Source of the DNA: Sulfurovum sp. XGS-02
GTDB taxonomy: Bacteria > Campylobacterota > Campylobacteria > Campylobacterales > Sulfurovaceae
NCBI RefSeq assembly: GCF_023213175.1
Contig: NZ_CP093312.1
Coordinates: 2,108,001 to 2,172,000 of the forward strand
Length of the DNA: 64,000 nucleotides
Direction of reading: 5' to 3'
Shown: one piece after another, positions 1-64,000 of the stretch
Position numbering within the stretch: position 1 is the first letter of the stretch
Layout: each line of letters starts with the position of its first letter
Made by a program: the position numbers and the translations under genes
The notes under the pieces: generated by a model
What the model was told of the DNA's origin: nothing
Seen by the model: only the letters and a program-made list of their open reading frames with translations
Database searches by the model: none

Positions 1-23
1 ACGACACCAGTTTTTACTCTCAT
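1..23 (-). CDS. rplT: 50S ribosomal protein L20, first 7 codons only
   Basis: The reverse strand reads MRVKTGV, the standard start of bacterial ribosomal protein L20, and then runs off the window edge. An AGGA sequence lies just upstream of the ATG. It follows rpmI on the same strand with about 120 bases between them, the usual rpmI-rplT order. L20 binds 23S rRNA during assembly of the large subunit. The identification rests on few residues but is backed by position. Confidence 0.85.
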
Positions 24-143
24 GGTTTTCCTTTACCTTAGACTTGTACTGCAGCTTGTAAAAAGCCAGTTTTAGTAGGTGTCAAACATTCTCTCTGTTT
101 GAACTTGCCCCTAATCGGGGGAATATTATCTATCAGAAGATGA

Positions 144-335
144 TTAGTTGATCATCTCTTTAATGTTTTTTGCATCAACAGGGTCAACGTGCTTAGGACT
201 TCTCATACTTCTGTGATGTTTACCATCAACTTTAGAAAGGATGTGACTTCTGTACGCCGTACCTCTTTTGATCTTGCCGCTTTTTTTCACTTTAAAACGC
301 TTAACAGCGCCTTTAACACTTTTCATTTTTGGCAT
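144..335 (-). CDS. rpmI: 50S ribosomal protein L35
   Basis: A 63-residue basic protein starting MPKMKSVKGAVKRFKVKKSG, the L35 signature, at the family's usual length. The reading frame is open 12 codons further upstream, but the start at 335 is chosen because GGGAG lies 7 bases before it and because L35 proteins begin MPKMK. In most bacteria infC-rpmI-rplT is one operon. Here rpmI is the first gene after a divergent spacer, has its own promoter, and infC lies 26.6 kb away, with mutS7 and a mobile element between them. Confidence 0.96.
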   Translation of the reverse strand: MPKMKSVKGAVKRFKVKKSGKIKRGTAYRSHILSKVDGKHHRSMRSPKHVDPVDAKNIKEMIN

Positions 336-395
336 ATGCTTACTCCCGTATGGATTTTTTCGACCAAACATCCGTTTAGTAGAAAATGGGACGGT

Positions 396-425
396 ATTAT
401 ATCCAAACTATCTAAAATATTTATA
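396..425 (-). promoter_or_regulatory. Probable promoter of rpmI-rplT
   Basis: The reverse strand has TTTGGATATAAT, with the TATAAT hexamer at 396-401, about 60 bases upstream of the rpmI start. The identical 12 bases precede thrS at 29357. Campylobacterota sigma-70 promoters rely mainly on the -10 box and T-rich upstream DNA, which fits. Confidence 0.6.
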
Positions 426-482
426 AATCCGTTCTCTACCGATATCTCTAACCCTATTTGTGATAGAATCTATCTATTAAAA

Positions 483-617
483 ATGAGGGCAAAGCTAGTG
501 GACGAAGTAACCGAAATACTTTCTCAAAAAAAGAAACTTTTAACAGAAATCTATTTTGATCTGCAACTGTATTTTGAAGGAAAATACGGAAAAGATGCCC
601 TTGTACTGATGGAGATC
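483..617 (+). pseudogene. 5' fragment of mutS7, cut off by the mobile element
   Basis: Forty-five codons from the ATG at 483 encode a helical stretch with EGKYGKDALVLMEI, the N-terminal lead-in of MutS domain I that comes just before the Phe-x-Glu mismatch-reading motif. The frame then reads VI and stops at 624-626, inside the end of the inserted element. The missing continuation, GTFFEVYE, is in frame at 23954. A GTG at 498, with AGGG eight bases before it, could be the true start, since the ATG at 483 has no clear ribosome site. The fragment is too short to function alone. Confidence 0.85.
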
Positions 618-644
618 GTTATCTAGTATATACAACTTATATAC
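618..644 (+). repeat. Left end of the mobile element: inverted repeat plus inner palindrome
   Basis: TTATCTAGTAT at 619-629 is matched in inverted orientation by 23938-23948. Overlapping it inward is the palindrome GTATATA-CAACT-TATATAC (626-644), with a 5-base centre. The right end has GTATTA-CACTT-TAATAC in the same relative place. Paired arms around a short spacer are what tyrosine recombinases usually bind. Confidence 0.75.
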
Positions 645-823
645 ATTTATTTACCCCATACACAACGCTATCACCGTTCTTTTTCTCAGCACAAAGTGTA
701 ATATACACTATGTAACCCTATTTGCCTCAAGAAGAATCTCAAAAAATATGACAATTTGACATCTTTTTTCTCCTTTTTTTTTAAATGTCCTAAAATAGAT
801 CTACTATCTATCAAAGGAGTCTA

Positions 824-1933
824 ATGGGATGGAGCGTACATTTTCATTCTGTTCGTAAAGAATGGGCAGTAATTGATGACAATATGAAATTAGTAATTCC
901 TGTCTATTATTTTCTCAAAGCAAGAAAGGGTGAAAGGTATGCTCAGAACAGTCTAAAAGCGTATGCCACTGACCTGATGCACTTGTATCGCTTTTTGAAC
1001 AAAAGAGGATTAGATATTACCACCATGGAGAGTTCTGACATTGAAGACTTTAAAGAATGGCTCATGTTTCCAAGAGAACTGAGGGACTCTTTTGATTCAA
1101 GTATTCTGGTACTCAATAAAAAAGCTGCAATTACAGGCAGTTCATGGAATCGAATTTTGTCAACCCTGGAGGAGTATATAACGTGGCTGCACATAAGAAA
1201 TACACCTTTATCTAAATCCATAATGAAACTAACTCACCTGCGTGAACAAAAAAGGAAAGGAAAGGGGCGAAGGAAAGGAAAAAAAGGACTTCTAAAAGTT
1301 AACGATATGGAGAAGCAACCCGAGTATATACCGCCAGACAAGAGAAATGAAATTCGTGGACACCTAGCTGAAAGGGATCAGCTCATCTTTGATTTTTTTT
1401 ATTTTTCGGGCATGAGGATTGGAGAGGCGCTTTCCTTTAGAGTCTCTAGCTTTACACCTAAATCTTTTTCAGGCAGCATTGCCGACATAGAACTTGAAGA
1501 TAGCCTAGAGGAAAGACTTGACCTTCAGACTAAAACGGGAGGCAGAACACTTTATTTACCGACCCCTCTTTATCAGAGGCTTTTGCAGTACCGACTATAC
1601 AAAAGAGGCAGGACCAAAAGTGACAGACTTTTTGTCACCACTAGAAACTGCGGAAAGAGTAGCAAAGGTTCCCCTCTTGCCCCTGACACCTTCAGAAAAA
1701 ACCTGAAGCGTGCCTGTGAAAAATGTGGTGCATCCTATACGCCACATGACCTAAGGCACACCCTAGCGACTGACATACTAAGGGCAACCAACGACATCAG
1801 TCTTGCGCAAGACATTTTGGGCCACAAATCCCTTGATACCACTAAAAAATATGTACACCCCCAAGACGAAGATATTGCACATGATCTTGGTGGCGTTTAC
1901 ACAAGCTTATATAGCAAGCTCATGGAGGACTAG
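824..1933 (+). CDS. Tyrosine recombinase, first of three
   Basis: A 369-residue phage-integrase-family protein. The catalytic residues can be read: Arg in SGMRIGEAL near residue 197, HDLRH near 307, LGHKS near 333 and the nucleophile Tyr in KKYVHP near 343. The N-terminal part, with an NSLKAYATDLMHLYRFL helix, is a SAM-like core-binding domain. AAAGGAG lies four bases before the ATG. Its size is close to Tn554 TnpA (361 aa). The next gene starts directly after its stop codon, so the recombinases are probably made together and act as a complex. Confidence 0.93.
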   Translation: MGWSVHFHSVRKEWAVIDDNMKLVIPVYYFLKARKGERYAQNSLKAYATDLMHLYRFLNKRGLDITTMESSDIEDFKEWLMFPRELRDSFDSSILVLNKKAAITGSSWNRILSTLEEYITWLHIRNTPLSKSIMKLTHLREQKRKGKGRRKGKKGLLKVNDMEKQPEYIPPDKRNEIRGHLAERDQLIFDFFYFSGMRIGEALSFRVSSFTPKSFSGSIADIELEDSLEERLDLQTKTGGRTLYLPTPLYQRLLQYRLYKRGRTKSDRLFVTTRNCGKSSKGSPLAPDTFRKNLKRACEKCGASYTPHDLRHTLATDILRATNDISLAQDILGHKSLDTTKKYVHPQDEDIAHDLGGVYTSLYSKLMED

Positions 1934-4708
1934 ATGACAAAGCCCAATGGCCCCGAACAATGCCAAACAAAAAGATGGATAAAGAGTCGCTTTGATACAC
2001 CAAAAGAGCTATCCAAAGACTTAAAAATCGGGGAGCTTATAGCCTATATTTTTGCAAGAGGGGATATATCATGTGCAAAAATATCAAGAAAAGGCAACCT
2101 GCTTGAAACGATTACATACATTGCCGACATTACATTGAAAGACTTCAACTCAAAAGATCTATTTTTTGCAGCCTCAAAAGCTTGTGAAGGTACAGATGAA
2201 AAGCGCAAGAAGAGCAGAGAACAATCAATAAGAAGTGGCATTAAAACCCTTTTTCTTGATCCTGCAATAAAGAAAAATCTTTTGACATACGCGTACCTAA
2301 GGAGAGACAGAGACGACATAGAAGATTTTCTTGCCTGGATCTCCCGAAAAAGCTCTAGGAATCCTGCGTTGGTGCTGACTGGCGAGACCACCCTTGAAGA
2401 ATATCTTGGTTGGCTCATCAAAAACAAAAAGTTGTCCATAAACAAGGTTCAGTCAATAGCTCTTTTTAAAGAAATAATTGAAAAGCTAATCAAGACAAAA
2501 ATAAAGGATATCAACTCGGAAATGATTCTGGATGCGCTTTCTACCGACAAGGAAGTGCCTGCTGACAAGTTCGGGAGCACTCGCTCCAACTTCAAAAAGG
2601 TAATCATGAAAGATGCGATTGATTTGGGCATTTGCAAGTTCGCAAGACCTCGCTCCGCTACACCCGACTTTAGAAACTGGATCGCACAGCAGACAGAAGA
2701 AGTCCCCAAAATATCAAGAGACATGACTTTTGGACAATTTGTTGTTTGGCTCAACGGTAAAAATAAATTAAACGAAGAGCTTCTTTTTCGACTCTCTAAG
2801 ACTTATGCCAAAAAAATTATAAGTGACACATTCGATATAAAATTATCAGAATTTCGTTGGAAAGACATACAGGTGGCAACCGAAACATACAAGAAAGAGA
2901 CTGGAACAAAGGCTATCTACAAAAACCTTTTTAAAAGAGCTTTTTTAGACCCTGCTGCCGAAATGGGTCTTCTAGTCAAAGAATACACTAATAGGTCGGA
3001 CACAAAATATATGATAGCTTGCCAATTAGAACTTTCTGAGCATATAAAAAAGGAGGATAGAACTATTGGATTCTATATCGCAAAAATTTATGGAGATTCA
3101 ATGCATCAGCAAACATCTTTTCTCGATGTATTTCTTGATCTTTGGGACACCAAGGCCTCCTGTCTTGTGCCAACAATCATCCCTGCCCTTTCTTCTCGCA
3201 AAGAAGAGCAAGCACTCAGAGCTATTTGCGACTCAATAACTGAGGATAAATTGCTACAGTTTGATTTTTATGATTATCAAGAGATGCAAAGAAACATGAC
3301 AACAGCAAACATAAGAGATGATATCTGGAAAATTAAAACAGGAGTAAGCACCTATAGTCGACTGGACTTCAGAGACATAGAGAGCAAAGCCCTAAAGATA
3401 TTGGCAAAAAAATATATAAAATGGAGAATAGGAAAACAATACAAGGGCCAGACGCGCACGCTTAGACAACTAAAGGAAGGGTTATTTTTCTTTTTAAGCT
3501 CAACAGACAGGACACTGACACAATTCACAAACAGGTCAAAAAAAGAGTGGCTCTTATGGCTCAAAGGAAGATTTTCGGACAGCAGAGGCAAACAAGTTTT
3601 TTACACCGGAAAGCAATTCCTGTCTTACTGTCTTGACATTCATCCCAAAAGCCTCTCCAAAAACCTTAACCTTTCTGGGCTAAACAATCCCTTTAAGGAG
3701 TCCGCTGCAAATCCCAAACAATATCCACAATGGGAGATAGATCAGATTATTAGTGGCCTTAAAAGGCACAACGATAGACAATTCTCTGACATCTTGACTC
3801 TTATTATGCTTACTGCCAAAAGACGGTCCGAAATATTAACACTAAAGAGGGATTGCCTTATTGACATAGCTGGAATCAAATACTTAAAATATACCGACAG
3901 TAAAAACAATGCTGAAAAACGGTCTCCTCTTCAAAGCTTTAGGATCGAGGGTGCCCCTAGCCTCTTCAAAAAAGATGTAGAGACGATTATCACGGAAATT
4001 ATTGAAAGACAAATAACACACAGCAAAGACAAGCTTCTCTTCTGCCACCCTGACGAAAGAGATCTTTTGTTGATAAGCGAAAGGGCGCAAAGGAACAACA
4101 GGGGCTATAAGTGCGGGGCGGTTACAGGCTCGGTTTACAAAACAAAGAAGGAGGCCTTTGTTCGTTTGCACAAAATTACATTCTCATTAGACGCCCACAA
4201 GTTCAGACACACACTTGCCTCTGCAATTATTCGCAGCGGAAAAGGAATCGATACGGCTGCCAGAACTTTAGGAAACCATCCTAAAACCACAGCCAAATAT
4301 TACGAGGCAAACGTCAGCAAAAAGGAAACAATGAGCCTTCCAGTCTCCCCGAAAGTAGATGCGCTAGAGGATGCAAAGGAGCTGGCAATGCTCAATGAAG
4401 TTCCCACCTACTGCAAAGGTGATGCCCCTAATGATGGCTCCGCAGTACCGGGAGGGCGATGCCTTGGGGGACAAGAAACAAAATTGTCCTGTAAGTTCTA
4501 TCAGCGTCTTTTTGGAAGTGGTGGCTGCCTTGGTTGCGGCAGTCTTGGAGTCGGAGAGGAAAACAGATTCTACTACGAGGACTTGAAATATGAATTGAAC
4601 AAGGAGCTAGACGAAGTTAAAGGAACACCTTTTGCCTCAGCCGTATCGTCAAAAATAAAGCTTGTAACGAATACACTAAAGACATTGGACAAAGGAGAGA
4701 AATTATAA
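1934..4708 (+). CDS. Very large tyrosine recombinase, second of three
   Basis: 924 residues, far longer than a typical integrase (300-450) and longer than Tn554 TnpB (630). The catalytic domain lies in the last third: Arg in TAKRRSEIL near residue 630, HKFRH near 754, LGNHPKTTAKYY near 785-792. After it comes a cysteine-containing tail (near 825-875) with a CLGC pair, perhaps zinc-binding. The N-terminal 600 residues contain several short segments that look alike, such as ...LDPAxxxxLL, possibly repeated core-binding modules. GGAGG precedes the ATG, which abuts the upstream stop codon. Confidence 0.9.
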   Translation: MTKPNGPEQCQTKRWIKSRFDTPKELSKDLKIGELIAYIFARGDISCAKISRKGNLLETITYIADITLKDFNSKDLFFAASKACEGTDEKRKKSREQSIRSGIKTLFLDPAIKKNLLTYAYLRRDRDDIEDFLAWISRKSSRNPALVLTGETTLEEYLGWLIKNKKLSINKVQSIALFKEIIEKLIKTKIKDINSEMILDALSTDKEVPADKFGSTRSNFKKVIMKDAIDLGICKFARPRSATPDFRNWIAQQTEEVPKISRDMTFGQFVVWLNGKNKLNEELLFRLSKTYAKKIISDTFDIKLSEFRWKDIQVATETYKKETGTKAIYKNLFKRAFLDPAAEMGLLVKEYTNRSDTKYMIACQLELSEHIKKEDRTIGFYIAKIYGDSMHQQTSFLDVFLDLWDTKASCLVPTIIPALSSRKEEQALRAICDSITEDKLLQFDFYDYQEMQRNMTTANIRDDIWKIKTGVSTYSRLDFRDIESKALKILAKKYIKWRIGKQYKGQTRTLRQLKEGLFFFLSSTDRTLTQFTNRSKKEWLLWLKGRFSDSRGKQVFYTGKQFLSYCLDIHPKSLSKNLNLSGLNNPFKESAANPKQYPQWEIDQIISGLKRHNDRQFSDILTLIMLTAKRRSEILTLKRDCLIDIAGIKYLKYTDSKNNAEKRSPLQSFRIEGAPSLFKKDVETIITEIIERQITHSKDKLLFCHPDERDLLLISERAQRNNRGYKCGAVTGSVYKTKKEAFVRLHKITFSLDAHKFRHTLASAIIRSGKGIDTAARTLGNHPKTTAKYYEANVSKKETMSLPVSPKVDALEDAKELAMLNEVPTYCKGDAPNDGSAVPGGRCLGGQETKLSCKFYQRLFGSGGCLGCGSLGVGEENRFYYEDLKYELNKELDEVKGTPFASAVSSKIKLVTNTLKTLDKGEKL

Positions 4709-6369
4709 TGGAGGCAACAAAGCTAACCCATAGTTTTTCGGCAAAAGAAAAACACGACAACCATCTTTACGATAACGTTGAGAGCCGAATAGCCGACGAA
4801 TTTGATGTGACCCACTTACTGCAAGACAAAACACTCACTAAAAAAACTATATATTTTGACAAATTTCCTGCTTGGGCTCGCAAAGCCGTTAAATACTATA
4901 TAGAGAATGAAATCCTGCTCAGGAACTCGACACCTTCAAGCGCAAATGATTTAACGATACATCTAAAAGGTGCCTTTGCTTATCTGCAAAAACATTACGA
5001 CACTAACACTCTCGCAGAAATACATGAGCAGCATTTTGATTCATACATAAAACATTTGGAGGACAGGGTGAGAGTCGAAGGGTCAATGAAGCTCAAAACC
5101 GCTTATTCTTACACTGTGGCCTTCATGAAGTTTCTTGAGTTTGTCGAAGATGAAGAAATTTCTAGTTATCCCTATCTTTCAAAGATTGAGCCCGCCAAGA
5201 TCTTTCCGTATGACAAGCCTGAAAAGTTCTTTGATGGAGACTCCCTCAAGAAGCATTTAGCTAATACACAAAAGAATAAGGATGAGCGCCCGCTAAGCTA
5301 CTCTCATCTGGTCGAAATACTTGAATGCATTTCGGACTACAACGATGTTTTATTTACAAACATAAGTATCATAATGGCCCACTCAGGACTCCGGGCTACA
5401 GAAGTTCTTCATTTGGAGACCGACTGCCTTGAGTATGTCACAGAAGAAGAAATGAGAATTTCAAAAAACAACAGAATCCCCATTGATGACAAAGAAGAAC
5501 TTTATTGGCTAAGCAACTACAAAACCATCAAAGGCAAACAGAAAAACTGGACCATAGGTACCCCTATTTTAGTTGGAAGCGAAGTAAAAAATGCCATAGA
5601 TACGCTTGTTGAACATTCAAGGGATTTGCTGTCCAAATATGAGCCTATGGAAACTAAAATTTCAAATAACATCTGCCTTCTTCTCTATCAAGGCAAGACT
5701 AAGATATTAACATATGCAGGCTACAGGAGCAAACTAAAGAGGTTTGTATCCGAAACAGGAGTCAAGCCTTTTACTGCTCATCAATTCAGGCACACCTACG
5801 CAAGTATGCTGTATGACTCAGGCGTACCAATCGAATTTATACGAAAATACCTAAATCACATACATGAAGACATGACAGACGGATACATCAAGAAAAACAA
5901 GCAAAAAACTATGGAAAAGTATGAGTCTTTTGCTTCTGCCAAAGTTTTTGCAGGAGGAGGAGAAAAAAAGGCATACGAACTTCAAAACAAACTAAAAGAG
6001 GCGCTAGAGCACCCAGAATTTGCTGCCATGATAATTGAAGAGAGACTTGAACTTTTAGAAATACTATCTGACTCGCTAGACATGGACATTCATGCTATGG
6101 ATCATGGAATGTGTCTTATTCCCAAAAATGCTACCTGCCCAAATAATTTTATTGAAATAAACTCCTGCTTTGAACAAAACTGTCAGCAGTTTGCTACCAC
6201 CGAAAACAGCATTCCTCATTTTACAAGATTGATTGAATATAAAGAGGGGTGGATTGAGGACTTTGAAAAAACAGGGCATTGGTCAGCCGCAGAAAGAGGC
6301 AGAAAGGGTCTTGAAAAGAACATCAATATACTAGAAAAGCTAAAAAAGGGAGAGTACTTTGTCAAATAA
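4708..6369 (+). CDS. Tyrosine recombinase, third of three
   Basis: A 553-residue integrase-family protein whose ATG overlaps the previous stop codon (TAATG). Catalytic residues: Arg in SGLRATEVL near residue 227, HQFRHT near 357, LNH near 380 and Tyr in DGYIKKN near 392. The C-terminal 90 residues carry four well-spaced cysteines (MCLIPKNATC, NSCFEQNC), as in the zinc-finger-like tails of Tn554-family recombinases. With its two neighbours it forms a three-recombinase cassette, the defining feature of RIT elements. Confidence 0.92.
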   Translation: MEATKLTHSFSAKEKHDNHLYDNVESRIADEFDVTHLLQDKTLTKKTIYFDKFPAWARKAVKYYIENEILLRNSTPSSANDLTIHLKGAFAYLQKHYDTNTLAEIHEQHFDSYIKHLEDRVRVEGSMKLKTAYSYTVAFMKFLEFVEDEEISSYPYLSKIEPAKIFPYDKPEKFFDGDSLKKHLANTQKNKDERPLSYSHLVEILECISDYNDVLFTNISIIMAHSGLRATEVLHLETDCLEYVTEEEMRISKNNRIPIDDKEELYWLSNYKTIKGKQKNWTIGTPILVGSEVKNAIDTLVEHSRDLLSKYEPMETKISNNICLLLYQGKTKILTYAGYRSKLKRFVSETGVKPFTAHQFRHTYASMLYDSGVPIEFIRKYLNHIHEDMTDGYIKKNKQKTMEKYESFASAKVFAGGGEKKAYELQNKLKEALEHPEFAAMIIEERLELLEILSDSLDMDIHAMDHGMCLIPKNATCPNNFIEINSCFEQNCQQFATTENSIPHFTRLIEYKEGWIEDFEKTGHWSAAERGRKGLEKNINILEKLKKGEYFVK

Positions 6370-6835
6370 AAGAAAAATCACAAAAGAGGATGTCAAGTCA
6401 GCCATAAGAAGACTCCGAAGAAGAAAAAGCTACACAAAAGACAGCGACATCACAATTACACTGATCGCCAAAGAAGTCGGTTGTAGCAGAAATGCCCTTT
6501 ACAGATCAGAGTTTAAAGATATTCTGCACCCATTTCACAAGATTAAAAAAAATACAGAAAAAGAAAAACACACAAAGGGATCGAACGAAGATCTCATGAG
6601 CATCATATCAAGCAAGGACGACGAGATTGCCAAATGCAAACAGGAACTTGGCAAGCTAAAAGACTGGACCATAGACAAAGAGAATATGTCTACAGAGATA
6701 GATAAGCTCATAGCCGAGGTTGAGAGACTTCAAGAGAAAGTCTCAGAGATGTACTCCCCAGAGGAAGTCAAAAAGCTTGCGTCAGACAATGCAAGACTCA
6801 GAGAGCTATTGCTGCGAAATGGAGTGTCTACCTGA
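6359..6835 (+). CDS. TnpC-like helix-turn-helix and coiled-coil protein
   Basis: 158 residues starting at a TTG that overlaps the end of the third recombinase; GGGAG precedes it. The N-terminus is basic and has a helix-turn-helix-like LIAKEVGCSRNALYR (about 37-51). Residues about 80-150 form a heptad-rich coiled coil. This layout matches TnpC of Tn554 and DUF6262-type partners, small accessory proteins that influence the efficiency and orientation of transposition. The role here is inferred from layout and position, not from clear sequence identity. Confidence 0.75.
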   Translation: MSNKRKITKEDVKSAIRRLRRRKSYTKDSDITITLIAKEVGCSRNALYRSEFKDILHPFHKIKKNTEKEKHTKGSNEDLMSIISSKDDEIAKCKQELGKLKDWTIDKENMSTEIDKLIAEVERLQEKVSEMYSPEEVKKLASDNARLRELLLRNGVST

Positions 6836-6859
6836 GGAGGAAGCTAGAGGAGTGCAGCA

Positions 6860-7084
6860 ATGCAAAACTTTGAGGAACTTATAGAAGACGATGCAATACT
6901 CAGGCTCAGAAAGCAGTATCTCAGCCACTCCCCTGGCACCAAGGTGGTTGTGACAAAAGAGATAAAAGAGAAGAACCAGGAGGAGAATGTGATCGTCTTC
7001 AGAATAAAAGGTACATTCTCGACCAATACGATACGAAGCGACCTCTTTTGGGATTATTTTGAAGTGTCGCTAGGCTTTAGCTAG
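6860..7084 (+). CDS. Small protein at the end of the recombinase operon, unrecognised
   Basis: A 74-residue protein starting MQNFEELIEDDAILRLRKQY. AGGAG lies 7 bases before the ATG and the gap from the previous gene is only 24 bases, so it is probably the fifth gene of the operon. No family is recognised. It has mixed charge, no membrane segment and no cysteine. A role as accessory or directionality factor is possible from position alone. Confidence 0.6.
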   Translation: MQNFEELIEDDAILRLRKQYLSHSPGTKVVVTKEIKEKNQEENVIVFRIKGTFSTNTIRSDLFWDYFEVSLGFS

Positions 7085-7159
7085 AAGGCGGGCGGTACTA
7101 TAAGTTTTGTGTCGGCTGTCAGTCCCAATAAAAAATGCTAAAATCCAATGAAATACACT

Positions 7160-7193
7160 GCAGATTTTTAGAAGAAGGGATTTTGGATATAAT
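7160..7193 (+). promoter_or_regulatory. Probable promoter of the DUF4209 gene
   Basis: TTTTGGATATAATC, with TATAAT at 7188-7193, lies about 40 bases before the start codon at 7234. It is the same extended -10 sequence seen before rpmI and thrS, so the host RNA polymerase should recognise this cargo gene. Confidence 0.6.
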
Positions 7194-7233
7194 CTTAACA
7201 TATTACTAAATTAACATCAGGACTAATAGAGGC

Positions 7234-8997
7234 ATGAGTATAAGTTTGCAAACAAAGGATTTTGATGAAGTTTTATGGAAAAATGTGATTTCCGATGTAA
7301 AACATAAAGGATGTCAGTATTATTTTACACCCTTTTCTGATGCATTGAAGTCAGCACAAGATGAAGTAAGCATTCGTGTATTTACGACGCTGTCACAAAT
7401 CTCATCCTTTCACTTTAGACCAGATAATATTAGTGAACCATATGGTGCAATGATGATAATGGAAGGTTCACGCTCTGCAATACCAGATGATTTAAGCGAA
7501 GAACAACTAGAAGTACTTGCAAGCCTAATCGATTCATTTGACATTGATTTTAAGGCTCGTATTGCAGATATTGTATGGTTAAGAAAGAGAAATTTCCCAA
7601 TGGCATTAAAAGCCATAGAGTCATATATAGAAGCTTCGTATTATCTACTGGAATATGATGATACTTGGGTTCAAGCATTTGAATGTGTTAAGCGTGCATT
7701 TAAATTGTCCAGAAGTTTAGGAAAAGGTGCCAATGAACAATATGAGATGGTTATTGAAAATATACAAAAAGTTCTTATCAATCAAGGCCCTTTGGAAGTT
7801 CAATATTTTTCACTTAGACTAATGGAACTATTGAGGGAGACTCAGGTTGATAATTTTGTCGAGTTAGCTCAACTATCAGAAACAATTGCGAGTAATCATG
7901 AAGACCAGGGTCAGCAAAATGGTGCAAATAGTTATTGGCTTAATGCCGCATATTTACATGATAAAGTTGAGCAATATGAAGAAGCGAAAAACTGCAGAGT
8001 AAAAGCTGCTGAATGTTATGTAAAAATGGCTGAGTATAGTAGTAGTGCCATGGTTGGAGCAAATTTTTTACAAAAATCTATTGAAGCGTATAGGCGTATC
8101 GGTGGCCATCAATCACGAACGGATGAATTATATAACCAACTTCTTATGGTTCAAGAAAAAATGGCATCTGAATTACATAGAGTATCAACCGACATAGATG
8201 TTACAGAATTAGTTGAGCATGCGATATCATCTATTGAGGGCAAACCATTTAGTGAAGCCGTTCAAAACATATGTTTACTTTCTCATCCACAAAGTATTAA
8301 TTCCCTCAGAGAGTCTATAAACAAACTTGTAAAAACATCACCAATGCAATTTTTAGTATCTAGTCAAATTTTAGATTCAGAAGGCAAAACAGTAGCAACT
8401 TATCCAAATATGATGGATCCAAATGAAAAAGAAGCTGCGATGGAAGCACATATGATGAATCACACACAGTTTCAAAGAGTTGTGGCCACTATTGGTTCTA
8501 TTGAGCCTGCAAGAAAGCAGATACTATTAGAACATAATGTTTCAATATCTATGCTGATGCCTTTATTGACAAATAACCCTTTTGTTCCTGTTGGGCGTGA
8601 ATACATTGTTGCCAAAGGTCTTATCTCTGGATTTAATGGCGAATGGATAGAGGCTACAAATATTTTAATACCTCAATTTGAAGAATCAATTAGATATGTC
8701 TTAAAACAAAATGGTGAAGTTGTTTCGGGGATGGATGCCAATAACTTGCAAGATGTTCGTAGTTTAAATACAACGTTGCTCAATCCACTTATGGATGAAA
8801 TATTTGGAAAAGACCTATCCTTCGAATTAAAGGCATTGCTAATAAATCGTTATGGTGCAAACTTACGCAATAAAGTTTCCCATGGACTGATGCACGTAAG
8901 CGAATACTACACTTACAATACGATATACTTTTGGTGGATTTATTTACGATTAATTTGTTGGCCTATGGTGATGAAAAGGCAAAAAAATGCAAATTAA
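7234..8997 (+). CDS. DUF4209 family protein with HEPN-like RNxxxHG motif
   Basis: 587 residues. The C-terminal domain holds LRNKVSHGL near residue 546, the RNxxxHG motif that defines DUF4209; read as R-x4-H it also fits the active-site pattern of HEPN ribonucleases. The N-terminal two thirds are helical, with TPR-like segments (about 215-300). A short hydrophobic patch with tryptophans follows the motif. It stands alone with its own promoter next to the recombinases, a usual place for anti-phage or toxin cargo. RNase activity is inferred only from the motif. Confidence 0.75.
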   Translation: MSISLQTKDFDEVLWKNVISDVKHKGCQYYFTPFSDALKSAQDEVSIRVFTTLSQISSFHFRPDNISEPYGAMMIMEGSRSAIPDDLSEEQLEVLASLIDSFDIDFKARIADIVWLRKRNFPMALKAIESYIEASYYLLEYDDTWVQAFECVKRAFKLSRSLGKGANEQYEMVIENIQKVLINQGPLEVQYFSLRLMELLRETQVDNFVELAQLSETIASNHEDQGQQNGANSYWLNAAYLHDKVEQYEEAKNCRVKAAECYVKMAEYSSSAMVGANFLQKSIEAYRRIGGHQSRTDELYNQLLMVQEKMASELHRVSTDIDVTELVEHAISSIEGKPFSEAVQNICLLSHPQSINSLRESINKLVKTSPMQFLVSSQILDSEGKTVATYPNMMDPNEKEAAMEAHMMNHTQFQRVVATIGSIEPARKQILLEHNVSISMLMPLLTNNPFVPVGREYIVAKGLISGFNGEWIEATNILIPQFEESIRYVLKQNGEVVSGMDANNLQDVRSLNTTLLNPLMDEIFGKDLSFELKALLINRYGANLRNKVSHGLMHVSEYYTYNTIYFWWIYLRLICWPMVMKRQKNAN

Positions 8998-9058
8998 TAT
9001 AACTACACTTTAAATCAAAGTTTTTACTTCAAAATTCTCATGATATTCCAATCACATG

Positions 9059-9093
9059 AAAACCTTATAAATTTATATATTTTATAAGGTTTT
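9059..9093. repeat. CCTTATAA hairpin repeat, copy 1
   Basis: An imperfect palindrome of AACCTTATAA and TTATAAGGTT around an AT-rich centre, about 60 bases after the DUF4209 gene. It is almost identical to the copy at 9850. It could form a bidirectional terminator or be a small dispersed repeat. Confidence 0.8.
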
Positions 9094-9234
9094 GAAATTG
9101 TCAATATTTATATCATTCGATATAGTAAAACTACTTCATCCTGTTAATAATGATTACCTTATTGTTAACTTGTTGTCCAGAAGCTTTCTGAGCTCTAAAG
9201 CATTAATAGGTCTTTTGCAATTACCACAGCAAAG

Positions 9235-9636
9235 TCACCTTGGTGGCTTATGGGTAACAGTTTTGGGCTGAATCGAAAGAAGCTTGTCATGCTCAATCTT
9301 GGTAAGTGGTTCAGAGCATCCTAGTATCTTTCGTGCATATCCATTTTTCATAAAACCTAGTACCTCTTTTCTGTTGATTGACACTCTTCTTACTTTGTCC
9401 ATAAACCCTTTCTTGTGCCATATGATCCCATTGTCAGAGCATGGGATACCTGCGTTGCGTATCTCTGCATAGGTTTGCTTTGGAATATGTGCATTATAGT
9501 TCACACCAAACGGTAGTGCATAGGCTTTACCTTTGGCATACAATACATGTCTGTCATTCGGGTCAAATTTTGGTTGCAGTTGGCAGCCTGATAAGAGAAC
9601 TGCACCTGTGATTGCCAATATTAATAAATTCTTCAT
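9235..9636 (-). CDS. Small predicted lipoprotein
   Basis: 133 residues from MKNLLILAITGAVLLSGC, a lipoprotein signal peptide with the lipobox LSGC, so probably anchored in a membrane facing the periplasm. AAGGA precedes this start; the frame is open 15 codons upstream but without a signal or a ribosome site. The mature part contains GIIWHKKGFMDKVRRV and ends in a basic tail. No family is recognised. It stands alone on the minus strand between the DUF4209 gene and the iteron array. Confidence 0.7.
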   Translation of the reverse strand: MKNLLILAITGAVLLSGCQLQPKFDPNDRHVLYAKGKAYALPFGVNYNAHIPKQTYAEIRNAGIPCSDNGIIWHKKGFMDKVRRVSINRKEVLGFMKNGYARKILGCSEPLTKIEHDKLLSIQPKTVTHKPPR

Positions 9637-9849
9637 GTTTTTCCTTGTCCAGAGGTTTATTTGAAGCTCAAGTGTAACCAAAACAAGAGGAAAACCTTTA
9701 CACTATCACATGATAAAATTTTTTCTTGCATGAATTTTATTTTTTTGTGTACTTAATTCTCATTGTCCACTATATTGTCAGTACTAGCAAACAACACTAA
9801 AACCCAATGTGATAGACTAAAAATTTTAGGGAGAGAATAGCTAAACAAT

Positions 9850-9880
9850 AAACCTTATAAATTTATATATTTTATAAGGC
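9850..9880. repeat. CCTTATAA hairpin repeat, copy 2
   Basis: The core AACCTTATAA...TTATAAGG is the same as in copy 1 at 9059. It lies in non-coding DNA between the lipoprotein gene and the iteron array. Confidence 0.8.
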
Positions 9881-9954
9881 TTCTGGAAAAATCAAGTGTT
9901 TCATACTGCTTTGAATGTACTTGCAAACGATTAAAAATGACGAAAAAGATTAAT

Positions 9955-10424
9955 TTTCCCAAAATGAGGACACAAACTTCCCATTTTGAGGACTCATTAA
10001 AAAACCTGTTAATTAACCATAAAACCACTAAAAAGTAATAAAAATAAAGTAAATATCACTTAGAGTACATACAATTACAAGATATTTTTATTATATTAAG
10101 GACATATATTTACCATACTGAGGACTAGCATTTCCCAAAATGAGGACTTTTATATTAGATCATTAAACTCCCGTATTTATGGGTACTCATAGCTAATCAG
10201 CATTTTGAAATCCTATATTAGAACCTAGATAATTATGGAAAATTTACCATATTGAGGACTAGGATTTACCATTTAGAGGACACCCCAATTTTTGTCAAAA
10301 TTGCTTCCAAAATAACCAAATCTGAAGTCAATATGCTAGAAATTGCTATTAAAAATGGAAATTATTTACCATATGAAGGACATGATTTACCATTTGGAGG
10401 ACTCATATTTACCAAATTGAGGAC
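9955..10424 (+). repeat. Iteron-like direct repeats, possible plasmid origin
   Basis: Nine 17-bp direct repeats with consensus TTTACCATATTGAGGAC begin near 9955, 9977, 10109, 10131, 10243, 10265, 10365, 10386 and 10408. A weaker tenth lies near 10088. Neighbours within a group start 21-22 bases apart, two helical turns, so a protein would bind one DNA face. This is how plasmid iterons bound by Rep_3-type initiators look; a plasmid centromere is the alternative. No rep or parA gene is recognised nearby. The surrounding DNA (9637-10780) holds no convincing gene. Confidence 0.85.
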
Positions 10425-10730
10425 TATAACCCAATATCCTAATATTAAAAATTTTAAGTAAAGAATGTAGGCATTATCATACCTTTGTCAACTTTAACAA
10501 AATACTAAAAGCCCATGAGTGGAACTATAGATTAGTGCAAATGAAAAAGTGAATAAAAGCCATATAAATAACATTTCCTATAAAAAATACTAAAATTCAA
10601 CAAAGTATGCTATAAGTTTTGGGAAAGAGGATATGATTGAGTCGATAAAAGTTTTGGAATATCAGTGTGAGCGTCTACACATTGGCTCTATATTACCATC
10701 TATCTTTTCAAAAATATCATCATGTATTTT

Positions 10731-10797
10731 TGGTATAAGTAATATAATACCAAAAAGTATTATTTTGTATAAGATTCATTATGATACCATCTGGTAT
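10731..10797. promoter_or_regulatory. Two TGGTAT/ATACCA palindromes before the ATPase gene
   Basis: TGGTAT (10731-10736) pairs with ATACCA (10747-10752) across 10 bases. ATACCA-TC-TGGTAT (10784-10797) is a second site built from the same half-sites. Their position directly before the ATPase gene suggests an operator for a dimeric repressor that has not been identified. Confidence 0.55.
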
Positions 10798-10825
10798 TAT
10801 TAATATGATACTAAACGGAACTGCC

Positions 10826-11971
10826 ATGAGTATTCAACAAATCACAAATCCTTTTCTTTTTGACAAAGAGGTTTCCGGTACACATTTTTGTGGCCGCAGC
10901 AATGATATAAATCAACTACTAAATCATATCCGAAACAGTGTAGATGTCATTATGTTTGCCAAAAAAAGATTGGGGAAATCTTCATTGATCAAAGAGATAT
11001 TCGAAAACCATCTTGATGACGATATACTTCGTGCTCATATAGATATTTATCCTGTCTCAAGTACAAAAGAGCTGTATGAAAAACTCAAGTATGGCATTGC
11101 AGAAAGCCTAAAAGGAAAAGAAAGCAGTCTTGACAAACTTCAGCATAAAGCATCAGATCTCCAAAAATATTTTGCAAGAGCAAAAATATCCCTACAGCTA
11201 ACGCCTATGCCCGTATTTGAAATAGAACCAACATCAAGTCTATATCATGAAGCCATAATGGATATTCTTACTGGGTACTTTGATTACCTTGAGGATAACA
11301 AACTGTTTTCCATTATTGCTATTGATGAATTTCAGAAAATCGCTTCATTGAGTGAGAACGCAAAGATCGAAGAGGTATTAAGGACGGCAATAAGCAAAAG
11401 AAAGAACTGTTCTTTTATCTTTATTGGATCCGAGCGAAATAAACTCCTCTCAATGTTCAATTCTCCTAATAGACCTTTTTATAAACTAGGGATAGAACAT
11501 TCCCTGGGGCCCATAGAACAGGAAGTATTCTATAAATGGATTCTGAAGAACTTCAAAAAGGAAAATATCATTTTAGAGGAAGATGCTTTTAACTATCTCT
11601 ATAGTGAATCTTATGGAGAAACACGTTTTATACAGTGGATATCATACAAAATGTTCGAGCTAGAGAATGGGATGACGATCATAGATAAAGTAAAAATGAG
11701 AAAATATATTGATGAGACAATACTGAACGATACAGGCACAGCAATGTACTACAATACCTTTCCTATTGTCCAGCAAAACATACTGAAGATAATAGCCAAA
11801 GAAGACGGTAGTGATCTATATAGCAAATATGTGCTTGACAAGTATGATATCAAAAAAGGTTCTTTGCAAAGTGGTATTGAAAGGCTGGTTAATGCAGGGG
11901 AGATTTTTAAATCAGGAGATAAATACATTTTTGAGAATATTGAACTTGGAATGTGGTTAAAACTCGTATAG
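10826..11971 (+). CDS. P-loop ATPase, archaeal-type ATPase family
   Basis: 381 residues from MSIQQITNPFLF. The N-terminus has the family's NPF...GR opening (HFCGRSNDI). The Walker A is unusual: AKKRLGKSS, with Ala in place of the first Gly. Walker B is IIAIDEFQ near residue 165. The last 70 residues look like a winged helix (LYSKYVLDKYDIKKGSLQSGIERL). The frame is open to an ATG at 10781, but that codon lies inside a palindrome and the extension is unlike the family. Such ATPases often occur on islands, some in defence; the role here is unknown. Confidence 0.8.
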   Translation: MSIQQITNPFLFDKEVSGTHFCGRSNDINQLLNHIRNSVDVIMFAKKRLGKSSLIKEIFENHLDDDILRAHIDIYPVSSTKELYEKLKYGIAESLKGKESSLDKLQHKASDLQKYFARAKISLQLTPMPVFEIEPTSSLYHEAIMDILTGYFDYLEDNKLFSIIAIDEFQKIASLSENAKIEEVLRTAISKRKNCSFIFIGSERNKLLSMFNSPNRPFYKLGIEHSLGPIEQEVFYKWILKNFKKENIILEEDAFNYLYSESYGETRFIQWISYKMFELENGMTIIDKVKMRKYIDETILNDTGTAMYYNTFPIVQQNILKIIAKEDGSDLYSKYVLDKYDIKKGSLQSGIERLVNAGEIFKSGDKYIFENIELGMWLKLV

Positions 11972-12118
11972 TAGTATATACAATCGAAGGAAATTGTAGA
12001 TTGGTTGTGGTTTTAAATAGTATTTTTTATTGTAGCTTAGTGGGACTTTTTGGATGACGGGATGAATAAATTTGTTCAGCAGGATAAGGTTTAGGATGAG
12101 AGTTTCTTTATTGAAATA

Positions 12119-12190
12119 AAAACCTTAGAATCTAACATAGAAAATGACAGACGAGAAATCCTTATAAAGTTATATATTTTATAAGGTTTT
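12119..12190. repeat. CCTTATAA hairpin repeat, copy 3, composite
   Basis: AACCTTAGAATCTAACATA (from 12121) resembles the left half of the long copies at 20158 and 52215. TCCTTATAAAGTTATATATTTTATAAGG (12159-12186) is the hairpin itself. The copy lies between the ATPase gene and the remnant at 12242. Confidence 0.7.
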
Positions 12191-12241
12191 AGAATTATAG
12201 ATAAAATTATAATACGATACATCTTTAATCATTGCAAAAAG

Positions 12242-12404
12242 TTGATCATCCCATCATTGACACTGTTTATTGCATTACCGTTACTGTTAAAAAAGGGAAT
12301 GGACCAGTATGAGTATATCGATCATACTAACCGTGATTGCATACTATCTGATATTTCTGATGCTTCAGAAAATCGGGATAAAAACTCTGATCATGGTTTT
12401 TTAA
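12242..12404 (+). pseudogene. Remnant of a membrane protein C-terminus, frameshifted
   Basis: One frame encodes LIIPSLTLFIALPLLLKKGM. A second frame, from an ATG at 12309, continues with MSISIILTVIAYYLIFLMLQ and stops at 12404. Joined by a frameshift near 12300 they make two membrane segments, as at the end of a permease. The reading is tentative, since a hydrophobic stretch can arise by chance in AT-rich DNA. It overlaps the end of the convergent efflux gene. Confidence 0.4.
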
Positions 12405-13326
12405 TTTCCACGGAAATGTGCACCAGTTCTTTGTGAATAGAAAGCTCTTTTTTAATATCGTCTATCTCAATATTATCATTTGAATTTAGTGTTAATATAC
12501 AGCCGAATTTCCCTTTTCCTACTCGCCAAACATGCAAATCCTCGATGAGAATATTTTGTTGTAAAGCGTTGATCACTTCTATTACTTCTTCTACAATCGG
12601 TGCATCCATTTCTGCATCTAGAAGAATCTTTCCCGACTGCTTTATCAGGCTGACAGCCCAGACGAACACCAGAACAGAACCGACAATCCCCATCATCGGG
12701 TCAAGCCAGGAGAAGCCATAGATCATCCCTCCTGTAAGTGCAATGATCGCCAAAACAGATGTAAGGGCATCGGCCAGTACATGCAGATATGCTGCCTTTA
12801 GATTCATATCATGGTGATGATGCCCGTGTTCATGAGTATGGTGATGATCGTGGCCATGATTGTGATGATGATCGTCTTTAAGTAGCCATGCACAGATAAG
12901 ATTAACGATAAGTCCTACGATGGCAATTGTAATGGCCTCTTTATAGGCTATGCTTACTGGATTGAAAATCCTTTCAACCGAGTGAAATACCATAAAAAAT
13001 GCAACGACTAAAAGCAGAATCGCACTGGTATATCCACCTAGAACCTCCATCTTATAGGTTCCGAAATTAAATCTGAAATCATTGGCATATTTGCTTGCCA
13101 TTACATAAGCCATGTACGCCATTCCAAGAGCAAGGACATGTGAACTCATATGCCAGCCATCGGCAAGCAGTGCCATGGAGTTATAGTAATATCCACCGAA
13201 TATTTCAACAATCATCGTCACAAAAGTCAGAAGTGTCGCATAAAGCGTATTCTTTTTTGCAATAGGGTTGGATGTGTCAAAATGGTGCGAGTGTGAAATT
13301 TCCTTTAATGATTCAATGGTATTCAT
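12391..13326 (-). CDS. dmeF: Cation diffusion facilitator, DmeF-like Co/Ni efflux
   Basis: 311 residues with about six membrane segments of the CDF family. The zinc/cobalt/nickel-type site DGWHMSSHV near residue 55 and HVLADALTS near 180 mark the two halves of the transport site. Between them lies a very histidine-rich cytoplasmic loop (about 150-172), typical of DmeF. A CsoR/RcnR-type regulator is divergent 70 bases away, as in dmeRF operons. It exports divalent metal across the inner membrane against protons; cobalt and nickel are inferred from the pairing. Confidence 0.88.
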   Translation of the reverse strand: MNTIESLKEISHSHHFDTSNPIAKKNTLYATLLTFVTMIVEIFGGYYYNSMALLADGWHMSSHVLALGMAYMAYVMASKYANDFRFNFGTYKMEVLGGYTSAILLLVVAFFMVFHSVERIFNPVSIAYKEAITIAIVGLIVNLICAWLLKDDHHHNHGHDHHHTHEHGHHHHDMNLKAAYLHVLADALTSVLAIIALTGGMIYGFSWLDPMMGIVGSVLVFVWAVSLIKQSGKILLDAEMDAPIVEEVIEVINALQQNILIEDLHVWRVGKGKFGCILTLNSNDNIEIDDIKKELSIHKELVHISVEIKKP

Positions 13327-13353
13327 TTAAATCCTCTTTAAAATATTTTTTGA

Positions 13354-13368
13354 TACTATACCCCAGTA
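13354..13368. promoter_or_regulatory. RcnR/DmeR-type operator
   Basis: The reverse strand reads TACT-GGGGTAT-AGTA: inverted TACT/AGTA arms around a G-tract. RcnR of E. coli recognises TACT-G6-N-AGTA, with the same seven-base centre. It lies between dmeF and dmeR, placed to control both divergent genes. Confidence 0.75.
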
Positions 13369-13396
13369 TACCTTATCAAATCATAAAGGCAATAAG

Positions 13397-13669
13397 ATGG
13401 CACATTTGATCGCAAACAAAGAGAAATTGATCTTAAGGATAAAAAAGATCAAAGGGCAATTAAACAGTATAGAAAAAGCTTTGGAAGCAGAAAATGACTG
13501 CTTTAAAGTGTTGCAGCAAATTAGTGCAAGTAGAGGTGCTATACAATCACTAATGAGTGAAGTTTTAGATGGTCACATCAAAGAGCATTTAGGTAGTCAT
13601 GTAAGCGATGAACAAAGAGAACAAGAAATTGAAAATCTGACAACACTACTCAAAACATATTTAAAGTAA
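13397..13669 (+). CDS. dmeR: Metal-sensing repressor of the CsoR/RcnR family
   Basis: A 90-residue all-helical repressor. MAHLIANKEKLILRIKKIKGQ is the family start, with His3 at the N-terminus. Other likely ligands are Cys36 in NDCFKVLQQ, His60 in DGHIKEHL and His64; this H-C-H-H set is that of RcnR/DmeR (Ni/Co) rather than copper-type CsoR. It is divergent from dmeF with a matching operator between them. It should release DNA when metal binds. dmeR and rcnR are both fitting names. Confidence 0.88.
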   Translation: MAHLIANKEKLILRIKKIKGQLNSIEKALEAENDCFKVLQQISASRGAIQSLMSEVLDGHIKEHLGSHVSDEQREQEIENLTTLLKTYLK

Positions 13670-13696
13670 TTTGTATAAAAAAAATAAGGATTATAC

Positions 13697-14068
13697 TTGA
13701 TTGAAAAACTGAAAAAATGGGCAAGCTATCTGAAACATTACCTGTATGCCCTATATTTGGCATATCATCACAAAGATGTTCCAATAGTTGCTAAAATAAT
13801 AGCGGTAATAGTGGTTTCATATGCCCTAAGCCCAATAGATTTGATTCCTGATTTTATCCCTATCATTGGATATTTGGACGATTTTATTTTATTGCCACTT
13901 GGAATAGTATTAGCCATAAAACTGATACCAGAGGAGATTTGGAGTGATTGTAAAAATGAAGCCCATCAATCAACTCTAAAATCTCTACCTCATTCTAAAA
14001 CAGCTGCCTTTGTTGTAATCATTATATGGATCATAATGGCAACTTTACTTTTTCGGTTGTTCTCCTAA
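13697..14068 (+). CDS. YkvA-like DUF1232 membrane protein
   Basis: 123 residues starting at TTG, with AAGGA six bases before it. The segment SYALSPIDLIPDFIPIIGYLDD (about 41-62) is the DUF1232/YkvA signature. A second hydrophobic helix lies at the C-terminus. The function of the family is unknown. It starts 27 bases after dmeR and may be co-transcribed, a frequent neighbourhood in metal islands. Confidence 0.85.
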   Translation: MIEKLKKWASYLKHYLYALYLAYHHKDVPIVAKIIAVIVVSYALSPIDLIPDFIPIIGYLDDFILLPLGIVLAIKLIPEEIWSDCKNEAHQSTLKSLPHSKTAAFVVIIIWIIMATLLFRLFS

Positions 14069-14284
14069 ACTTATAAATTTAATGATTTATCGTTTACGAA
14101 ACAAGAACCAAATAGCTGTATTCAGTATAATATTTATAAAAAATACTCAAATAATATCAGAGATCACAACTAAATTAAAGCTAATATCACACCAGCTATG
14201 AAGTTGGTTTTATCTATAAGGCCAAAGTCTCTGGACAGGTTAAATATTTTAAGCTAAACTACTTCAAATAAAAAGGCAAAAGCA

Positions 14285-14590
14285 GTGAAAAAGAAAATAG
14301 TACAGTTTTTATTGTTATTATCACTCTTCTTTGGCATTGCCCATGCTTCTGTCATAGCAATAGAAGATGAATGTCATCATGAAACTGCACATGAATATGT
14401 ACTAGAACAGTCTCAATCCACTGAATGCGGTGATTTGTGCGATATGCACCATTTCTTCCATGTTATAGCTATTCTCGATATGCAAAGTACTATATGGAAT
14501 ACAGACTATGTCCAAGAAGGCTTAATACATAAAAACAACCGTTACACTCCCCCAGTTCAAGAAACAATTATTAAACCCCCTATAGCATAA
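14285..14590 (+). CDS. Small secreted His/Cys protein before the efflux operon
   Basis: 101 residues from a GTG start, MKKKIVQFLLLLSLFFGIAHA, a signal peptide cleaved near residue 21. The short mature part has clustered possible metal ligands: ECHHETAHE, ECGDLCDMHHFFH. It lies 66 bases before the outer-membrane efflux gene. A periplasmic metal-binding or sensing role is inferred from composition and position. No named family is recognised. Confidence 0.72.
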   Translation: MKKKIVQFLLLLSLFFGIAHASVIAIEDECHHETAHEYVLEQSQSTECGDLCDMHHFFHVIAILDMQSTIWNTDYVQEGLIHKNNRYTPPVQETIIKPPIA

Positions 14591-14656
14591 TCTTATCTAC
14601 CACACCCTAGTTCTCTTTTGAACACACAATTTAAACATACCATTACAGGAATACCT

Positions 14657-15832
14657 ATGAAAAAAATCATAACGATTTTTTTGAGCTTATCTCTTGGTCT
14701 ATTTGCCATGAGTTACGAACAGTTCAAAAAATATATAGAGAAAAATGCAAAAGCATTACAAAGTCAAGCACTTTCACTACAAACAACACAAGAAGAAAAT
14801 AAAATTCTCTTGCGAACACAGAATCCTACACTCGAAATCGAAGCTTCTAGATTTAATCCTAATAGTATTGAGTCCCGTTTTGGATACTCTGTCATCGCTT
14901 CACAAACGGTACGTACAGGTAACTACTATGGAGGCTTGGAAGATCAAGCAACTGCCTCTACTTTGTTGCAACAAGCTTACGTTCATGATGGCAAAGCAGG
15001 TTATTTTAGAACACTAGAGAATTTGTATACAGAGTATGTCTACCAGAGTAAACTCTTAGCACTACTACAAGAGGAGTACACACTTTCAAATAAAATGACT
15101 GACATGGTGCATGAACGATATAAAAGTGGCTCTGAAAACAAAGTTGCCTATTTGCAAGCCAAGACAGACACTATGATGCTTAAAACGCAAATGTACACCA
15201 CTAAACAAGAGATGCATAAACTCTATTATCAACTCTTAGCTATTGCAGGACTTAGCATGAAAGTTTCTTTAGAAAAGCACTTTATCTATTCTGTATCCAC
15301 ACAAACAAGTTCTGTAGCTAAAACCAACCCAAAAGAACAGATACTTGAAGCAAAAAAGAAACTACTTGAAAGCAAAATTCGCATAAATGAAAGTAGTATC
15401 AATAGTTATAAAGTGTATGGCGGTATAGAAGATGAACCAGAACAATCTATCTTAAGAATAGGTGTTTCTATACCTTTACCAATCTGGAATGAAAAAAGTG
15501 AAGAAAAAGCCCTTGCAAAACTACAGATGCAACAACTTAGTTTGGATAAAGAGCAATTAAACATTGATCTGATCTCTCAAAAAGAGATGATTAAAGCTTC
15601 TATCAGAGAATTATCAGAGCAATACCGTTCACTCAAAAACCTTAAAAAAGAGCAGCAAATACTCAATGACATACTTCAAGAAGGATATAAAATCGCACAA
15701 GGATCTATTTTTGAGATGATGAGTGCAAAAAATAAACTCATACAAACACAAAAATCACTTTTGCAAACACACAAAACGATTAACAATCAAAAAATAGAAT
15801 TACGTTTCATACAAGGACAATACAATGACTAA
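14657..15832 (+). CDS. Outer-membrane efflux protein, TolC family (CzcC-like)
   Basis: 391 residues from the ATG at 14657, which has AGGA before it and a signal peptide (MKKIITIFLSLSLGLFAMS). A start 13 codons upstream would bury the signal. The helical repeats with long coiled segments (about 150-200, 310-380) and SIPLPIWNEKSEEKALAKL are typical of TolC-type channels. It overlaps the adaptor gene by 8 bases. It forms the outer-membrane duct of the tripartite metal pump below. Confidence 0.88.
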   Translation: MKKIITIFLSLSLGLFAMSYEQFKKYIEKNAKALQSQALSLQTTQEENKILLRTQNPTLEIEASRFNPNSIESRFGYSVIASQTVRTGNYYGGLEDQATASTLLQQAYVHDGKAGYFRTLENLYTEYVYQSKLLALLQEEYTLSNKMTDMVHERYKSGSENKVAYLQAKTDTMMLKTQMYTTKQEMHKLYYQLLAIAGLSMKVSLEKHFIYSVSTQTSSVAKTNPKEQILEAKKKLLESKIRINESSINSYKVYGGIEDEPEQSILRIGVSIPLPIWNEKSEEKALAKLQMQQLSLDKEQLNIDLISQKEMIKASIRELSEQYRSLKNLKKEQQILNDILQEGYKIAQGSIFEMMSAKNKLIQTQKSLLQTHKTINNQKIELRFIQGQYND

Positions 15833-16970
15833 ATATTTACTTTTACTTTTGCCACTTTTAAGTTTTGCCTCTGCTATTAAAGTAGAGCATGCACAGCTCA
15901 AGCCATTGGGGAAAATGATACAAACCAATGCGCAGATCACCCAACTCTCAGACCAAAAACAAGAGATAGTTTCACGTCTCTCTGGACACCTGGAAAGATA
16001 CTATGTCCAAGCAGGACAGCACGTTAAGAATGGAGAAAAAGTAGCACTCATAGAATCTATAGAACTCTCTAAAATGTCAGCAGCCTACTTGGCACTTATT
16101 CAGCAAAGCAAAGCTGCAGAGATACAAAAAAATGCAACGATGAAGCTGCATCAAAAAGGCTTAAGTTCACAAAATGACTTGAGCAATGCTATTATCTCTC
16201 TAGAAGAGATACGTTCAAAGAAAAATGCTTTGGCTTCACAGCTCAAATCTTTAGGTATTAACCCTACCACACTCAAAGAAGCAACTGATAAACTTACTAT
16301 CTATGCGCATGCTGATGGTGTAGTGGGTCAAATTACCGCACCACTTCACTCAAATGTAGATGCACAAACCCTACTCATGACACTGGTTAATCAAAGTGGC
16401 TACTACGCAGTAGCCTATCTTGGTGTCAATGACGCAATGAAAATCACAAAAGAGACCAAAGGATGGATAAATGTTGCAGAGAAACAATACCCTTCTACTT
16501 TTGTACAGCTACTGCCAAATATTGATCCTGAAACACAACGTGCCAAAGTGCTGTTCAGTATCGATCAAAGCCCATCTAATTTACTTTTAGGTGCTTTTAA
16601 TGAGATGGACATTGCACTGGCACCGTATACAAATACTGTGATGGTGAAAAAATCTGCTTTGAGTCTTTTTAAAGGTGAATGGGTTGTATTTGTAGAAAAA
16701 GAACATGAAGAAGCGGAACATCATGATGAAAAACCTGACCACGATCATGACAAAGAAGACAAAGAGCATGAAGAACATGAAGATAGCGATGACGAAGAGG
16801 GAGAAGAGCATGAAGAAGCACCCTATGAAGCAAAAGTCGTTGAGATTGTTGCGTATGCAGGAGATGATGTAGCCGTTAAAGGCCTCAAAGCAGATGAAGA
16901 GTATGTGAGTGAAGGTGTTTATTTTGTAAAATCAATGATACTCAAGTCTTCTCTTGGCGATGGCGATTAG
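15825..16970 (+). CDS. RND efflux periplasmic adaptor (CzcB-like)
   Basis: 381 residues with an N-terminal signal peptide (MTKYLLLLLPLLSFASA). A barrel-sandwich segment (GHLERYYVQAGQHVKNGEKV, about 48-67) and a coiled hairpin with LHQKGLSSQNDL are membrane-fusion-protein features. Near residues 288-330 is an extremely His/Asp/Glu-rich loop, likely to collect divalent metal in the periplasm. It links the CzcA-like pump to the TolC-like channel, and the three genes form one operon. Confidence 0.9.
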   Translation: MTKYLLLLLPLLSFASAIKVEHAQLKPLGKMIQTNAQITQLSDQKQEIVSRLSGHLERYYVQAGQHVKNGEKVALIESIELSKMSAAYLALIQQSKAAEIQKNATMKLHQKGLSSQNDLSNAIISLEEIRSKKNALASQLKSLGINPTTLKEATDKLTIYAHADGVVGQITAPLHSNVDAQTLLMTLVNQSGYYAVAYLGVNDAMKITKETKGWINVAEKQYPSTFVQLLPNIDPETQRAKVLFSIDQSPSNLLLGAFNEMDIALAPYTNTVMVKKSALSLFKGEWVVFVEKEHEEAEHHDEKPDHDHDKEDKEHEEHEDSDDEEGEEHEEAPYEAKVVEIVAYAGDDVAVKGLKADEEYVSEGVYFVKSMILKSSLGDGD

Positions 16971-16979
16971 GAGCATAAA

Positions 16980-19900
16980 ATGAAACGATTTTTTGAACTA
17001 CTTATACAGTATAAATTTCTCATGCTCGCACTTTTCATAGCCATCTCCGGATTTGGCTATAAAGCGTACCAAAATATACCCGTAGATGCCTTTCCGGACA
17101 TCACACCCAAACAAGTGGTCATCTATACCGAGAGTGCGGGTAACTCTGCTGAAGATATAGAAAAGCTCATTACTTACCCTATAGAAGCGGCTATGTCAGG
17201 ACTTCCTGGTGTGAAGATGATACTTTCCAACTCCATTTTTGGACTTTCCTATGTTTCTATTTTTTTTGAAGATGAGTATGATACTTACCTCTTGCGTCAA
17301 CTCGTCACTGAAAGACTCAACACAGTAGACATCCCAAAAGGCTGGGGAACGCCTGTGATGGGTCCAAATACCACTGGCCTTGGACAAGTACTCTGGTATG
17401 CACTCAAAGATGAGTCTAAAACATTTACACCAAGCCAACTTAGGCAAATGCATGAATATACGGTTACCCCACTACTTAAATCAGTAGATGGTGTAGAAGA
17501 AGTCATCTCGTGGGGTGGCTATGAAAAACAATATGAAGTACTCATAGACCCTAAACGCTTACAGAGTGTAGATGTCACCTATAATGAAGTTATAGAAGCC
17601 CTTGAAAAATCAAACCAATCTGTAGGAGGACAATACCTCGAATTTAACCGTGAACAGTACCTTATACGTGCTGCAGGTCTTTATAACACTCTTGATGACA
17701 TCAGAAATACTGTCATTCGTACCAAAGATGCTAAAACAGTCACCGTTCAAGATGTTGCCACCATCCAAGAAGGCAAAGCACCACGTTTTGGTGCTGTATC
17801 AGTAGATGGCAAAGAGAGAGTCTTTGGTATGGTACTGCAACGTTCAGGTACCAATGCAGCTAAAGTTGTTGAACTCATTAAAACAAAAATGCCATTGGTC
17901 AATGCTGCACTTCCCAAAGGTGTCACTCTGGATGTCATTTATGACAGAACAGAGATCACGCATAAAGCAGTAAGTACTATGAACTCTGCTCTCCTTACCG
18001 GGTCGATCTTGGTTGCTATAACACTCTTTCTATTTTTGTTTGAGTTGCGTTCTGCGTTTATTGTGATTGTCTCCTTACCTATCTCTTTGCTTATCGCATT
18101 TTTGATGATGCAGGAGTATGGTATCTCTGCAAATCTCATGTCTCTCTCGGGCCTTGCCATCGCCATAGGGATGATAGTCGATGGTACCATCGTTGTGGTG
18201 GAGAACTCCTTTAGGCTGCTTCACGACAACCCCAAGGCATCCAGAGCTGAAGTCATCGCAGAAGCTACTGCCGAAGTGGCAAAACCTGTGCTTTTTGCCC
18301 TGCTTATTATCGCTACTGTATTTATACCACTACTTAGCCTTGATGGTCTTGCAGGTAAACTCTATACACCTATGGCTCTAGACATTGTCTTTGTGATGCT
18401 TGGTTCACTCGCAGTTGCACTTCTGCTTGTGCCTGTACTTTCATTCATGATGCTCAAACAAGGAAAACATGCCAACAGTCCACTAATGCATGCTATTAAG
18501 TCATTTTATACCCCTATGTTAATCTTTTCACTCAAACATGCTAAAAAGTTAGTTACTGTAACCTTTTTCATCTTTATTGTTCTGGCAGGACTTTTGAGCC
18601 AGCAAGGTCGTGAGTTTATGCCTGAACTTAATGAAGAGACCATCATGTACAGAGTCATCGCCATCCCTGGAACAGCACTCACTCAAAGTGTAGAAAATGC
18701 GCAAGCCATTGAAAATTTCATACTTGAGACGTACCCTAAAGAAGTGCTATCGGTGCTTTCCATGATAGGGCGTAGTGAAAAAGGTGAGACTGCACAAGCC
18801 AACTACATGGAAGTACTGCTCACACTCAATCCAGAGTTCACAGAGATACCAAAGCTCGATAAAGAGATGACAAAAAAACTAAAAGAAAAGTTTAACTTCT
18901 TACAATTCATTTCTACGCAGCCTATCGCTATGCGTATCGAAGAGTTACTTGAAGGTGTAAGTGCAGAACTTGCTGTTAAAATCTACGGGGAAGACCAAAA
19001 AATCATGTCGCAAATAGCTGGTGAAATTTCTGGCATTCTTAGAGGCATAGAAGGGCTTGATCATGCTGAAGTAGAAACACAATTGGGACAGGCGCAAATC
19101 AACATCAAACCAAACTACTTAGCTCTTTCACGTTATGGGTTGAGTATAGAAGATGTGATGCAAGTGATTCGTTATGGTATCGGTGAAGAAGCTGTGACAC
19201 AAAAAATAGAAGGCGTAAAACGTTTTGGTATCGTAGCTAAACTCAAAGATGCAAAACAAGATATCAACACACTGAAATCACTTGTTTTACGTTCAGACTC
19301 CGGAAAAGTTGTGACACTTGAAGAAGTATGCGACATAACTGTTATACAGGGTCCTGCTTTCATTAAAAGAGAAGACTTGAGCCGTTATATGGTACTTTCA
19401 CTCGAAGTAGAAGATCGTGACATTGCTACTTTCGTAGAAGAAGCAGATGCCAAGATAAAAGCCAATGTAAATATACCAGACGGCTACTACATCAAATGGG
19501 TGGGTGACTTTAAAAATATGCAAGAAGCCACAGCAACCTTGGCGATGATTATTCCTATTACTTTACTGCTCATTATGCTTTTGCTCTACACCGCATTTAA
19601 CTCGTTTAAAAAAGCTTTTCTAATCTTGCTTGGTGTGCCTCTAGGTCTCATGGGTGGGATAGTCGGACTTTTACTCTCTGGTGAGTATCTTTCGGTCTCT
19701 GCTATTGTTGGATTCATTGCTATTTTTGCCATCGCTATACTCAACGGCATTGTTCTTGTATCTTTTATAGATGAGTTGCGCAAAAAATTCCCCACAGTCA
19801 AAACCATAGACTTGGTAAAAGATGCCACGCTCTTACGGCTCAGACCTGTACTTATGACAGCCTTTACCACACTCTTTGGGATATTACCTCTACTTTATGC

Positions 19901-20030
19901 TACAGGTGTAGGCTCAGAGATACAGTATCCACTTTCTGTAGCTGTAACAGGAGGGATTATCTCTTCTACGATACTCACTCTTTTAGTTTTACCGGGCTTG
20001 TATGTGTTGTTCTTTAAAAAAGAGGAATAA
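16980..20030 (+). CDS. Heavy-metal RND transporter (CzcA/CusA family)
   Basis: 1016 residues, normal for heavy-metal RND pumps, with 12 predicted membrane segments and two large periplasmic loops. IPVDAFPDITPKQV near residue 33 is the family's opening motif. The fourth membrane segment has AIGMIVDGTIVVVEN near 394-410, with the proton-relay Asp. The metal cannot be fixed with confidence; the Asp-Gly pair resembles the Zn/Co/Cd group more than the Cu/Ag group. It uses the proton gradient to send metal out through the CzcBC-like partners. Confidence 0.92.
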   Translation: MKRFFELLIQYKFLMLALFIAISGFGYKAYQNIPVDAFPDITPKQVVIYTESAGNSAEDIEKLITYPIEAAMSGLPGVKMILSNSIFGLSYVSIFFEDEYDTYLLRQLVTERLNTVDIPKGWGTPVMGPNTTGLGQVLWYALKDESKTFTPSQLRQMHEYTVTPLLKSVDGVEEVISWGGYEKQYEVLIDPKRLQSVDVTYNEVIEALEKSNQSVGGQYLEFNREQYLIRAAGLYNTLDDIRNTVIRTKDAKTVTVQDVATIQEGKAPRFGAVSVDGKERVFGMVLQRSGTNAAKVVELIKTKMPLVNAALPKGVTLDVIYDRTEITHKAVSTMNSALLTGSILVAITLFLFLFELRSAFIVIVSLPISLLIAFLMMQEYGISANLMSLSGLAIAIGMIVDGTIVVVENSFRLLHDNPKASRAEVIAEATAEVAKPVLFALLIIATVFIPLLSLDGLAGKLYTPMALDIVFVMLGSLAVALLLVPVLSFMMLKQGKHANSPLMHAIKSFYTPMLIFSLKHAKKLVTVTFFIFIVLAGLLSQQGREFMPELNEETIMYRVIAIPGTALTQSVENAQAIENFILETYPKEVLSVLSMIGRSEKGETAQANYMEVLLTLNPEFTEIPKLDKEMTKKLKEKFNFLQFISTQPIAMRIEELLEGVSAELAVKIYGEDQKIMSQIAGEISGILRGIEGLDHAEVETQLGQAQINIKPNYLALSRYGLSIEDVMQVIRYGIGEEAVTQKIEGVKRFGIVAKLKDAKQDINTLKSLVLRSDSGKVVTLEEVCDITVIQGPAFIKREDLSRYMVLSLEVEDRDIATFVEEADAKIKANVNIPDGYYIKWVGDFKNMQEATATLAMIIPITLLLIMLLLYTAFNSFKKAFLILLGVPLGLMGGIVGLLLSGEYLSVSAIVGFIAIFAIAILNGIVLVSFIDELRKKFPTVKTIDLVKDATLLRLRPVLMTAFTTLFGILPLLYATGVGSEIQYPLSVAVTGGIISSTILTLLVLPGLYVLFFKKEE

Positions 20031-20039
20031 TTAATCATT

Positions 20040-20075
20040 ATCATGGGAGAATCCCATGGTATACTATTTTTTATT
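20040..20075 (+). terminator. Terminator of the metal-efflux operon
   Basis: CATGGGA-GAA-TCCCATG (20042-20058) is a perfect hairpin, followed by a T-rich tail (ATTTTTTATT), 10 bases after the stop codon of the RND gene. Confidence 0.75.
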
Positions 20076-20157
20076 CCCTTTTATATAGATTTATTAGAAT
20101 ATACTTGTGTCTTATTCTTATCCATCTTCTTTGATGTAGATTTTATGCTTATTTCAG

Positions 20158-20283
20158 AAACCTTATAATCTAACATATTTTATAACGTTTCCCGCTATAG
20201 CGTTGTTTGCGAGCCATAAAATCTACCCCTTCAATAGAAAACCTTATAAAATGTTCCATATTGGAATGTTTTATAAGGAAAAC
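20158..20283. repeat. CCTTATAA repeat, long composite copy 4
   Basis: About 126 bases with the same plan as the copy at 52215. A left part holds AACCTTATAATCTAACATAT, a linker ends in CAATAGAAAA, and a right hairpin (20242-20278) pairs CCTTATAAAA with TTTTATAAGG around a variable centre. It lies between the czcA terminator and the first attC-like site. Confidence 0.8.
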
Positions 20284-20398
20284 TATCAAAAGAAGTGTGA
20301 TCTAAAAAAGTATAAAAACAGATGTTTCAATTACATGAAATCGTTCGAGTATAGACAATTAATTGTGCTATAATTTTTATCTATCGGTGACACAAAAT

Positions 20399-20459
20399 TC
20401 TGAACGGTCTCAAAAGCCACCTGCGGGTTTTTGATTGGTCTCCTTTGATTTGTTATGTG
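20399..20459 (-). repeat. attC-like site A, after the abiV cassette
   Basis: Read on the minus strand it begins CACATAACAAATCAAAGGAG, shares AATCAAAAACC with site C, and ends near ACCGTTCAG. A weak internal hairpin pairs CAAAA with TTTTG. Its right boundary lacks the GTTAT seen in site C, as expected for the last site of an array or a decayed one. Confidence 0.7.
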
Positions 20460-21034
20460 TTTTTAATTTGTTCGAACAGGGCATCGGTTATGTCGTCCAT
20501 TTCATATGTGTGATTGGTGACTCCAACTAGCGCATCATCAAATGCTTCAATTGCAAATAAGACTAAAGACCTCGCAAGCTTCTTGTCTACTTTCTCAGCT
20601 GGTATAGTTAAGCTACCGTTTTCTCTTTGGAAATACAGTGCACTTTCTCTAGTTTGGACAAAACCTGAATTGTGTGCCAGATTCATTATGCGCTGAAGCT
20701 CTGGACTTCCAAGAGCTTCGTTTAAACGTTGCGCCACTGTAACAGTCGGCAATGCAGCCATTTGATGCTTTGTTCTATGATCTCGGAATATATTACGCCC
20801 ATTTTTTTCTGGATGTTTTCCATCAGTAAAGGAACCAATGTGTGCCTTTGCAATTTCTTCACATGCACTTATACTCAAAAATGCAGAAGTTGGATAGCTA
20901 CCATTCATGTATAAAGTACATGCATCTTGAATAAGCTGAACTATATGGTCAACTGCTTTGTTAAAATCATCAACACTTTGAATAAGATTTTCATCCGTTC
21001 TTACCATGCTGCTGATAAGTTCAAATACTTCCAT
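20453..21034 (-). CDS. abiV: AbiV family abortive-infection protein
   Basis: 193 helical residues. SAFLSISACEEIAKAHIGSF near residue 50 and the following FRDHRTKHQ match the HEPN_AbiV family. The lactococcal member stops phage growth by blocking translation after infection. The stop codon lies within attC-like site A, as in a typical integron cassette, and site B lies just upstream. No promoter was found between them, so it probably depends on read-through along the array. The family is clear; activity in this host is inferred. Confidence 0.85.
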   Translation of the reverse strand: MEVFELISSMVRTDENLIQSVDDFNKAVDHIVQLIQDACTLYMNGSYPTSAFLSISACEEIAKAHIGSFTDGKHPEKNGRNIFRDHRTKHQMAALPTVTVAQRLNEALGSPELQRIMNLAHNSGFVQTRESALYFQRENGSLTIPAEKVDKKLARSLVLFAIEAFDDALVGVTNHTYEMDDITDALFEQIKNT

Positions 21035-21051
21035 AGTAGGTTCTCGCTTTA

Positions 21052-21119
21052 CACATAATGTTTAAAATAAGAAATAAATTAGCCGCAGGATAATTTATTT
21101 CTCTCCAATGATTTGTTAT
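21052..21119 (-). repeat. attC-like site B
   Basis: On the minus strand: TATAACAAATC at one side, CATTATGTG at the other, and between them a perfect 11-base stem GAAATAAATTA / TAATTTATTTC with a 9-base loop (21071-21101). Single-stranded folding of this kind, with little primary sequence shared in the stem, is the hallmark of attC. Confidence 0.8.
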
Positions 21120-21789
21120 ATTTTTCCCTAATATTTACAATGATAGGAGTAACTAATTTTGTTATATATTCTCTATCTTGATCACTCCCACTAAATCCAT
21201 ATGACATAGCTATTGTAATTATTTTAGCTTGTTCAATTAATGGGGCAATCGTATAAACATAATTTTCAATTTCTTGTTCACTCCACAAATCCCCCTCTAA
21301 GTAATAGCTTGATTTATTAAATATATCTAAGTCTAAGTCTAATATAATTTTTTTATTGCCTATAGAGTGTATTAAGTCTTCAATTTTATCATGGATGTTT
21401 TGTTTGGCACCATAATTAATCAATAAGCTTTCATCTAATCCAATTTCTGTATCTGTTTGAAAACAGTGAAAATCCACTCTATTTACATAACCTCTAATTA
21501 TTGATGGAGCAATGAAAGAATCCTTTCTAATATAGTTTTCTTCAATAAGTACATCCTTCATCGTTTCTAGATTCATATCTTTGATTATAGACTCATCTTC
21601 TTGATAGTCATTTATCGCATCCCAATGATAATCTAGATGAACTAAAGTAGAAGGAATATCGTTTTCTTCTCTATATAGTTCCCAGCAATACAATGACCAT
21701 TTGTGATTATCCATAATCCATATATTTGGGTATATTTCCTCAAAATATTCTTCATTATTTGAAAAAATTATTTTATTGATATAATCCAT
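21079..21789 (-). CDS. UPF0489 family protein
   Basis: 236 residues from MDYINKIIF; AAGGAAG precedes this ATG, while the upstream extension runs into attC-like site C and is not used. IWIMDNHKWSLYCWEL near residue 22 and LVHLDYHWDA near 48 are the UPF0489 signature, and KKIILDLDLDIFN near 140 adds an Asp-rich motif. This resembles metal-dependent arginase-like folds, but the biochemical role is unknown. The gene ends inside attC-like site B, so it is the second cassette of the array. Confidence 0.85.
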   Translation of the reverse strand: MDYINKIIFSNNEEYFEEIYPNIWIMDNHKWSLYCWELYREENDIPSTLVHLDYHWDAINDYQEDESIIKDMNLETMKDVLIEENYIRKDSFIAPSIIRGYVNRVDFHCFQTDTEIGLDESLLINYGAKQNIHDKIEDLIHSIGNKKIILDLDLDIFNKSSYYLEGDLWSEQEIENYVYTIAPLIEQAKIITIAMSYGFSGSDQDREYITKLVTPIIVNIREKYNKSLERNKLSCG

Positions 21790-21800
21790 CAACTTCCTTA

Positions 21801-21872
21801 GTATAACGTTTAAAATGACCAATCAAAAAGCCGCTTGCAGGTTTTTGATTGATCTCCTCTGATTTATTATGC
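21801..21872 (-). repeat. attC-like site C
   Basis: The minus strand starts GCATAATAAATCAGAGGAG and ends AAACGTTATAC. Between them is a perfect 10-base stem CAATCAAAAA / TTTTTGATTG (21820-21829 with 21842-21851). The outer ATAAT/GTTAT pairing and the total of about 70 bases fit integron attC sites. Confidence 0.8.
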
Positions 21873-22328
21873 CGCGATACTCCGTTTTTGCGGAAGCAAG
21901 AAGGCTCCGAATAGCATCCCAAGCACTAAGCCAACAATGATTGCCGGAAGGCCAATAGCAATATACCATCCTATACCCAATACAATATAGGCACTCAATA
22001 GACCAGAGAGCACAGCTCCCACGATTGCAACGCCTAGGTCAGGCATCTTGAATCTCTCTAGCAGGCGGACTAACCCAAATAATACGAGTGCGATGATGAT
22101 TGCATAGATAGAGAGAAGCAGTGCCCATCCCAGTATGTATACTGTATTGCTTAAGAATTCTTCCCAGGAGAGCGAGAACGGTTCAGCATACCATCCGGGG
22201 CCAGGTCTGTCACTATAAGCGAGATAACCTGCCACTGGCGAGAGAATTAGGAAGAGAGTGGTTCCCCCAACGACCACGCCCAAGTACATTGCTACTGTCT
22301 TCAGCAAATCAAGTGATATCCGCTTCAT
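21867..22328 (-). CDS. Four-helix membrane protein in an integron-like cassette
   Basis: 153 residues with about four hydrophobic helices (near 12-32, 63-88, 97-120, 122-145) and little else. The ATG has GGAGAG before it and the stop codon is in attC-like site C, so this is the first cassette of the array as transcribed. No family is recognised. The GC-richer sequence differs from the AT-rich neighbouring cassette, which suggests a different donor. Confidence 0.75.
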   Translation of the reverse strand: MKRISLDLLKTVAMYLGVVVGGTTLFLILSPVAGYLAYSDRPGPGWYAEPFSLSWEEFLSNTVYILGWALLLSIYAIIIALVLFGLVRLLERFKMPDLGVAIVGAVLSGLLSAYIVLGIGWYIAIGLPAIIVGLVLGMLFGAFLLPQKRSIAA

Positions 22329-22490
22329 TGAGTCTCTCTCCGCATAATTATTTATTCAACAAACACTTTATACAAAACATTCGGAAATCCCTATGATAAC
22401 CAACAGAAAAAATGTGTGTTTATTGGATAAAACTTCCTCTTTTTAACTATTTTATACCAAAAATGATAAAAATTCCTAAAATACATCAAA

Positions 22491-22658
22491 ATGCAATGTG
22501 CCATTTGCCCAGAAATTGGCGATATTTGTACAAAGTGTGGTTTATCGGGAAAATATCGGGATAAAACCACAAAGTGTGTGTTTATTGGAACTGACACTTA
22601 TGATTTTTGCTCGCCTTGTTTTTTAAATACCATAGCGCCCTATGGAGACCCGCAATAA
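22491..22658 (+). CDS. Possible small cysteine-rich protein
   Basis: A 55-codon frame with three CxxC pairs (CAIC, CTKC, CSPC), as in a zinc ribbon. No ribosome site is seen, and it overlaps on the other strand a small membrane-peptide gene that has one. The coding of KCVFIG is repeated just upstream at 22410-22427 in another open stretch that ends at once, which hints at a partial duplication. Treat it as a candidate only. Confidence 0.3.
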   Translation: MQCAICPEIGDICTKCGLSGKYRDKTTKCVFIGTDTYDFCSPCFLNTIAPYGDPQ

Positions 22659-22695
22659 CGCTGCCTAAAATCACAACTACTGCTAATGTGCTCAC
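22582..22695 (-). CDS. Small single-helix membrane protein
   Basis: 37 residues from a GTG start with AAGGA six bases before it. MSTLAVVVILGSVIAG forms one membrane helix, followed by the aromatic and basic tail LHRALWYLKNKASK. It resembles the 33-residue protein at 23775 at several positions (MST, VILG/IVLG, R-A, YL-K). Short hydrophobic peptides with basic tails occur among type I toxins and small regulatory membrane proteins; which applies is unknown. Confidence 0.55.
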   Translation of the reverse strand: MSTLAVVVILGSVIAGLHRALWYLKNKASKNHKCQFQ

Positions 22696-22729
22696 GATGT
22701 TCCTTGTGGAGAATTAATAAAATTTTCTA

Positions 22730-23314
22730 TTAAAATCTCCATATATTTTTAAGAATTTGAGAATTGATTTCTTCTTGTTTTTCTCTAATAGAAGTTAGTT
22801 GTCTTTTTTTAACCTTCATTAGTTGCTCGGCTTGTCGAATTTCAGACCGCAAGGTTTGATTTAGTATGTCAACTTTTTCTTCATTTGAATTAAACATTTT
22901 TTGCAAAAAGTTTCTATCTTTTAAATATTTTAGATTCAATTTTATTTTGGAATTACATTCCGAAATATCCCATTCTAATGAATTAATTTCTATATCTAAT
23001 TCATATTCCTCTTTATCCAAAGGCTGTCTTTTGCTTATTAGGGCCTTGCGCTCATTTATTTCATCTAATATCTCTTGCAAGTCTCGTTGATATTTATCTG
23101 GATTACTTAATGCCTTCTGAAGTATTTTTAAGCCATCTCTTTGTCTCTTGAAGTATGCTTTTTCTTCTAGTGATTCTTCATAGTCATTGTCTTCTTTCCA
23201 CATCTCGTAATGTGCGTCAGTCGTACTCATTATATGAAATGCTAATTGTTCACATTTGTGATTTAAGAAATCAATATTGTCTTTGCTAATCATTATTTTT
23301 AAACTCTCGGTCAT
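22730..23314 (-). CDS. Coiled-coil protein, unrecognised
   Basis: 194 residues, highly charged, with long heptad-rich helices (about 70-185) and no membrane segment. The start is uncertain: ATG codons at 23314 and 23293 both lack a good ribosome site. It overlaps the truncated EcoRI-type methylase fragment upstream, so it may have come with that fragment. No family is recognised. A DNA-modification-linked or structural role is guesswork. Confidence 0.6.
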   Translation of the reverse strand: MTESLKIMISKDNIDFLNHKCEQLAFHIMSTTDAHYEMWKEDNDYEESLEEKAYFKRQRDGLKILQKALSNPDKYQRDLQEILDEINERKALISKRQPLDKEEYELDIEINSLEWDISECNSKIKLNLKYLKDRNFLQKMFNSNEEKVDILNQTLRSEIRQAEQLMKVKKRQLTSIREKQEEINSQILKNIWRF

Positions 23315-23459
23315 TACAATTACAATAAACTACTTTATCTTTGAAGTGTTTTTTGTAGTGTTTCAATTCCCTTTCAATACCGGGAAACTGGGTATAAAAC
23401 TCATCTTCTTTGGAGTCTATTGCTCTATGGAGATTCGAATTTAGTACTTTTTCTGCCAT
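23286..23459 (-). pseudogene. Truncated EcoRI-type adenine DNA methylase, N-terminal 57 codons
   Basis: The frame from 23459 reads NSNLHRAIDSKEDEFYTQFP, then ELKHYKKHFKDKVVYCNCND, which is the N-terminal block of the EcoRI methylase family (these proteins normally run ...VVYCNCDDP...SNF and on to about 300 residues). Here it leaves the family after CNCND and stops seven codons later. The catalytic Asn-Pro-Pro-Phe region is absent, so no activity is expected. It is a relic of a restriction-modification system. Confidence 0.75.
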
Positions 23460-23774
23460 TTCACAATAAACTTTTATGCTAAGTCGTGGTTATCTTAACA
23501 TTAAGGCACTTAATCTATATGTAGATTATCAATCTTCCATACGAGACTCAACTGCAACAGAGACAGACTCATCATTTCCAAATAGTTTTTTGATCATTCC
23601 AAACATAATCTGTATCCCATAATTAGTTATCATTTAGTATATACTATCACATATTATGACATATTCTAGCCATACCATATTGCTTTGCAGACCCTATCTA
23701 GAACAAAACAATAAAATGTGTGGCTAAGCTTCGACTTTAGATATACTTTTATATCCCTACAAAGAAGGATCAAC
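23460..23774. other. Spacer with one tiny reading frame
   Basis: The only coding candidate is a 25-codon minus-strand frame at 23529-23606, MFGMIKKLFGNDESV, with a weak GGGA upstream; it is not supported enough to call. Otherwise the DNA is AT-rich with no recognised signal. Confidence 0.4.
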
Positions 23775-23876
23775 ATGAGCACAACAGCAACATTGATAGT
23801 TTTAGGTGGCATATTGGCGATACCATACAGAGCACCATGCTACCTTGAGAAAAGAAATGCAAAATCGGACAATTAA
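23775..23876 (+). CDS. Small single-helix membrane protein at the right end
   Basis: 33 residues, MSTTATLIVLGGILAIPYRA followed by a charged tail, with AAGGA six bases before the ATG. One short membrane helix is predicted. It is similar in start and layout to the minus-strand peptide at 22582. It is the last gene before the element's right end, about 60 bases away. Its function is unknown. Confidence 0.5.
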   Translation: MSTTATLIVLGGILAIPYRAPCYLEKRNAKSDN

Positions 23877-23924
23877 TATTACACTTTCTGTAATTGGATA
23901 CCCTATACGCCTATATATCGCATG

Positions 23925-23953
23925 GTATTACACTTTAATACTAGATAAAGAAT
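23925..23953 (-). repeat. Right end of the mobile element
   Basis: ATACTAGATAA (23938-23948) is the inverted match of the left-end TTATCTAGTAT. Inward lies the palindrome GTATTA-CACTT-TAATAC (23925-23941). Outward come AGAAT and then GGTACTTTTTTTGAAG, where MutS7 coding resumes. Confidence 0.75.
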
Positions 23954-23992
23954 GGTACTTTTTTTGAAGTCTATGAGGTCAATAACGATGAG

Positions 23993-26764
23993 ATGAAAGT
24001 AGGTAAGGCCAAAGAGATAGCCGAACTGCTCAACATACAACTCACTCGAAAAAGCAAAGCCGTACTCGAAAACTCGGTTTCCAATCCTCTTCTTGCAGGT
24101 GTCCCGGCCGTCTCACTGGACCGTTACCTCTCCCGTCTCATTGCTACCAAAAAATATACCATCATCGTGGTCAAACAAAAAGGAGAGATGCCGAACATCA
24201 AACGCTATGTCTCCAACATCATCTCTCCGGGTACAAACTTTGAATACCTGAGTGAACCCTCTGAGAATAACATCGTCTCTCTGCTCATCGATGAGAATGC
24301 CGGCATCTTCTCCGTAGGGTATGCGGCGATAGATGTGAGTACAGGTAAAACCATCTGTAACGAGATACACTCCACCCGCGATGACAAAACCTATGCCCTG
24401 GATGAAGCGTTCAACCTTCTGCAAACCTATACGACTTCAGAGGTCATCATCACGCTTGATAGTAAAGAGATTGACAAAGAGTGGATTATTCACTATTTGG
24501 AACTTGAGTCTCTGCACTACTCTCTCAATACAAAACGGTTTAAAATACAATTTCAAAATGAGCTCTTCACCCGGGTCTTCAACATCAACTCTTTTCTCTC
24601 CAGTATAGAGTTTCTTGACCTTGAGAGACATCCTTATACCACAGAGTCTCTGGCTGTACTGATCGACTTTATCATCGAACATGATGAGAGTATCATAGAG
24701 AAGATGAACAAGCCGCAGTTCTTGGGGAATAATCGTTATATGTACATCGGCAACAATGCCATGGAACAGCTTTCAGTGATTTCCCGCGATCCTTCCGACA
24801 TCACACTGCTTGACCTGATAGACAAAACATCGACTGCTTTTGGCAAACGTCTTCTCAAGGAGCGCTTGCTCAACCCTATCTGTGATAAAGCACTGCTTGA
24901 AGCACGGTATAACCTCACAGAACTGTTACTGCCGAGCATCAACCGTTTTGAGACACATCTGAAACAGATCTATGACCTTGAGCGTATCACGCGGCGTATC
25001 AAACTGCGTAAACTGCATCCTGTAGAATTGACATACATTGCGATGTCCCTGGATGCCATTTTGAAACTGCTTGACGATGCCCAAAGTAATGGCCTTGAGA
25101 TAGAGGGGAACCTCTATGATGAAACTCAGGAGATGCTGAAAGTGTTACATGACACGTTTGAACTGGATATCTGTGCACGCTTCCGTATAGAACAGATCAA
25201 TGACAACCTCTTTAAAGACGGGGTCTATCCTGCTATTGACACTATTGTCAAGAGTCAGCAAAAAGAGGTCAACAAAATGGAAGATGTAGCCGCCCATGTT
25301 GAATCCCTTTTTGACCAAGACAAACTGTTCTCCGGCACTGCTAAATATACAACGGTCAATTACCTTGAAAGCGAAGGGTATTTTCTCAACCTTACAAAAA
25401 ACCGTTTTACCCTCATAGAGAAGTCCCTTAAGGACTCTTTCGTGACCATTGACAACCAACATCACTTCTTTAAAGACTTTCACTATAAATACTTAAAAAA
25501 TGCCGTCAAGGTACAGGCACCTCTTTTTGAAGAGATCACGAGAAACTACGAAGCCTCTCAGGTCAAACTCGTTTCCCTTGTCAAACAACGCTATATAGAG
25601 AGTCTTGATCTACTTGAAAACAGGTTCTCTTTACTGCTTGACAAACTGATAGTCTTCATCGCCGACATCGATGTGGCGATCTCCAATGCAAAATGCAGCA
25701 AAACGATGAACCTCTCCCGTCCTATCATAGAAGAGGGTAACTTTTATGAGGCGATAGCCTTGCGACATCCTATTATAGAGTCCAATGACGAAAGAGGTAT
25801 TTATGTGCCTAATGATGTTTTTTTAGGAGAGAACAATGGGACAACACACAACCATATTACCCTCAATGCCAGTGACGGTGAAGATGTTCTAGGTACGCTT
25901 TTGTACGGTATCAACTCTTCAGGGAAGTCCTCATTGATGAAAAGTATAGGGATCTCAGTGGTCCTGGCACAAGCCGGTTTTTTTGTCCCTGCGGTGGAAC
26001 TTCGTTTCGGGCTCTATGAGAAACTCTTTACACGGATCGTTTCACAAGACAATCTTTACAAAGGGTTGTCAACCTTTGCTGTGGAGATGATGGAGCTCAA
26101 AAACATCTTCAACCGTGCAAATGCGCGCTCTTTGGTCCTAGGTGATGAGATAAGCCAAGGGACGGAAACAGAATCTGCCCTTGCCATCGTTTCAAGTGCT
26201 ATACTCAAACTTATCTCTTTGAGATCGACCTTTATCTTCGCAACGCACTTGCATCAGCTGGGAAGCATCCCTCAGCTGCAAAGTATGAAACAGCTTATCT
26301 TCCTGCATCTGGGGATCAAGTATGATGAAAGTAATGATACCCTCATCTATAACCGTGTACTGCAGTTAGGCATGGGAGACAGCCTTTACGGACTGGAGTT
26401 TGCCAAATCACTCCATATGGACAGTGAATTTCTCAATATGGCACAGACTATTCGGGAGAATCTGAACAATAGCGGAAGCGACATCAAAAAGCTACGCAGA
26501 CAAAAGAGCAGTAAATACAATAAAGATCTCTATCTCAGTAAGTGTGCCCTATGTGAAGAGAGTGTAGAGGATGTTCATCATATCGCTGAACAGAAGCATG
26601 CAAATCAGGAAGGGCAGATAGAGCACTTCCATAAAAACCATAAATACAACCTCATCCCTCTATGTAAAAATCATCATAATCTGGTGCATGAAGGAAAAAT
26701 TAATATCTCTGGATTCGTGATGACAAGTGAAGGGTTAAAATTGCATTATGAGATCAAGAGCTAA
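23993..26764 (+). CDS. MutS7-type mismatch-repair homologue with HNH domain, 5' end lost
   Basis: 923 residues from the first in-frame ATG. Just upstream, codons 23954-23992 encode [13 protein letters not shown], including the Phe-x-Glu mismatch-reading motif, but a TAG at 23942 and the lack of a start codon leave them untranslated. The rest of domain I ([14 protein letters not shown]), the lever and clamp helices, a Walker A (INSSGKSS near 645) and a Walker B (LVLGDEIS near 715) follow. The C-terminus (about 849-905) is an HNH nuclease with CALC, DVHH and LCKNHH. MutS plus HNH defines MutS7, known from Campylobacterota, giant viruses and octocoral mitochondria. As it stands, mismatch recognition should be lost. 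Confidence 0.9.
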
Positions 26765-26875
26765 AACTCATTGCATGTGAGGAACTATATTCCGAATCGT
26801 ACAAAGAGTAACGCAAACCAAAATAGGTTTAGATGCATGAAGTTTTCTCACAGGAAATGCCCTTGGGTGTGCTAG

Positions 26876-26904
26876 AGATTTAAAAGCTGTACTAAGAGTA
26901 CAGC
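26876..26904 (-). terminator. Terminator of thrS-infC
   Basis: GCTGTACT and AGTACAGC (26886-26904) pair perfectly around three bases; on the minus strand TTTT follows. It lies 42 bases past the infC stop codon. Confidence 0.65.
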
Positions 26905-26945
26905 ATTAAATATCTATCGAAAGATTATGTGCTATAAACTTATTT

Positions 26946-27494
26946 TTATTTCTTTTGAGGTGTCACATACATGTTAATGTAGCGCCCCTCTTGTGTAGGT
27001 TTACTCTCCAGGTTTCCGATATCTTCAAGCATAGGCCAGACACGGTTAAGCACTTCTACGCCCCATTCAGGGTTTGCCATCTCGCGTCCTCTAAGGAAGA
27101 CGCGAAGTTTTACATGCTTCCCTTTCTCCAAGAACTCTCTGGCATGTTTTACTTTATAGTTGATATCATTCTCAGCAATCTTACAAGAGAACTTGACCTC
27201 TTTTACATCGATGGTCTTCTGCTTCTTTTTTGCTTCTTTTTTCTTTTTCTCAAGCTCGTATTTGTGTTTACCGTAGTCCATGATTTTAGCAACAGGAGGT
27301 TTCGCATCAGGTGACATAAGAACAAGATCTAAACCTCTCTCTTCTGCTATTTGCAGTGCTTCAGACTTAGAGATGATACCAAGCTGCTCTCCGTCATCAC
27401 TGAGTACCCTAAGTTCATTCGCTCTGATAGCGTCATTCATAATGACATCATCACCTTTTTTTCTGCCTCTGCTTCTATCTTGTTGTCTACTCAA
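26946..27494 (-). CDS. infC: Translation initiation factor IF-3
   Basis: 182 residues with the IF3 N-domain ([20 protein letters not shown]) and C-domain ([21 protein letters not shown]). The start is TTG, overlapping the thrS stop codon, with AAGG before it. Non-AUG starts on infC allow IF3 to repress its own synthesis in other bacteria, so this start may be regulatory. A terminator and mutS7 separate it from rpmI. Confidence 0.96.
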
Positions 27495-29305
27495 ATTTTA
27501 CCTTCTTGAAGTTGTTGTGTTAATTTTACCATAAATTCTTCTTGTGAAAGATTATACTGTTCTTTGGCTCTTCTGTCTCGAATCGCGACCGTTTTATTTG
27601 CCACTTCTTCATCTCCGATGATCACAACGTACGGTACACGCTGCTTTTCTGCGTTACGTACACGTTTGTTAAGAGAGTCATTTTTGTCATAGACTTCAGC
27701 ATCCATTCCCTCTTGAACCAATCTTTTCTTAAGCGCATAGGCATAATCTGCATGCGTATCTGCAATAGGAACAAATATCACCTGTACAGGCGCCAAGAAG
27801 AAAGGGAACTCCCCGGCATAATGCTCCGTGAGGATACCAATGAAACGTTCAAATGATCCCAGGATCGCTCTGTGTATCATCACCGGTTTCTTACGCGTGT
27901 TGTCATCCGCAACATACTCTACTTCAAAACGTTCAGGAAGGTTGAAGTCTACCTGTATCGTACCGCACTGCCATTTACGTCCAATAGCATCGGTGATCTT
28001 AATGTCTATCTTCGGACCATAAAATGCGCCCCCGCCTTCATCGATGGTAAACGGCAGATTATTGCCGTTGAGTGCATCTTTGAGTCCTTGTGTTGCCAAT
28101 TCCCATACTGCATCATCACCGATCGCTTTTTCCGGTTTGGTTGCCACTTCCATCGTATACTCAAAGCCGAACAGCTTCATTACTGAATCCACGAACTCCA
28201 CAACATCAAGTACCTCAGTCGCGATCTGGTTCGGTTCACAGAAGATATGTGCATCATCCTGGGTAAATTCACGTACACGGAGAAGCCCGTGAAGTACTCC
28301 TGACTTTTCATGACGATGTACCACACCATACTCATAATAACGCAGTGGCAGATCACGATAACTTTTCGGTGCTTGTTTAAAGACCTGGATGTGCCCCAAA
28401 CAGTTCATCGGCTTGATCCCATACTCTTGTTCATCGATCGTAGTGAGGTACATATTTTCACCATAACATGCATAGTGCCCGGAAATTCTCCACATATCCG
28501 CCTTGAGGATCTCCGGTCCGCGTACGGGTTCATAACCGCGAGTAAGGTGTGCTTTGTGCAGGATACTCTCCAGTTTGTAACGCAGCTTTGCACCTTTTGG
28601 CATCCAGAACGGAAGCCCTGGTCCTGCCGCATCATTGAACATAAAGAGTTCCATTTCGTGACCAATCTTTCTATGGTCACGCTTTTTAGCCTCTTCAAGC
28701 ATTGTCAAATGCGCTTTCAGTGTCTCTTTGTCTGCAAACGCCACACCGTAGATACGTGTCAGCATCTCCGCATTCTCATCACCGCCAAGGTATGCCCCTG
28801 CGACACGTGTCAGTTTGAAATTATGCAAGAAACGGAGTGCCGGTACGTGAGGTCCACGGCACAGGTCTTCAAAATCACCCTGCTTATAGATAGAGAGCGT
28901 ATCATCTTCGATACGAGACATGACCTTTTGTTTGAGATCATCATCCGCGAACTTTTCCATCGCTTCAGCCTTGCTCATCTCATACTTTTCAATCTTGTAC
29001 TTTTTCTTGATGAGCTCTTTCATCTTCTTTTCGATCGTTTTAAGATCATTCTCGCCTATTTGCTCATCCACTCTGAAGTCATAGTAGAAACCTTCATCCA
29101 CCACAGGACCGACAAAGAACTGTGAATTAGGATACAGTTCTGTGATAGCCTGGGCCATAAGGTGTGCTGTCGAGTGACGTACTATCTCCAAAGAAGCCTC
29201 AGAATTGTCATACTCTATAGGTGTTGCTGTGCAGTTTTCTCCTGCACTCTGTGTATCAATAATATTGCCTTGGTCATCTATATAACCGATAAGATTTTCA
29301 CTCAA
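27491..29305 (-). CDS. thrS: Threonyl-tRNA synthetase
   Basis: 604 residues. The editing domain has HSTAHLMAQ near residue 43 and CRGPHV near 147. The class II core has [18 protein letters not shown] and [10 protein letters not shown]. The N-terminal TGS domain found in many homologues is missing, as is common in Campylobacterota. The start is TTG with AAAGGG before it. It charges tRNA-Thr and is co-transcribed with infC. Confidence 0.96.
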
Positions 29306-29356
29306 ATTAACCCTTTGTGTTATCGCCGCCTACAATGCAGCGTTAAAAATGCGGCT

Positions 29357-29385
29357 ATTATATCCAAAAGTTGGATAGAAAGAAA
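29357..29385 (-). promoter_or_regulatory. Probable promoter of thrS-infC
   Basis: The minus strand has TTTGGATATAAT (TATAAT at 29357-29362), about 50 bases before the thrS start. It is the same 12 bases as at the rpmI promoter. Confidence 0.6.
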
Positions 29386-29426
29386 TTAATGGGGAAAAGA
29401 GAGCGGTTTTTCCCACAAGTGCATCC

Positions 29427-29855
29427 CTAGTCATTCAATATTTTCACCAGTCCCATTGGTGCATATGCAGCCATGGGACCGCCTGCTACCCATTTTTTCA
29501 TTGCAAGTTTTCCCCGTAACGCATAATTACTGCCATCATCTGTGTCTCTTATGTCATCACAGTATTTCATTAATTCCTGGGCTTGTTCCAAGTCATTGTC
29601 CGTAAAGTTTTTTAGTAGATAGTGTGTACGTATTTTAAGTTGATCTTTTTCGTTGAGCTGGTAGGCTTGTGCAATATAATCCATCACTCCCATAAAATAG
29701 CCAAAGATCATTGCATGTTTGTTCTTGTCATCAAGGAGGAAAGGGTTATTCATTTTAGGCATAGCCAGAGAAGCCTCTGTGAAGGCACTCAACTCTTCAT
29801 ATATTTTTTCATAAGGTACCGTATCTTTCGTTTTTAGAAAGTCAAATAGTCCCAA
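29427..29855 (-). CDS. Conserved hypothetical protein, cytoplasmic
   Basis: 142 residues from a TTG with AGGGG before it, giving the usual small-protein start MGLFDFLKTKD; an ATG five codons earlier overlaps that ribosome site. It is helical, without membrane segments or cysteine clusters, and carries MNNPFLLDDKNKHAMIFGYF and a Gly/Ala/Pro-rich end. No domain is recognised. It stands alone between thrS and the tRNA gene. Confidence 0.65.
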   Translation of the reverse strand: MGLFDFLKTKDTVPYEKIYEELSAFTEASLAMPKMNNPFLLDDKNKHAMIFGYFMGVMDYIAQAYQLNEKDQLKIRTHYLLKNFTDNDLEQAQELMKYCDDIRDTDDGSNYALRGKLAMKKWVAGGPMAAYAPMGLVKILND

Positions 29856-30001
29856 AACAACCCCTGTCAATCAATTTGATATAGAAACTATATCATAAAA
29901 ACGTCACATTATATCAAATAATATTGTGTAATACAAAATAAATATCAAGATGTGAAGTTAAGAAAAGTTTTGTAAAGGATTGATTGTATCAAAAAAGTGA
30001 G

Positions 30002-30077
30002 TGGTGATCACGATTGGACTTGAACCAACGACTTCTTCCATGTCAAGGAAGTACTCTACCAACTGAGTTACGCGATC
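30002..30077 (-). tRNA. tRNA-Val (anticodon GAC)
   Basis: The minus strand folds into a full cloverleaf: acceptor GATCGCG/CGTGATC, D-stem ACTC/GAGT, anticodon stem CTTCC/GGAAG with loop TTGACAT, T-stem GTTGG/CCAAT. The discriminator is A and CCA is encoded. The anticodon GAC reads valine codons GUC and GUU. Confidence 0.95.
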
Positions 30078-30145
30078 ATTGAACAAAACAGAGATGTTTT
30101 GCAGGTTGAAAGTATAGCCAACAGATACTTAAAAATGGGGGCGAC

Positions 30146-30781
30146 TTAGTCTTCACAGACCCAGGCGCTCTCCGAGCAGAGTCTGTCGAGATATTCACTT
30201 GCTTCACTTTTCCCTGAGATCAATGCTTTTTTAAAATTGTCATACGCCTTCATTTTATCATGCGTGATACCTTCTCCCCATGCATAGAGGACTGCCACAT
30301 TGACCTGTGCTGCATTGTCACCCATACTTGCTGCTTTTTGAAAAAGTTCAAAGGCCTTTTGCTGGTCCTGCTTCACGCCTTTGCCTTCCATATATAATGC
30401 GGCCAGGTTATTGTAGGCCTGCATAATACCTGACTCTACCGCTTTCTCATACCAGTATCGTGCTTTTTCATAGCCATGTGCATCCGTCTCTCCCCCACTG
30501 TGATAGAGTTGTGCCAAGTTGTACTGTGCAGACCCGTTGCCCTGTTTCGCTGCTTTTTCATACCATTGCTTCGCTTTGTCAAGGTCTTTCTGTACACCTT
30601 TGCCATTCGCATAGATAAGCCCGACATTGTACTGTGCCTTTGCATCATCTTTTTTCGCCAAGGCATAAAAGGTATTCAATGCTTTGATATAACCGCCATT
30701 ATTATAGTCCTCGACTGCCTGATTGAAATCATTGGCAAAGAGAGTGACCGTAGCGATGATAAAAATAGATAAAACTTTCAT
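30146..30781 (-). CDS. Sel1-repeat periplasmic protein
   Basis: 211 residues from MKVLSIFIIATVTLFA, a signal peptide; GAGGAAG lies right before this ATG. About five Sel1/TPR-like repeats follow (AQYNVGLIYANGKGV, AQYNLAQLYHSG, AYNNLAALYMEGKGV, AQVNVAVLYAWGEGI). Such solenoids bind other proteins; in Campylobacterota they are common as secreted cysteine-rich or cell-envelope proteins. This one has cysteines only at the C-terminus. Its partner is unknown. Confidence 0.85.
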   Translation of the reverse strand: MKVLSIFIIATVTLFANDFNQAVEDYNNGGYIKALNTFYALAKKDDAKAQYNVGLIYANGKGVQKDLDKAKQWYEKAAKQGNGSAQYNLAQLYHSGGETDAHGYEKARYWYEKAVESGIMQAYNNLAALYMEGKGVKQDQQKAFELFQKAASMGDNAAQVNVAVLYAWGEGITHDKMKAYDNFKKALISGKSEASEYLDRLCSESAWVCED

Positions 30782-30808
30782 AACTTCCTCTTTCAACTAA
30801 CAGATAGA

Positions 30809-31555
30809 TTATATCAAGGTCTCAGCAACAAATGTCTTAGTTACCTTACCGCCAAACCTGTAGACACCCTCTTCATAACTCACATAGAGTTCCTCCCCGC
30901 TTGTAGGAAATACCTTCATCTTATCAGGAACTTTCCCCTCTTTATGACAACGTATAAAACATGCGACCATCCCTGTCCCACAGGCTAAGGTTTCATCTTC
31001 CACGCCACGCTCGTAGGTACGGACATAGAGGGCATCATCTTTCACGCTACAGATATCCACATTCGCATTATACTTATGACGTAAAATACGTGCTTCTTCT
31101 ATGTTGAGATCATCTACATTCTCTCTCACAGCTACAAGATGGGGGACCCCCGAATTGATCAGCCACCAATTTTCACCATACTCATCTATCTCTTTACTGA
31201 TGATCTCTGGAGGGACCATATCGCTGACCACATAAAGACCGTTGATCGTGGCACGTATCACCCCTGCTCCGGTGAGGAACTCTGCCTTATTGTCTTTTGC
31301 AATCCCTTTTTCCAAGGCAAAATGGGCTACGGCTCTACTTGCATTACCGCACATATCTGCAACACTTCCGTCTGCATTGTAAAATTCCCATTCAAAGTCA
31401 TATTCAGGATGTGGCAACACCACTACAAGACCGTCTGCTCCTACACCGTTTTGTCTATGGCAGAGTTTTTTGGCAAGTTCCGATCTGTCCGCTTTTTTTT
31501 GTGCCACAAACATTACAAAATCGTTACCGCTGGCTGAATATTTAGTTACTGTCAT
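30809..31555 (-). CDS. dapF: Diaminopimelate epimerase
   Basis: 248 residues. The two catalytic cysteines are visible in MCGNASR near residue 68 and LACGTGM near 191. The start MTVTKYSASGNDF is typical of the family. It converts LL- to meso-diaminopimelate for lysine and peptidoglycan. It overlaps coaE by 14 bases and is followed by the Sel1 gene. Confidence 0.95.
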   Translation of the reverse strand: MTVTKYSASGNDFVMFVAQKKADRSELAKKLCHRQNGVGADGLVVVLPHPEYDFEWEFYNADGSVADMCGNASRAVAHFALEKGIAKDNKAEFLTGAGVIRATINGLYVVSDMVPPEIISKEIDEYGENWWLINSGVPHLVAVRENVDDLNIEEARILRHKYNANVDICSVKDDALYVRTYERGVEDETLACGTGMVACFIRCHKEGKVPDKMKVFPTSGEELYVSYEEGVYRFGGKVTKTFVAETLI

Positions 31556-32141
31556 TAAGTATCTCCTCTTTTACGCGTTCACATTCTTTTTCTAATTGTG
31601 TAAGTGTACCACTATTATCTATAACATAGGTTGCGCGCTTACGTTTTTCTTCCACAGGTATTTGTGCCTCTATACGATTGAGTGCTTCTTCTTTCGTATA
31701 CCCTTCCCTCTGCATCAGGCGTTCAAGCTGTTTCTCTTCTGTCGTATAGACCACGAGCGATTTTTTAATAGGGTACCGTTCATTTTCAAAAAAGAGGGGA
31801 ATATCTATAAAATAGGGCTTCCTCAGCCTGTCCTGTTCGAGAGAGAGACGTTCGATCTCTTCATAGATCAGCGGATGCAGCAGTGCTTCAAGTGCTTTAC
31901 GCTTCTCTTTATCGGAAAAGACAATAGCCCCCAAAGCCTTTCTGTCTACCTTACCCTCATGTACCAATGTCTCACCGAATTTCTCAGCAATCGCTTCATG
32001 CTGTTCATCAAGTATCTTATGGGCGATCTTGTCGGCATCTATGATATGAAATCCCGAAGCCTCGAGAAGCTTTACCGTCGAACTTTTCCCCGTCGCGATA
32101 CTTCCTGTGAGGGCGATAGCATACTTAAAAGCCATTACCAT
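31542..32141 (-). CDS. coaE: Dephospho-CoA kinase
   Basis: 199 residues with a P-loop ALTGSIATGKSS near the N-terminus and IDADKIAH, which binds the substrate side. It carries out the last step of coenzyme A synthesis. The ATGs at 32141 and 32135 are both possible; neither has a strong ribosome site, and coupling to the upstream gene (7-base overlap) may serve instead. Confidence 0.94.
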   Translation of the reverse strand: MVMAFKYAIALTGSIATGKSSTVKLLEASGFHIIDADKIAHKILDEQHEAIAEKFGETLVHEGKVDRKALGAIVFSDKEKRKALEALLHPLIYEEIERLSLEQDRLRKPYFIDIPLFFENERYPIKKSLVVYTTEEKQLERLMQREGYTKEEALNRIEAQIPVEEKRKRATYVIDNSGTLTQLEKECERVKEEILNDSN

Positions 32142-33808
32142 TTTCTATAAGACTGAAGTTGCATATGATCATAACCGTATATATCCTCTCTAAACTGCAG
32201 TACGCCATCGTAATCTACATAAGCAGTCAGATACACCACATCTACAGGCACCTTCTGGGTTAAAGACAAGAACTCTTTTCTTGTACCCTTGAGCCTCTCC
32301 TGTGCCTTCTCAAAATCTATCGTATCATTAAAAGAAGAAAATGTTTCTAACAGTTCTATGGGCTTGCCCAAACGGATACACCCATGACTGAAAGCCCTTA
32401 CATTCCGTTCAAAAAGATTTTTTGTCGGTGTATCATGCATATAGACAGAAAACTGGTTTGGAAAAAGGAATTTCACCTTTCCAAGCGCATTATGATACCC
32501 CGGTGTCTGTGCAAAGCGAAACGGTACTGTTTTGCTGTAACGGTATTGCCCCCAGTCTACAGAGCCTGCACTCACTTTTTGGGCATCTTCTCCCCAGCCT
32601 GTATAGATCTCTATTTTCTCTTTTTTCATGGCATGCGGATCTTTAAATATCTTAGGGATCATCTCTTTTTGGATAATGCTCTTGGGCACGTTCCAATGCG
32701 GGTTAAGGACAATGGTCCGCACGGTATTGGAAAAGACCGGTGTAGGATTTTTTCTTGTCCCCGTGATCACTTTCATCTGCAGGCGCAATGCGCTATCTTC
32801 TTCAAAAAAGAGTGTAAATGCAGGGATATTAATAATAATATGCCGTTTTGCATTGCGTTCATGAAGCCACTTGATACGGTCAAGGTTTAAACGTATCTGC
32901 TCAATACGCTTTTCTATAGGAACATTAAGCGCTGCCATCGTCTTTGGACCAATAATGCCTTCATCTTCCAGACCATGACGTTTTTGAAAATGCACAATAG
33001 CCTCTTTTAAACAGTTATCATACCTGTTGTCCTCTTTGCTGTGACACTTTCCATCATCTCCTGTGATGCGCACTCTTTTTCTTAAGAGGGGAACAACCTC
33101 ATGGGATTCACCTGGCTTAAGCACACCTTTGAACGCGATGATAGGCCATCCGCCGTTTTTTTGCATCTCCAGGTACTGGATAAGTGATGCCTGAAGCTCT
33201 TTATAGTGGTACTCTTTGGGTTCTGCCTGGGCAAACAACTCGGATAAACTGCCGCTCAGTGCTGCCGTTTCAAGCAGAGAGAGTGGACCAAATCCGGGTC
33301 TGTACGTCACCCAGCCAGCATAGATGCCCTGTGCTTTCAGGTTGTAAAGTCTATCTTGAAATGCACCCCAGTTGATACTGCCATACAGCGTATAATCAGC
33401 ATACCCTTTATAGAGTTGCGACATTTTGAATTCAAGGTCTACTTTTTGGGACACTGTACCATTGGTACCGTAAATCTCCTGTGCTTTTTGCTCCAAAATG
33501 AGCGCATCCTGATAGAGTTTGGAAGTCGCATCAAGGGTTCGATCCTGCGTGATCTGTCTAAAAAGTTCTTGACTGAATGCAGAGAGAGAATCTTCATCTA
33601 TCCAGACAGGTACGAAAAAAAGCCGTGTATAGAGTCGTTTTAAAAAACTATTCGAAGGTTGGGTCTGCAGTGAATTTATCATCACCGTTGATGCCACTTC
33701 ATGGAACTCCAAATGGGTATTTGCATTGGCACCTTGGGAGAACATAAAAGCAGCAATAAGCCCAAGGCGTATAGTTACATCTCTGATTATCTGTTTAATT
33801 CTTTTCAT
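32135..33808 (-). CDS. L,D-transpeptidase, YcbB/LdtD-like
   Basis: 557 residues with a signal peptide (about 1-29). A peptidoglycan-binding domain lies near 240-290 (FQKRHGLEDEGIIGPKTMAALN), followed by a YkuD catalytic domain with SHGCIR near 477; the cysteine is the nucleophile. The length and domain order match YcbB. It crosslinks or trims peptidoglycan through 3-3 links in the periplasm. It is the first gene of a run with coaE and dapF, all overlapping. Confidence 0.92.
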   Translation of the reverse strand: MKRIKQIIRDVTIRLGLIAAFMFSQGANANTHLEFHEVASTVMINSLQTQPSNSFLKRLYTRLFFVPVWIDEDSLSAFSQELFRQITQDRTLDATSKLYQDALILEQKAQEIYGTNGTVSQKVDLEFKMSQLYKGYADYTLYGSINWGAFQDRLYNLKAQGIYAGWVTYRPGFGPLSLLETAALSGSLSELFAQAEPKEYHYKELQASLIQYLEMQKNGGWPIIAFKGVLKPGESHEVVPLLRKRVRITGDDGKCHSKEDNRYDNCLKEAIVHFQKRHGLEDEGIIGPKTMAALNVPIEKRIEQIRLNLDRIKWLHERNAKRHIIINIPAFTLFFEEDSALRLQMKVITGTRKNPTPVFSNTVRTIVLNPHWNVPKSIIQKEMIPKIFKDPHAMKKEKIEIYTGWGEDAQKVSAGSVDWGQYRYSKTVPFRFAQTPGYHNALGKVKFLFPNQFSVYMHDTPTKNLFERNVRAFSHGCIRLGKPIELLETFSSFNDTIDFEKAQERLKGTRKEFLSLTQKVPVDVVYLTAYVDYDGVLQFREDIYGYDHMQLQSYRKW

Positions 33809-33889
33809 TGACCTTCCATTCTATCTTGATCAGCTATGAGTATATCAAAAAATTATACCAAAACAGTTTTCATCCCAAAGAGGAGTGAT

Positions 33890-35026
33890 CTAAAAAGAAT
33901 AATTGACAAACATCCTAAAGTTTTGAAAAGAGAGATCTCCATTTTCGACATCGGAGTAGACAGCTGAAAAGTTGACGGCATCGCTATACGCATATCCCAT
34001 CCCGATGTCATACTCCCTGGCATGGTTTTGCTCTCCTGTATGGGCATCTATATTTGCTGTAAAGTTTAATCCCTCTGCACCTATGATAGAGGCATCCCAT
34101 CCTATGGTGTAGAGTATGGTCTCTCCATCCGGCCCTTCTTCTCTAAGGGTATTATGTTCTGCATTGGTGAAGAACGGACCGCCCCCAAAAAAGTTGTCCG
34201 CAGCACTTCCATGGACTTTATTGTAGGCGATCGTCGCTGTAAGGCCTGCCTTCTTGAGACCAAAAGATGCCGCTACCCCATAAATTTCGGAGTCCTCTGC
34301 GTTGTCATAATCTTGAAAAGCATACTGGAGTGCCCCACCATAGGTAAAGCGATCGGTCTCCTCTTCGTAATTGGCTTCCAGATAGCTTATCTTTACTGCA
34401 TCTTTCAAATAATAGAACCATCCCGATACGACCGTTTTACTCATTCCTTCATAGGTGATACCCACTATTTGCATACCCTCATTCCCATGCACATTACTAA
34501 ATGTACCGGGTGATTCACTGTCGACACCGGCCCATTTTTGTAGATGGGAAAGAAATATCGTTGTATCTTTGAGGGATGTATTGAGAAGTGTCAGGGCCTC
34601 AAATGTGTTAGGGACCATCCCTATATCATCACTGTCGGCAAAAGGCGTATCAAAACTCTGTCGTCCTGCAACCAGTGTTGTTCCTGAAAATCTGCCTTTC
34701 AAATAGGCTTCACCCAAGATGGCATAATCTTCATTCTTCTCATCAAAAAAAGGTATGCCTTCAAACCCCTCTTCGCCATTACCTTGGGAAGTAAAGAGTG
34801 TTGCACCTGCCTGCAGACCATAGAAAGGTGCTGTTTCGAAGTGCAGTTTGACTCCTAGTGCATACTCTGTATCTGTGTCATTGTCTGCTTTATGGCTTTG
34901 ATACCCTACTCTCACCATGGCATCATAATGCGCTTTGGATAACGATTGACCCAAACTCTCTGCACAGAGAGGCATACCCGTGATCAACAGAACACCGACT
35001 ATTCTCTTTTTCGCTGAATCTTTAAT
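33890..35026 (-). CDS. Outer-membrane porin, OprD-like, with odd start
   Basis: About 378 residues, beta-rich, ending in phenylalanine (MFVNYSF) as outer-membrane barrels do. A plausible signal peptide, KDSAKKRIVGVLLITGMPLC, needs codons upstream of the first common start (TTG at 34987). The frame opens at an ATT that overlaps the feoA stop codon (ATTAA). No ATG or GTG is available there. Either a rare ATT start is used or the TTG gives a signal without positive charges. OprD-type porins pass small substrates; this one's are unknown. Confidence 0.75.
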   Translation of the reverse strand: MKDSAKKRIVGVLLITGMPLCAESLGQSLSKAHYDAMVRVGYQSHKADNDTDTEYALGVKLHFETAPFYGLQAGATLFTSQGNGEEGFEGIPFFDEKNEDYAILGEAYLKGRFSGTTLVAGRQSFDTPFADSDDIGMVPNTFEALTLLNTSLKDTTIFLSHLQKWAGVDSESPGTFSNVHGNEGMQIVGITYEGMSKTVVSGWFYYLKDAVKISYLEANYEEETDRFTYGGALQYAFQDYDNAEDSEIYGVAASFGLKKAGLTATIAYNKVHGSAADNFFGGGPFFTNAEHNTLREEGPDGETILYTIGWDASIIGAEGLNFTANIDAHTGEQNHAREYDIGMGYAYSDAVNFSAVYSDVENGDLSFQNFRMFVNYSF

Positions 35027-35252
35027 GGTCTATCTGCTCTACTTCTATTTTGCCAGCTTCATCTGCACGCAATGCGATAAGCGTTGAGCCTACTTCTATC
35101 TCCATCGTCTGCTTGGCAAGGGAGCACCCTTTGACAAAAAGAGTTTCACCCCGCATCACTCCAAATGAGGTGAGCCTGTCCTTTAGAGCCTTGTCCGCAT
35201 GTACCTTTATGATCTCTGCTTTGTCACCTTTATGCAATTCACTCAATACCAT
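35022..35252 (-). CDS. feoA: Ferrous iron transport protein A
   Basis: A 76-residue SH3-like protein (KGDKAEIIKV, RLTSFGVMRGE, LIALRADEAGKIEV), directly after feoB. FeoA helps FeoB import ferrous iron. Its stop codon overlaps the proposed start of the porin gene. Confidence 0.93.
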   Translation of the reverse strand: MVLSELHKGDKAEIIKVHADKALKDRLTSFGVMRGETLFVKGCSLAKQTMEIEVGSTLIALRADEAGKIEVEQIDH

Positions 35253-35253
35253 C

Positions 35254-37377
35254 TTACACTCCTGTCATCATCAACGTCACATGGTACGCTACAAAACTCA
35301 ATATCCAAGCTGTCACTGTGGTCATAAAGAAAAGATAGACCAGGTATTTCCACCCTCCGGCCTCTTTTGCAAAGACCATGGATGCAGCCAAGCAAGGCAG
35401 GTAGACCATTACAAAGACCACAAATGCTATAGCTGCGGCAAATGGGATGTTCGCTTTGATCTTTGCTATCAATCCTTCATTCCCTTCATCCACTTCATCT
35501 CCAAGCGCATAGAGTACGCCCAGTGTCGAGACCACTACCTCTTTTGCCGCAAGTCCTGATTCCAATGCCACTGCCATACGCCAGTCAAACCCGAGCGGTG
35601 CAAAAAACGGTTCGGAAGCATGTCCTATCTTCCCCAGGTAACTCTCTTCAAGCAGACGTGCCGAGAGTTCATTGTGTAAATGGTTTTTCTCTTTCTCATT
35701 GAGTGCCTGCGATATCTTTGTCTCATACTGCGCTTCAAGCTCACTGTTTTTAGGGTAGTTCCCTGCAAACCAGATCAAAACGGCTGCAGCCAAAATGTAA
35801 GTTCCTGCTTTTTTCAGGTAAGATTTCGCCTGGCCATACACGGTGTGCCAGATGAGCTTCAGTGACGGCATACGGTATTTTGGCATCTCCATCACAAACG
35901 GTTCATCTTCGCCTTTAAAGACAAACATTTTAAGCACCTTTGCAGCGACCAGACCAAAAATGGCCCCGGATATATAGATAATAAACAGGATATTCCCCGC
36001 TTTTTCTTGGGCAAAAAACGCGCCTGCAAAAAGCACGTAGATAGGCAGTCTGGCACCGCAGGACATAAATCCTATGATGAAAAGCGTGATCAATCTGTCT
36101 TTTTCATTTTTAAGCGTCCGTGCCGCCATATAGGCGGGTACAGAACACCCAAACCCTGTGACCAGAGGGATAAAACTCTTTCCATGCAGTCCGAACTTAT
36201 GGAAAAAACCATCCAGCAAAAAGGCCACACGGCTCATATAGCCTGTCGTCTCCAGCAGGGCAATCCCTATGAAGAGTATCAGAATATTGGGCAGGAACAT
36301 GATGACCGCTCCCACACCTGCTATCATCCCGTCGGCAACCAGTGAACCCAGTTCCCCCTCACCCAGAACCGACTTGGCCTGATCTCCGAACCACCCGAAA
36401 GCAGCGTCGATATAATCCATAGGTACAGAACCCAGTTCAAATGTAAGCTGGAACAGCGCCCACATAAAGAAGAGAAAAAGCGGTATACCCAGGATCTTGT
36501 TGATAAGAAGGTTGTCTATCTTTTGTGTCAGGTTTTTGGCTTTCATTCCCTCCACAGACATCACTTCCATCTTTGCCCCTTTGGCAAAAGCAAAATGTTC
36601 ATCCGCAAAGATCTCATCCAAGTCTTTGGTATTATTGTGAAGGTAAAGATGGTTCAGGGCTTCTCTTACGATAGGCAGCATCTCTATCCAGATAGGTTCA
36701 TCGTGCATTTTCTTATACACATCTGTATCTTCTTGTAATAACCTTACAGCCAAATGGCGATAAGGAAGTGAACTTTTATAATTTTTCTCTTTTAGGAAGG
36801 TGACGATCGTCTCTATCTCTTCTTCTATTGGGTCACTATAGACAACCTTTGAGCCTGTCTCTTCTCTTTCATACACTTCAATGATGGCTGCTTTCAGTGC
36901 TTCAATACCTACTTTTTGTGAGGCAGAGGTTTTGATACATGGTACCCCAAGGATGGCAGAGAGCTGTTTTTCATCTATCATAATGCCTTCTTTTTGTGCC
37001 TCATCATCCATATTAAGTGCAACAATGACTTTCTTGCCCGTTTCAAGGAGTTGTGTGGTAAAGAGGAGATTTCTCTGAAGGTTCGTGGAGTCCACGACAT
37101 TCACGATGATATCGTATTCATCACTTTGTAAAAAGCTCTTGGTGACCTTCTCTTCTATCGTGTATTCCGTTAAAGAGTAGGCACCAGGAAGGTCAATGAT
37201 ATGTATCTCATAGTCCTTGCAGCTGACCTCATCACACAGTGTAAATTCTACTTCTGTTTTATCTACGGTGACACCTGAAAAGTTACCTACTTTGAGTGTG
37301 GCATTGGATATCGCGTTAATGAGTGAGCTTTTCCCTACGTTTGGCTGTCCTGCCAATGCTATGGTTATTTTTTCCAC
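35254..37377 (-). CDS. feoB: Ferrous iron transport protein B
   Basis: 707 residues. The N-terminal G domain has GQPNVGKSS, GNFSGVTVD, DLPGAYSL and NMDD. About eight membrane helices follow, with two FeoB gate motifs (GFGCSVPAYMAAR and, near the C-terminus, VYLPCLAASM). It imports Fe2+ through the inner membrane. Fur-like sites upstream suggest induction when iron is low. Confidence 0.96.
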   Translation of the reverse strand: MEKITIALAGQPNVGKSSLINAISNATLKVGNFSGVTVDKTEVEFTLCDEVSCKDYEIHIIDLPGAYSLTEYTIEEKVTKSFLQSDEYDIIVNVVDSTNLQRNLLFTTQLLETGKKVIVALNMDDEAQKEGIMIDEKQLSAILGVPCIKTSASQKVGIEALKAAIIEVYEREETGSKVVYSDPIEEEIETIVTFLKEKNYKSSLPYRHLAVRLLQEDTDVYKKMHDEPIWIEMLPIVREALNHLYLHNNTKDLDEIFADEHFAFAKGAKMEVMSVEGMKAKNLTQKIDNLLINKILGIPLFLFFMWALFQLTFELGSVPMDYIDAAFGWFGDQAKSVLGEGELGSLVADGMIAGVGAVIMFLPNILILFIGIALLETTGYMSRVAFLLDGFFHKFGLHGKSFIPLVTGFGCSVPAYMAARTLKNEKDRLITLFIIGFMSCGARLPIYVLFAGAFFAQEKAGNILFIIYISGAIFGLVAAKVLKMFVFKGEDEPFVMEMPKYRMPSLKLIWHTVYGQAKSYLKKAGTYILAAAVLIWFAGNYPKNSELEAQYETKISQALNEKEKNHLHNELSARLLEESYLGKIGHASEPFFAPLGFDWRMAVALESGLAAKEVVVSTLGVLYALGDEVDEGNEGLIAKIKANIPFAAAIAFVVFVMVYLPCLAASMVFAKEAGGWKYLVYLFFMTTVTAWILSFVAYHVTLMMTGV

Positions 37378-37407
37378 CTATTTTCCTTATGGTATAACCT
37401 ATATAAA

Positions 37408-37422
37408 TGATAACAATTATCA
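37408..37422. promoter_or_regulatory. Fur-box-like palindrome 1
   Basis: TGATAA-CAA-TTATCA lies 31 bases before the feoB start and resembles the consensus GATAATGATAATCATTATC. It is placed to repress feoBA in iron-replete cells. Confidence 0.7.
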
Positions 37423-37474
37423 CTTATCTAAATTTTGATGAAGTATAGTCTACCTTCTCTTAAAAAAGTATTAA

Positions 37475-37493
37475 ATTGAGAGTAATTATCAAT
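37475..37493. promoter_or_regulatory. Fur-box-like palindrome 2
   Basis: A 19-base inverted repeat with ATTGA and TCAAT arms, about 55 bases further upstream of feoB. Paired sites are usual at Fur-controlled promoters. Confidence 0.5.
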
Positions 37494-37509
37494 TTAATAG
37501 AGTGCCTCA

Positions 37510-40008
37510 CTAAAATGGCAAACTTTTTAAAAACTCTGCGGCCTGACCACCCAGTGCCTTATCAAGCTTCTCCTGCACCTTCTCATCTATTTTATCTTTG
37601 ATCAGTGCAGAGGTATCAATGGTGATTTTTGGGCTATTGACCGACCCTTTGATCTTCCCTCTTACTCTATGGTCCTCATAGACGAATGAGAACCTGGCTG
37701 TATTGGTATTAGTGGCCGTATTGAGTCTACCCTGAGTAATATCAATACTGCTTCTTGTTCCTACCGCATGCAATGTATAATCAATGATGTTTTTGTCTAT
37801 ATCGGCATGAAACTTGGTGGAGGAGAAGATCACACGTGCAGGATCCTTTCCTATCGCCAAGCTTATCATTTTGGTCAGATCACTCGGTTTGATCTGGAAT
37901 GAGGCGATATCCAGGTCCACCACACCGGATTTTCGTTTCAGATTGTATTTTGCTTTCCCTGAAGCCGATCCCAAAAAGTTCCTTTTGTGTCCGAGTGTCC
38001 CTAAAATATTTTCCAGAGGTACACTGCTTATCGTGCTGGTCAGGTCATCCCCTTTCAGGATATAATCGATCTTGCCTCCCAAAGAGGTCGTTGCCCCCGT
38101 TACCTGCAGTACTTTGTCTTTAGAGAACTCCCCTTTCAAGAGAAGCGGTCCATAAAGCTTTTGACCGATCAGCGGTTGCACTTCCTTTAGATCTGGAATG
38201 TCAATGGTATAACTGCTTTTCAACGTTTGCTTCTGTGCATCATACACCATATTGTCAAGCGTGATGTCTCCCACGGAACTTTTCACATCTGTATGGATCG
38301 TTCCTTTTCCCTCTTTGAATCTCCCTGAAGACTCTACGACCGCATGCATATTGAATGCCTCACCTGTCAATTGTTTCATCGCATCGGGCTGTGTTACCAG
38401 TTTGCTGCTCTTGAGAGAAAACGTTCCCTCTTGGGGGTCAAGATTCGTAAAATCTATATGGCTGTCTATGGTCCCCTTCACATACACAGGCAATCCGCTC
38501 AAGGCGAGTACCTTCTCTACAGAAAGCTCGGAGATATCTACTTTGGCAGTTTTGCTGTCATACTCAAACGCGACCTTTTTACCCAATCCTTCCGTCACAC
38601 CGGAGATGCTCAGTGTATCCGTAAGGTTGAGTGTCCCTTTGGCACTGACAGGTGTAGCTTTCGCTTCTTTTGCCTTAGGGATCAATGCATTGATATCATG
38701 GACGAGGATATCGTACTCTGAGACCAGAGTGTTTTGTTTCAGGTCATATTCGAATGAAGGGAGTGTGATATCGGTCAATGTTGAGACTACCAACGCATTT
38801 CCGCTAAGCAGTGCATTCTCTATCTCTCCTTTAGATTCGAAGGTAAAGGTATTCTCTTCGGGGATCTTGTATCCTGCCATCTTTTCTACAGTCTTAGGGT
38901 TTAATACCCCTTTATCAACCTGTAGTCTATAGGTCCCGGAGATCTCTTCCAACTCCTCCAGCACCAAGTTCCCGCTGAGTTCGCCTTTGGCATAGTCGGG
39001 CTGTTTAAGAAAAGCGAGAAGCTTCTCTAAAGAGAGTTTCTCTAAAGTGACCTTGGCTGTTTCTCCTAACATAAAATCGAGCACACCTCCTAAAGAGCGG
39101 CTCGTTCCGGTCACACGTGTAACTTCATCTTTCTTTTCTATATTCCCTTCTATTTTGAAAGGACCTGCCAGCTTATTCTTTGTCAGGATACGCATATCTT
39201 TCACATCCAAACGGTATGCTGCTTTGGCTTCATCAGAATCCATATCCATCACTGCATCTTTGATCTGCAAGGCAAAAAGGTTGCTTTTTATATCACCCGC
39301 CAGTTGGGCACTTTTCCCTTCCAGTGTGGCATCCACTCTTCCCTCTACATAACTTTTTTTAGGAAGGGTATAGTGATAGAGTTCTTTCACCAATGCACGA
39401 TCGAACGTGGCTTTGTTCAGGACGATATGGCCATACCCGCTTGCAGTCTCTTCACCGATTTCAGGCATATTGATCTCAACATCTATCTTACCTTCTGCCA
39501 GAGCAGGATACCCCACCAGCTGTAATACTTCTGAAAAGTGTGCACCTTTCATGTTGGCCATGATCTTCTGTGCGCTCTCATCGATGAGATTGAAACGGTA
39601 GTCCAACGCTGCGCCAAGGGCTTTTCCTTGCCCCTCTACATAGATATCTTCAGGATCCCCTTTAAAGTCTCCATGAATATCTACATCCTTTACCTTGATC
39701 TGCTCATAAGTAAACCTGTCCGTTTTGATCTGATAGGTACCTTCAAATGCCTGGCTCCATAGATTATGCTCTGTAGCTACATTGACAAAAGCCTGTTTGT
39801 TGATCACTATCTCCAAGCTTGATGTCCCCGAGTCGAGTTTGAATCTATTGACCTCAACAGGTAATCCTATCTTCTCTTCCAGCGTCTCTTTGACATAGGG
39901 TTTTAGCAACTCATTACCCGTTTGACTAAAAATGAAAAAAGAGAGGCCTATGATTGTAAGCAAAAGAAACAGTACTATAGAAAGTGTTATTTTAAGTATT
40001 TTATTCAT
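37510..40008 (-). CDS. AsmA/TamB-like envelope protein with internal repeats
   Basis: 832 residues: an N-terminal membrane anchor (about 5-29), then a long beta-rich periplasmic region. Three related stretches contain SLGG..D/GLGKK followed by VxLExLLxxL and KGxxxG, which suggests a repeat of roughly 170-200 residues. Such proteins form grooves that move lipids between membranes or support outer-membrane biogenesis. It is divergent from the bat operon, and feoBA reads away downstream. The family assignment is moderate. Confidence 0.75.
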   Translation of the reverse strand: MNKILKITLSIVLFLLLTIIGLSFFIFSQTGNELLKPYVKETLEEKIGLPVEVNRFKLDSGTSSLEIVINKQAFVNVATEHNLWSQAFEGTYQIKTDRFTYEQIKVKDVDIHGDFKGDPEDIYVEGQGKALGAALDYRFNLIDESAQKIMANMKGAHFSEVLQLVGYPALAEGKIDVEINMPEIGEETASGYGHIVLNKATFDRALVKELYHYTLPKKSYVEGRVDATLEGKSAQLAGDIKSNLFALQIKDAVMDMDSDEAKAAYRLDVKDMRILTKNKLAGPFKIEGNIEKKDEVTRVTGTSRSLGGVLDFMLGETAKVTLEKLSLEKLLAFLKQPDYAKGELSGNLVLEELEEISGTYRLQVDKGVLNPKTVEKMAGYKIPEENTFTFESKGEIENALLSGNALVVSTLTDITLPSFEYDLKQNTLVSEYDILVHDINALIPKAKEAKATPVSAKGTLNLTDTLSISGVTEGLGKKVAFEYDSKTAKVDISELSVEKVLALSGLPVYVKGTIDSHIDFTNLDPQEGTFSLKSSKLVTQPDAMKQLTGEAFNMHAVVESSGRFKEGKGTIHTDVKSSVGDITLDNMVYDAQKQTLKSSYTIDIPDLKEVQPLIGQKLYGPLLLKGEFSKDKVLQVTGATTSLGGKIDYILKGDDLTSTISSVPLENILGTLGHKRNFLGSASGKAKYNLKRKSGVVDLDIASFQIKPSDLTKMISLAIGKDPARVIFSSTKFHADIDKNIIDYTLHAVGTRSSIDITQGRLNTATNTNTARFSFVYEDHRVRGKIKGSVNSPKITIDTSALIKDKIDEKVQEKLDKALGGQAAEFLKSLPF

Positions 40009-40051
40009 GCCTTATTATACTAAAATAAACATAGAAGTGCTAGAATACCCC

Positions 40052-40960
40052 ATGCATTTTACATTCGGTTCGCCCTATCTATTGGCCCTACTGTTACTCT
40101 TACCCTGTTTCCTCTGGTGTAAACAGTATAGTAAACCCTACTATTTCCCTAAATTGGCATGGGTGACACGACAGAGTCCTCTTTTGAGCTGGGAGCCGTG
40201 GCTGAAAATGGCCCTCTTCACACTGATGGTCTTCGCCCTTGCAAAACCATTTGTCTATGATGCGAGCTCTGCTCAACACAAAAAAGGAAGGGATCTCATT
40301 CTATCTATTGACGCGAGCGGTTCTATGGCACAGAGCGGATTTCATCTCAAAGACCGAATGAAAACCAAATATCAAATCACCACCGAACTCTCCAAAGACT
40401 TCATAGCAAAACGTTTTGATGACAACATGGGGGTTGTCGTTTTTGGTACCTTTGCCTATACTGCTTCTCCTCTCACCTATGACCTTGAATCACTCTCATA
40501 TCTGCTTGAGATGACCAATGTCGGGCTTGCAGGAGAGAGTACTGCCCTGGGTGATGCCATCATGCAGTCCATCCGTACCCTCTCTTACGGTGAGGCAAAC
40601 AACAAAGTGATCGTCCTTCTTACCGACGGATACCATAATGCAGGACAAAGCTCGCCTAAAGAAGCAGTGATGAGGGCCAAAGAGCTGGGTATCAAGATCT
40701 ATACCATAGGGATAGGGAAAAAATCGGATTATGATGCTTCCCTACTTGAGACCATCGCCAAACAGAGCGGTGCTAAAAGTTATGCTGCCTCTTCTGCAGA
40801 AGCCCTTTCCAAGGTCTACGACGAGATCAATGACCTGGAGCCCAGTGCGATACGGAGTGAGAACTACCTTAACCAGAAGCTGCTCATACTCTACCCTCTG
40901 GCACTGGTGTTCCTCCTTCTTTTACTCTGGGTACTCCTGACCAAAGGGGATGAAAAATGA
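40052..40960 (+). CDS. batA: BatA-like von Willebrand A membrane protein
   Basis: 302 residues from MHFTFGSPYLLALLLLLP, the usual BatA opening; an upstream extension overlaps the divergent gene and is rejected. A VWA domain with MIDAS residues SIDASGSM near 85 and TDG near 190 lies between N- and C-terminal membrane helices. The Bat proteins act with a MoxR ATPase and are linked to envelope stress and protein folding in the periplasm. It overlaps the next gene by 4 bases. Confidence 0.88.
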   Translation: MHFTFGSPYLLALLLLLPCFLWCKQYSKPYYFPKLAWVTRQSPLLSWEPWLKMALFTLMVFALAKPFVYDASSAQHKKGRDLILSIDASGSMAQSGFHLKDRMKTKYQITTELSKDFIAKRFDDNMGVVVFGTFAYTASPLTYDLESLSYLLEMTNVGLAGESTALGDAIMQSIRTLSYGEANNKVIVLLTDGYHNAGQSSPKEAVMRAKELGIKIYTIGIGKKSDYDASLLETIAKQSGAKSYAASSAEALSKVYDEINDLEPSAIRSENYLNQKLLILYPLALVFLLLLLWVLLTKGDEK

Positions 40961-42489
40961 CACTGCTCTATCCAAGCTTTTTGTGGTTGCTGATCCCTCT
41001 GGCTCTTCTTTTATGGTACCGTTCACGTAAACTGATACCTCTTGTGCATCTGATCATCCTTATGCTTATTGTGCTCTCTCTTGCACGTCCCGTCCAGGAA
41101 GAGGCGCTGCAGGAAGCAAGCATAGAGGCTAAAGACATTATTATTGCATTGGATGTCTCATACTCCATGAAAGCCAAAGATATCACCCCTACACGTTACG
41201 ACTTTGCAAAAGAGACCATTGCTGCCCTTCTGCAGGCAAATCCGGGTGACAACATCATGCTTATTGCCTTTACAACCAACCCGTTGCTGCTCTCTCCCCC
41301 TACTACGGACCATACACTGATCAATATTGCCCTTGAAAATCTCAATCCGGAGTTTATCCTTACCAAGGGTACCTCTCTTGAAAAGCTTTTTAAGAGACTC
41401 GCTTCCATGAAGATGGAGCATAAAAACCTCATACTGATCACAGACGGTGGAGAAGAAGAGGATCTTGATAAACTGACAACACTCCTGCAAACCTCGGATA
41501 TCTCTTTGACTGTTTTGGCATTGGGAACCACACAGGGAACCACCATTGAGAACAAAGACGGAAGCCTGCTAAAAGACAAAGATGACAACCTTGTTATCTC
41601 CCGTGTCAATCCTCTTTTGGAATCACTCTCTTCCTCTGTCTCAGGCACATACCTGACCGCCTCAAGTACCCCCGAGGCAACAGCGTACAAGATCAATGGT
41701 GCCTTGCAGGAGAATAAGGATCAAGCACAACAGATTCAGAAGATGCAACGCCATTACCTGGAACTCTATCAGCTCCCTTTGGCATTGGCTCTTCTCTTGT
41801 TCTTTATAGTCCACACGCGCGCTGTCAAATACCTGCTCCTGCTCTTTACACTTTTGGGAGTACAGGCCGAAGCTTCCATGCTGGACAACTACCATCTGAA
41901 CCGTGCCTACAAAAGCTACCAAGCCTCTGATCTCAATGAGACAAAAAAACAGCTACAGCAGATAAAGGTCCGTTCCTTGCAGAGCCAAATCGTGCTGGCA
42001 AATACCTACTACAAACAGCGCGCCTTTAAAAAAGCGATCCAAACCTACAAATCCATCCGCTCCACCTCTCCAAAGATAAAGCAGCAACTCTATTACAACA
42101 CTGCCAATGCCTATGCCATGTTAGAATCGTACGATAAAGCCAAAATCTACTATACTAAAGCCTTACAGTTAGGTGAAGATCCGGATGCTGAACATAACCT
42201 GAAGCTGGTTGCACTTCTCAGCGACAAAAAAAGTGCAGATCTTGGTATCGCCCACCCGAAATCACAAGACTCCTCTTCAAGCAAAAGTGAGTCACAAGAA
42301 GAGACCAAAGAGTCAAAAAGTGAAGATGAACCCAGTTCCGGAAGCGGCGGGGGCGGAGAGAGCCAAACGCAAAAAGAACAGGAAAAGAACAAGCTGTTAG
42401 ATGCAGGAGAGCAGGAGCAGCACCCGCTGGGCTCCAAAGTCTATGAACTTATCAATAAAGGATATATACGTGAAACACAACCTTGGTAA
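40957..42489 (+). CDS. BatB/BatC fusion: VWA plus TPR protein
   Basis: 510 residues joining two parts that are separate genes in many species. Residues about 1-300 are BatB-like: a VWA domain (ALDVSYSMKA, ITDGGEE) flanked by membrane helices. After a further helix, residues about 310-420 hold TPR repeats (YKSYQASDLNETKK, YYNTANAYAMLESYDKA), as in BatC. The C-terminal 80 residues are low-complexity Ser/Glu/Gly-rich. It is translationally coupled to both neighbours. Confidence 0.87.
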   Translation: MTLLYPSFLWLLIPLALLLWYRSRKLIPLVHLIILMLIVLSLARPVQEEALQEASIEAKDIIIALDVSYSMKAKDITPTRYDFAKETIAALLQANPGDNIMLIAFTTNPLLLSPPTTDHTLINIALENLNPEFILTKGTSLEKLFKRLASMKMEHKNLILITDGGEEEDLDKLTTLLQTSDISLTVLALGTTQGTTIENKDGSLLKDKDDNLVISRVNPLLESLSSSVSGTYLTASSTPEATAYKINGALQENKDQAQQIQKMQRHYLELYQLPLALALLLFFIVHTRAVKYLLLLFTLLGVQAEASMLDNYHLNRAYKSYQASDLNETKKQLQQIKVRSLQSQIVLANTYYKQRAFKKAIQTYKSIRSTSPKIKQQLYYNTANAYAMLESYDKAKIYYTKALQLGEDPDAEHNLKLVALLSDKKSADLGIAHPKSQDSSSSKSESQEETKESKSEDEPSSGSGGGGESQTQKEQEKNKLLDAGEQEQHPLGSKVYELINKGYIRETQPW

Positions 42490-43618
42490 AAGATCTTTGC
42501 ATCTTTTCTTTCTTCTTCTAAGCTTTCTCACGCTGCACGCAGAAGATTTTACCTATACGTTTAAGGTAGATCAACCCACACCTTATGTCAAAGAGCCCGT
42601 CATTCTTACCCTTGACCTCAACCAAACCAACCATGATGTCGTGATGCTCTTTAGCTTTGACATTAAGAAGAGTGAAGATTACACGTTTCAAAGACTTGAC
42701 ATCCGGAAAACCGAGAATTATCATGATGCCAAAATACATTATGTCTATCTCATCTACCCCTTAAGATCCGGAGAGCTGGACATTACATTCGACCTCATCA
42801 AAAAAGTCACAACCGATGAAAGTCTGGCTTACAGTTTCTCCGGAGACAGAGACAATGTGAAGAAGTTGGTGACCAAGGACACACAGATCGATCTGCCCCC
42901 TGTGCAACTCCGGGTCAAACCGCTCCCTGAAGGTACTCTGCTTGTAGGAGACTTTACATTGTCCTATGAGATCAAAAAGCATCAAGCCAAGGCCTATGAA
43001 CCGCTGCCTTTCCAAGTGAGTATCAAAGGGAAGGGATACCCTCCGCTGGTAGGGACACTGCTTCCAAAAGAGGGGAACTTTACGCGCTTTACAGAAAAAC
43101 CTATTGTCAAGTCTGTAGCAACCAAAGAGGGAACACACAGTACGGTGACCTACCCGATGGCGCTTTCGCATAGTCAAAGTTTTTCTCTCTCGCCTATACG
43201 CCTCAACGCCTTTGATCCCAAAAGCGAAAAAAAATATACCCTTGATATCCCATCACAGCAGTTTGATATTGAGCAGGTGGAGTCCCGTCATTTGGTTGAC
43301 ACAGTAGATGCACCGGATATTGCCAGTGAAGACTGGTCCTGGTTAAGCACACTTTTGGGCTACACCATAACATTTTTTGCCGGCTATATGACCGCACTTA
43401 GCTGGAGATGGAGTATGAAAAAGAGACAAAAAGAAAACCATCCTTTGGTCCAAAAGATACGTAACTGTAAAGACGAAAAATCGTTACTGCAGGTACTTAT
43501 CGCCGCAGACCATAGTGATTTTACCTCCAGTATAGAAAAACTGGAAGATTCTTTATACGGAAATGGTAAAATCAACTTTAATAAAGTAAAACAGGACGCG
43601 CTGGAGAAACGAATATGA
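42470..43618 (+). CDS. batD: BatD-like membrane protein
   Basis: 382 residues from a GTG at 42470 with AAAGGA before it, which gives a signal peptide (KRSLHLFFLLLSFLTLHA); earlier in-frame starts would precede it with a hydrophilic tail. A beta-rich periplasmic region is followed by one membrane helix near 285-305 and a short cytoplasmic domain. It overlaps the upstream gene by 20 bases and moxR by 4. BatD is the usual fourth Bat protein. Confidence 0.82.
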   Translation: MKHNLGKRSLHLFFLLLSFLTLHAEDFTYTFKVDQPTPYVKEPVILTLDLNQTNHDVVMLFSFDIKKSEDYTFQRLDIRKTENYHDAKIHYVYLIYPLRSGELDITFDLIKKVTTDESLAYSFSGDRDNVKKLVTKDTQIDLPPVQLRVKPLPEGTLLVGDFTLSYEIKKHQAKAYEPLPFQVSIKGKGYPPLVGTLLPKEGNFTRFTEKPIVKSVATKEGTHSTVTYPMALSHSQSFSLSPIRLNAFDPKSEKKYTLDIPSQQFDIEQVESRHLVDTVDAPDIASEDWSWLSTLLGYTITFFAGYMTALSWRWSMKKRQKENHPLVQKIRNCKDEKSLLQVLIAADHSDFTSSIEKLEDSLYGNGKINFNKVKQDALEKRI

Positions 43619-44562
43619 ATGAACAGATAAACACACTTAAAAAAGAGATAAGCAAAGCCGTTATAGGGCAGGAGGCCATGGTTGAAGGACTGCTCATAGG
43701 ATTGCTCTGTGACGGGCATATACTGGTAGAAGGTGTACCGGGACTTGCAAAGACCACAACCATCAATGCACTCTCACGTGCCTTAGGGTTAGAGTCTAAA
43801 CGTATCCAGTTCACACCGGACCTTTTACCTTCGGACATCATCGGTGCACAGATCTATAACCCGCAAGACCACAGTTTCAGTATCAAAAAGGGTCCGCTTT
43901 TCACACACCTTCTTTTAGCCGACGAGATCAACCGTGCCCCTGCCAAAGTACAATCCGCCCTGCTTGAAGTGATGCAGGAGAGACAGGTCACCATTGCCGA
44001 AGAGACCTTTAAACTTGAACGGCCGTTTCTGGTCATGGCCACGCAGAACCCCATAGAACAAGAAGGGGTCTACGCACTGCCTGAAGCGCAGCTGGACCGC
44101 TTTATGATGAAGATCGTCGTGCAGCACAACTCTGAAGCCCAAGAGCTGGAGATCATGCGGAAAGCAGCAAGTAAAAGTTTTGGTGAAGTGCAGACCGTAC
44201 TGAGTATAGAGGACCTCTTTGCACTGCAAGAAGAGATCGGCAAGATCCATATCGATGAAGAGATGGAACGCTATATGGTACAGATCATCACTGCAACAAG
44301 GGAACCTCTCAGATTTGGCCTAGAGGATATCGCTGAGAACATTATGTTCGGCGCAAGCCCAAGAGCCTCTATAGACCTTTACAAGGCAGCCAAAGCCAAG
44401 GCCTTTCTGCGTGGAAATGACTTTGTATCTCCTGCAGACATCGGATATGTGATACACAATGTACTCCGTCACCGTATTGTCCTCTCTTATGAGGCCAGAG
44501 CCAAAGGTATCCATACCGATGAGATCATCACTGCGATTATTGAGACACTACCGATACCCTAA
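43615..44562 (+). CDS. moxR: MoxR-family AAA+ ATPase
   Basis: 315 residues. Walker A EGVPGLAKTTT near residue 40, Walker B LLLADEINRAPAKVQSALLE near 100, sensor 1 ATQNPIEQEGVYALPEAQLDRF. MoxR proteins act as chaperones for VWA-domain partners, here the BatA and BatB/C proteins in the same operon. Its ATG overlaps batD, and its stop codon overlaps the start of the DUF58 gene. Confidence 0.95.
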   Translation: MNEQINTLKKEISKAVIGQEAMVEGLLIGLLCDGHILVEGVPGLAKTTTINALSRALGLESKRIQFTPDLLPSDIIGAQIYNPQDHSFSIKKGPLFTHLLLADEINRAPAKVQSALLEVMQERQVTIAEETFKLERPFLVMATQNPIEQEGVYALPEAQLDRFMMKIVVQHNSEAQELEIMRKAASKSFGEVQTVLSIEDLFALQEEIGKIHIDEEMERYMVQIITATREPLRFGLEDIAENIMFGASPRASIDLYKAAKAKAFLRGNDFVSPADIGYVIHNVLRHRIVLSYEARAKGIHTDEIITAIIETLPIP

Positions 44563-45389
44563 TGAATACAGCCCTTAAAGCACTGCAACTCAAAGCCAGA
44601 CACCAAGTATACACGCTGCTTAGCGGACACAACCTCTCTAAGCTCCATGGGGAGGGGTATGACTTCTCGGAACTCAGAGAGTACCAGATGGGGGATGACA
44701 TCCGGAAGATAAACTGGACCATCTCGGCAAAGCTGGGATATCCCTATATCAAGGAGTTGCATGCCAACCGTGAACTCTCCGTCGTAGTGGCTGCCTTCAT
44801 GGATGCCAGCCTCTATTTTGGCCAGGGAAATGCCAAACAGGAGAAGCTTACAGAGGTAGCCACTATCCTGGGCTATGCGGCACAGCAGAATAATGACCTC
44901 TTTACAGGGATACACTATACTCAGGAGCAAACCCATACGACCCCGCCGACCAAACAGCTCTATCATATAGAACAGTTCTCACAAGCACTCTACGGTGCCT
45001 CTGTGCTCCATACTGCACTGGACCATAGCGCTGCCATTCAAGACCTTTTCAAAAGGCTGCACAAACCTTCGCTTCTATTTATCCTGAGTGATTTTTTAGA
45101 AGAGATGGATCTCTCTTTGCTCTCTCAAAAACACGAAGTCATTGCAGTGATCATCAGAGATAGAGAAGAAGAGGTCCCTAAAAAACTCGGGGAGGTCACT
45201 CTCTCCCATCCGCAGGATGACAAGAAGATGGATACCTATTTTGGCCAAAGAAGTATAGAGAAGTATCTTGCAAGACTCAAAGAGAACGATGAGAAGCTCT
45301 CTGAGCATTTTGCCCACTATGACATTCGTTCGGTTAAGATATTCACAGATGACGAAGCCGTAAGCAAACTGGTGGGGCTCTTTGTATAG
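44562..45389 (+). CDS. DUF58 protein of the MoxR-Bat operon
   Basis: 275 residues. GEGYDFSELREYQMGDDIRKINW near residue 29 is the DUF58 signature. The fold is VWA-like but lacks an intact MIDAS. DUF58 genes nearly always accompany moxR. Here moxR-DUF58 comes after the bat genes, whereas in many species it comes first. It ends one base before the convergent antiporter gene. Confidence 0.9.
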   Translation: MNTALKALQLKARHQVYTLLSGHNLSKLHGEGYDFSELREYQMGDDIRKINWTISAKLGYPYIKELHANRELSVVVAAFMDASLYFGQGNAKQEKLTEVATILGYAAQQNNDLFTGIHYTQEQTHTTPPTKQLYHIEQFSQALYGASVLHTALDHSAAIQDLFKRLHKPSLLFILSDFLEEMDLSLLSQKHEVIAVIIRDREEEVPKKLGEVTLSHPQDDKKMDTYFGQRSIEKYLARLKENDEKLSEHFAHYDIRSVKIFTDDEAVSKLVGLFV

Positions 45390-45390
45390 T

Positions 45391-46485
45391 TTAAACAAAC
45401 AGTAAGTAGACAAAGACCACAAACAAGATCACATGCAGGAAACCTTCAAGCATGTTGGTCTCCCCGTCATTAAAGTTCACGATACTCACAAGCAGTGTCA
45501 ATCCCAACATTACCCCTTGTACCGGTGTGATGGCAAGGTTAAGATCCATTCCCATATAGCGTGTCACAACAATCACCGCAGGTACCGTTAAAAGTATAGT
45601 TGCCAAAGATGCCCCCAAAGCGATATTGACAACCGTCTGCATACGGTTATCTAACGCCGCACGCACCGCAGTGATAAGCTCCGGTGCAGCGGAGATAAGG
45701 GCTACACCCACCGCAGCTATGGAGAGAGGCAGTCCGAATGTCTTCATCGTATTTCCCATAAATATGGCCAAAATTTCCGAAAGCACCCCGATCATGATGA
45801 TGGCCACGACAAGATTCACACCATGGTACCATCCGTTGATCTTATGCGGGTTAGGGGTACAGTGCCCCTCTTCATCACATATCTCCTCCTCTTCATGTTC
45901 ATATTCGAAAAAGTATCTGTGCGATGCTACCTGAATACGTGTAAAGGTAATATAGAGCAAAATGAACATCACCACATTGAACATCATATAACTGTCGATA
46001 TGGGCTGCATCCATAAAGTGTGGTACCACCATGGCGATACCTATGGCAACAAGCAGCATCGAGAGATAGGAGTTTGAAGAATCCACATTGTAAGGCTGTT
46101 CACCATACTTGATCCCCCCTATGATCGCTGCGAGTCCCAGCAGGGCATTGATATCGAGCATAACGGCCGCATAGATGGTATCACGCGCCAGTACAGGGTT
46201 ATGCTCATGGACCATCATAATAGCGATGATAACGATCTCCACCACCACTGCAGAGATGGTCAGGATCAGCGTACCGTAAGGCTCCCCGAACTTTTCTGCC
46301 AGCATCTCTGCATGGTGTGCCACAGACATCGCTGCATAGATAATGACCACAAACAGTACAGAAAAACCTATAAGATTCCCAACTGTAGATGCTACCAGTG
46401 TATGTTCAAAAAAAGTGATACCAAAATAAGCGATGATCGCTGCAAAGAGACTATACTCTTTTGAAAAATTTTTGAGAAGTTGCAT
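45391..46485 (-). CDS. chaA: Calcium/cation-proton antiporter (ChaA-like)
   Basis: 364 residues with about eleven membrane helices in two inverted halves. GEPYGTLILTISAVVVEIVII near residue 67 and SAAPELITAVRAALDNRMQTVVNIALGAS near 270 are the exchange-site motifs of the CaCA superfamily. An acidic His-containing loop (about 200-218) joins the halves and may sense calcium. It exports Ca2+ or Na+ in return for protons. Confidence 0.87.
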   Translation of the reverse strand: MQLLKNFSKEYSLFAAIIAYFGITFFEHTLVASTVGNLIGFSVLFVVIIYAAMSVAHHAEMLAEKFGEPYGTLILTISAVVVEIVIIAIMMVHEHNPVLARDTIYAAVMLDINALLGLAAIIGGIKYGEQPYNVDSSNSYLSMLLVAIGIAMVVPHFMDAAHIDSYMMFNVVMFILLYITFTRIQVASHRYFFEYEHEEEEICDEEGHCTPNPHKINGWYHGVNLVVAIIMIGVLSEILAIFMGNTMKTFGLPLSIAAVGVALISAAPELITAVRAALDNRMQTVVNIALGASLATILLTVPAVIVVTRYMGMDLNLAITPVQGVMLGLTLLVSIVNFNDGETNMLEGFLHVILFVVFVYLLFV

Positions 46486-47138
46486 TATTTCAATATATCC
46501 TTATAGCTTTTGTTGGCATTGAATTTGAGTTTGTCCTCCATGCCCATAATACGCTCATCCCCTGCCCTATAGGCCTTTTTCAAACGTTTTATGATCTTGG
46601 CCTGTTCTTTTTCTTTTGTGATCTTGTGCTGTTTGAAGAATTTTTTGAGTCCTATCCAACGCTCCTCTTCAGCATCCATGCTCTCTTCTTCCGAGATCAC
46701 TTCTATCGCTTCTTGGGATTGTTTCTGCTCTAACTGATGGACATAGAGTGTACGCATTTCATAAAATGCCTCTTTGAGCAAGTCTATCTCCCCTTTGAGT
46801 GTTGTTGAGATCTGTTTATTGGACTTTTTGAGGTCTTTGACGGTACCTTTGAGCACCGAGATCGTTTCATCTTTAGCTTTCAGCAGTGCTTTATAGTCTT
46901 TGGCGTCTGTGAGAGGTACAGAAATGTTGGTTTGCGTTGAGATAGGCTTTTTTGTAATGACTGTTGTCTCTTCTTCACGAGGGGCTGTCTCTTGTCCACT
47001 CTCATTGTCAACGACAATGTAAAGTTTACCATCTACGTTTTTCGCTGTCAATATCCCCCGTTTGATCTTCGCATAGACCGCCTGCCGTGAGATACCCAAC
47101 TCCTGTGCATACTCAGCAGGTTTCATCAACTTTTCCAT
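46485..47138 (-). CDS. Helix-turn-helix and coiled-coil protein (DUF3972-like)
   Basis: 217 residues. The first 45 form a MerR/HTH_17-type helix-turn-helix (PAEYAQELGISRQAVYAKIKRG), followed by a long coiled coil (about 85-145) and a basic end. The layout resembles DUF3972 proteins of Campylobacterota. DNA binding is likely; the targets are unknown. Its stop overlaps the antiporter start, so the two may share a transcript. Confidence 0.7.
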   Translation of the reverse strand: MEKLMKPAEYAQELGISRQAVYAKIKRGILTAKNVDGKLYIVVDNESGQETAPREEETTVITKKPISTQTNISVPLTDAKDYKALLKAKDETISVLKGTVKDLKKSNKQISTTLKGEIDLLKEAFYEMRTLYVHQLEQKQSQEAIEVISEEESMDAEEERWIGLKKFFKQHKITKEKEQAKIIKRLKKAYRAGDERIMGMEDKLKFNANKSYKDILK

Positions 47139-47373
47139 ATTCTCCCCTCCTGTTTACAGTTTTGTAAATGATAGCATAAGTTTTATGAAAGGTTTACGGA
47201 GAAAACAAAAGATATCAGGTGCCAAACTTCTTCCAGGGAGTAACTATTTCAGTGATTATTTGTTTATTATTTGTTAAGCGATATTCACTATACTTTATAA
47301 AGGTCCATGAAACAACAAAGGAGTCTTGAATCATATCAGACAAAGTACATAATAGAACGTAAAGGATACCATT

Positions 47374-47733
47374 ATGGAACATGTGAAAGATGTATTAAAA
47401 ACCTCGTTGGAGGAGTTGGAAAGAGTACTGGATACCAAAACCGTCGTAGGAGAGCCGATCGTCATAGAAGGCAATACACTGATCCCGCTGATCAGTATCG
47501 GATTTGGCTTCGGTGCCGGTGGTGGTACCGGAAAGTGCAAAAAAAGTGATGATGAAGGCATTGGAGCCGGCACCGGTGGTGGTGGCGGTATCAAGCCGGT
47601 TGCCCTTGTGATCATAAACAAAGAGGGTGATGTCAGGGTTGAGCCTATCAAAAGCGGTATGGCTTCAGCATTTGAACATTTGGGCGAAACTCTTGGAAAA
47701 GTAATGCAGGATAAAGAAGAAAAGAGTAAATAG
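47374..47733 (+). CDS. YtfJ/GerW-family protein
   Basis: 119 residues with VVGEPIVIEGNTLIPLISIGFGFGAGGG near 24 and a second glycine-rich stretch, the Spore_YtfJ family signature. In sporulating Firmicutes it is a spore protein, but homologues occur in non-sporulating bacteria, as here. GGA lies seven bases before the ATG. A DUF2953 gene follows, the same pairing as ytfJ-ytfI in Bacillus. Confidence 0.88.
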   Translation: MEHVKDVLKTSLEELERVLDTKTVVGEPIVIEGNTLIPLISIGFGFGAGGGTGKCKKSDDEGIGAGTGGGGGIKPVALVIINKEGDVRVEPIKSGMASAFEHLGETLGKVMQDKEEKSK

Positions 47734-47757
47734 CATAAAAAAATAAGGATCGGTAAA

Positions 47758-48315
47758 ATGATGGAGATCATAATTCTTCTGATCGGGTTTCTGCTCTTTT
47801 GTTTGGCTCTTCTTGCTATCCCCGTTGATCTACTTTTCTATCTGAAAAAAGATGAAACAATGGAGTACCGGGCAGAACTCTGTATACTGTTTGGTCTTCT
47901 GACTATCGATATGACCAAGCAGGATCAGAAAACAGAGAAAAGCACATCGCCAAAGAAGAAAAAAAGAGAAAAAAAGCCTCATCTACCGTCATGGGTAGAA
48001 AGCAAAAGATTTATCAAAAGACTAATGAGACTCAACATGGATCTTTTACACACTTTACATATCAAAGAATTAAGCATGCATTGGCACATTGGACTGGGTG
48101 ATCCGGCAGATACCGGGATGATTTTAGGCATACTTCAACCGATCCTTCTACCTTGGGAAAACGCAACACTAAGTGCAGATTTTCAGGAAGCCGTCTTTGA
48201 AGGCTATTGTAAAGCACATATCCGCCTTTTTCCGATCCGGATCATAGGTTATATTTTAGCATTTATTTTTTCCGGGGCAACACTGCGTATGATTAAAAAC
48301 AGTCTGATTAAATAG
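47758..48315 (+). CDS. DUF2953 membrane protein
   Basis: 185 residues: an N-terminal membrane helix, a lysine-rich linker (about 60-80), and a domain with LHIKELSMHWHIGLGDPADTGMILGIL near 100-130, the DUF2953 pattern. Starts at 47758 and 47761 are both possible after AAGGAT. Its pairing with a YtfJ protein suggests they act together, but the function is unknown. Confidence 0.82.
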   Translation: MMEIIILLIGFLLFCLALLAIPVDLLFYLKKDETMEYRAELCILFGLLTIDMTKQDQKTEKSTSPKKKKREKKPHLPSWVESKRFIKRLMRLNMDLLHTLHIKELSMHWHIGLGDPADTGMILGILQPILLPWENATLSADFQEAVFEGYCKAHIRLFPIRIIGYILAFIFSGATLRMIKNSLIK

Positions 48316-48340
48316 TCGTAAATAGAATAAAGGAGGCACT

Positions 48341-48646
48341 ATGGAAAATCAGGAAGCTTACCAAAGAGCTAAAAAAAGAGTAGAAGCGAAGTTTGGGTTT
48401 TACACTCATCTAGCAGTTTACATAGCTGTATCTTTTTTACTTATCATTATCAACCTAAATACCTCTGCAGAATACTTTTGGTTCCAGTGGCCGCTCATAG
48501 GCTGGGGCATTGGCGTATTGTTTCATGCTTTGGGAGTATTTGTATTTCCTAAAAAATCCGCTGTCACAGAAAAGATGATCGAAAAAGAGATGAAAAAAGA
48601 AGCCTTAGAGACGGAAAAAAATGAAGATCACACACTTTCTCTATAA
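48341..48646 (+). CDS. 2TM domain protein
   Basis: 101 residues: AYQRAKKRVEAKFGFYTHLAVY and two membrane helices around WPLIGWGIGVLFHALGVF, the PF13239 2TM pattern, then a charged tail. AAGGAGG precedes the ATG. Homologues are often fused or next to sensor kinases; here there is none. It overlaps the following hydrolase gene by 26 bases. Confidence 0.82.
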   Translation: MENQEAYQRAKKRVEAKFGFYTHLAVYIAVSFLLIIINLNTSAEYFWFQWPLIGWGIGVLFHALGVFVFPKKSAVTEKMIEKEMKKEALETEKNEDHTLSL

Positions 48647-49427
48647 TGCTTTTATCATAGAATCCGGCAATAAAAAAATAGCTATAGATCCAGGTGGATT
48701 GTTCTTTTATTTTTTCAGATTCACACCCTTAATACCTAGATCCGAATGGGAAAGTATCACACACATTTTCGTCACCCATGGCGATCCTGACCATTATTGG
48801 CATGCTGATAGAGTGGCAGAAGCCTCAAATGCGCCTATTATCTGTAATGCAACCATGGTAAGAAATATAAATGGAAAAAACTTAATGCTTGGTCCAAGAG
48901 ATAAAGGTCTGGCATTTACAACAGAAATTCATACTATTCATACGCTTAGCGTTGATGAAACCATTGAGCTTGATGAGATGGTCATCACAGGGATCAAAAC
49001 CACACATGGTCCACTTAGATTGAAATTTGGTCCTTTTTCCAAAACCCTGCACCCCGGTCCGGAAGAAAGAATCGGTTGGGGTTCTATGGGTTTTGAGATC
49101 GAGCTAGATGGAAAAAAGATCGTGAATCTTGGAGATACGCTTTTACATGAAAAAGAGTGGCAAAAGATTCATGCACCTGATGTATTGATGCTGCCTATCG
49201 GAGGGAAAATGGTACACAATACCATGGATGAACAAGAAGCTTTACAGGCAATACGTATCATAAAACCCAAACTAGTGATTCCCTGTCATTATAACTGCCC
49301 TGCTTTTTTTATTAAAAAATACAATCCGGCTGATGATGAGATGTTTAAAAAGGAAGTTGAAAAAATGGGTATCGAGTGTGCAATTCTCTACATGGGTGAT
49401 TCAGTCGATTTAAACAACAATGCATAA
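48621..49427 (+). CDS. Metallo-beta-lactamase-fold hydrolase, altered motif
   Basis: 268 residues of the UlaG/YtkL-like hydrolase type. The metal motif reads THGDPDH instead of the usual THxHxDH: the second histidine is replaced by Asp. Other ligands are present (NLGDTLLH near 170, PCHYNCP near 220). The change may alter the metal or weaken catalysis. The substrate is unknown. It overlaps both neighbours, so it belongs to a small operon with the 2TM and methyltransferase genes. Confidence 0.8.
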   Translation: MKITHFLYNAFIIESGNKKIAIDPGGLFFYFFRFTPLIPRSEWESITHIFVTHGDPDHYWHADRVAEASNAPIICNATMVRNINGKNLMLGPRDKGLAFTTEIHTIHTLSVDETIELDEMVITGIKTTHGPLRLKFGPFSKTLHPGPEERIGWGSMGFEIELDGKKIVNLGDTLLHEKEWQKIHAPDVLMLPIGGKMVHNTMDEQEALQAIRIIKPKLVIPCHYNCPAFFIKKYNPADDEMFKKEVEKMGIECAILYMGDSVDLNNNA

Positions 49428-50115
49428 GCACAATCCTCTCAAAATCTGGTTGAATTTTTTTGTACGTATGACTTTGTTTGCCGTTGGACTGCTGTGGCCA
49501 GCAGGTACATGGCAGTGGTGGGAAGCTTGGGTATTGGTTGGGCTTTGGAGTGTCTATGGCCTTGTTACGACTATGTATTTATTACGTCATGACCCTGCGT
49601 TACTGGCAGAACGATTAAAGCTTGTGCCGCTTCACAAGGAACAAAAGGCTTGGGACAAAGCCTTGATGCTACTTTTTTTTATTGCGGGTATTGGTCTTTA
49701 TCTGCTTCCTGGCTTTGATGTGATGCGTTATGCGTGGAGTGACCCCTTGCCTCTATGGGTAAGAGTTATTGCAATGCTTGTACATATACCTTCCTTGGCA
49801 CTACTGTTTTGGGTCATGCACGAGAACACCTATCTATCACAGGTAGTAAAAATTGATAAAGAACGTGGTCATGAAGTGATCACAACCGGCCCCTACGCAG
49901 TTATTCGTCATCCTATGTATACTGTAACGATCATTTTACTCTTCGCTGTTCCCGTTGCACTTGGATCTCGATTCTCATTGATTATTTCATTATTTTTGAC
50001 GGTGTTGTTAATTGTCCGGACTTACCTAGAAGATCGTACATTACACGCTGAACTAGAAGGCTATTCTGAGTATGCTAAACAAACAGTTTACCGACTAATT
50101 CCAGGGATTTGGTAA
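49420..50115 (+). CDS. Isoprenylcysteine methyltransferase-like membrane protein
   Basis: 231 residues with five or six membrane helices. GPYAVIRHPMYT near 163 and the following LEDRTLHAELEGYSEYA are the SAM-binding ICMT/PEMT signature. Bacterial relatives methylate unknown lipids or small molecules. It overlaps the hydrolase gene by 8 bases. The methyl acceptor cannot be told from sequence. Confidence 0.85.
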   Translation: MHKHNPLKIWLNFFVRMTLFAVGLLWPAGTWQWWEAWVLVGLWSVYGLVTTMYLLRHDPALLAERLKLVPLHKEQKAWDKALMLLFFIAGIGLYLLPGFDVMRYAWSDPLPLWVRVIAMLVHIPSLALLFWVMHENTYLSQVVKIDKERGHEVITTGPYAVIRHPMYTVTIILLFAVPVALGSRFSLIISLFLTVLLIVRTYLEDRTLHAELEGYSEYAKQTVYRLIPGIW

Positions 50116-50156
50116 GCTAGGGAGAATTGGTAAAACTGACACTATTTACTGAAATG

Positions 50157-50189
50157 AAAACCTCATAAAATTATATATTTTATAAGGTT
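50157..50189. repeat. CCTTATAA hairpin repeat, copy 5
   Basis: AACCTCATAAAATTATATAT-TTTATAAGGTT lies 42 bases after the methyltransferase gene. This copy is outside the element, so the family is not specific to it. Confidence 0.75.
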
Positions 50190-50216
50190 ATGAAAATAAG
50201 ATGTGTTAAAATTTTA

Positions 50217-50336
50217 CTACGATTTTTCTCCACCATTAACCATATTTGGAATAATATCTTTACCTTCTATTGATTCTGTTATTACCAGTAATAGTGCTAC
50301 TGTTGCCACACCTAATTTAATCATTCCCTTGTTCAT
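50217..50336 (-). CDS. Small exported or membrane peptide
   Basis: 39 residues from MNKGMIKLGVATVALLLVIT, a signal or anchor helix, then a short polar tail ending NGGEKS. AGGAAACAGG precedes the ATG. It lies after the DsrE gene on the same strand. The family is unknown. Confidence 0.5.
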   Translation of the reverse strand: MNKGMIKLGVATVALLLVITESIEGKDIIPNMVNGGEKS

Positions 50337-50423
50337 CCTGTTTCCTTTATCATATAGCTGAAGCATTTCTTAACACCATCGAATTGATTGCAGAGTAAAA
50401 GAGCACATATCTCTTGCACAGGG

Positions 50424-50777
50424 TTAAAAAGTTAGAACTTTGTTGCTTTGTATCACCCAATCAGCAAGAATTTTCATTGTAGAAGATACTTTTTCATCAA
50501 AATAAGGTTCATTTTTCAAAATACCACAACGTGCATTACATGAACCGCATACCTGTAAATGTACACCATCCCTATATAGTTCCTTTAACATCGTTACCAA
50601 GTCATGGTCATAGTTTTCAGGCTTAGTCATCTTATCTCGTGCCAAATCAACCGCATCATTCATTAAAAAAATGTGTACTTGTTCTTGGTTATTGTGTAAC
50701 TCTTTGGCTAGTCTTAGTGCATTCCATGTTACATCAGAGCCATCATACGGCTGATGGTTTAGTATAATTGTAACCAT
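50424..50777 (-). CDS. DsrE-family sulfur-relay protein
   Basis: 117 residues: an N-terminal beta strand (TIILNHQPYDGSDVTWNALRLA), and VCGSCNARCGI near 75, whose cysteines could carry sulfane sulfur. The DsrE/F/TusD fold transfers persulfide sulfur. It starts directly after the rhodanese gene, under an ArsR-type regulator gene read the other way. It probably takes part in handling sulfide or polysulfide. Confidence 0.87.
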   Translation of the reverse strand: MVTIILNHQPYDGSDVTWNALRLAKELHNNQEQVHIFLMNDAVDLARDKMTKPENYDHDLVTMLKELYRDGVHLQVCGSCNARCGILKNEPYFDEKVSSTMKILADWVIQSNKVLTF

Positions 50778-51248
50778 CTATTTTTCATTTTTTAAGACCG
50801 TAGTGCCTAAACCTGTCTTTATAGGATACCCTGCATTTGCCCAACCTTTTAATCCACCTTTTAGGGTAGTTGCATTTTTATATCCCATCTCTCTTAAAAC
50901 CTTAGAAGCCAAAGCGCCACGACCACCTCTACGGCAATACGTCACAATAACTGCATCTTTGTCTTTGATCAATTGCTCTACTTCCCATTCTAAATTACCT
51001 CGTGTGATAGCAAAAAAGTCTTCTGCATTCATGTCATCAGACGGAATACTTCCTTCTGATCTCTGTTCGCTTTCTCTTACATCAAGAACAATAACATCTC
51101 CGGCTTCATCAAGCAGGTTTTTTAATTTTTTAGGAGTCATTTCTCCCACTTCTTTTTTGGCTTGGTTTATTAAATCCATTTTACCCATGGGCTGAGCCAT
51201 CATGACTAATGGTAATATTATCGGTAATATTAAGAGTATTTTTTTCAT
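50778..51248 (-). CDS. Periplasmic rhodanese
   Basis: 156 residues with a signal peptide (MKKILLILPIILPLVMMAQ) and one rhodanese domain. The active-site loop is YCRRGGRG near 107, with the persulfide-carrying cysteine. It moves sulfane sulfur in the periplasm. It forms an operon with the DUF302 and DsrE genes. Confidence 0.92.
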   Translation of the reverse strand: MKKILLILPIILPLVMMAQPMGKMDLINQAKKEVGEMTPKKLKNLLDEAGDVIVLDVRESEQRSEGSIPSDDMNAEDFFAITRGNLEWEVEQLIKDKDAVIVTYCRRGGRGALASKVLREMGYKNATTLKGGLKGWANAGYPIKTGLGTTVLKNEK

Positions 51249-51257
51249 TTTTCTTCC

Positions 51258-51695
51258 TTATTTTAGTGTATTCATGAGCGATTTTAATGTCTCAAAGAGC
51301 GTGTTTGTTTGTATATGGAGTTCTTTGTTAGCCTTTAATGTATCTAACATCATTTGCATATTTTGTGTTGATATGACAATATGATTATCTTTCTCATATA
51401 TCGCAATTCTACATGGCATAAAAGGTGCAAAGTCTGGCTCATCAGTTAATACAAGTGCAGCTACTTTAGCTTGACATACCTCATAGATATATACTTTTCT
51501 CTCTATAGGAAAGCCTTTCTCTTTAACAACTTCATGATAGACATAATGGTGTAAAAGTGCTAAATTAAGCTCAGTACATAATACATCTACTTTATCAACA
51601 ATATCCTCAATATGCTTTTCACTTTTTACCGTATAAGTCATGAGCTGAAAGAGACTTTTTTTATCTATGAAATACTTCATAAGAAATTTTAACAT
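51258..51695 (-). CDS. DUF302 protein
   Basis: 145 residues in the DUF302 pattern (FAPFMPCRIAIYEKDNHIVISTQNMQMML near 90-120). Members are common next to sulfur-oxidation and ArsR genes. The conserved MPCR cysteine may bind persulfide or a cofactor. It is the first gene of the minus-strand sulfur operon and divergent from the regulator. Confidence 0.85.
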   Translation of the reverse strand: MLKFLMKYFIDKKSLFQLMTYTVKSEKHIEDIVDKVDVLCTELNLALLHHYVYHEVVKEKGFPIERKVYIYEVCQAKVAALVLTDEPDFAPFMPCRIAIYEKDNHIVISTQNMQMMLDTLKANKELHIQTNTLFETLKSLMNTLK

Positions 51696-51731
51696 TTTAT
51701 TTCCTTATTAATTAATTAGGCATTTAACTAA

Positions 51732-51753
51732 ATACTTAAGAGTATGCTATAAT
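51732..51753. promoter_or_regulatory. Operator and -10 box between the sulfur operon and its regulator
   Basis: ATACT-TAAG-AGTAT (51732-51745) is a palindrome immediately next to TATAAT (51748-51753) of the regulator's promoter, in the divergent spacer. A repressor bound there would block transcription of its own gene and probably the sulfur operon. Confidence 0.55.
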
Positions 51754-51780
51754 AATTAAAATTATATGTCAAGGATGATT

Positions 51781-52155
51781 ATGTTGGATATGAATCAAAA
51801 AATTAAAATCTTTAAAGCATTGGGAAATGAAACACGGTTTTTAATTTTCAAAAATGTATTTACAGGAGGGTACACATGTTCACTAGATAAAAAAGATCCC
51901 AATGTTAATGTAAGTGCTCATGCAACTTGTGTAAGTACCATAGCTGAACATTTTGAGTTTTCTTTACCGACGATTTCAAAACATTTAAAAGAGTTACGTG
52001 AAGCAAACATAGTCACTATGGAAAAAAAGGGTAACAAGATTTATATAGAGCCAAACATTGAAACAGTTAGAGAACTAGGAGGGTGTTTTTCTACCCTCGT
52101 AGATAACTTTGAAAAAAATCGTGAGTTGTTTTTTGATGATGTTGTATTGAGCTAA
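51781..52155 (+). CDS. ArsR-family regulator, probably sulfur-responsive
   Basis: 124 residues from MLDMNQKIKIFKALGNETRF; AAGGA is five bases before this ATG, so it is preferred to the one at 51766. Winged helix with SLPTISKHLKELREANIV. Cysteines at YTCS and HATCVS lie around the wing and helix, as in persulfide sensors (SqrR/BigR) or metal-sensing ArsR. The neighbouring rhodanese and DsrE genes favour persulfide. Confidence 0.85.
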   Translation: MLDMNQKIKIFKALGNETRFLIFKNVFTGGYTCSLDKKDPNVNVSAHATCVSTIAEHFEFSLPTISKHLKELREANIVTMEKKGNKIYIEPNIETVRELGGCFSTLVDNFEKNRELFFDDVVLS

Positions 52156-52214
52156 TATCTAAAAATAAGGTCTTTTTATCTCTGCTTCTGCAGTTTCCAC
52201 TACTCTCTTATCTG

Positions 52215-52338
52215 GATAACCTTATAATCTAACATATTTTATAAGGTTATTCACTATAACGACGTTTGCAGACCGTAAATCTCTACGTTCCAATAGAAAA
52301 CCTTATAAAATGTACTATATAGCACGTTTTATAAGGAA
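52215..52338. repeat. CCTTATAA repeat, long composite copy 6
   Basis: It has the same two-part plan as copy 4: a left palindrome ATAACCTTATAATCTAACAT..., the shared linker end CAATAGAAAA, and a right hairpin (52300-52335). The hairpin ends match copy 4, while the centre differs yet stays largely complementary. It lies between two convergent genes. Confidence 0.8.
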
Positions 52339-52399
52339 TATGATTTTTTTACGTTTAAAGATATTTGTTAAAAGGTTTATATAGTATTGTAAACTGAAT

Positions 52400-53038
52400 T
52401 TACTTTTGAGTTCCGTCGAGTACGGGAACAAAGAGACACTGTTCGATCGTTTCGGAAGTGATACGGCCATTTTTCTTGTAGTACCGTGTGATGATATGAT
52501 AATTCTCAGCCTCTTCTACAGGTGCTACCAGTATCCCGCCTTCAGCCAATTGTTCAAACAGTACCGCAGGTATCTCTTTGGCTGTGGCTGAAAAGAGTAT
52601 ACGCTCAAAAGGAGCATACTGCTTCCACCCTCTTTGACCGTCATCAAAACGTGTAATGATATTGTGCATTTCAAGTGCAGAAAAACGGCTTTTTGCCTCT
52701 TTGAGAAGCTCATCGATACGCTCTATGGTAAAGACACGGCGACAGATCTTGCTGAGTATCGCTGCTTGATACCCGCTTCCGCAGCCGATCTCAAGTACGG
52801 AGTCAACACCTTCAAGCTCTAAGTGTTGTGTCATTTTAGCGACCGTTAGAGGGGAGGATATCCACTGGCTTGCCGCCAAAGGGAGTGCATCGAGCTGATA
52901 CGCAAGATGTTTAAATTGAGAAGGGACAAAGGTCTCTCTGTCAACAGCCAAAAATGCCTCTCTGACATGCTCATCCAGTGCAAAGTGCTTCTCGATCTCT
53001 GCAACAAGATTTTGTCTCTGTCTCTCTTTTATCATCAA
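52400..53038 (-). CDS. pcm: Protein-L-isoaspartate O-methyltransferase
   Basis: 212 residues. QWISSPLTVAKMTQHLEL near 58 and the SAM motif VLEIGCGSGYQAAIL near 81 identify the PCMT family. It repairs damaged aspartyl residues with S-adenosylmethionine as methyl donor. It stands alone on its strand, convergent with the ArsR gene. Confidence 0.93.
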   Translation of the reverse strand: MMIKERQRQNLVAEIEKHFALDEHVREAFLAVDRETFVPSQFKHLAYQLDALPLAASQWISSPLTVAKMTQHLELEGVDSVLEIGCGSGYQAAILSKICRRVFTIERIDELLKEAKSRFSALEMHNIITRFDDGQRGWKQYAPFERILFSATAKEIPAVLFEQLAEGGILVAPVEEAENYHIITRYYKKNGRITSETIEQCLFVPVLDGTQK

Positions 53039-53124
53039 TTCAAGTCCCTCATCCCAAATAATGCAGAAATTCTACCTAAAATCTAGTTAAAAAGGCTTTT
53101 CCGCTTATCATGAAGGTAGGTTTT

Positions 53125-53856
53125 CTAGTCCATCACTATGTAACGACGCATCTTTTTGATCTCTCTGAAGTCAATACTTCCTTCGACCGCTTCCAAGCTA
53201 TCATTCATCGTCACTTCCCCGGTAGGTGAGATGATGGATGATGAACTTGCCATATCTTCATCACAGGCGTTGGAGACGACCACATAACATTGATTCATCA
53301 CCGCCAGAGCACGGGAGAGTACTTCGAGATGTGTTTTGCGCTGTTTCCCCCATCTTGAAGGGACAAACACCACATCTGCACCCTCTACCTGCTGCCATAA
53401 CTCCTTAAACCGCAGCTCAAAACAGATCAGTATGGCATACTTCACCCCTTCGATCTCAAAAGGTTTGATCCTCTTCTTTTTTCCTTCAAGAAAATAGAGG
53501 TCCTCATCCCCCAATTTAAAGAGTTTTACCTTCTCCTGCCGATGCACTACCTTATGCTTATGGATCACCACTGCCTGATTCACAAAATGCTCACCCTCTT
53601 CAAGAATCAACGTGAAGACCACTATCTGCTCATCCACCTCTTTTTTGAGTGTTTTCAGTGCATTGGCAGAAAATTTTGCAGCCGTGGCCATATGTTCATA
53701 ATCGAACGCGGTCAAAAAGACTTCGGGTGCCACAACAATATGTTTGTCTTGGTGTTCTTTCAGGTGGTAAAGCAGTGTATCGAGGTTTTCCTGATACCGT
53801 TTGTGAGAAGGAAGCTGCAGCGTGACAACTTCCATGGTTTTAGGCAGGATCAACAT
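53125..53856 (-). CDS. Carbon-nitrogen hydrolase, nitrilase family
   Basis: 243 residues. The catalytic triad is visible: Glu in VVAPEVF near 44, Lys in RQEKVKLF near 113, Cys in AILICFELRF near 145. Family members cleave amides or nitriles. The substrate is unknown. It lies 8 bases after nrdB and may be co-transcribed. Confidence 0.87.
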   Translation of the reverse strand: MLILPKTMEVVTLQLPSHKRYQENLDTLLYHLKEHQDKHIVVAPEVFLTAFDYEHMATAAKFSANALKTLKKEVDEQIVVFTLILEEGEHFVNQAVVIHKHKVVHRQEKVKLFKLGDEDLYFLEGKKKRIKPFEIEGVKYAILICFELRFKELWQQVEGADVVFVPSRWGKQRKTHLEVLSRALAVMNQCYVVVSNACDEDMASSSSIISPTGEVTMNDSLEAVEGSIDFREIKKMRRYIVMD

Positions 53857-53864
53857 GCAAAGAC

Positions 53865-54884
53865 CTAAAAGTCATCCAGGTCCAAACTTCCTTTGGAGTA
53901 GTTCGTTACATTCCCTTCAAAGAAGTTCGTCTTTTGATCATTAAACTGTGAAAAGTTGTCTACCCATTTGATAGGATGTTCCACATTATAGATCTTCTCG
54001 AGTCCCACTGCATGCAGTCTTTTATCCGCAAGATACTGAATATACTGCTCGATGATATCATCTGTAAGCCCCAGTATCTGACCCTGAGTGATATAAGCTC
54101 CCCATTCACACTCAAGTTTTACTGCAGACCTGAACATTTCATACACTTCATCGATCAGCTCTTTGGTAAAAAGATCCGGTCTCTCTTTTCTGGTAGAGTT
54201 GATCATATTTTGGAACAGAAGAAGGTGTGTCACCTCATCTCTTTGGATAAAACGTATCATCTGTGCGGTTCCAAGCATTTTATCGGAACGTGCCAATGTA
54301 TAGAGATAGGCAAACCCACTGTAAAAATAGATACCCTCAAGAATCTGATTGGCGAACATCGCTTTTACGATATTGGAATCTGTAGGGTTGTTTGTGAGAT
54401 CTTCATAGACCTTTGCTATGGCATCATTTTTGGACTTGAGCATCATATCTCTTCTCCAGAGCTCATAGATCTCTTTTGAATTTGTCGATATACTGTCTAC
54501 CATTACGGCATAGCTTTGGGAGTGTAATGCCTCTTCAAATGCCTGTCTTACCAAGATAAGGTTGATCTCGGGAGAAGTCATGTAAGGGTTAATGTTATCC
54601 ATGATGTTATTGGTCTGAAGAGAGTCCATAAAAATAAGTTGCGCAAGTACTTTATCGTACGCCGACTTCTCTGCATCCGTAAGGTTTTTATAGTCATTGA
54701 CATCACGGGTCATATCCACTTCTTTTGGGAACCATGTGTTATTTAGCATCATCTCCCATAGATTATAGGCCCATTGGTATTTGATGTCATTGAGTTCAAA
54801 TATCCCTGTAGGATCACCACCAAATATCTTACGTTCTCCTGTTTTCTCTTCTGAATCAGGATTGTATATTCTTTTTCTTTCCAT
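53865..54884 (-). CDS. nrdB: Ribonucleotide reductase small subunit
   Basis: 339 residues of the class I R2 family. The di-iron ligands can be read as Asp/Glu in [29 protein letters not shown], and [10 protein letters not shown]. It supplies the radical to NrdA. The C-terminal tail ends SLDLDDF, the part that docks on NrdA. GGTGGAGAG precedes the ATG. nrdA is 1.6 kb upstream on the same strand, not adjacent. Confidence 0.95.
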
Positions 54885-55112
54885 CTCTCCACCTTGATAA
54901 TTTTTTCATCGATTATTTTAAAACATTATACACATTTTGGCTGATGATTTAGTAAGAATAATTCGATGAATGATTGATAAAAAAACAAACTCAAATGAGC
55001 GCTTGAGCTTGTACCCTTTAGACCTTCAACATCTATCGTCATTCTCGATGACGAAGAGGTGCTAAAGATCTGAACAATGCCCTAAGACACACAAACGTTT
55101 AGATAGGAGGAT

Positions 55113-55373
55113 CTACTCTTCCCATTTATGTTTATGTGGGGTTCGTTCCAAATACTCATGATCATAGTCGTCATCATCATAGTATTCGTCATCTGCATCT
55201 GCCCATCCGAAAAATTCATCCGTAAAGACCTTATCATACCCCATCTCAACAAGCATTTCGTCAAGTACCGGATAATCTGTGCCTTTCGTTCTGCAATAAT
55301 TCATAAGCGTTTGCATGTCCTCTTTCCCAACCCCGTTTACTTTCAAAGCAAACTCAATCTCTTGGAAGGTCAT
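55113..55373 (-). CDS. Small acidic conserved protein
   Basis: 86 residues, helical first half (MTFQEIEFALKVNGVGKEDM) and a strongly acidic Asp/Tyr-rich segment near 60-72, ending in HKHKWEE. Cytoplasmic by appearance. No family is recognised. It lies between nrdA and nrdB on their strand. Confidence 0.65.
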   Translation of the reverse strand: MTFQEIEFALKVNGVGKEDMQTLMNYCRTKGTDYPVLDEMLVEMGYDKVFTDEFFGWADADDEYYDDDDYDHEYLERTPHKHKWEE

Positions 55374-55599
55374 CCTACCCTCTCCTATTTTTTTAAATCA
55401 CTGCTGATTAGACAGTTTCTCTGGAAGTTTTTATGTTTCTATCCATATTGGAATTATATGTCAAAATCTGAGATTTTACGCTAAAAAAAATCTTAATTTA
55501 TCTAAAAAATAATGCTGACATTTTTATCATGGATGATCCTGTTTAGAGGAAGATGTAAAGGCGTAATAAAAAGGTAACTTTTCATGGGAAGTATTTTTG

Positions 55600-55940
55600 A
55601 AAAAAGGAGTTGCACCCATCAACGGAGAGTCAAGATGCATACAAAGTGAAAAGCTACCTAGAAAGCCTGAAGTGTCAAAAAGGGATAAAGAGTCCTTCAT
55701 GACTTTCTTGTGGTAAGTATAACTCCATTGTATGAAACAAGTGTGAAATCTATCTGGCATTCATTCTCAAAGCGTATGATTCTTCTACCCTTTACCTTGC
55801 CAGACCCAACTTTTGAAACAAGATAACTCTCTTAAAGGAGGGTATTCACATGAGATGAGAATGCCCGTATATACACAAAAGCTATCTAGAAAACCATCGA
55901 GGCTTATAAAAGGGAGGGAGGAGTAACCTCAGTGGTTTTC
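55600..55940 (+). ncRNA. Two tandem structured repeats, possible non-coding RNA
   Basis: Two units about 229 bases apart share AAAAGCTAYCTAGAAARCC and, further on, AAAAGGGA. In each, the stretch from AGAAA forms a long hairpin. In unit 1, AGAAAG and TGAAG pair with CTTCA and CTTTCT (55660-55708). In unit 2, GAAAACCA and GAGG pair with CCTC and TGGTTTTC (55889-55940). The stems differ in sequence but pair in both, which suggests selection on RNA structure. Unit 2 has a further hairpin (GGGTATTC/GAATGCCC, 55840-55866). The loops are rich in GGA. No known RNA family is recognised, and the strand is inferred. Confidence 0.5.
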
Positions 55941-56402
55941 ATGCTGCTATTATAATCGTCTTGTGTGTAATGTTTGTGAAATTTATACGTGACTGGAAAA
56001 GTCATGCTTTAATCGTCAATTTGGCCACTTTTCAGTGCCTATAATAAGCATCTTTTTTATTTTTTTAATACCAGAGCTTAAAAAGAGGTTTAAAACGTCT
56101 TATTTCGCAATTTAGATAGCTTTATTCACCTTTTAAAGCTTTTTAACACCCACTGTACTAATTTATAATAGTTTTTACACAAAAAAATCTATTGATAAAG
56201 AAAGAGCGATTTCTTGCAATAGCCATTTTCATTTTATATATATCGGGACGAGACTTTTTTGGGATTCGTTTTATTCTTTCGTTGCATCAACAAAGAAAAA
56301 AAGAATGAAGGGGAAAGAGATCAAAGTTTTAGATTTAAAAATATCAGTTAGCACAGAAATTGTAGTAACTGTATAGAAACTAACTTATTAAGTATAAAAG
56401 AG
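55941..56402. other. AT-rich non-coding region after nrdA
   Basis: No convincing gene. A small hairpin TGACT-GGAAA-AGTCA lies near 55991, and AGTTAG/CTAACT arms enclose about 28 bases near 56350-56385. Nothing else is recognised. Confidence 0.5.
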
Positions 56403-56436
56403 TAAAAAACAGAAATATTCTCTTTATCAGAGAATA
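56403..56436 (-). terminator. Terminator of nrdA
   Basis: On the minus strand TATTCTC-TGATAAA-GAGAATA is followed by a T-rich tail (TTTCTGTTTTTTAC), 37 bases after the nrdA stop codon. Confidence 0.75.
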
Positions 56437-56472
56437 ACTCCTATTTTAGTCCTTACTCACATCTATGTGTCA

Positions 56473-58842
56473 TTATTGACAACCGACACACTCCATAGAT
56501 CTATCTTCTACATCATTAGAAGATTCAGGAGATTGCGATCTTAGATAGTAGGTAGACTTCAATCCAAACTTCCAAGCATTCATGTAGATCTCATTGAGGT
56601 ATTTACCACTTGCTTTATCCAGCGTGATAAAGATATTGAGACTCTGTCCCTGATCCAGCCATTTTTGTCTGATAGCTCCTGCTTTGACAAGAAGGTTTTG
56701 ATCAAGATCATAACTAGGTGTATAGTACTGCCATGTGTCTGCCGTAAGATTCGGTGCAACGACCGGGATGAGCCCTGAGAGGTTCTCTTCAAACCACTTT
56801 CTTTTATAGACCGGTTCGATCGCTTGTGTTGTACCTGTCAAAATAGAGATAGAACTTGTCGGTGCGATAGCCATAAGGTAACCGTTTCTCATACCGTCTG
56901 TTTTAACTTTTTCTTTCAGCCCCTGCCAGTCATGGCTATATCCAAAGAGACCGCCTCTGTCAACCAGTTTACATGCATTCTCATTTGCTTTATCAATAGG
57001 GAAAATACCTTTGGACCAGTCTGAACCTTCAAAGTTCGGATAGGCTCCTTTCTCCAATGCCAGGTTACTGGATGATTCAATGGCATAATAAGAGAATGAC
57101 TCCATCACTTCATCTATCTTGGTAAAGTGGTCATGACTTCCCCACTCTATCTGATGTTCTGCAAGCATCTGTGACTCACCCATGACACCAAGACCGATGG
57201 ATCTTGACTTTTCATTTGTCTTCTTTACTTTTGCCAAAGGATAGAAGTTCAGGTCAATCACATTGTCAAGCATACGGATCGCGGTAGGCACAACACGCTC
57301 CATATCTTCTTTGGTATTGACATTGGCAAGGTTGACAGATGCAAGGTTACATACCGCTGTATCACCATCCGTTTTTTCTTTGTCAACGATCCATATCTGC
57401 TTACCATTAAGGCTGTCAAGTGCTGTCACCTTTTTAGCCGGTTTTGTTTTTCCGTTGTCTACCGTGAGCATCTCATTTTCATCATAGGCTTCGGTCGTTC
57501 CATCTTCGAATGTGAAACGTGTTTTATAGGTGTTCGGTGCAGTGTTTTGGAAGATCTCTGTACAGAGGTTTGTACTTCTGATCACACCTGCATGCTTGTT
57601 AGGGTTTGCTTTGTTTGCCGTATCTTTGAACGTAAGGAACGGGTTTCCTGTTTCAAAGTAAGATCTCAGCATCTCCTTCCAAAGCGCTTTTGCAGAGACT
57701 CTCTCTCTGGTAATATTATCATCTGAATTTTCAAGCTCTATATAACGTGCCTCGAACTCATCCCCATAGAGTGTTGTCAACTCTGACACTTCAAATGGAT
57801 CAAAGAGTGTCCACATCTCATCTGCTTCTACCCTTTTCATAAAGAGGTCATTGAGCCACATCGCAGGGAAGAGGTCATGTGCCCTACGACGCTCTTCACC
57901 CGAGTTCTTTTTCAAGTCAAGGAAGTCACGTACGTCAACATGCCACGGTTCAATGTAAACAGCGATAGCCCCTTTACGTGTACCAAGCTGGTCCACTGCG
58001 ATGGCAACATCGTTGGCGATTTTGAGGAAAGGTACGATACCCCCTGCGGCATGCTTATGCCCATCGATATATGAGCCCATACCACGGACGAGTGACCAGT
58101 CCCAACCGATACCTCCGCCAAATTTAGAAAGTAATGCCATCTCTTTGTATCCGTCAAAGATTCCTTCAATATTATCCGGTGTTGACCCGATGTAACATGA
58201 ACTCAGTTGATGTCTCGGCGTTCTTGCATTGGACAGGGTCGGTGTTGCTGCCATCACTTCAAACTTACTCAAAATGTCATAAAACTTTTTCGCCCATGTT
58301 TGACAGTCAAACTCATTTTGCGCCAGGAACATGGCTACACCCATAAAGAGCTGCTGAGGCAATTCAATAGGCGTTCCGCTACGGTCTTTTAAGAGATATC
58401 TGTCATAGAGTGTACGAATACCAAGATAGGTAAATTGCAGATCACGCTCAGGCTTAATGTAATCGTTAAGATCGTCAAGGTCATATTTGTCTTTCAATCC
58501 AAGAACGATACGCCCCTCTTTCTCTCCACGTTCAAAATGTTCACGCAGATGGTTATAGCCTGTAAAACCGGTTACTTTATGGTAGAGATCGTAAAGAAAA
58601 AGTCTAGCAGCGACAAACGTCCAGTCGGGTCTGTCAATGTCTATCTTGTCAACCGCTGTTTTGATCAGCGTTTGCTGTATCTCTTGAGAAGAGATCATGT
58701 CACGAAATTGGAGCTTTGCATCCACCTCAAGTTCACTTTGACTTACCCGCACAAGTCCCTCTACTGCTGCGGCTGTATACTTCTGAATCTTGCCTACATC
58801 TAAAGTCTCTACTCTACCGTTTCGTTTAACAACTCTGATCAT
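56473..58842 (-). CDS. nrdA: Ribonucleotide reductase large subunit
   Basis: 789 residues from MIRVVKRNGRVETLDV, the usual Campylobacterota start, with AGGGA before it. A TTG 23 codons upstream (58911, with AAGG) is the alternative and would add a hydrophilic tail. ATP-cone at the N-terminus; active-site elements NLCTEIFQNTA and NLASVNLA; C-terminal redox pair CVGCQ. It reduces ribonucleotides with NrdB. Confidence 0.94.
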   Translation of the reverse strand: MIRVVKRNGRVETLDVGKIQKYTAAAVEGLVRVSQSELEVDAKLQFRDMISSQEIQQTLIKTAVDKIDIDRPDWTFVAARLFLYDLYHKVTGFTGYNHLREHFERGEKEGRIVLGLKDKYDLDDLNDYIKPERDLQFTYLGIRTLYDRYLLKDRSGTPIELPQQLFMGVAMFLAQNEFDCQTWAKKFYDILSKFEVMAATPTLSNARTPRHQLSSCYIGSTPDNIEGIFDGYKEMALLSKFGGGIGWDWSLVRGMGSYIDGHKHAAGGIVPFLKIANDVAIAVDQLGTRKGAIAVYIEPWHVDVRDFLDLKKNSGEERRRAHDLFPAMWLNDLFMKRVEADEMWTLFDPFEVSELTTLYGDEFEARYIELENSDDNITRERVSAKALWKEMLRSYFETGNPFLTFKDTANKANPNKHAGVIRSTNLCTEIFQNTAPNTYKTRFTFEDGTTEAYDENEMLTVDNGKTKPAKKVTALDSLNGKQIWIVDKEKTDGDTAVCNLASVNLANVNTKEDMERVVPTAIRMLDNVIDLNFYPLAKVKKTNEKSRSIGLGVMGESQMLAEHQIEWGSHDHFTKIDEVMESFSYYAIESSSNLALEKGAYPNFEGSDWSKGIFPIDKANENACKLVDRGGLFGYSHDWQGLKEKVKTDGMRNGYLMAIAPTSSISILTGTTQAIEPVYKRKWFEENLSGLIPVVAPNLTADTWQYYTPSYDLDQNLLVKAGAIRQKWLDQGQSLNIFITLDKASGKYLNEIYMNAWKFGLKSTYYLRSQSPESSNDVEDRSMECVGCQ

Positions 58843-59075
58843 CTTTTCCCTGTCCTTTTGTGTTGCTTTGTCATCGTTTTTTATGACATTGATTAATCCG
58901 ATTTTACTCAAATTTACCTTGTGTATTTTTGAAAAGTTGTATCATTTTTAGACATCTTTTTTATAAGATTTGGTGATGGCGTTTGAAAGGCTCTCTACCG
59001 GGGAGATTACAAAAGTATAAGGGTTATTTATAGGGGTGAAAGGGGAGGGGAAAAGTGTGATTGATCTATATTTTT

Positions 59076-59096
59076 TCATGGGCGAAGTGCCCATGA
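59076..59096 (-). terminator. Perfect hairpin after purB
   Basis: TCATGGGC and GCCCATGA pair across five bases, 11 bases past the purB stop codon. The T-run lies on the other side (plus-strand 5'), so on the purB strand it lacks a U-tail. It may still stop transcription or protect the mRNA end. Confidence 0.5.
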
Positions 59097-59106
59097 TAGA
59101 CTCTAT

Positions 59107-60435
59107 TTATTGAAACACTCTTTTGAAAATAGCATCTACATTTTTTGTGTAGTAGTCATAATTAAAACATTCTCTGATCTGTGCCTCGGAAAGTTTAGAT
59201 CTTAACTCTTCGTCTGCAAGCAAGTGTCCCAGGTACAAAGATTCACCTTCGTCATTCGTCGTTGGTTTACCTTGCTGGATCTCTTCCCATACTTTCATTG
59301 CATTTCTTTGAACGATCTTATACGCATCTTCTCTGCTTACACCCGCTTTAGGAAGCTCCAGCAGTACTCTTTGAGAGAAAACCAATCCACCCGTAAGGTT
59401 AAGGTTCTTCATCATGTTCTCAGGCATGACTGTAAGGTTTGCAATGACACTGTTCATTCTGTGCAGCATGAAGTCAGAAGTGATAAACGCATCCGGAAGC
59501 CAAAATCTTTCAGTAGATGAGTGAGAGATATCTCTTTCATGCCAAAGTGCTACGTTTTCCATAGCCGGAGCAGCATAGGCTCTTATCATACGTGCAAGAC
59601 CTGTAATGTTTTCTGTCAAAATAGGGTTTCTTTTATGCGGCATAGCAGAAGAGCCTTTTTGACCTTTGGCAAAATATTCCTCAGCTTCATACACTTCTGT
59701 TCTTTGCAAGTGTCTGACCTGCACTGCGAATTTTTCTACAGAAGAAGCCATCAATGCCAAAGCAGTTGCCAGTCTTGCATATCTGTCTCTATGTACGACC
59801 TGGTTTGAACAAGGCTCAGGTTTTAAACCCAGTTCAGCCATGGCCAACTCTTCAAGCTCAAGCGGCGCATGTGCAAAGTTACCCATCGCACCTGAGATCT
59901 GACCTACAGCGATCACTTCCATTGTCTCTTCAAGGTTCTTAAGATGTCTGGCCATCTCATCATACCAGACTGCCAAAGTCAAACCAAATGTAATAGGTTC
60001 TCCATGGATACCATGACTTCTTCCTACCATAAGAGTCATTTTATGTTCTTCGGCACGTTTCTTGATAGACTCCATGAGCATCTTTGTATCTGCAATGATG
60101 ATCTCCAGAGAAGCTTTCATCTGGAGAGCAACACCTGTATCTACTGCATCTGAAGATGTCATACCATAGTGGAACCATCTGGACTCTTCTCCGAGACTTT
60201 CGCTGACACTGGTGTTAAAAGCAATAAGATCATGTTTTGTAATCGCTTCTATCTCTTCTATTCTCTCCACTGAGAATGTAGCATTGTTCACGATCTTTTC
60301 GCAATCGTCATCAGGAATAAGCCCCAGTTTATTCCATGCTTTCACAGCGGCTTTTTCAACCTCAAGCCATGCTGCATATCTTGCATGTTGTGTCCAATGT
60401 TTTGCCATCTCTTCTCTTGAATATCTTTCAACCAT
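59107..60435 (-). CDS. purB: Adenylosuccinate lyase
   Basis: 442 residues. The fumarase-superfamily signature GSSAMPHKRNPI near 263 and TSSDAVDTG near 93 are present. It acts twice in purine synthesis, releasing fumarate. It is divergent from the pseudouridine synthase gene across 138 bases. Confidence 0.95.
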   Translation of the reverse strand: MVERYSREEMAKHWTQHARYAAWLEVEKAAVKAWNKLGLIPDDDCEKIVNNATFSVERIEEIEAITKHDLIAFNTSVSESLGEESRWFHYGMTSSDAVDTGVALQMKASLEIIIADTKMLMESIKKRAEEHKMTLMVGRSHGIHGEPITFGLTLAVWYDEMARHLKNLEETMEVIAVGQISGAMGNFAHAPLELEELAMAELGLKPEPCSNQVVHRDRYARLATALALMASSVEKFAVQVRHLQRTEVYEAEEYFAKGQKGSSAMPHKRNPILTENITGLARMIRAYAAPAMENVALWHERDISHSSTERFWLPDAFITSDFMLHRMNSVIANLTVMPENMMKNLNLTGGLVFSQRVLLELPKAGVSREDAYKIVQRNAMKVWEEIQQGKPTTNDEGESLYLGHLLADEELRSKLSEAQIRECFNYDYYTKNVDAIFKRVFQ

Positions 60436-60573
60436 TTTCTTTTCCTTGGTGTTTTACATTGCAACCCTCGTTCCCATGATCTCTGTGGGAATAGATATTT
60501 CAATACAATATAGAAACAAATTTTTTATGCTAGAATTCTACCAAAATAGCAGTTATATAAAGGTGAAGCAGAG

Positions 60574-61503
60574 ATGCCATTTGTTAAAGAGAAGTTTACA
60601 GTAGCAGAGAAAATGCCTGCATTTGTATTTATCATGCGTACCTTTAATATGTCACAAGGACAAGCCCAGCGTGTCATCTCCAAAGGCAGGTTACTGATCG
60701 GGAACAACTCTTTTTTCCGTTCCGGAGAGCATATAGAAGGTGAAGTGGAAGTGGTCTATTTCAAACCCTCTTCACAAGGGAATTTCCCTCTCTTTCATAC
60801 CAAAGACTTTATGGTCTTTGAGAAATATTCCGGTGTACTGGTCCATCCCAATACGATGGCAACCCCCTACTCCCTCCTCGATGAGATCCGTAGTGTTTCT
60901 GGTGATGATGCCAATGCTGTGCACCGTATAGACATGGAGACATCCGGATTGCTTTTGGCAAGTAAGCATAAGCACTCAGAATCTTTTTTGAAGCGCTCCT
61001 TTGAAGAGAGAAGTATCCAGAAATCCTACCTTGCATGGGTAGACGGTAAACTCACAGAACCCTTCTCTTCGAAAGAGCGTATCAAGGTCAACAGTGACTA
61101 CAGCCAAAGCAAACACAAGGTCTTTATCTCTGAAGAAGGTAAAGCTTCGCATACAGATTTCATCCCTCTTGAATATGATGAAACCCTTGATGCTACGCTC
61201 GTTGCCTGTTATCCCCATACAGGGAGAACACATCAGATCAGAGTCCATTTGTTTCACGTGAAACATCCTATTTTGGGTGATCCCCTATATGGAACGACAT
61301 TCAAAACTGCCAATGCTTACCTCGAAGAGGAACTCAGCCAGGAAGACCGTATAAGAGAAACAGGCGCAAGTAGACTGATGCTGCATGCCCATAGTCTGAC
61401 CTTCAGTATGGGATCAAAATTTCATATAGAGAGTAAAAGTGATTTTGCTCAGATGAAAGAGCTGATCTGCGAGAAAGAAAAAAGAGTCTTTAACAAAAGT
61501 TAG
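60574..61503 (+). CDS. RluD-family pseudouridine synthase
   Basis: 309 residues: an S4-like N-terminus (MSQGQAQRVISKGRLLIG) and the catalytic motif AVHRIDMETSGLLLASK near 115, with the nucleophilic Asp. HTGRTHQIRVHL near 217 is also typical. It modifies uridine in rRNA or tRNA; the site is not predictable. A perfect parS site lies within its coding sequence. Confidence 0.9.
   Translation: MPFVKEKFTVAEKMPAFVFIMRTFNMSQGQAQRVISKGRLLIGNNSFFRSGEHIEGEVEVVYFKPSSQGNFPLFHTKDFMVFEKYSGVLVHPNTMATPYSLLDEIRSVSGDDANAVHRIDMETSGLLLASKHKHSESFLKRSFEERSIQKSYLAWVDGKLTEPFSSKERIKVNSDYSQSKHKVFISEEGKASHTDFIPLEYDETLDATLVACYPHTGRTHQIRVHLFHVKHPILGDPLYGTTFKTANAYLEEELSQEDRIRETGASRLMLHAHSLTFSMGSKFHIESKSDFAQMKELICEKEKRVFNKS
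61250..61265. promoter_or_regulatory. parS site 1
   Basis: TGTTTCACGTGAAACA, the canonical ParB-binding palindrome with no mismatch, inside the pseudouridine synthase gene (codons for LFHVKH). Confidence 0.9.
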
Positions 61504-61510
61504 GAGAAAG

Positions 61511-61612
61511 CTACTTCTCCTCATCACTCCTGGAATCATAGATAAACCAACCTACTCCGATCGCTGCAACAATGATAATAAATCCCAACATAAAAAGTTC
61601 CAAAGTTGACAT
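61511..61612 (-). CDS. Small single-helix membrane protein after rlmN
   Basis: 33 residues, [20 protein letters not shown] and a charged tail ending DEEK. The ATG overlaps the rlmN stop codon (TAATG), with GGAGAAG before it, so it is probably translationally coupled. One membrane helix. The function is unknown. Confidence 0.65.
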   Translation of the reverse strand: MSTLELFMLGFIIIVAAIGVGWFIYDSRSDEEK

Positions 61613-62682
61613 TACACTTCTCCTTCTAATTCCTGTTCGCGTAGCTGACCGCAGGCTGCTGATATATCCAGTCCTTTAGACTCACGTATTGTACAATGCA
61701 ACCCTCTTTTAGTCAGGTACTCCTGAAACTCTTTCATATCTTTTTCACTAGGACGCTTGAACTCCGTACCTCCGTACGGATTAAAATATATCAAATTGAC
61801 CTTGGCTTTAATACCGTCAAGAAGAGAGAGAAGTTTCTTTGCTGCAGAGATATCATCATTGACATCCTTGATGACAAGATACTCAAACATCACTCTTTTT
61901 CTGTCATTGACAGGAAAGTTTTTTACCGCAGTGATGATAGACTCAATATTGTATGCCTTGTTAATGGGCATCAACTGTTGTCTCAACTCATCGTCAACCG
62001 CATGTAAAGAGATGGCCAGATTTACGCCCAGTTCCATTTTCCCAAGTTTTTCTATCTTTGTACTGAGTCCGGAGGTAGAGATGGTTTGTCTATGTGTGGC
62101 TATGGCCATACCCTCAGGATCAGCAAAGATCTTGACGGCTTTCGCCACTTCTGTCAGGTTGTCAAGTGGTTCACCCATCCCCATGAAAACAATATTGACA
62201 CGACGGTTGGCATCGATCGCATTGTCTTTTTTGATCATCCGTACCTGTTCAACGATCTCACCCGCTGTCAGGTTACGCATAAAACCGCCCTTTGCGGTCA
62301 AACAAAAGGCACACCCTACCTTACACCCTACCTGAGATGAGATACAAACCGTATAACGCTCCTGATGTTTTACAGAGCCATCTTCATGATACTCTTTCTC
62401 TCTCATTAAAAGCAGTACAGATTCCACTGTATGTTTATCATGAAGTTCGAAAAGATATTTACGGCTTCCGTCTTTAGAATTTTGTACCATGACTGTTTTG
62501 AGAGGGGTAAGGGTATACTCCTCACCCAGTTTTTCTCTCATCTCTTTGGGTAGGTTTTTCATCTCTTCAAACGAATCTGCATACTTATGGTAGATCCAAT
62601 TGTATATCTGCTTCGCACGGAAAGAGGGCTTGATCACTTCACCTAACTCTTCTTTTGTCAGATCTTGTATTATTTTTTTCAT
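61612..62682 (-). CDS. rlmN: Dual-specificity 23S rRNA/tRNA A2 methyltransferase
   Basis: 356 residues, a radical SAM enzyme with CKVGCAFC near 117 (CxxxCxxC iron-sulfur motif). A further conserved cysteine lies near the C-terminus in ISAACGQL. It methylates C2 of A2503 in 23S rRNA and A37 in some tRNAs. It starts right after the nucleosidase gene. Confidence 0.95.
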
Positions 62683-63207
62683 CTATTTACTTTCTTTTAT
62701 ATACTGGGTTAATCTCAGCATTGCTTCTTTATGGTTATCCATAAAATCTCTGTGTGCATTCTCATCACAATAGTTGGTCACAATGAAAATACCTGCCGCA
62801 GGAATATCAAAAGATTTTGCTACCTTCAGTACAGCATAGTATTCCATATTCTCTAAGTGGATATTTTTGGAAAGATACGCCTTCCCTATACTTTTATCCG
62901 TCGTAATATAATTGGAACTGTTCACGATTGTTTCACGTGAAACATCTTCTGCCGTGGAGACCATATTGTCTATAGGGGTATAGGAGCCCCCTGTGAAGAA
63001 ACTGTTCTCTATGTTCGCTGCTGTTTTTGATTCTACAATGTCAAAGACTTTCTTTTTACCATACGAGCCTGCCGTACCTACGAACAATAGAAACTTTGGT
63101 TTTTGAGACAAACACAAACGTGTTAAATTGATCGCAACATCTGTCAACCCAATGCCGACAGGCAAAGCAAAATCAAATTGCTCGCTCTCTCCTGCACAAA
63201 TGATCAT
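62683..63207 (-). CDS. Nucleoside phosphorylase/nucleosidase-family protein
   Basis: 174 residues, shorter than typical MTA/SAH nucleosidases (about 230). GIGLTDVAINLTRL near 18, LLFVGTAGSYG near 40 and HLENMEYYAVLKVA near 116 fit the PNP_UDP_1 superfamily. It acts on purine nucleosides or similar. A role in futalosine or methylthioadenosine metabolism is possible in this phylum but not shown. It contains the second parS site. Confidence 0.78.
   Translation of the reverse strand: MIICAGESEQFDFALPVGIGLTDVAINLTRLCLSQKPKFLLFVGTAGSYGKKKVFDIVESKTAANIENSFFTGGSYTPIDNMVSTAEDVSRETIVNSSNYITTDKSIGKAYLSKNIHLENMEYYAVLKVAKSFDIPAAGIFIVTNYCDENAHRDFMDNHKEAMLRLTQYIKESK
62929..62944. promoter_or_regulatory. 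parS site 2
   Basis: TGTTTCACGTGAAACA again, identical to site 1 and 1.68 kb from it, inside the nucleosidase-family gene. Confidence 0.9.
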
Positions 63208-63210
63208 AGG

Positions 63211-63975
63211 TTACATTCTCACCGGGATATTCTTCCCTCTAAGATAGCTTTTTAATTCCATTATGTCAATCTCTTTAAAGTGGAAGATCGAAGCCGCCAG
63301 AGCAGCATCCGCATGACCGATCGTGAATGCCTCTTCAATGTGCTGCATGGTTCCCGCACCACCAGATGCAATGACCGGTATATTGACAAGATCACTGATG
63401 CTTCTGTTGAGGTCGTTGTCAAATCCTGCTTTGGTTCCATCTGCATCCATAGAGGTGACGAGCAGTTCACCCGCACCTCTTTCATAGGCTTCTTTCGCCC
63501 ATTCGAGTGCATCAATACCCGTATCGTTACGTCCCCCATGGGTAAAGACATGCCATTTGTCATCGCCGACTCTTTTGGCATCTATCGCCACTACGATACA
63601 TTGGGATCCAAAACGTTTTGCTCCCTCTTCAATGAACCCAGGGTTCTTGATAGCTGCGGAATTCACACTGACCTTATCGCAACCTACATTGAGAAGGTTA
63701 TAGATATCAGAGAGTTCTCTGATCCCTCCGCCTACCGTAAGAGGGATGAAGACTTCCTGTGCCACTTTTTTCACGACATCAACGATCGTGTCACGTCCTT
63801 CGTGGCTCGCACCGATATCAAGAAAAGTGATCTCGTCTGCACCCTCTTCATTGTAACGTCTGGCCACTTCTACAGGATCTCCTGCATCACGCAACCCGAC
63901 AAAATTAACACCTTTTACTACCCTTCCGTTATCTACATCCAGACAAGGTATGATACGTTTTGCAAAATAATCCAT
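63211..63975 (-). CDS. hisF: Imidazole glycerol phosphate synthase, cyclase subunit
   Basis: 254 residues, a TIM barrel starting [18 protein letters not shown]. The catalytic aspartates are in CLDVD (near 11) and [11 protein letters not shown] (near 130). It makes imidazole glycerol phosphate and AICAR with HisH in histidine synthesis. Confidence 0.95.
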
Positions 63976-64000
63976 CTAATACGCCGTTTTCCTCTCAAAA

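Follow-up and report, generated by a model that had tools for sequence, protein, structure and literature searches.

Plasmid incompatibility is usually regarded as a clash between two replicons. Two described systems come closest to the locus presented here, in which the sites of a plasmid protein are carried by a chromosomal element. The first is the anti-F cassette with FIB iterons, which, with rep removed or broken, displaced F'prolac while itself carried on a low-copy vector, and in which deletion of rep ended the need for a raised copy number (PMC11983097). The second is SGI1, whose parS mimics bind the ParB of a plasmid, stabilising SGI1 and destabilising the plasmid in a dose-dependent manner (PMC10954446). 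Like the anti-FIB locus of that cassette, the array described here would set Rep-free iterons against a plasmid replicon, and as with SGI1, the chromosomal island has just the cis sites for a maintenance protein of a plasmid, a protein that in the case of SGI1 acts in trans. By analogy, we regard these two systems as the nearest precedents. They differ from the present case in that the anti-FIB cassettes are artificial and sit on plasmid vectors (PMC11983097), in that the SGI1 sites are partition sites tested in the laboratory (PMC10954446) whereas those described here are iterons known from sequence, and in that SGI1, unlike the present island, has a rep and an iteron origin of its own for replication (PMC7433901). 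Parasitism of cis sites, or incompatibility through them, is known already; for natural arrays of Rep-free iterons, whether on islands or on filamentous prophages, we found no report in the open-access literature.

The integrating elements known as GInts and SEs have a layout in which three tyrosine recombinase genes are accompanied by a fourth, small gene (PMC5385486, PMC10214605), and the present island appears to be of this general kind. As in GInt, SE and Tn554-like elements, the recombinase trio and the small fourth gene lie at one end with the cargo behind, and the insertion is in a gene; short terminal inverted repeats are common to the island, SE and Tn554. The likeness to GInt, SE and Tn554 is one of layout, and the SE paper never mentions the word iteron. 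In the window, by which we mean the whole 64-kb stretch of DNA that was analysed, tblastn places residues 1–44 of a relative's MutS at 483-614 and residues 46 onward from 23954 (96% identical), and since the alignment resumes at 23954, all of the DNA between is a single 23.3-kb insertion. The interrupted gene, which from its sequence we take to be mutS, is split at its conserved GTFFE motif, and the part beyond the island is still an open frame, so that the insertion appears to be recent; unless the island excises, full MutS function may be lacking in the strain. The features of the island and its flanks are as follows.

483-614, + strand: 5' fragment of mutS
617-23953, no strand assigned: tyrosine-recombinase-trio island in mutS at Ile45/Gly46 (LMEI/GTFFE), 23.3 kb, ends approximate to a few bases
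619-629, + strand: left terminal inverted repeat, 11 bp, TTATCTAGTAT
824-1933, + strand: tyrosine recombinase 1, 369 aa (Pfam Phage_integrase, E 5.7e-24)
1934-4708, + strand: tyrosine recombinase 2, large, 924 aa (Phage_integrase, E 6.9e-9)
4708-6369, + strand: tyrosine recombinase 3, 553 aa (Phage_integrase, E 4.8e-15)
6359-6835, + strand: small fourth protein, 158 aa, at the TnpC/GinD place (HTH_7 weak, below cut-off; role suggested by the GInt/SE layout)
7234-8997, + strand: candidate defence protein PDC-S39, DUF7380 and DUF4209 (PADLOC E 3.9e-169; Pfam)
9682-10780, no strand assigned: noncoding AT-rich stretch with the array, 1.1 kb, 28% GC
10781-11971, + strand: AAA/ATPase_2-type ATPase, 3' of the array (ATPase_2 E 9.6e-8, just under the Pfam cut-off; AAA_22 over cut-off)
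20453-21034, - strand: AbiV abortive-infection protein (PADLOC E 1.9e-71; NCBIfam TIGR04498 over cut-off)
23938-23948, - strand: right terminal inverted repeat, ATACTAGATAA on the + strand
23954-26764, + strand: rest of mutS, an open frame of 923 aa that starts at an internal ATG (23993)

The ATPase matches no PADLOC family. From our reading of the ORFs, positions 12391-20030 presumably encode a CDF metal transporter together with an outer-membrane-factor, adaptor and RND pump set, adjacent to the defence genes. The iterons form four groups.

9955-9993, + strand: iteron group 1, two copies, starting at 9955 and 9977
10087-10147, + strand: iteron group 2, three copies, starting at 10087 (degenerate), 10109 and 10131
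10243-10281, + strand: iteron group 3, two copies, starting at 10243 and 10265
10365-10424, + strand: iteron group 4, three copies, starting at 10365, 10386 and 10408

These ten 17-bp copies at 9955-10424 all lie on the + strand, and the window holds no other match within three mismatches of TTTACCATATTGAGGAC; dinucleotide shuffles gave a mean of 0.25 matches and a maximum of 2. A first-pass annotation of this DNA had placed the array correctly but counted nine repeats where there are ten, one of them degenerate. Its steps of 21-22 bp and groups of two or three are what we see (2, 3, 2, 3), the copies within a group being short direct repeats about two helical turns apart, and the separation of about 120-155 bases that it gave fits the distances from group start to group start (132, 156 and 122 bp) but not the actual gaps, which are 93, 95 and 83 bp. 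The consensus that it quoted is exact in one copy only, whereas YTTMCCANNNNGAGGAC fits eight of the ten; a ninth (10365) departs from it only through AAGGAC, and the copy at 10087 is the degenerate TTTATTATATTAAGGAC. All eight core positions are kept in eight of the ten copies. No Rfam RNA matches positions 1-26000 of the window.

The closest match to the array itself is among Rep_3 theta plasmids, namely pSDCE1, pSDIE1 and others of Sulfurospirillum and its relatives, whose iterons have the 17-bp motif in common with it, lie at steps of 20-23 bp and occupy AT-rich noncoding DNA. Unlike these plasmids, the island has no rep, parA or parB, and most of the window copies have A at position 4 (TTTACCA). 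The sequence comparisons give good support to the view that plasmids of a Campylobacterota Rep_3 (PF01051) family have this motif as their iteron, the identification being strong because the motif lies beside Rep_3 genes in plasmids and contigs and because of the result of a plasmid-only weight matrix. Specifically, a matrix built from 69 plasmid copies, with none from the window, finds seven sites of at least 14 bits (14.6-28.8) in the 1.1-kb noncoding stretch, against none in 500 shuffles, and in the remainder of the 64-kb window no site reaches that threshold. In plasmids, in plasmid contigs and in one viral contig, the Rep next to the motif belongs to a single subfamily (62-99% identical). 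Two adjacent motif copies, sought in about 85,000 species genomes, were found in eight stretches, and in three of these (contigs L014, L017 and L018) arrays flank a gene for a protein of 330-340 aa, adjoined in L014 and L017 by ParA/ParB genes; two of the three proteins match PF01051 (Rep3_N) with E 3.5e-10 and 7.5e-10, and with these two the third shares 70-76% identity. A tblastn search into plasmids showed the motif on both sides of the annotated replication initiation gene in pSDCE1 and pSDIE1 of Sulfurospirillum diekertiae. The first-pass annotation had named a lack of such repeats near any rep gene as the outcome that would speak against it; the search of Campylobacterota plasmids gave the opposite, with the repeats located at Rep_3 genes.

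Within the order, tandem copies are present in 6 of 398 genomes, namely our own and five with an array at a Rep of the same subfamily, and an exact-motif scan confines multi-copy clusters to our own genome, Rep_3 plasmid contigs and the three filamentous prophages described below. Among the 78 genomes of the genus, one (G430) has such a plasmid contig, the iterons of which include CTTCCCATATTGAGGAC, the exact 17-mer of two copies on a second island of our own genome. A host-wide regulatory motif is ruled out, as most genomes have no copy at all. Single matches in L089-L091 are in or beside ordinary coding genes and are taken as chance, and the cyanophage matches in L094-L096 are a coding repeat. 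The Rep subfamily matches none of the solved structures by sequence, and a BLASTN search of the array against plasmids returned nothing meaningful, iterons being too short for such a search to be informative.

In contrast to plasmid iterons, the window array has no cognate rep in cis. In the window and the second island no homologue or remnant of Rep_3 or ParA/B was found, and no Rep_3 gene was found in the whole of our own genome (a one-contig assembly; a plasmid outside it is possible). The main reading of the first-pass annotation, iterons of a captured plasmid origin with no Rep nearby, on which a plasmid protein acts or which are a relic, is borne out to the extent that the motif flanks Rep_3 elsewhere and Rep_3 is absent here. 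Its suggestion of a centromere finds no support, par genes not being found in the islands.

Rep-free copies of the motif recur in elements unrelated to the window island. In our own genome a second cluster, at 660,952-661,155 and with CTTCCCATATTGAGGAC in both orientations, lies near the right end, at a distance of some 180-380 bp, of an island of 17.7 kb in a tlpA-like gene. Full copies number only three in this cluster, and their orientation is mixed. The second island has a tyrosine recombinase set of its own: of three large proteins, two match Phage_integrase, and the one of 709 aa matches no Pfam family. Like the window island, it carries defence genes, among them an OLD/GajA-like ATPase (PADLOC search) and, as we read the ORFs, presumably type I restriction genes. 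Three prophages of the genus (L085, L086 and L087), filamentous by their matches to a Zot-type ATPase, a secretin, a GPA-type replication protein and an integrase, have three sites each, one within the replication gene and two just 3' of it, and no Rep_3 was found in their genomes. In two relatives with a replication protein 71% identical, all three sites are missing at the homologous places. The three separate sites are thus present or absent together, a pattern which suggests that binding of one shared protein has been selected for.

Based on these comparisons, we now put forward a hypothetical mechanism, to which we give somewhat less than an even chance, in which the array consists of Rep-free iterons that capture the Rep_3 initiator of a rival plasmid and so act as an incompatibility determinant in trans. 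What the motif is, that it accompanies Rep_3, that Rep is missing here and that unrelated integrating elements also have rep-free copies are computed observations; that Rep binds the island copies, and that plasmid exclusion is the effect under selection, we infer. When a plasmid or phage-plasmid of the Rep_3 family enters the cell, its Rep monomers would bind the island iterons, and titration of Rep would reduce or block replication of the plasmid, as would handcuffing of its Rep-bound origins to the array in the chromosome. The scattered and inverted copies of the prophages and the second island could likewise sequester or pair Rep, and capture of Rep is the simplest account of all cases because such copies are poor origins and yet able to sequester it. 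The recurrence of rep-free copies on the second island and the three filamentous prophages, the lack of any detectable protein common to these carriers, the defence genes on both islands and, by analogy, the laboratory precedents of the FIB iteron cassette and the SGI1 parS mimics are all consistent with this mechanism. Its main weakness is dose, on which the incompatibility of the SGI1 sites depends (PMC10954446): one array in the chromosome may be too little to serve as a decoy. Moreover, TTTACCA, present in six of the ten copies in the window, is absent as a variant from the plasmids that were read, direct repeats in a 2+3+2+3 order in AT-rich DNA also resemble an origin, and conservation is not illustrated by any array-bearing relative of the window island, none being found; one distant relative (31% identical recombinase) is without a comparable array.

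A wider and more tentative proposal is that Rep-free iterons on defence islands and filamentous prophages of Campylobacterota are independent decoys against plasmids or phage-plasmids, a module of immunity that consists of DNA sites alone. The comparisons suggest that chromosomal elements may use incompatibility as a weapon or tap a plasmid's Rep for themselves. If true, this would constitute a protein-free class of defence or parasitism that is invisible to gene-based defence catalogues and annotation tools.

Judged by the window only, the array might also be a relic or a borrowed origin. A relic, to which we assign a limited probability, would have arisen when the island absorbed or fused with a Rep_3 plasmid and rep and parAB were then deleted, an active plasmid origin being harmful in a chromosome, leaving iterons without function. 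This requires no function, and it agrees with the intact iteron plasmids of the same genus and with the AT-rich, origin-like setting. However, traces of Rep, ParA and ParB are absent from both islands, the core positions are intact in eight of the ten copies, the same events must have occurred twice on unrelated islands of one genome, and it is left unexplained why prophages with a replication gene of their own have three sites in coding DNA that vary together.

Less probable, and in our view unlikely, is that the Rep of a resident plasmid replicates or stabilises the excised circle of the island in the manner of a satellite. An AT-rich stretch that holds ten direct iterons in steps of 21-22 bp is origin-like, circle formation is described for islands of this broad type (PMC5385486, PMC10214605), and SGI1 relies on an iteron origin once it has excised (PMC7433901), but SGI1 has its own rep, and the second island, whose three full copies differ in orientation, and the prophages, with three scattered sites, would make poor origins. 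No DnaA box was found in the window within one mismatch, although the plasmids likewise have none beyond overlaps with their iterons, all of their one-mismatch matches (TTATCCTCA) being iteron parts, so that this lack does not decide the matter. It is very improbable that the array binds, as the first-pass annotation had allowed, a protein of the island itself, and so would serve a recombinase, the TnpC-like protein or the ATPase as recombinase arm sites or an operator: the second array is indeed near an island end and the window array is upstream of the ATPase gene, but the motif lies beside Rep_3 in plasmids, the window array is internal to its island, with about 9 kb on one side of it and 13 kb on the other, and since neither BLAST nor phmmer detects a protein common to the two islands and the prophages, an own protein is unlikely as the common ligand.

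Several further occurrences were noted. The viral contig mentioned above (L093, IMGVR_UViG_3300017598_000697), with a Rep_3 gene and iterons beside apparent virion genes, is probably a phage-plasmid of the Rep_3 family. A tandem pair of the motif lies at the end of a 4-kb contig without a rep gene (L088:164-200, genome G406), and a Prevotellaceae genome (contigs L016, L019, L020 and L021) has tandem pairs and triples of TTTTCCATAGRGAGGAC at 22-bp steps, a similar-looking Bacteroidota repeat. On the second island, L009:11004-11140 also contains half-copies, TTTACCAAAAGTGG, in both orientations and in a near-symmetric arrangement. The tlpA-like thioredoxin gene that this island splits and a complete paralogue of it aboard the island, possibly a replacement copy, are found at L009:780-1304 and 11339-11623 and at L013:3419-3610.

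Follow-up and report, generated by a model that had tools for sequence, protein, structure and literature searches.

An integron in Sulfurovum sp. XGS-02 that keeps its attI site and three cassettes, one with an AbiV gene, and lacks the integrase gene

Clusters of integron cassettes that lack an integrase gene are usually read as dead leftovers. Three routes to such clusters (CALINs) have been proposed, with loss of the integrase gene, intI, among them (PMC8618304). Campylobacterota were already counted among the integron-bearing phyla (PMC8618304), and CALINs have been reported in Sulfurovum sp. NBC37-1 and Sulfurimonas autotrophica (PMC10295459, Table 1). Integrons in this phylum are therefore already known. 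In the literature that we searched (open-licence papers only) we found nothing on integrase-less or orphan attI sites, or on the turnover of cassettes at solo attI sites of intI-less genomes, which is the pattern described below.

The locus studied here lies in the single-contig genome of Sulfurovum sp. XGS-02 (2.19 Mb, 99.8% complete), within a 64-kb stretch at positions 2108001-2172000 (the window, in whose numbering coordinates are given unless stated otherwise). It is an integron that has kept attI and three cassettes, one of them carrying an AbiV anti-phage gene, and from which the integrase gene is missing. The original prediction described an integrase-less, CALIN-like cassette cluster. 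Its sites are real and no IntI was found, but it overlooked the attI and the roughly 240 bp of upstream DNA that the array has also kept. Its further remark that cassettes are rarely noted in Campylobacterota did not survive comparison with other genomes: 89 of 397, spread over 28 of 68 genera, carry attC sites of the same type, and the phylum had been listed earlier (PMC8618304; PMC10295459).

attC sites, cassette cargo and the truncated end

Read along the minus strand, the array runs attI, gene 3 (22328-21867), site C, gene 2 (21789-21079), site B, gene 1 (21034-20453), site A, and both position and strand agree with the predicted collinear arrangement of one site behind each of three genes. 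The stop codons also lie in or at the sites as predicted: genes 1 and 3 stop in the R'' box, while gene 2 extends across the 5' arm of site B to a stop within the stem. Sites B and C proved to be genuine attC sites. They were scored with R1, a covariance model of nine full attC sites from the same-genus genome G001 and from Aliarcobacter that contains no window site. Site C (21804-21869, minus strand; R'' TAAT, R' GTTA) reached 71.9 bits (E 3.6e-13) and site B (21056-21118, minus strand; R'' TAAC, R' ATTA, with the crossover G changed to A) 70.7 bits (E 6.8e-13), in a hold-out that is not fully independent because the seed sites were located through their similarity to the window sites; the correlation with IntI given below is independent. 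Nothing else in the 64 kb scored at E 0.05 or better. A covariance test of the kind suggested with the original prediction, here with R1, was passed by B and C at more than 70 bits each, and site A reached only 20 bits (E 0.09).

The perfect stems of differing sequence that had been predicted were recovered for site C at 10 bp, and the sequences do differ, but the stem of site B measured 12 bp rather than 11. The outer boxes common to B and C are present as TAAC/T...G/ATTA. Site B has AAC, with ATT for GTT; site C has AAT for AAC and keeps GTT; site A has AAC and has lost R'; both box ends, AAC and GTT, are present in the attC relatives from outside the window. In the consensus, TAACAAATC..GGAGA-stem-TTTTAAACGTTA, the layout is that of attC, with outer boxes and an inner stem that varies from site to site and has constant ends. 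Single-strand folding compared with shuffled sequences was strong for B (z -3.0/-4.2) and weak for C (-1.8), with no signal for A; given the weak statistics for C and A, folding alone is insufficient proof of the sites and we do not rely on it. An Rfam search of the 64-kb window matched only one tRNA. In blastn searches with the region, Aliarcobacter plasmids matched at the sites only, and the genome G001 carries such sites too.

Cassette 3, the first after attI (21807-22347, minus strand; bounds inferred from the attI and attC crossover points), holds a gene (21867-22328, 48% G+C) for a predicted membrane protein of 153 aa that falls in no known family; the one match in a search for close relatives, at 34% in Salinimicrobium, is uninformative. 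Cassette 2 (21059-21806, minus strand) encodes a protein of the UPF0489 family (gene 21079-21789; Pfam PF12640, E 1e-11; 28% G+C). Its start was taken as ATG on account of the crossover position and a nearby AGGAAG, the TTG at 21822 falling inside attC C, and a plasmid search with this cassette gave no match. Cassette 1 (20412-21058, minus strand; 38% G+C), which is cut at its attC, encodes an AbiV abortive-infection protein of the HEPN family (gene 20453-21034). The differing G+C contents of the three genes point to different sources. The AbiV assignment is supported by HEPN_AbiV (Pfam, E 1.1e-19), PADLOC AbiV (237.8 bits) and NCBIfam TIGR04498 (105.7 bits against a cut-off of 27), and the protein has two motifs of the RX4-6H type, RNIFRDH and RIMNLAH. 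AbiV is present in only 2 of the 397 Campylobacterota genomes. The other copy (G167, 34% identical) starts directly after an attI and has its stop codon in TAACAA, and its position right after attI is as expected of a travelling cassette. A plasmid search with AbiV returned mostly Enterococcus and Listeria at less than 60% identity. The AbiV gene is probably the useful cargo of the array, with a predicted function in defence.

Only the 5' half of site A remains (20412-20455, minus strand). It matches an Aliarcobacter plasmid attC and a G001 attC up to 20412; the 5' half is intact (ACATAACAAATCAAAGGAGACCAATCAAAAACCCGC), and the 3' half is replaced from the 20411/20412 junction. The replacing DNA begins with a terminal inverted repeat (20386-20411, no strand assigned; one copy in the window), which reads GAGACCGTTCAGAATTTTGTGTCACC leftward from 20411 and in G014, G016 and G002 adjoins transposase genes (Transposase_mut, PF00872, E 4e-106). 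Because the repeat lies next to such genes elsewhere, we conclude that the end of an IS256-family element truncates the array inside site A. To the left of this end, at 20158-20295, lies an interspersed repeat, about 140 bp long (AAACCTTATAATCTAACATATTTTATAACG...TTTTATAAGG), which occurs in many copies across the genome and genus; just 23 bp separate one of these copies from the solo attC at 687.8 kb. The left boundary was also considered as an empty target site common to a Sulfurovum mangrovi plasmid and this was rejected, the shared piece being the IS256-family end plus the interspersed repeat.

The attI site and the search for an integrase

The array is headed by an attI site at 22344-22394 (minus strand), with the core AATAAATAATTA at 22356-22345. 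It is the sole match in the 64 kb (29.4 bits, E 7.1e-8) to R2, a sequence-only model of 26 integrase-linked attI sites that were preselected by core pattern and from which the window was excluded. The crossover falls between 22348 and 22347, and the usual G at 22348 is an A. The interval from intI to the first cassette closes with AATAAATAGTT[A/G] in complete integrons of this genus, family and order, and GTTGAATAAATAATTATGCGG lies directly ahead of gene 3 in the window. In blastn alignments the window site is 69-92% identical to integrase-linked attI over 36-148 bp, and it contains GTATAAAGT in the place of ATATAATGT. In most aligned copies a TATAAT-like box lies inside attI (GTATAAAGT in the window), and a promoter consensus scan was not clearly above shuffles; the cassette promoter appears to lie within attI.

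Upstream of attI, the region at 22349-22586 (minus strand) forms a unit that is conserved at other attI copies of the genus and ends about where a complete integron has the start of intI. It is 76-80% identical over 231-244 bp to DNA in G001:C126, G442:C16 and G444:C28, with different flanks beyond, and shorter homology ties it to the integrase-bearing attI regions of G378, G350, G227 and G262. The unit ends within about 15 bp of the same point in three flanks (that of the window, one with a LysM gene and one with a Sel1 gene), which is better explained by a unit moved or copied without intI than by three deletions. A second place in the genome, at 686.3-687.9 kb (G000:C1), consists of a partial attI, which aligns with the integrase-linked attI of G442, G410 and G015, a gene of 466 aa and a single attC scoring 57 bits. 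Both cassette-bearing places of this genome are therefore headed by attI and without an integrase.

The original prediction saw no integron integrase, and we agree: across the 2.19-Mb single contig, to which this absence applies and outside which any plasmid of the strain would fall, the best match to TIGR02249 reached 60.8 bits against a cut-off of 265 and represents Xer-type recombinases. When 25 Campylobacterota IntI proteins were compared with the window, only a distant tyrosine recombinase was found, at 824-1933. Two genes, of 924 and 553 aa, come after this distant relative of IntI (best 40.9 bits), which may be part of a separate mobile element. No credible remnant of intI lies beside the window attI (best tblastn E 0.15), which is why loss of the gene in place is something that we infer rather than see.

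Solo attI sites across the Campylobacterota

Among the 397 genomes, R2 matched attI in 124, from 39 genera. IntI scored above its curated cut-off in 34 genomes, and 39 had a match at E<=1e-60. attC was present in 34 of these 39 and in 55 of the other 358 (Fisher p 6e-20), and attI in 38 of the 39 as against 86 of the 358 (p 2e-20). This tie to IntI does not depend on the choice of model seeds and speaks for the identity of both site types, and in other genomes the same type of attC stands in arrays beside IntI. Most genomes that carry attC or attI sites are nevertheless without IntI, and the 86 attI-bearing genomes among the 358 compare with about 4 expected by chance (E<=0.01). At the best 30 attI loci we found four long intI genes (that of G016 shortened at the C-terminus), five fragments and, at 21, no trace of intI; attC follows within 1.5 kb downstream at about 16 of them. 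Fragments adjoin a kept attI in several genomes of the same genus (31 aa and 166 aa of the N-terminus in G001 and G448; 153 aa and 40-48 aa of the C-terminus in G427 and G244) and also in G373, G386 and G369, and show that intI has been deleted with attI retained in other species.

Several further arrangements of these sites were observed. The Aliarcobacter/Arcobacter plasmids pAFAEC (L029), pCNAC48 (L030) and p133_LEO_107 (L031) carry attC and several attI sites interleaved, with no annotated integron integrase. Their sites adjoin genes for a Tn3 transposase and a serine recombinase, the cargo includes DUF2971, DUF262 and HNH genes, and pCNAC48 has several resistance genes elsewhere. The attI region is duplicated locally in G016 (L184) and G430 (L197), at 99-100% identity over 0.5-1.3 kb and with different downstream DNA, and such duplication is a possible origin of solo attI copies. 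On a Sulfurovum mangrovi plasmid (L008, 5190-5290) an Imm27 gene follows DNA that resembles the upstream half of attI (tatactcttaatgctgaaacaataaggacactttgttct), the core being missing. Finally, GC-rich stretches between attI and the first gene (L099, 18.4-18.7 kb; L097, 8.38-8.53 kb; L114, 2.71-2.9 kb) have attC-like ends, for example GTTGCCTCGG...CCCCCGTTATG, and no obvious gene; they are perhaps non-coding cassettes.

A picture of apparent turnover comes from five species of genus g38 (G206, G270, G230, G257 and G133), in which attI lies 0.2-0.4 kb past htpG (HSP90). The DNA upstream of this attI is 86-92% identical among the five, and homology stops at the crossover, where mean identity falls from 0.89 in the last 60 bp to 0.49 and then 0.41. 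Downstream are five unrelated genes, encoding an HNH endonuclease, an HAD phosphatase and three proteins without a clear family; in G230 the next gene encodes a DUF255 protein, which in G206 and G270 is preceded by attC. None of the five genomes has an IntI over the cut-off, and the three that are single contigs lack even a weak match (E 1e-12). A comparable pair is formed by G001:C126 and G442:C16, which have the window-type attI and flank in common (77% over 1.3 kb) and different first cassettes, with an intact IntI of G442 on another contig. The solo attI sites of G187 and G140, similar by blastn, were rejected as an orthologous pair for want of alignment at the crossover. Shared flanks with different cassettes are what a trans-acting integrase would leave, and replacement of alleles or later loss of the integrase may do so too. 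This pattern suggests that cassette exchange continues at solo attI sites, possibly served by a trans-acting integrase. Tentatively, and short of an even chance, the phylum may possess a decoupled system in which solo attI sites with built-in promoters, at chromosomal places and on plasmids, are loaded and reloaded by a trans-acting or visiting integrase, exchange going on even in integrase-less species.

Origin of the locus and comparison with known systems

We consider it highly probable that the locus is a degraded chromosomal integron, in which cassettes were inserted at attI, the integrase gene was then lost and the array was cut by an IS256-family element. An integron integrase would have inserted the three single-gene cassettes at attI, at the right end on the minus strand, recombining it with the folded single strand of the attC at the end of each cassette, and the attI-proximal gene would have been the last to arrive. 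The integrase gene would subsequently have been lost (as opposed to the array arriving without one) with attI and about 240 bp upstream remaining, and the IS256-family insertion has cut the far end inside the third attC. The changed crossover bases in attI and attC B, together with the R'' change in attC C (T for C), would make recombination weaker still. By now the array is expected to be fixed in the genome, its genes presumably being read from the putative promoter in attI.

The strongest rival holds that this attI has had no intI of its own since reaching its present spot, and is instead a dispersed capture site loaded by an integrase elsewhere in the cell or on a plasmid. The differing cassettes at the htpG sites and at G001:C126 and G442:C16, the 21 of the best 30 attI loci without intI and the 240-bp unit in three different flanks all speak for it. 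Since the genome now has no intI an outside source must be assumed, and allele replacement by homologous recombination, or intI lost elsewhere after the exchanges, could produce this picture too; we regard this rival as quite possible, if somewhat the less probable side of the question. Off-target insertion into an ordinary chromosomal GTT site (attG), giving a CALIN without attI, is among the proposed routes (PMC8618304), and such insertion by IntI1 is described in work cited in PMC12901181, but it is contradicted by the attI homology at the upstream end, which extends far past the crossover triplet (51 bp in R2, and further in the blastn alignments), and is very unlikely here. That chance or unrelated hairpins, such as terminators or interspersed repeats, happen to lie behind the three genes might be read from the missing half of site A and from a fold of site C only mildly better than shuffles, but is contradicted by the scores that B and C obtain from outside sites and by the IntI-linked arrays, with the stops falling in the sites and no terminator prediction coinciding with them, and its probability is negligible.

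In this genome the locus is most likely a remnant that has become fixed and still has its attI. The wider interest lies in the phylum-wide set of solo attI sites. The clusters described here keep a well-preserved attI, and a single chromosomal spot in five integrase-less species holds a different gene in each. Should an integrase acting in trans still be loading solo attI sites, integrase genes would mark only a minor share of the loci at which cassettes move, and most of these loci would be overlooked by a search starting from intI. With so clean a signature at the crossover, the old question of CALIN origin and continued mobility is open to direct testing, and the phylum concerned counts among its members food-borne Aliarcobacter that bear resistance plasmids.

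Like a CALIN as categorised by IntegronFinder, the locus has at least two tandem attC sites in the same orientation (B and C, 0.7 kb apart on the minus strand, with A partial), single-gene cassettes and no intI nearby or elsewhere in the 2.19-Mb contig searched; unlike a CALIN, it keeps attI and its upstream region, and an IS256-family end truncates the final attC. An attI heads the array as in a complete integron, from which the lack of an intI gene sets it apart. With the sedentary chromosomal integrons of Campylobacterota (IntI, attI and an attC array; G274, G227 and G327) it shares the attI core, the attC type and the orientation rule, and it differs in its missing integrase gene, its three cassettes only and its changed crossover base. 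The Delta-attI cassettes of class 1 and 2 integrons (PMC12901181) likewise place attI material away from its position beside intI, but there a partial attI replaces attC downstream of a gene and intI is present, whereas here a full attI heads an intI-less array. Insertion at attG also yields cassettes at a chromosomal place without intI, but the site here is homologous to attI beyond the GTT triplet. Finally, cassette 1 resembles the AbiV system in its HEPN_AbiV domain and full-length PADLOC match and differs in being an integron cassette in a Campylobacterota chromosome, with a predicted function.

Follow-up and report, generated by a model that had tools for sequence, protein, structure and literature searches.

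An AbiV-family gene in a decayed integron cassette array carried on a tyrosine-recombinase island of Sulfurovum sp. XGS-02

The closest characterised relative of the gene analysed here is AbiV of Lactococcus lactis. According to the accessible portion of a review (PMC3231927), the lactococcal protein is homodimeric and binds SaV, a phage protein; it appears to shut down late phage genes through inhibition of translation, and its gene was silent until the promoter region had been rearranged. In the accessible part of an analysis of the HEPN superfamily (PMC3710099), AbiV is listed as a family in which the canonical Rx4-6H motif is not conserved and an alternative conserved His is found instead. 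Anti-phage genes in integron cassettes were published in 2025 (Darracq, Kieffer and Getz, as cited in the open portions of PMC12409362 and PMC12444791), and Table 1 of PMC10295459, a paper available in part, gives Sulfurovum sp. NBC37-1 as a strain with clusters of attC sites lacking an integrase (CALINs). GInts, finally, are described in the accessible sections of PMC5385486 and PMC10214605 as carrying at one end a ginABCD operon of three tyrosine recombinases and a small protein; further features named there are a GinC without catalytic residues, imperfect direct repeats (10-17 nt) on either side and an AT-rich 3′ end.

Here, we analysed a window (the whole 64-kb stretch of DNA under study) in which an AbiV-family gene lies in a small array of cassettes. 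The locus resembles the anti-phage integron cassettes of 2025, going by what the citing papers give of them, in that a small defence-type gene comes with an attC of its own. It differs from them in that the array lacks an integrase, is small (n = 3), has decayed sites, sits inside another type of island and belongs to the Campylobacterota. With CALINs it shares the presence of at least two attC sites and the absence of an integrase; the difference is that the array is cargo of an island with a trio of recombinases. The reading that we favour, and consider likely, is that an AbiV-family gene moved among the Campylobacterota in the form of an integron gene cassette, ended up in a small array without an integrase (a CALIN) and is today carried, as cargo, by a 23.3-kb island that has three tyrosine recombinases. 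Integron-borne phage defence is already known, and the AbiV cassette adds a member to this known kind in an uncommon arrangement. A search of the open-access literature, which left most subscription papers outside its scope, found no report of AbiV as an integron cassette, and the arrangement of a decayed cassette array carried on an island was not found in print. With it, the recent idea that integrons store phage defence would reach a phylum in which this has received little study.

An AbiV-family gene in a three-cassette array

The open reading frame (ORF) at positions 20453..21034 on the minus strand runs from ATG to TAA and encodes a protein of 193 amino acids. The family model TIGR04498 matched it over the full length with 105.7 bits (cut-off 27), the HEPN_AbiV domain PF18728 with 71.6 bits (cut-off 27.1) and the PADLOC AbiV model with 237.8 bits, and AbiV chains in the PDB were retrieved with E values of 8.6e-46 (9bj5, residues 17-192) and 1.6e-45 (9bj7). 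Judged by its sequence, the product is a full-length AbiV-family protein. Its likeness to AbiV of L. lactis (PF18728/TIGR04498; PDB 9bj5-9bj7) consists of the full-length match together with an EExxK-type motif and an RxHxxKH region seen in the alignment with 9bj5; it differs in that it is a cassette coding sequence (CDS) in the Campylobacterota. The polar residues E59, E60, K63, H86, K89 and Y134 were invariant in 7/7 aligned AbiV proteins, across which EExxK and HxxK are the invariant motifs. We infer that H86 is the alternative His meant for AbiV in the part of PMC3710099 available. The sequence-only reading had ascribed a HEPN_AbiV motif to the protein; the match to the domain holds up, but Rx4-6H, the canonical motif, is the one listed as not conserved for AbiV. 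The protein of the window does have an R-x5-H (RDHRTKH); however, its Arg is not kept in AbiV of two other loci (L133 and L028), and the motif therefore offers no basis for an argument. AlphaFold2, run on AbiV as a single sequence, gave no usable fold (mean pLDDT of only 36.7).

The gene is the last of three co-directional minus-strand ORFs (membrane-type, UPF0489 and AbiV), each with an attC or attC-like site behind it. Cassette 1 (21807..22347, minus strand) starts at an ATTATGC box, and its CDS at 21867-22328 encodes a membrane-type protein with no family match. Cassette 2 (21059..21806, minus strand) contains a CDS at 21079-21789, with an ATG start chosen by us, for a protein of the UPF0489 family (PF12640). 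The proteins of these two cassettes had no match in plasmids. Cassette 3, the AbiV cassette (20412..21058, minus strand), extends from the crossover point of the site that we call attC2 to a break inside the site that we call attC3.

To describe these sites, we built an attC model (R1) from 12 sites, namely attC1 and attC2 of the window and ten from other loci. A search of 58 loci with R1 yielded 78 attC sites, 71 of them distinct, and these 78 made up a second model (R2) that contains no site of the window, although R1, with which its members were collected, included attC1 and attC2. In the search of the 64-kb window, R2 detected attC2 (21053..21121, minus strand) with 74.2 bits (E value of 8.5e-14) and attC1 (21801..21872, minus strand) with 71.7 bits (E value of 3.1e-13). 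The stem of attC2 is intact and its crossover triplet reads ATT, not GTT; in attC1, the R′ box GTTATAC is intact and R″ reads AAT, not AAC. The third site, attC3 (20412..20458, minus strand), is a remnant that consists of R″, L″ and the loop only, having lost L′ and R′, and it reached only 21.0 bits (E value of 0.077). Its R″ box contains the AbiV stop codon. The gene had been placed between two attC-like sites, one of which was said to end it: the upstream sites attC2 and attC1 are real, but the terminal one is a 5′ half-attC. A cassette that ends in a full attC was accordingly dropped, since attC3 lacks L′ and R′ and scores 21.0 bits.

Alternatively, AbiV might be no cassette at all and the sites common terminators or palindromes of the REP type. 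Many unrelated palindromic repeats in the genome speak for this explanation: the left half of the stretch 20158-20411, next to the AbiV cassette, is a dispersed repeat, and 20150-20411 has 15 matches in the genome of the strain, the query itself included. However, the structure-specific scores are strong, and the attC sites covary. Over the 71 distinct sites, 95.6% of the cells were paired and 180 cells were changed on both sides, and the covariation score was 0.395 against 0.090 in shuffles, none of which (0/500) scored as high; the alignment was fitted to the structure under test and leans in its favour, and two other statistics, for pairs and for pair types with changes, were not clearly above shuffles (93/500 and 136/500). 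Moreover, the TAAC and GTTA boxes are conserved in the set, sites of the same kind lie beside integron integrases in relatives, and in another genome such sites also flank AbiV, where the cassette starts at the same crossover base. A total of 123 kb from 7 loci, taken from relatives (mostly at the corresponding chromosomal region) or from the left flank, contained no R2 match at an E value of 0.1 or better. Already disfavoured, the terminator or REP explanation has in our view next to no chance of being right. In an Rfam scan of the window, no attC family was reported, and tRNA alone reached the gathering threshold.

We continue with AbiV as an integron-type cassette. Sites of the same kind also occur on plasmids of 130-160 kb from Arcobacteraceae (Aliarcobacter/Arcobacter; L012, L013 and L014), where the adjoining genes are hypothetical or encode DUF2971, DUF262 and HNH proteins. 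A solo attC of 60.8 bits is found elsewhere in the genome of the strain (G000:C1:687783-687852; L077 1501-1570), with the AAAACCTTATAA repeat family behind it, which is also the family found next to attC3. Dispersed palindromic AAAACCTTATAA...TTATAAGGTTTT repeats lie in the window at 9060-9100, 9850-9890, 12160-12190 and 20158-20290, and also in Sulfurovum mangrovi.

AbiV beside attC sites in other genomes

A second copy of the cassette was found on a 6.8-kb contig (JAUPLZ010000302.1, G348:C339; here L010) of a Campylobacterota metagenome-assembled genome that shares the order of the strain but belongs to a different family. Its AbiV is 93% identical in amino acids to that of the window and has an intact attC on either side (912-979 and 1574-1642); two further attC lie at 5133 and 6006. 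In both loci the cassette starts with TTATGTGTAAAGCGAGAAC directly after the crossover, so the 5′ boundary falls at the same base, and the preceding attC and gene differ; at the 3′ boundary, the attC crossover is present in L010 and broken in the window. The claim of an integron-type cassette is thus borne out by a near-identical AbiV that stands between intact attC sites among other neighbours. Because the threonyl-tRNA synthetases of the two hosts are only 62% identical, compared with 93% for AbiV, the cassette has moved between these lineages, which belong to different families. Between the two copies, dS is 0.197 and dN 0.036 (ratio 0.18; Fisher p of 6e-7 for the rate difference), and hence the protein has been kept. 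The two cassette bodies are almost identical, but the attC sites behind them (20412-20458 in the window, 1574-1642 in L010) diverge beyond their first 13 nt, which looks as though the ORF had stayed and its attC had been swapped. The L010 array as a whole (368-6077) is rich in defence candidates.

AbiV was present in 1/175 genomes of the family, in 3/398 genomes of the order by protein search and in 4/397 genomes of the phylum by TIGR04498; the three draws overlap and together comprise five genomes with AbiV. In three of these five (the genome of the strain, G348 and G340), an attC or a remnant of one lies directly behind the gene. The AbiV of G340 is divergent, being 22% identical to the protein of the window (109.8 bits with TIGR04498, 40.7 bits with the PADLOC model), and precedes an attC (54.6 bits) and, after that, other likely cassettes. 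Since this divergent AbiV is also a cassette, and since an attC stands beside AbiV in 3/5 genomes, the family probably entered cassettes more than once. No credible attC adjoined AbiV in the other two genomes, G227 and G310. Beside the G227 gene lies a large helicase-type ORF, which we take to resemble a type I restriction subunit. A specific and experimentally tractable family can thus be named as cassette cargo in three genomes.

AbiV was also found in 99 plasmid records, 93 of them from Enterococcus and all below 60% identity, and no attC lay behind the gene in two plasmid neighbourhoods of approximately 3.5 kb each. A search of viral contigs gave 15 pattern matches to AbiV, none of which was a relative; no AbiV was found in 50,697 phage records, and no AbiV cassette in E. 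coli genomes.

Decay of the flanking sites

Three observations bear on whether the AbiV cassette can still move. First, the genome of the strain (one contig, 2.19 Mb, 99.8% complete) contains no integron integrase, the best match to TIGR02249 reaching 60.8 bits against a cut-off of 265. The array is a CALIN, with two attC sites (attC1 and attC2) and no integron integrase in the genome. Second, the crossover triplet of attC2 is mutated; its G is kept in 67/71 distinct attC sites and absent in 4/71. Third, attC3 is truncated. It is identical at 44/46 nt to an attC of the Arcobacter/Aliarcobacter plasmid L012, after which the sequence changes bluntly to non-attC, and the first bases past the break match S. 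mangrovi at 27/30, where no attC adjoins. The stretch beyond the break (20158..20411, no strand assigned) is common to S. mangrovi NZ_CP087125.1, which lacks AbiV there, with 85.9% identity. With only the 5′ half of the 3′ attC left, the AbiV unit of the window is a former or degenerate cassette. Given the lack of an integrase in the genome, the mutated triplet of attC2 and the truncated terminal attC, the cassette is probably unable to excise by itself today. Still, attC2 may keep some activity, since it deviates from the consensus in a single triplet base and 4/71 relatives also do without that G.

That the cassette is live, with working attC2 and attC3, that an integrase from outside mobilises AbiV and that the array is an active defence store seems to us quite improbable. 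Such a reading could appeal to the wholly intact stem of attC2 (74.2 bits), to the occurrence of integron integrases in 36/175 and of attC sites (E value of 1e-6 or better) in 77/175 genomes of the family, and to the flank beside attC3, which happens to hold CCGTTCAG with a GTT in it. However, attC3 lacks L′ and R′, and this GTT is part of the stretch in common with S. mangrovi, which has no attC next to it there; in addition, the triplet of attC2 reads ATT and the integrase is missing from the strain's own genome. The earlier suggestion of an integron that stores phage defence survives in the sense that a genuine cassette of an abortive-infection family is present, but a live store is not supported, as the integrase is absent, attC2 mutated and attC3 truncated. 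We thus retain the reading of a cassette at rest, which, probably unable to leave alone, would move with the island if at all. The intact cassette in L010 and the broken one in the window form a natural series in which to study how a mobile defence cassette becomes fixed.

A role of the 20158-20411 flank as attI was considered and dropped; the flank is partly repeated sequence and holds a promoter-like stretch that faces the 3′ side of AbiV. This stretch (TGTGCTATAAT, 20358-20378) is kept in S. mangrovi and, by eye, enters AbiV from the 3′ side in antisense.

The island and the presumed role of AbiV

The array had also been supposed to sit on a larger element that can move as a whole, and such an element can be delimited as a 23.3-kb island with recombinases of its own. 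The island occupies positions 619..23948 of the plus strand (23,330 bp), is inserted in a mutS-like gene and ends in perfect 11-bp inverted repeats (619-629 and 23938-23948), for which approximately 0.0002 occurrences are expected by chance in such short windows. The gene (MutS I, III and V domains), located between rpmI and infC, is cut after its LMEI codons and resumes at GTFFE. Comparison with relatives places its cut-off 5′ end at 483..626 and the rest at 23954..26764 (both plus strand), with an annotatable ORF at 23993-26764. In the closest relatives (G137 and G090; L079 and L080), rpmI, the intact mutS-like gene and infC are contiguous. The right end had first been placed at 26.6-27.0 kb beside infC; comparison with the relatives corrected this to 23948. 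If the mutS-like gene is lost or under phase-like control, the mutation rate could be affected. The empty site in relatives and the perfect terminal inverted repeats make the island look mobile. The large recombinase of the island was found in 1/175 family genomes, the strain's own, and had no match in plasmids; consequently, these genomes offered no second copy of the island with which to compare the ends.

At its left end, to the left of the array, the island carries one operon of three tyrosine recombinases and a small protein, all on the plus strand: recombinase A (824..1933, 369 amino acids, 85.2 bits with PF00589), the large recombinase B (1934..4708, 924 amino acids, 36.2 bits), recombinase C (4708..6369, 553 amino acids, 56.2 bits) and a ginD-like protein of 158 amino acids (6359..6835) with a weak helix-turn-helix match below the cut-off. 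The order of the recombinase trio and the small protein at one end, the cargo and the site in a host gene recall GInts, a likeness to the ginABCD operon that is judged by layout and domains alone, without comparison to Gin proteins. Unlike in GInts, recombinase C retains residues of the catalytic type (SGLRATE, HQFRH and, further downstream, a Tyr, all read by eye from the translation), the ends are 11-bp inverted repeats, with the best direct repeat matched by 88/100 shuffles, and the insertion splits the target gene. The 3′ end of the island has a GC content of 0.328 versus 0.402 for the window, a comparison with no homologue as a yardstick. Given the catalytic-type residues of recombinase C and direct repeats that do not rise above chance, a clean GInt label was dropped; the island is GInt-like only and matches part of the definition.

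As for function, the role of AbiV in phage defence is suggested by homology. By analogy with the lactococcal system, the protein of the window would be an effector of abortive infection that responds to a product of some phage; it would bind a phage protein and stop the translation of phage proteins, and few phages would then be produced per infected cell. A promoter scan near the array gave 21 promoter-like sites, compared with 19.7 ± 3.9 in shuffles, which is the level of chance. As no promoter of its own was found, AbiV is expected to be read by transcripts from upstream.

Alternatively, the gene might encode a cassette-borne HEPN-type stress or dormancy factor with no part in phage defence in this host. 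Such a role is proposed, in the accessible part of PMC3710099, for another HEPN family found in integron cassettes (PDB 3jrt), and the same part points out toxin RNases in cassettes. The likeness of the 3jrt family to the locus lies in a HEPN-type protein in an integron cassette, the difference in that AbiV is another HEPN family, listed in that part as lacking a conserved Rx4-6H. A ParE/antitoxin-like pair in front of AbiV in the L010 array points the same way. Nevertheless, we regard a stress or dormancy role as unlikely, because, among characterised families, AbiV itself comes closest, for which the available portion of PMC3231927 describes a phage-triggered block of translation, and because the neighbours include defence candidates. 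Behind AbiV in L010, cassettes between two attC sites match the PADLOC candidates PDC-S56 (813 bits) and PDC-S69 (344 bits) and are followed by a NERD protein. The island itself carries PDC-S39 (DUF7380/DUF4209; 7234..8997, plus strand; 562.1 bits), a candidate defence gene of PADLOC. As a sign of defence, the presence of AbiV and this candidate on one island is suggestive only. We thus retain phage defence as the presumed role of AbiV. A wider generalisation, which we put forward as tentative and possible at most, is that AbiV is a recurrent cassette defence gene of the Campylobacterota, handed over from integrons to islands with a recombinase trio, and that loss of the integrase and decay of attC sites fix such arrays as defence islands.

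PDC-S39 lies directly behind the recombinase operon. Further cargo of the island includes an operon of the OEP/HlyD/RND metal-efflux type at 14618..20030 on the plus strand.
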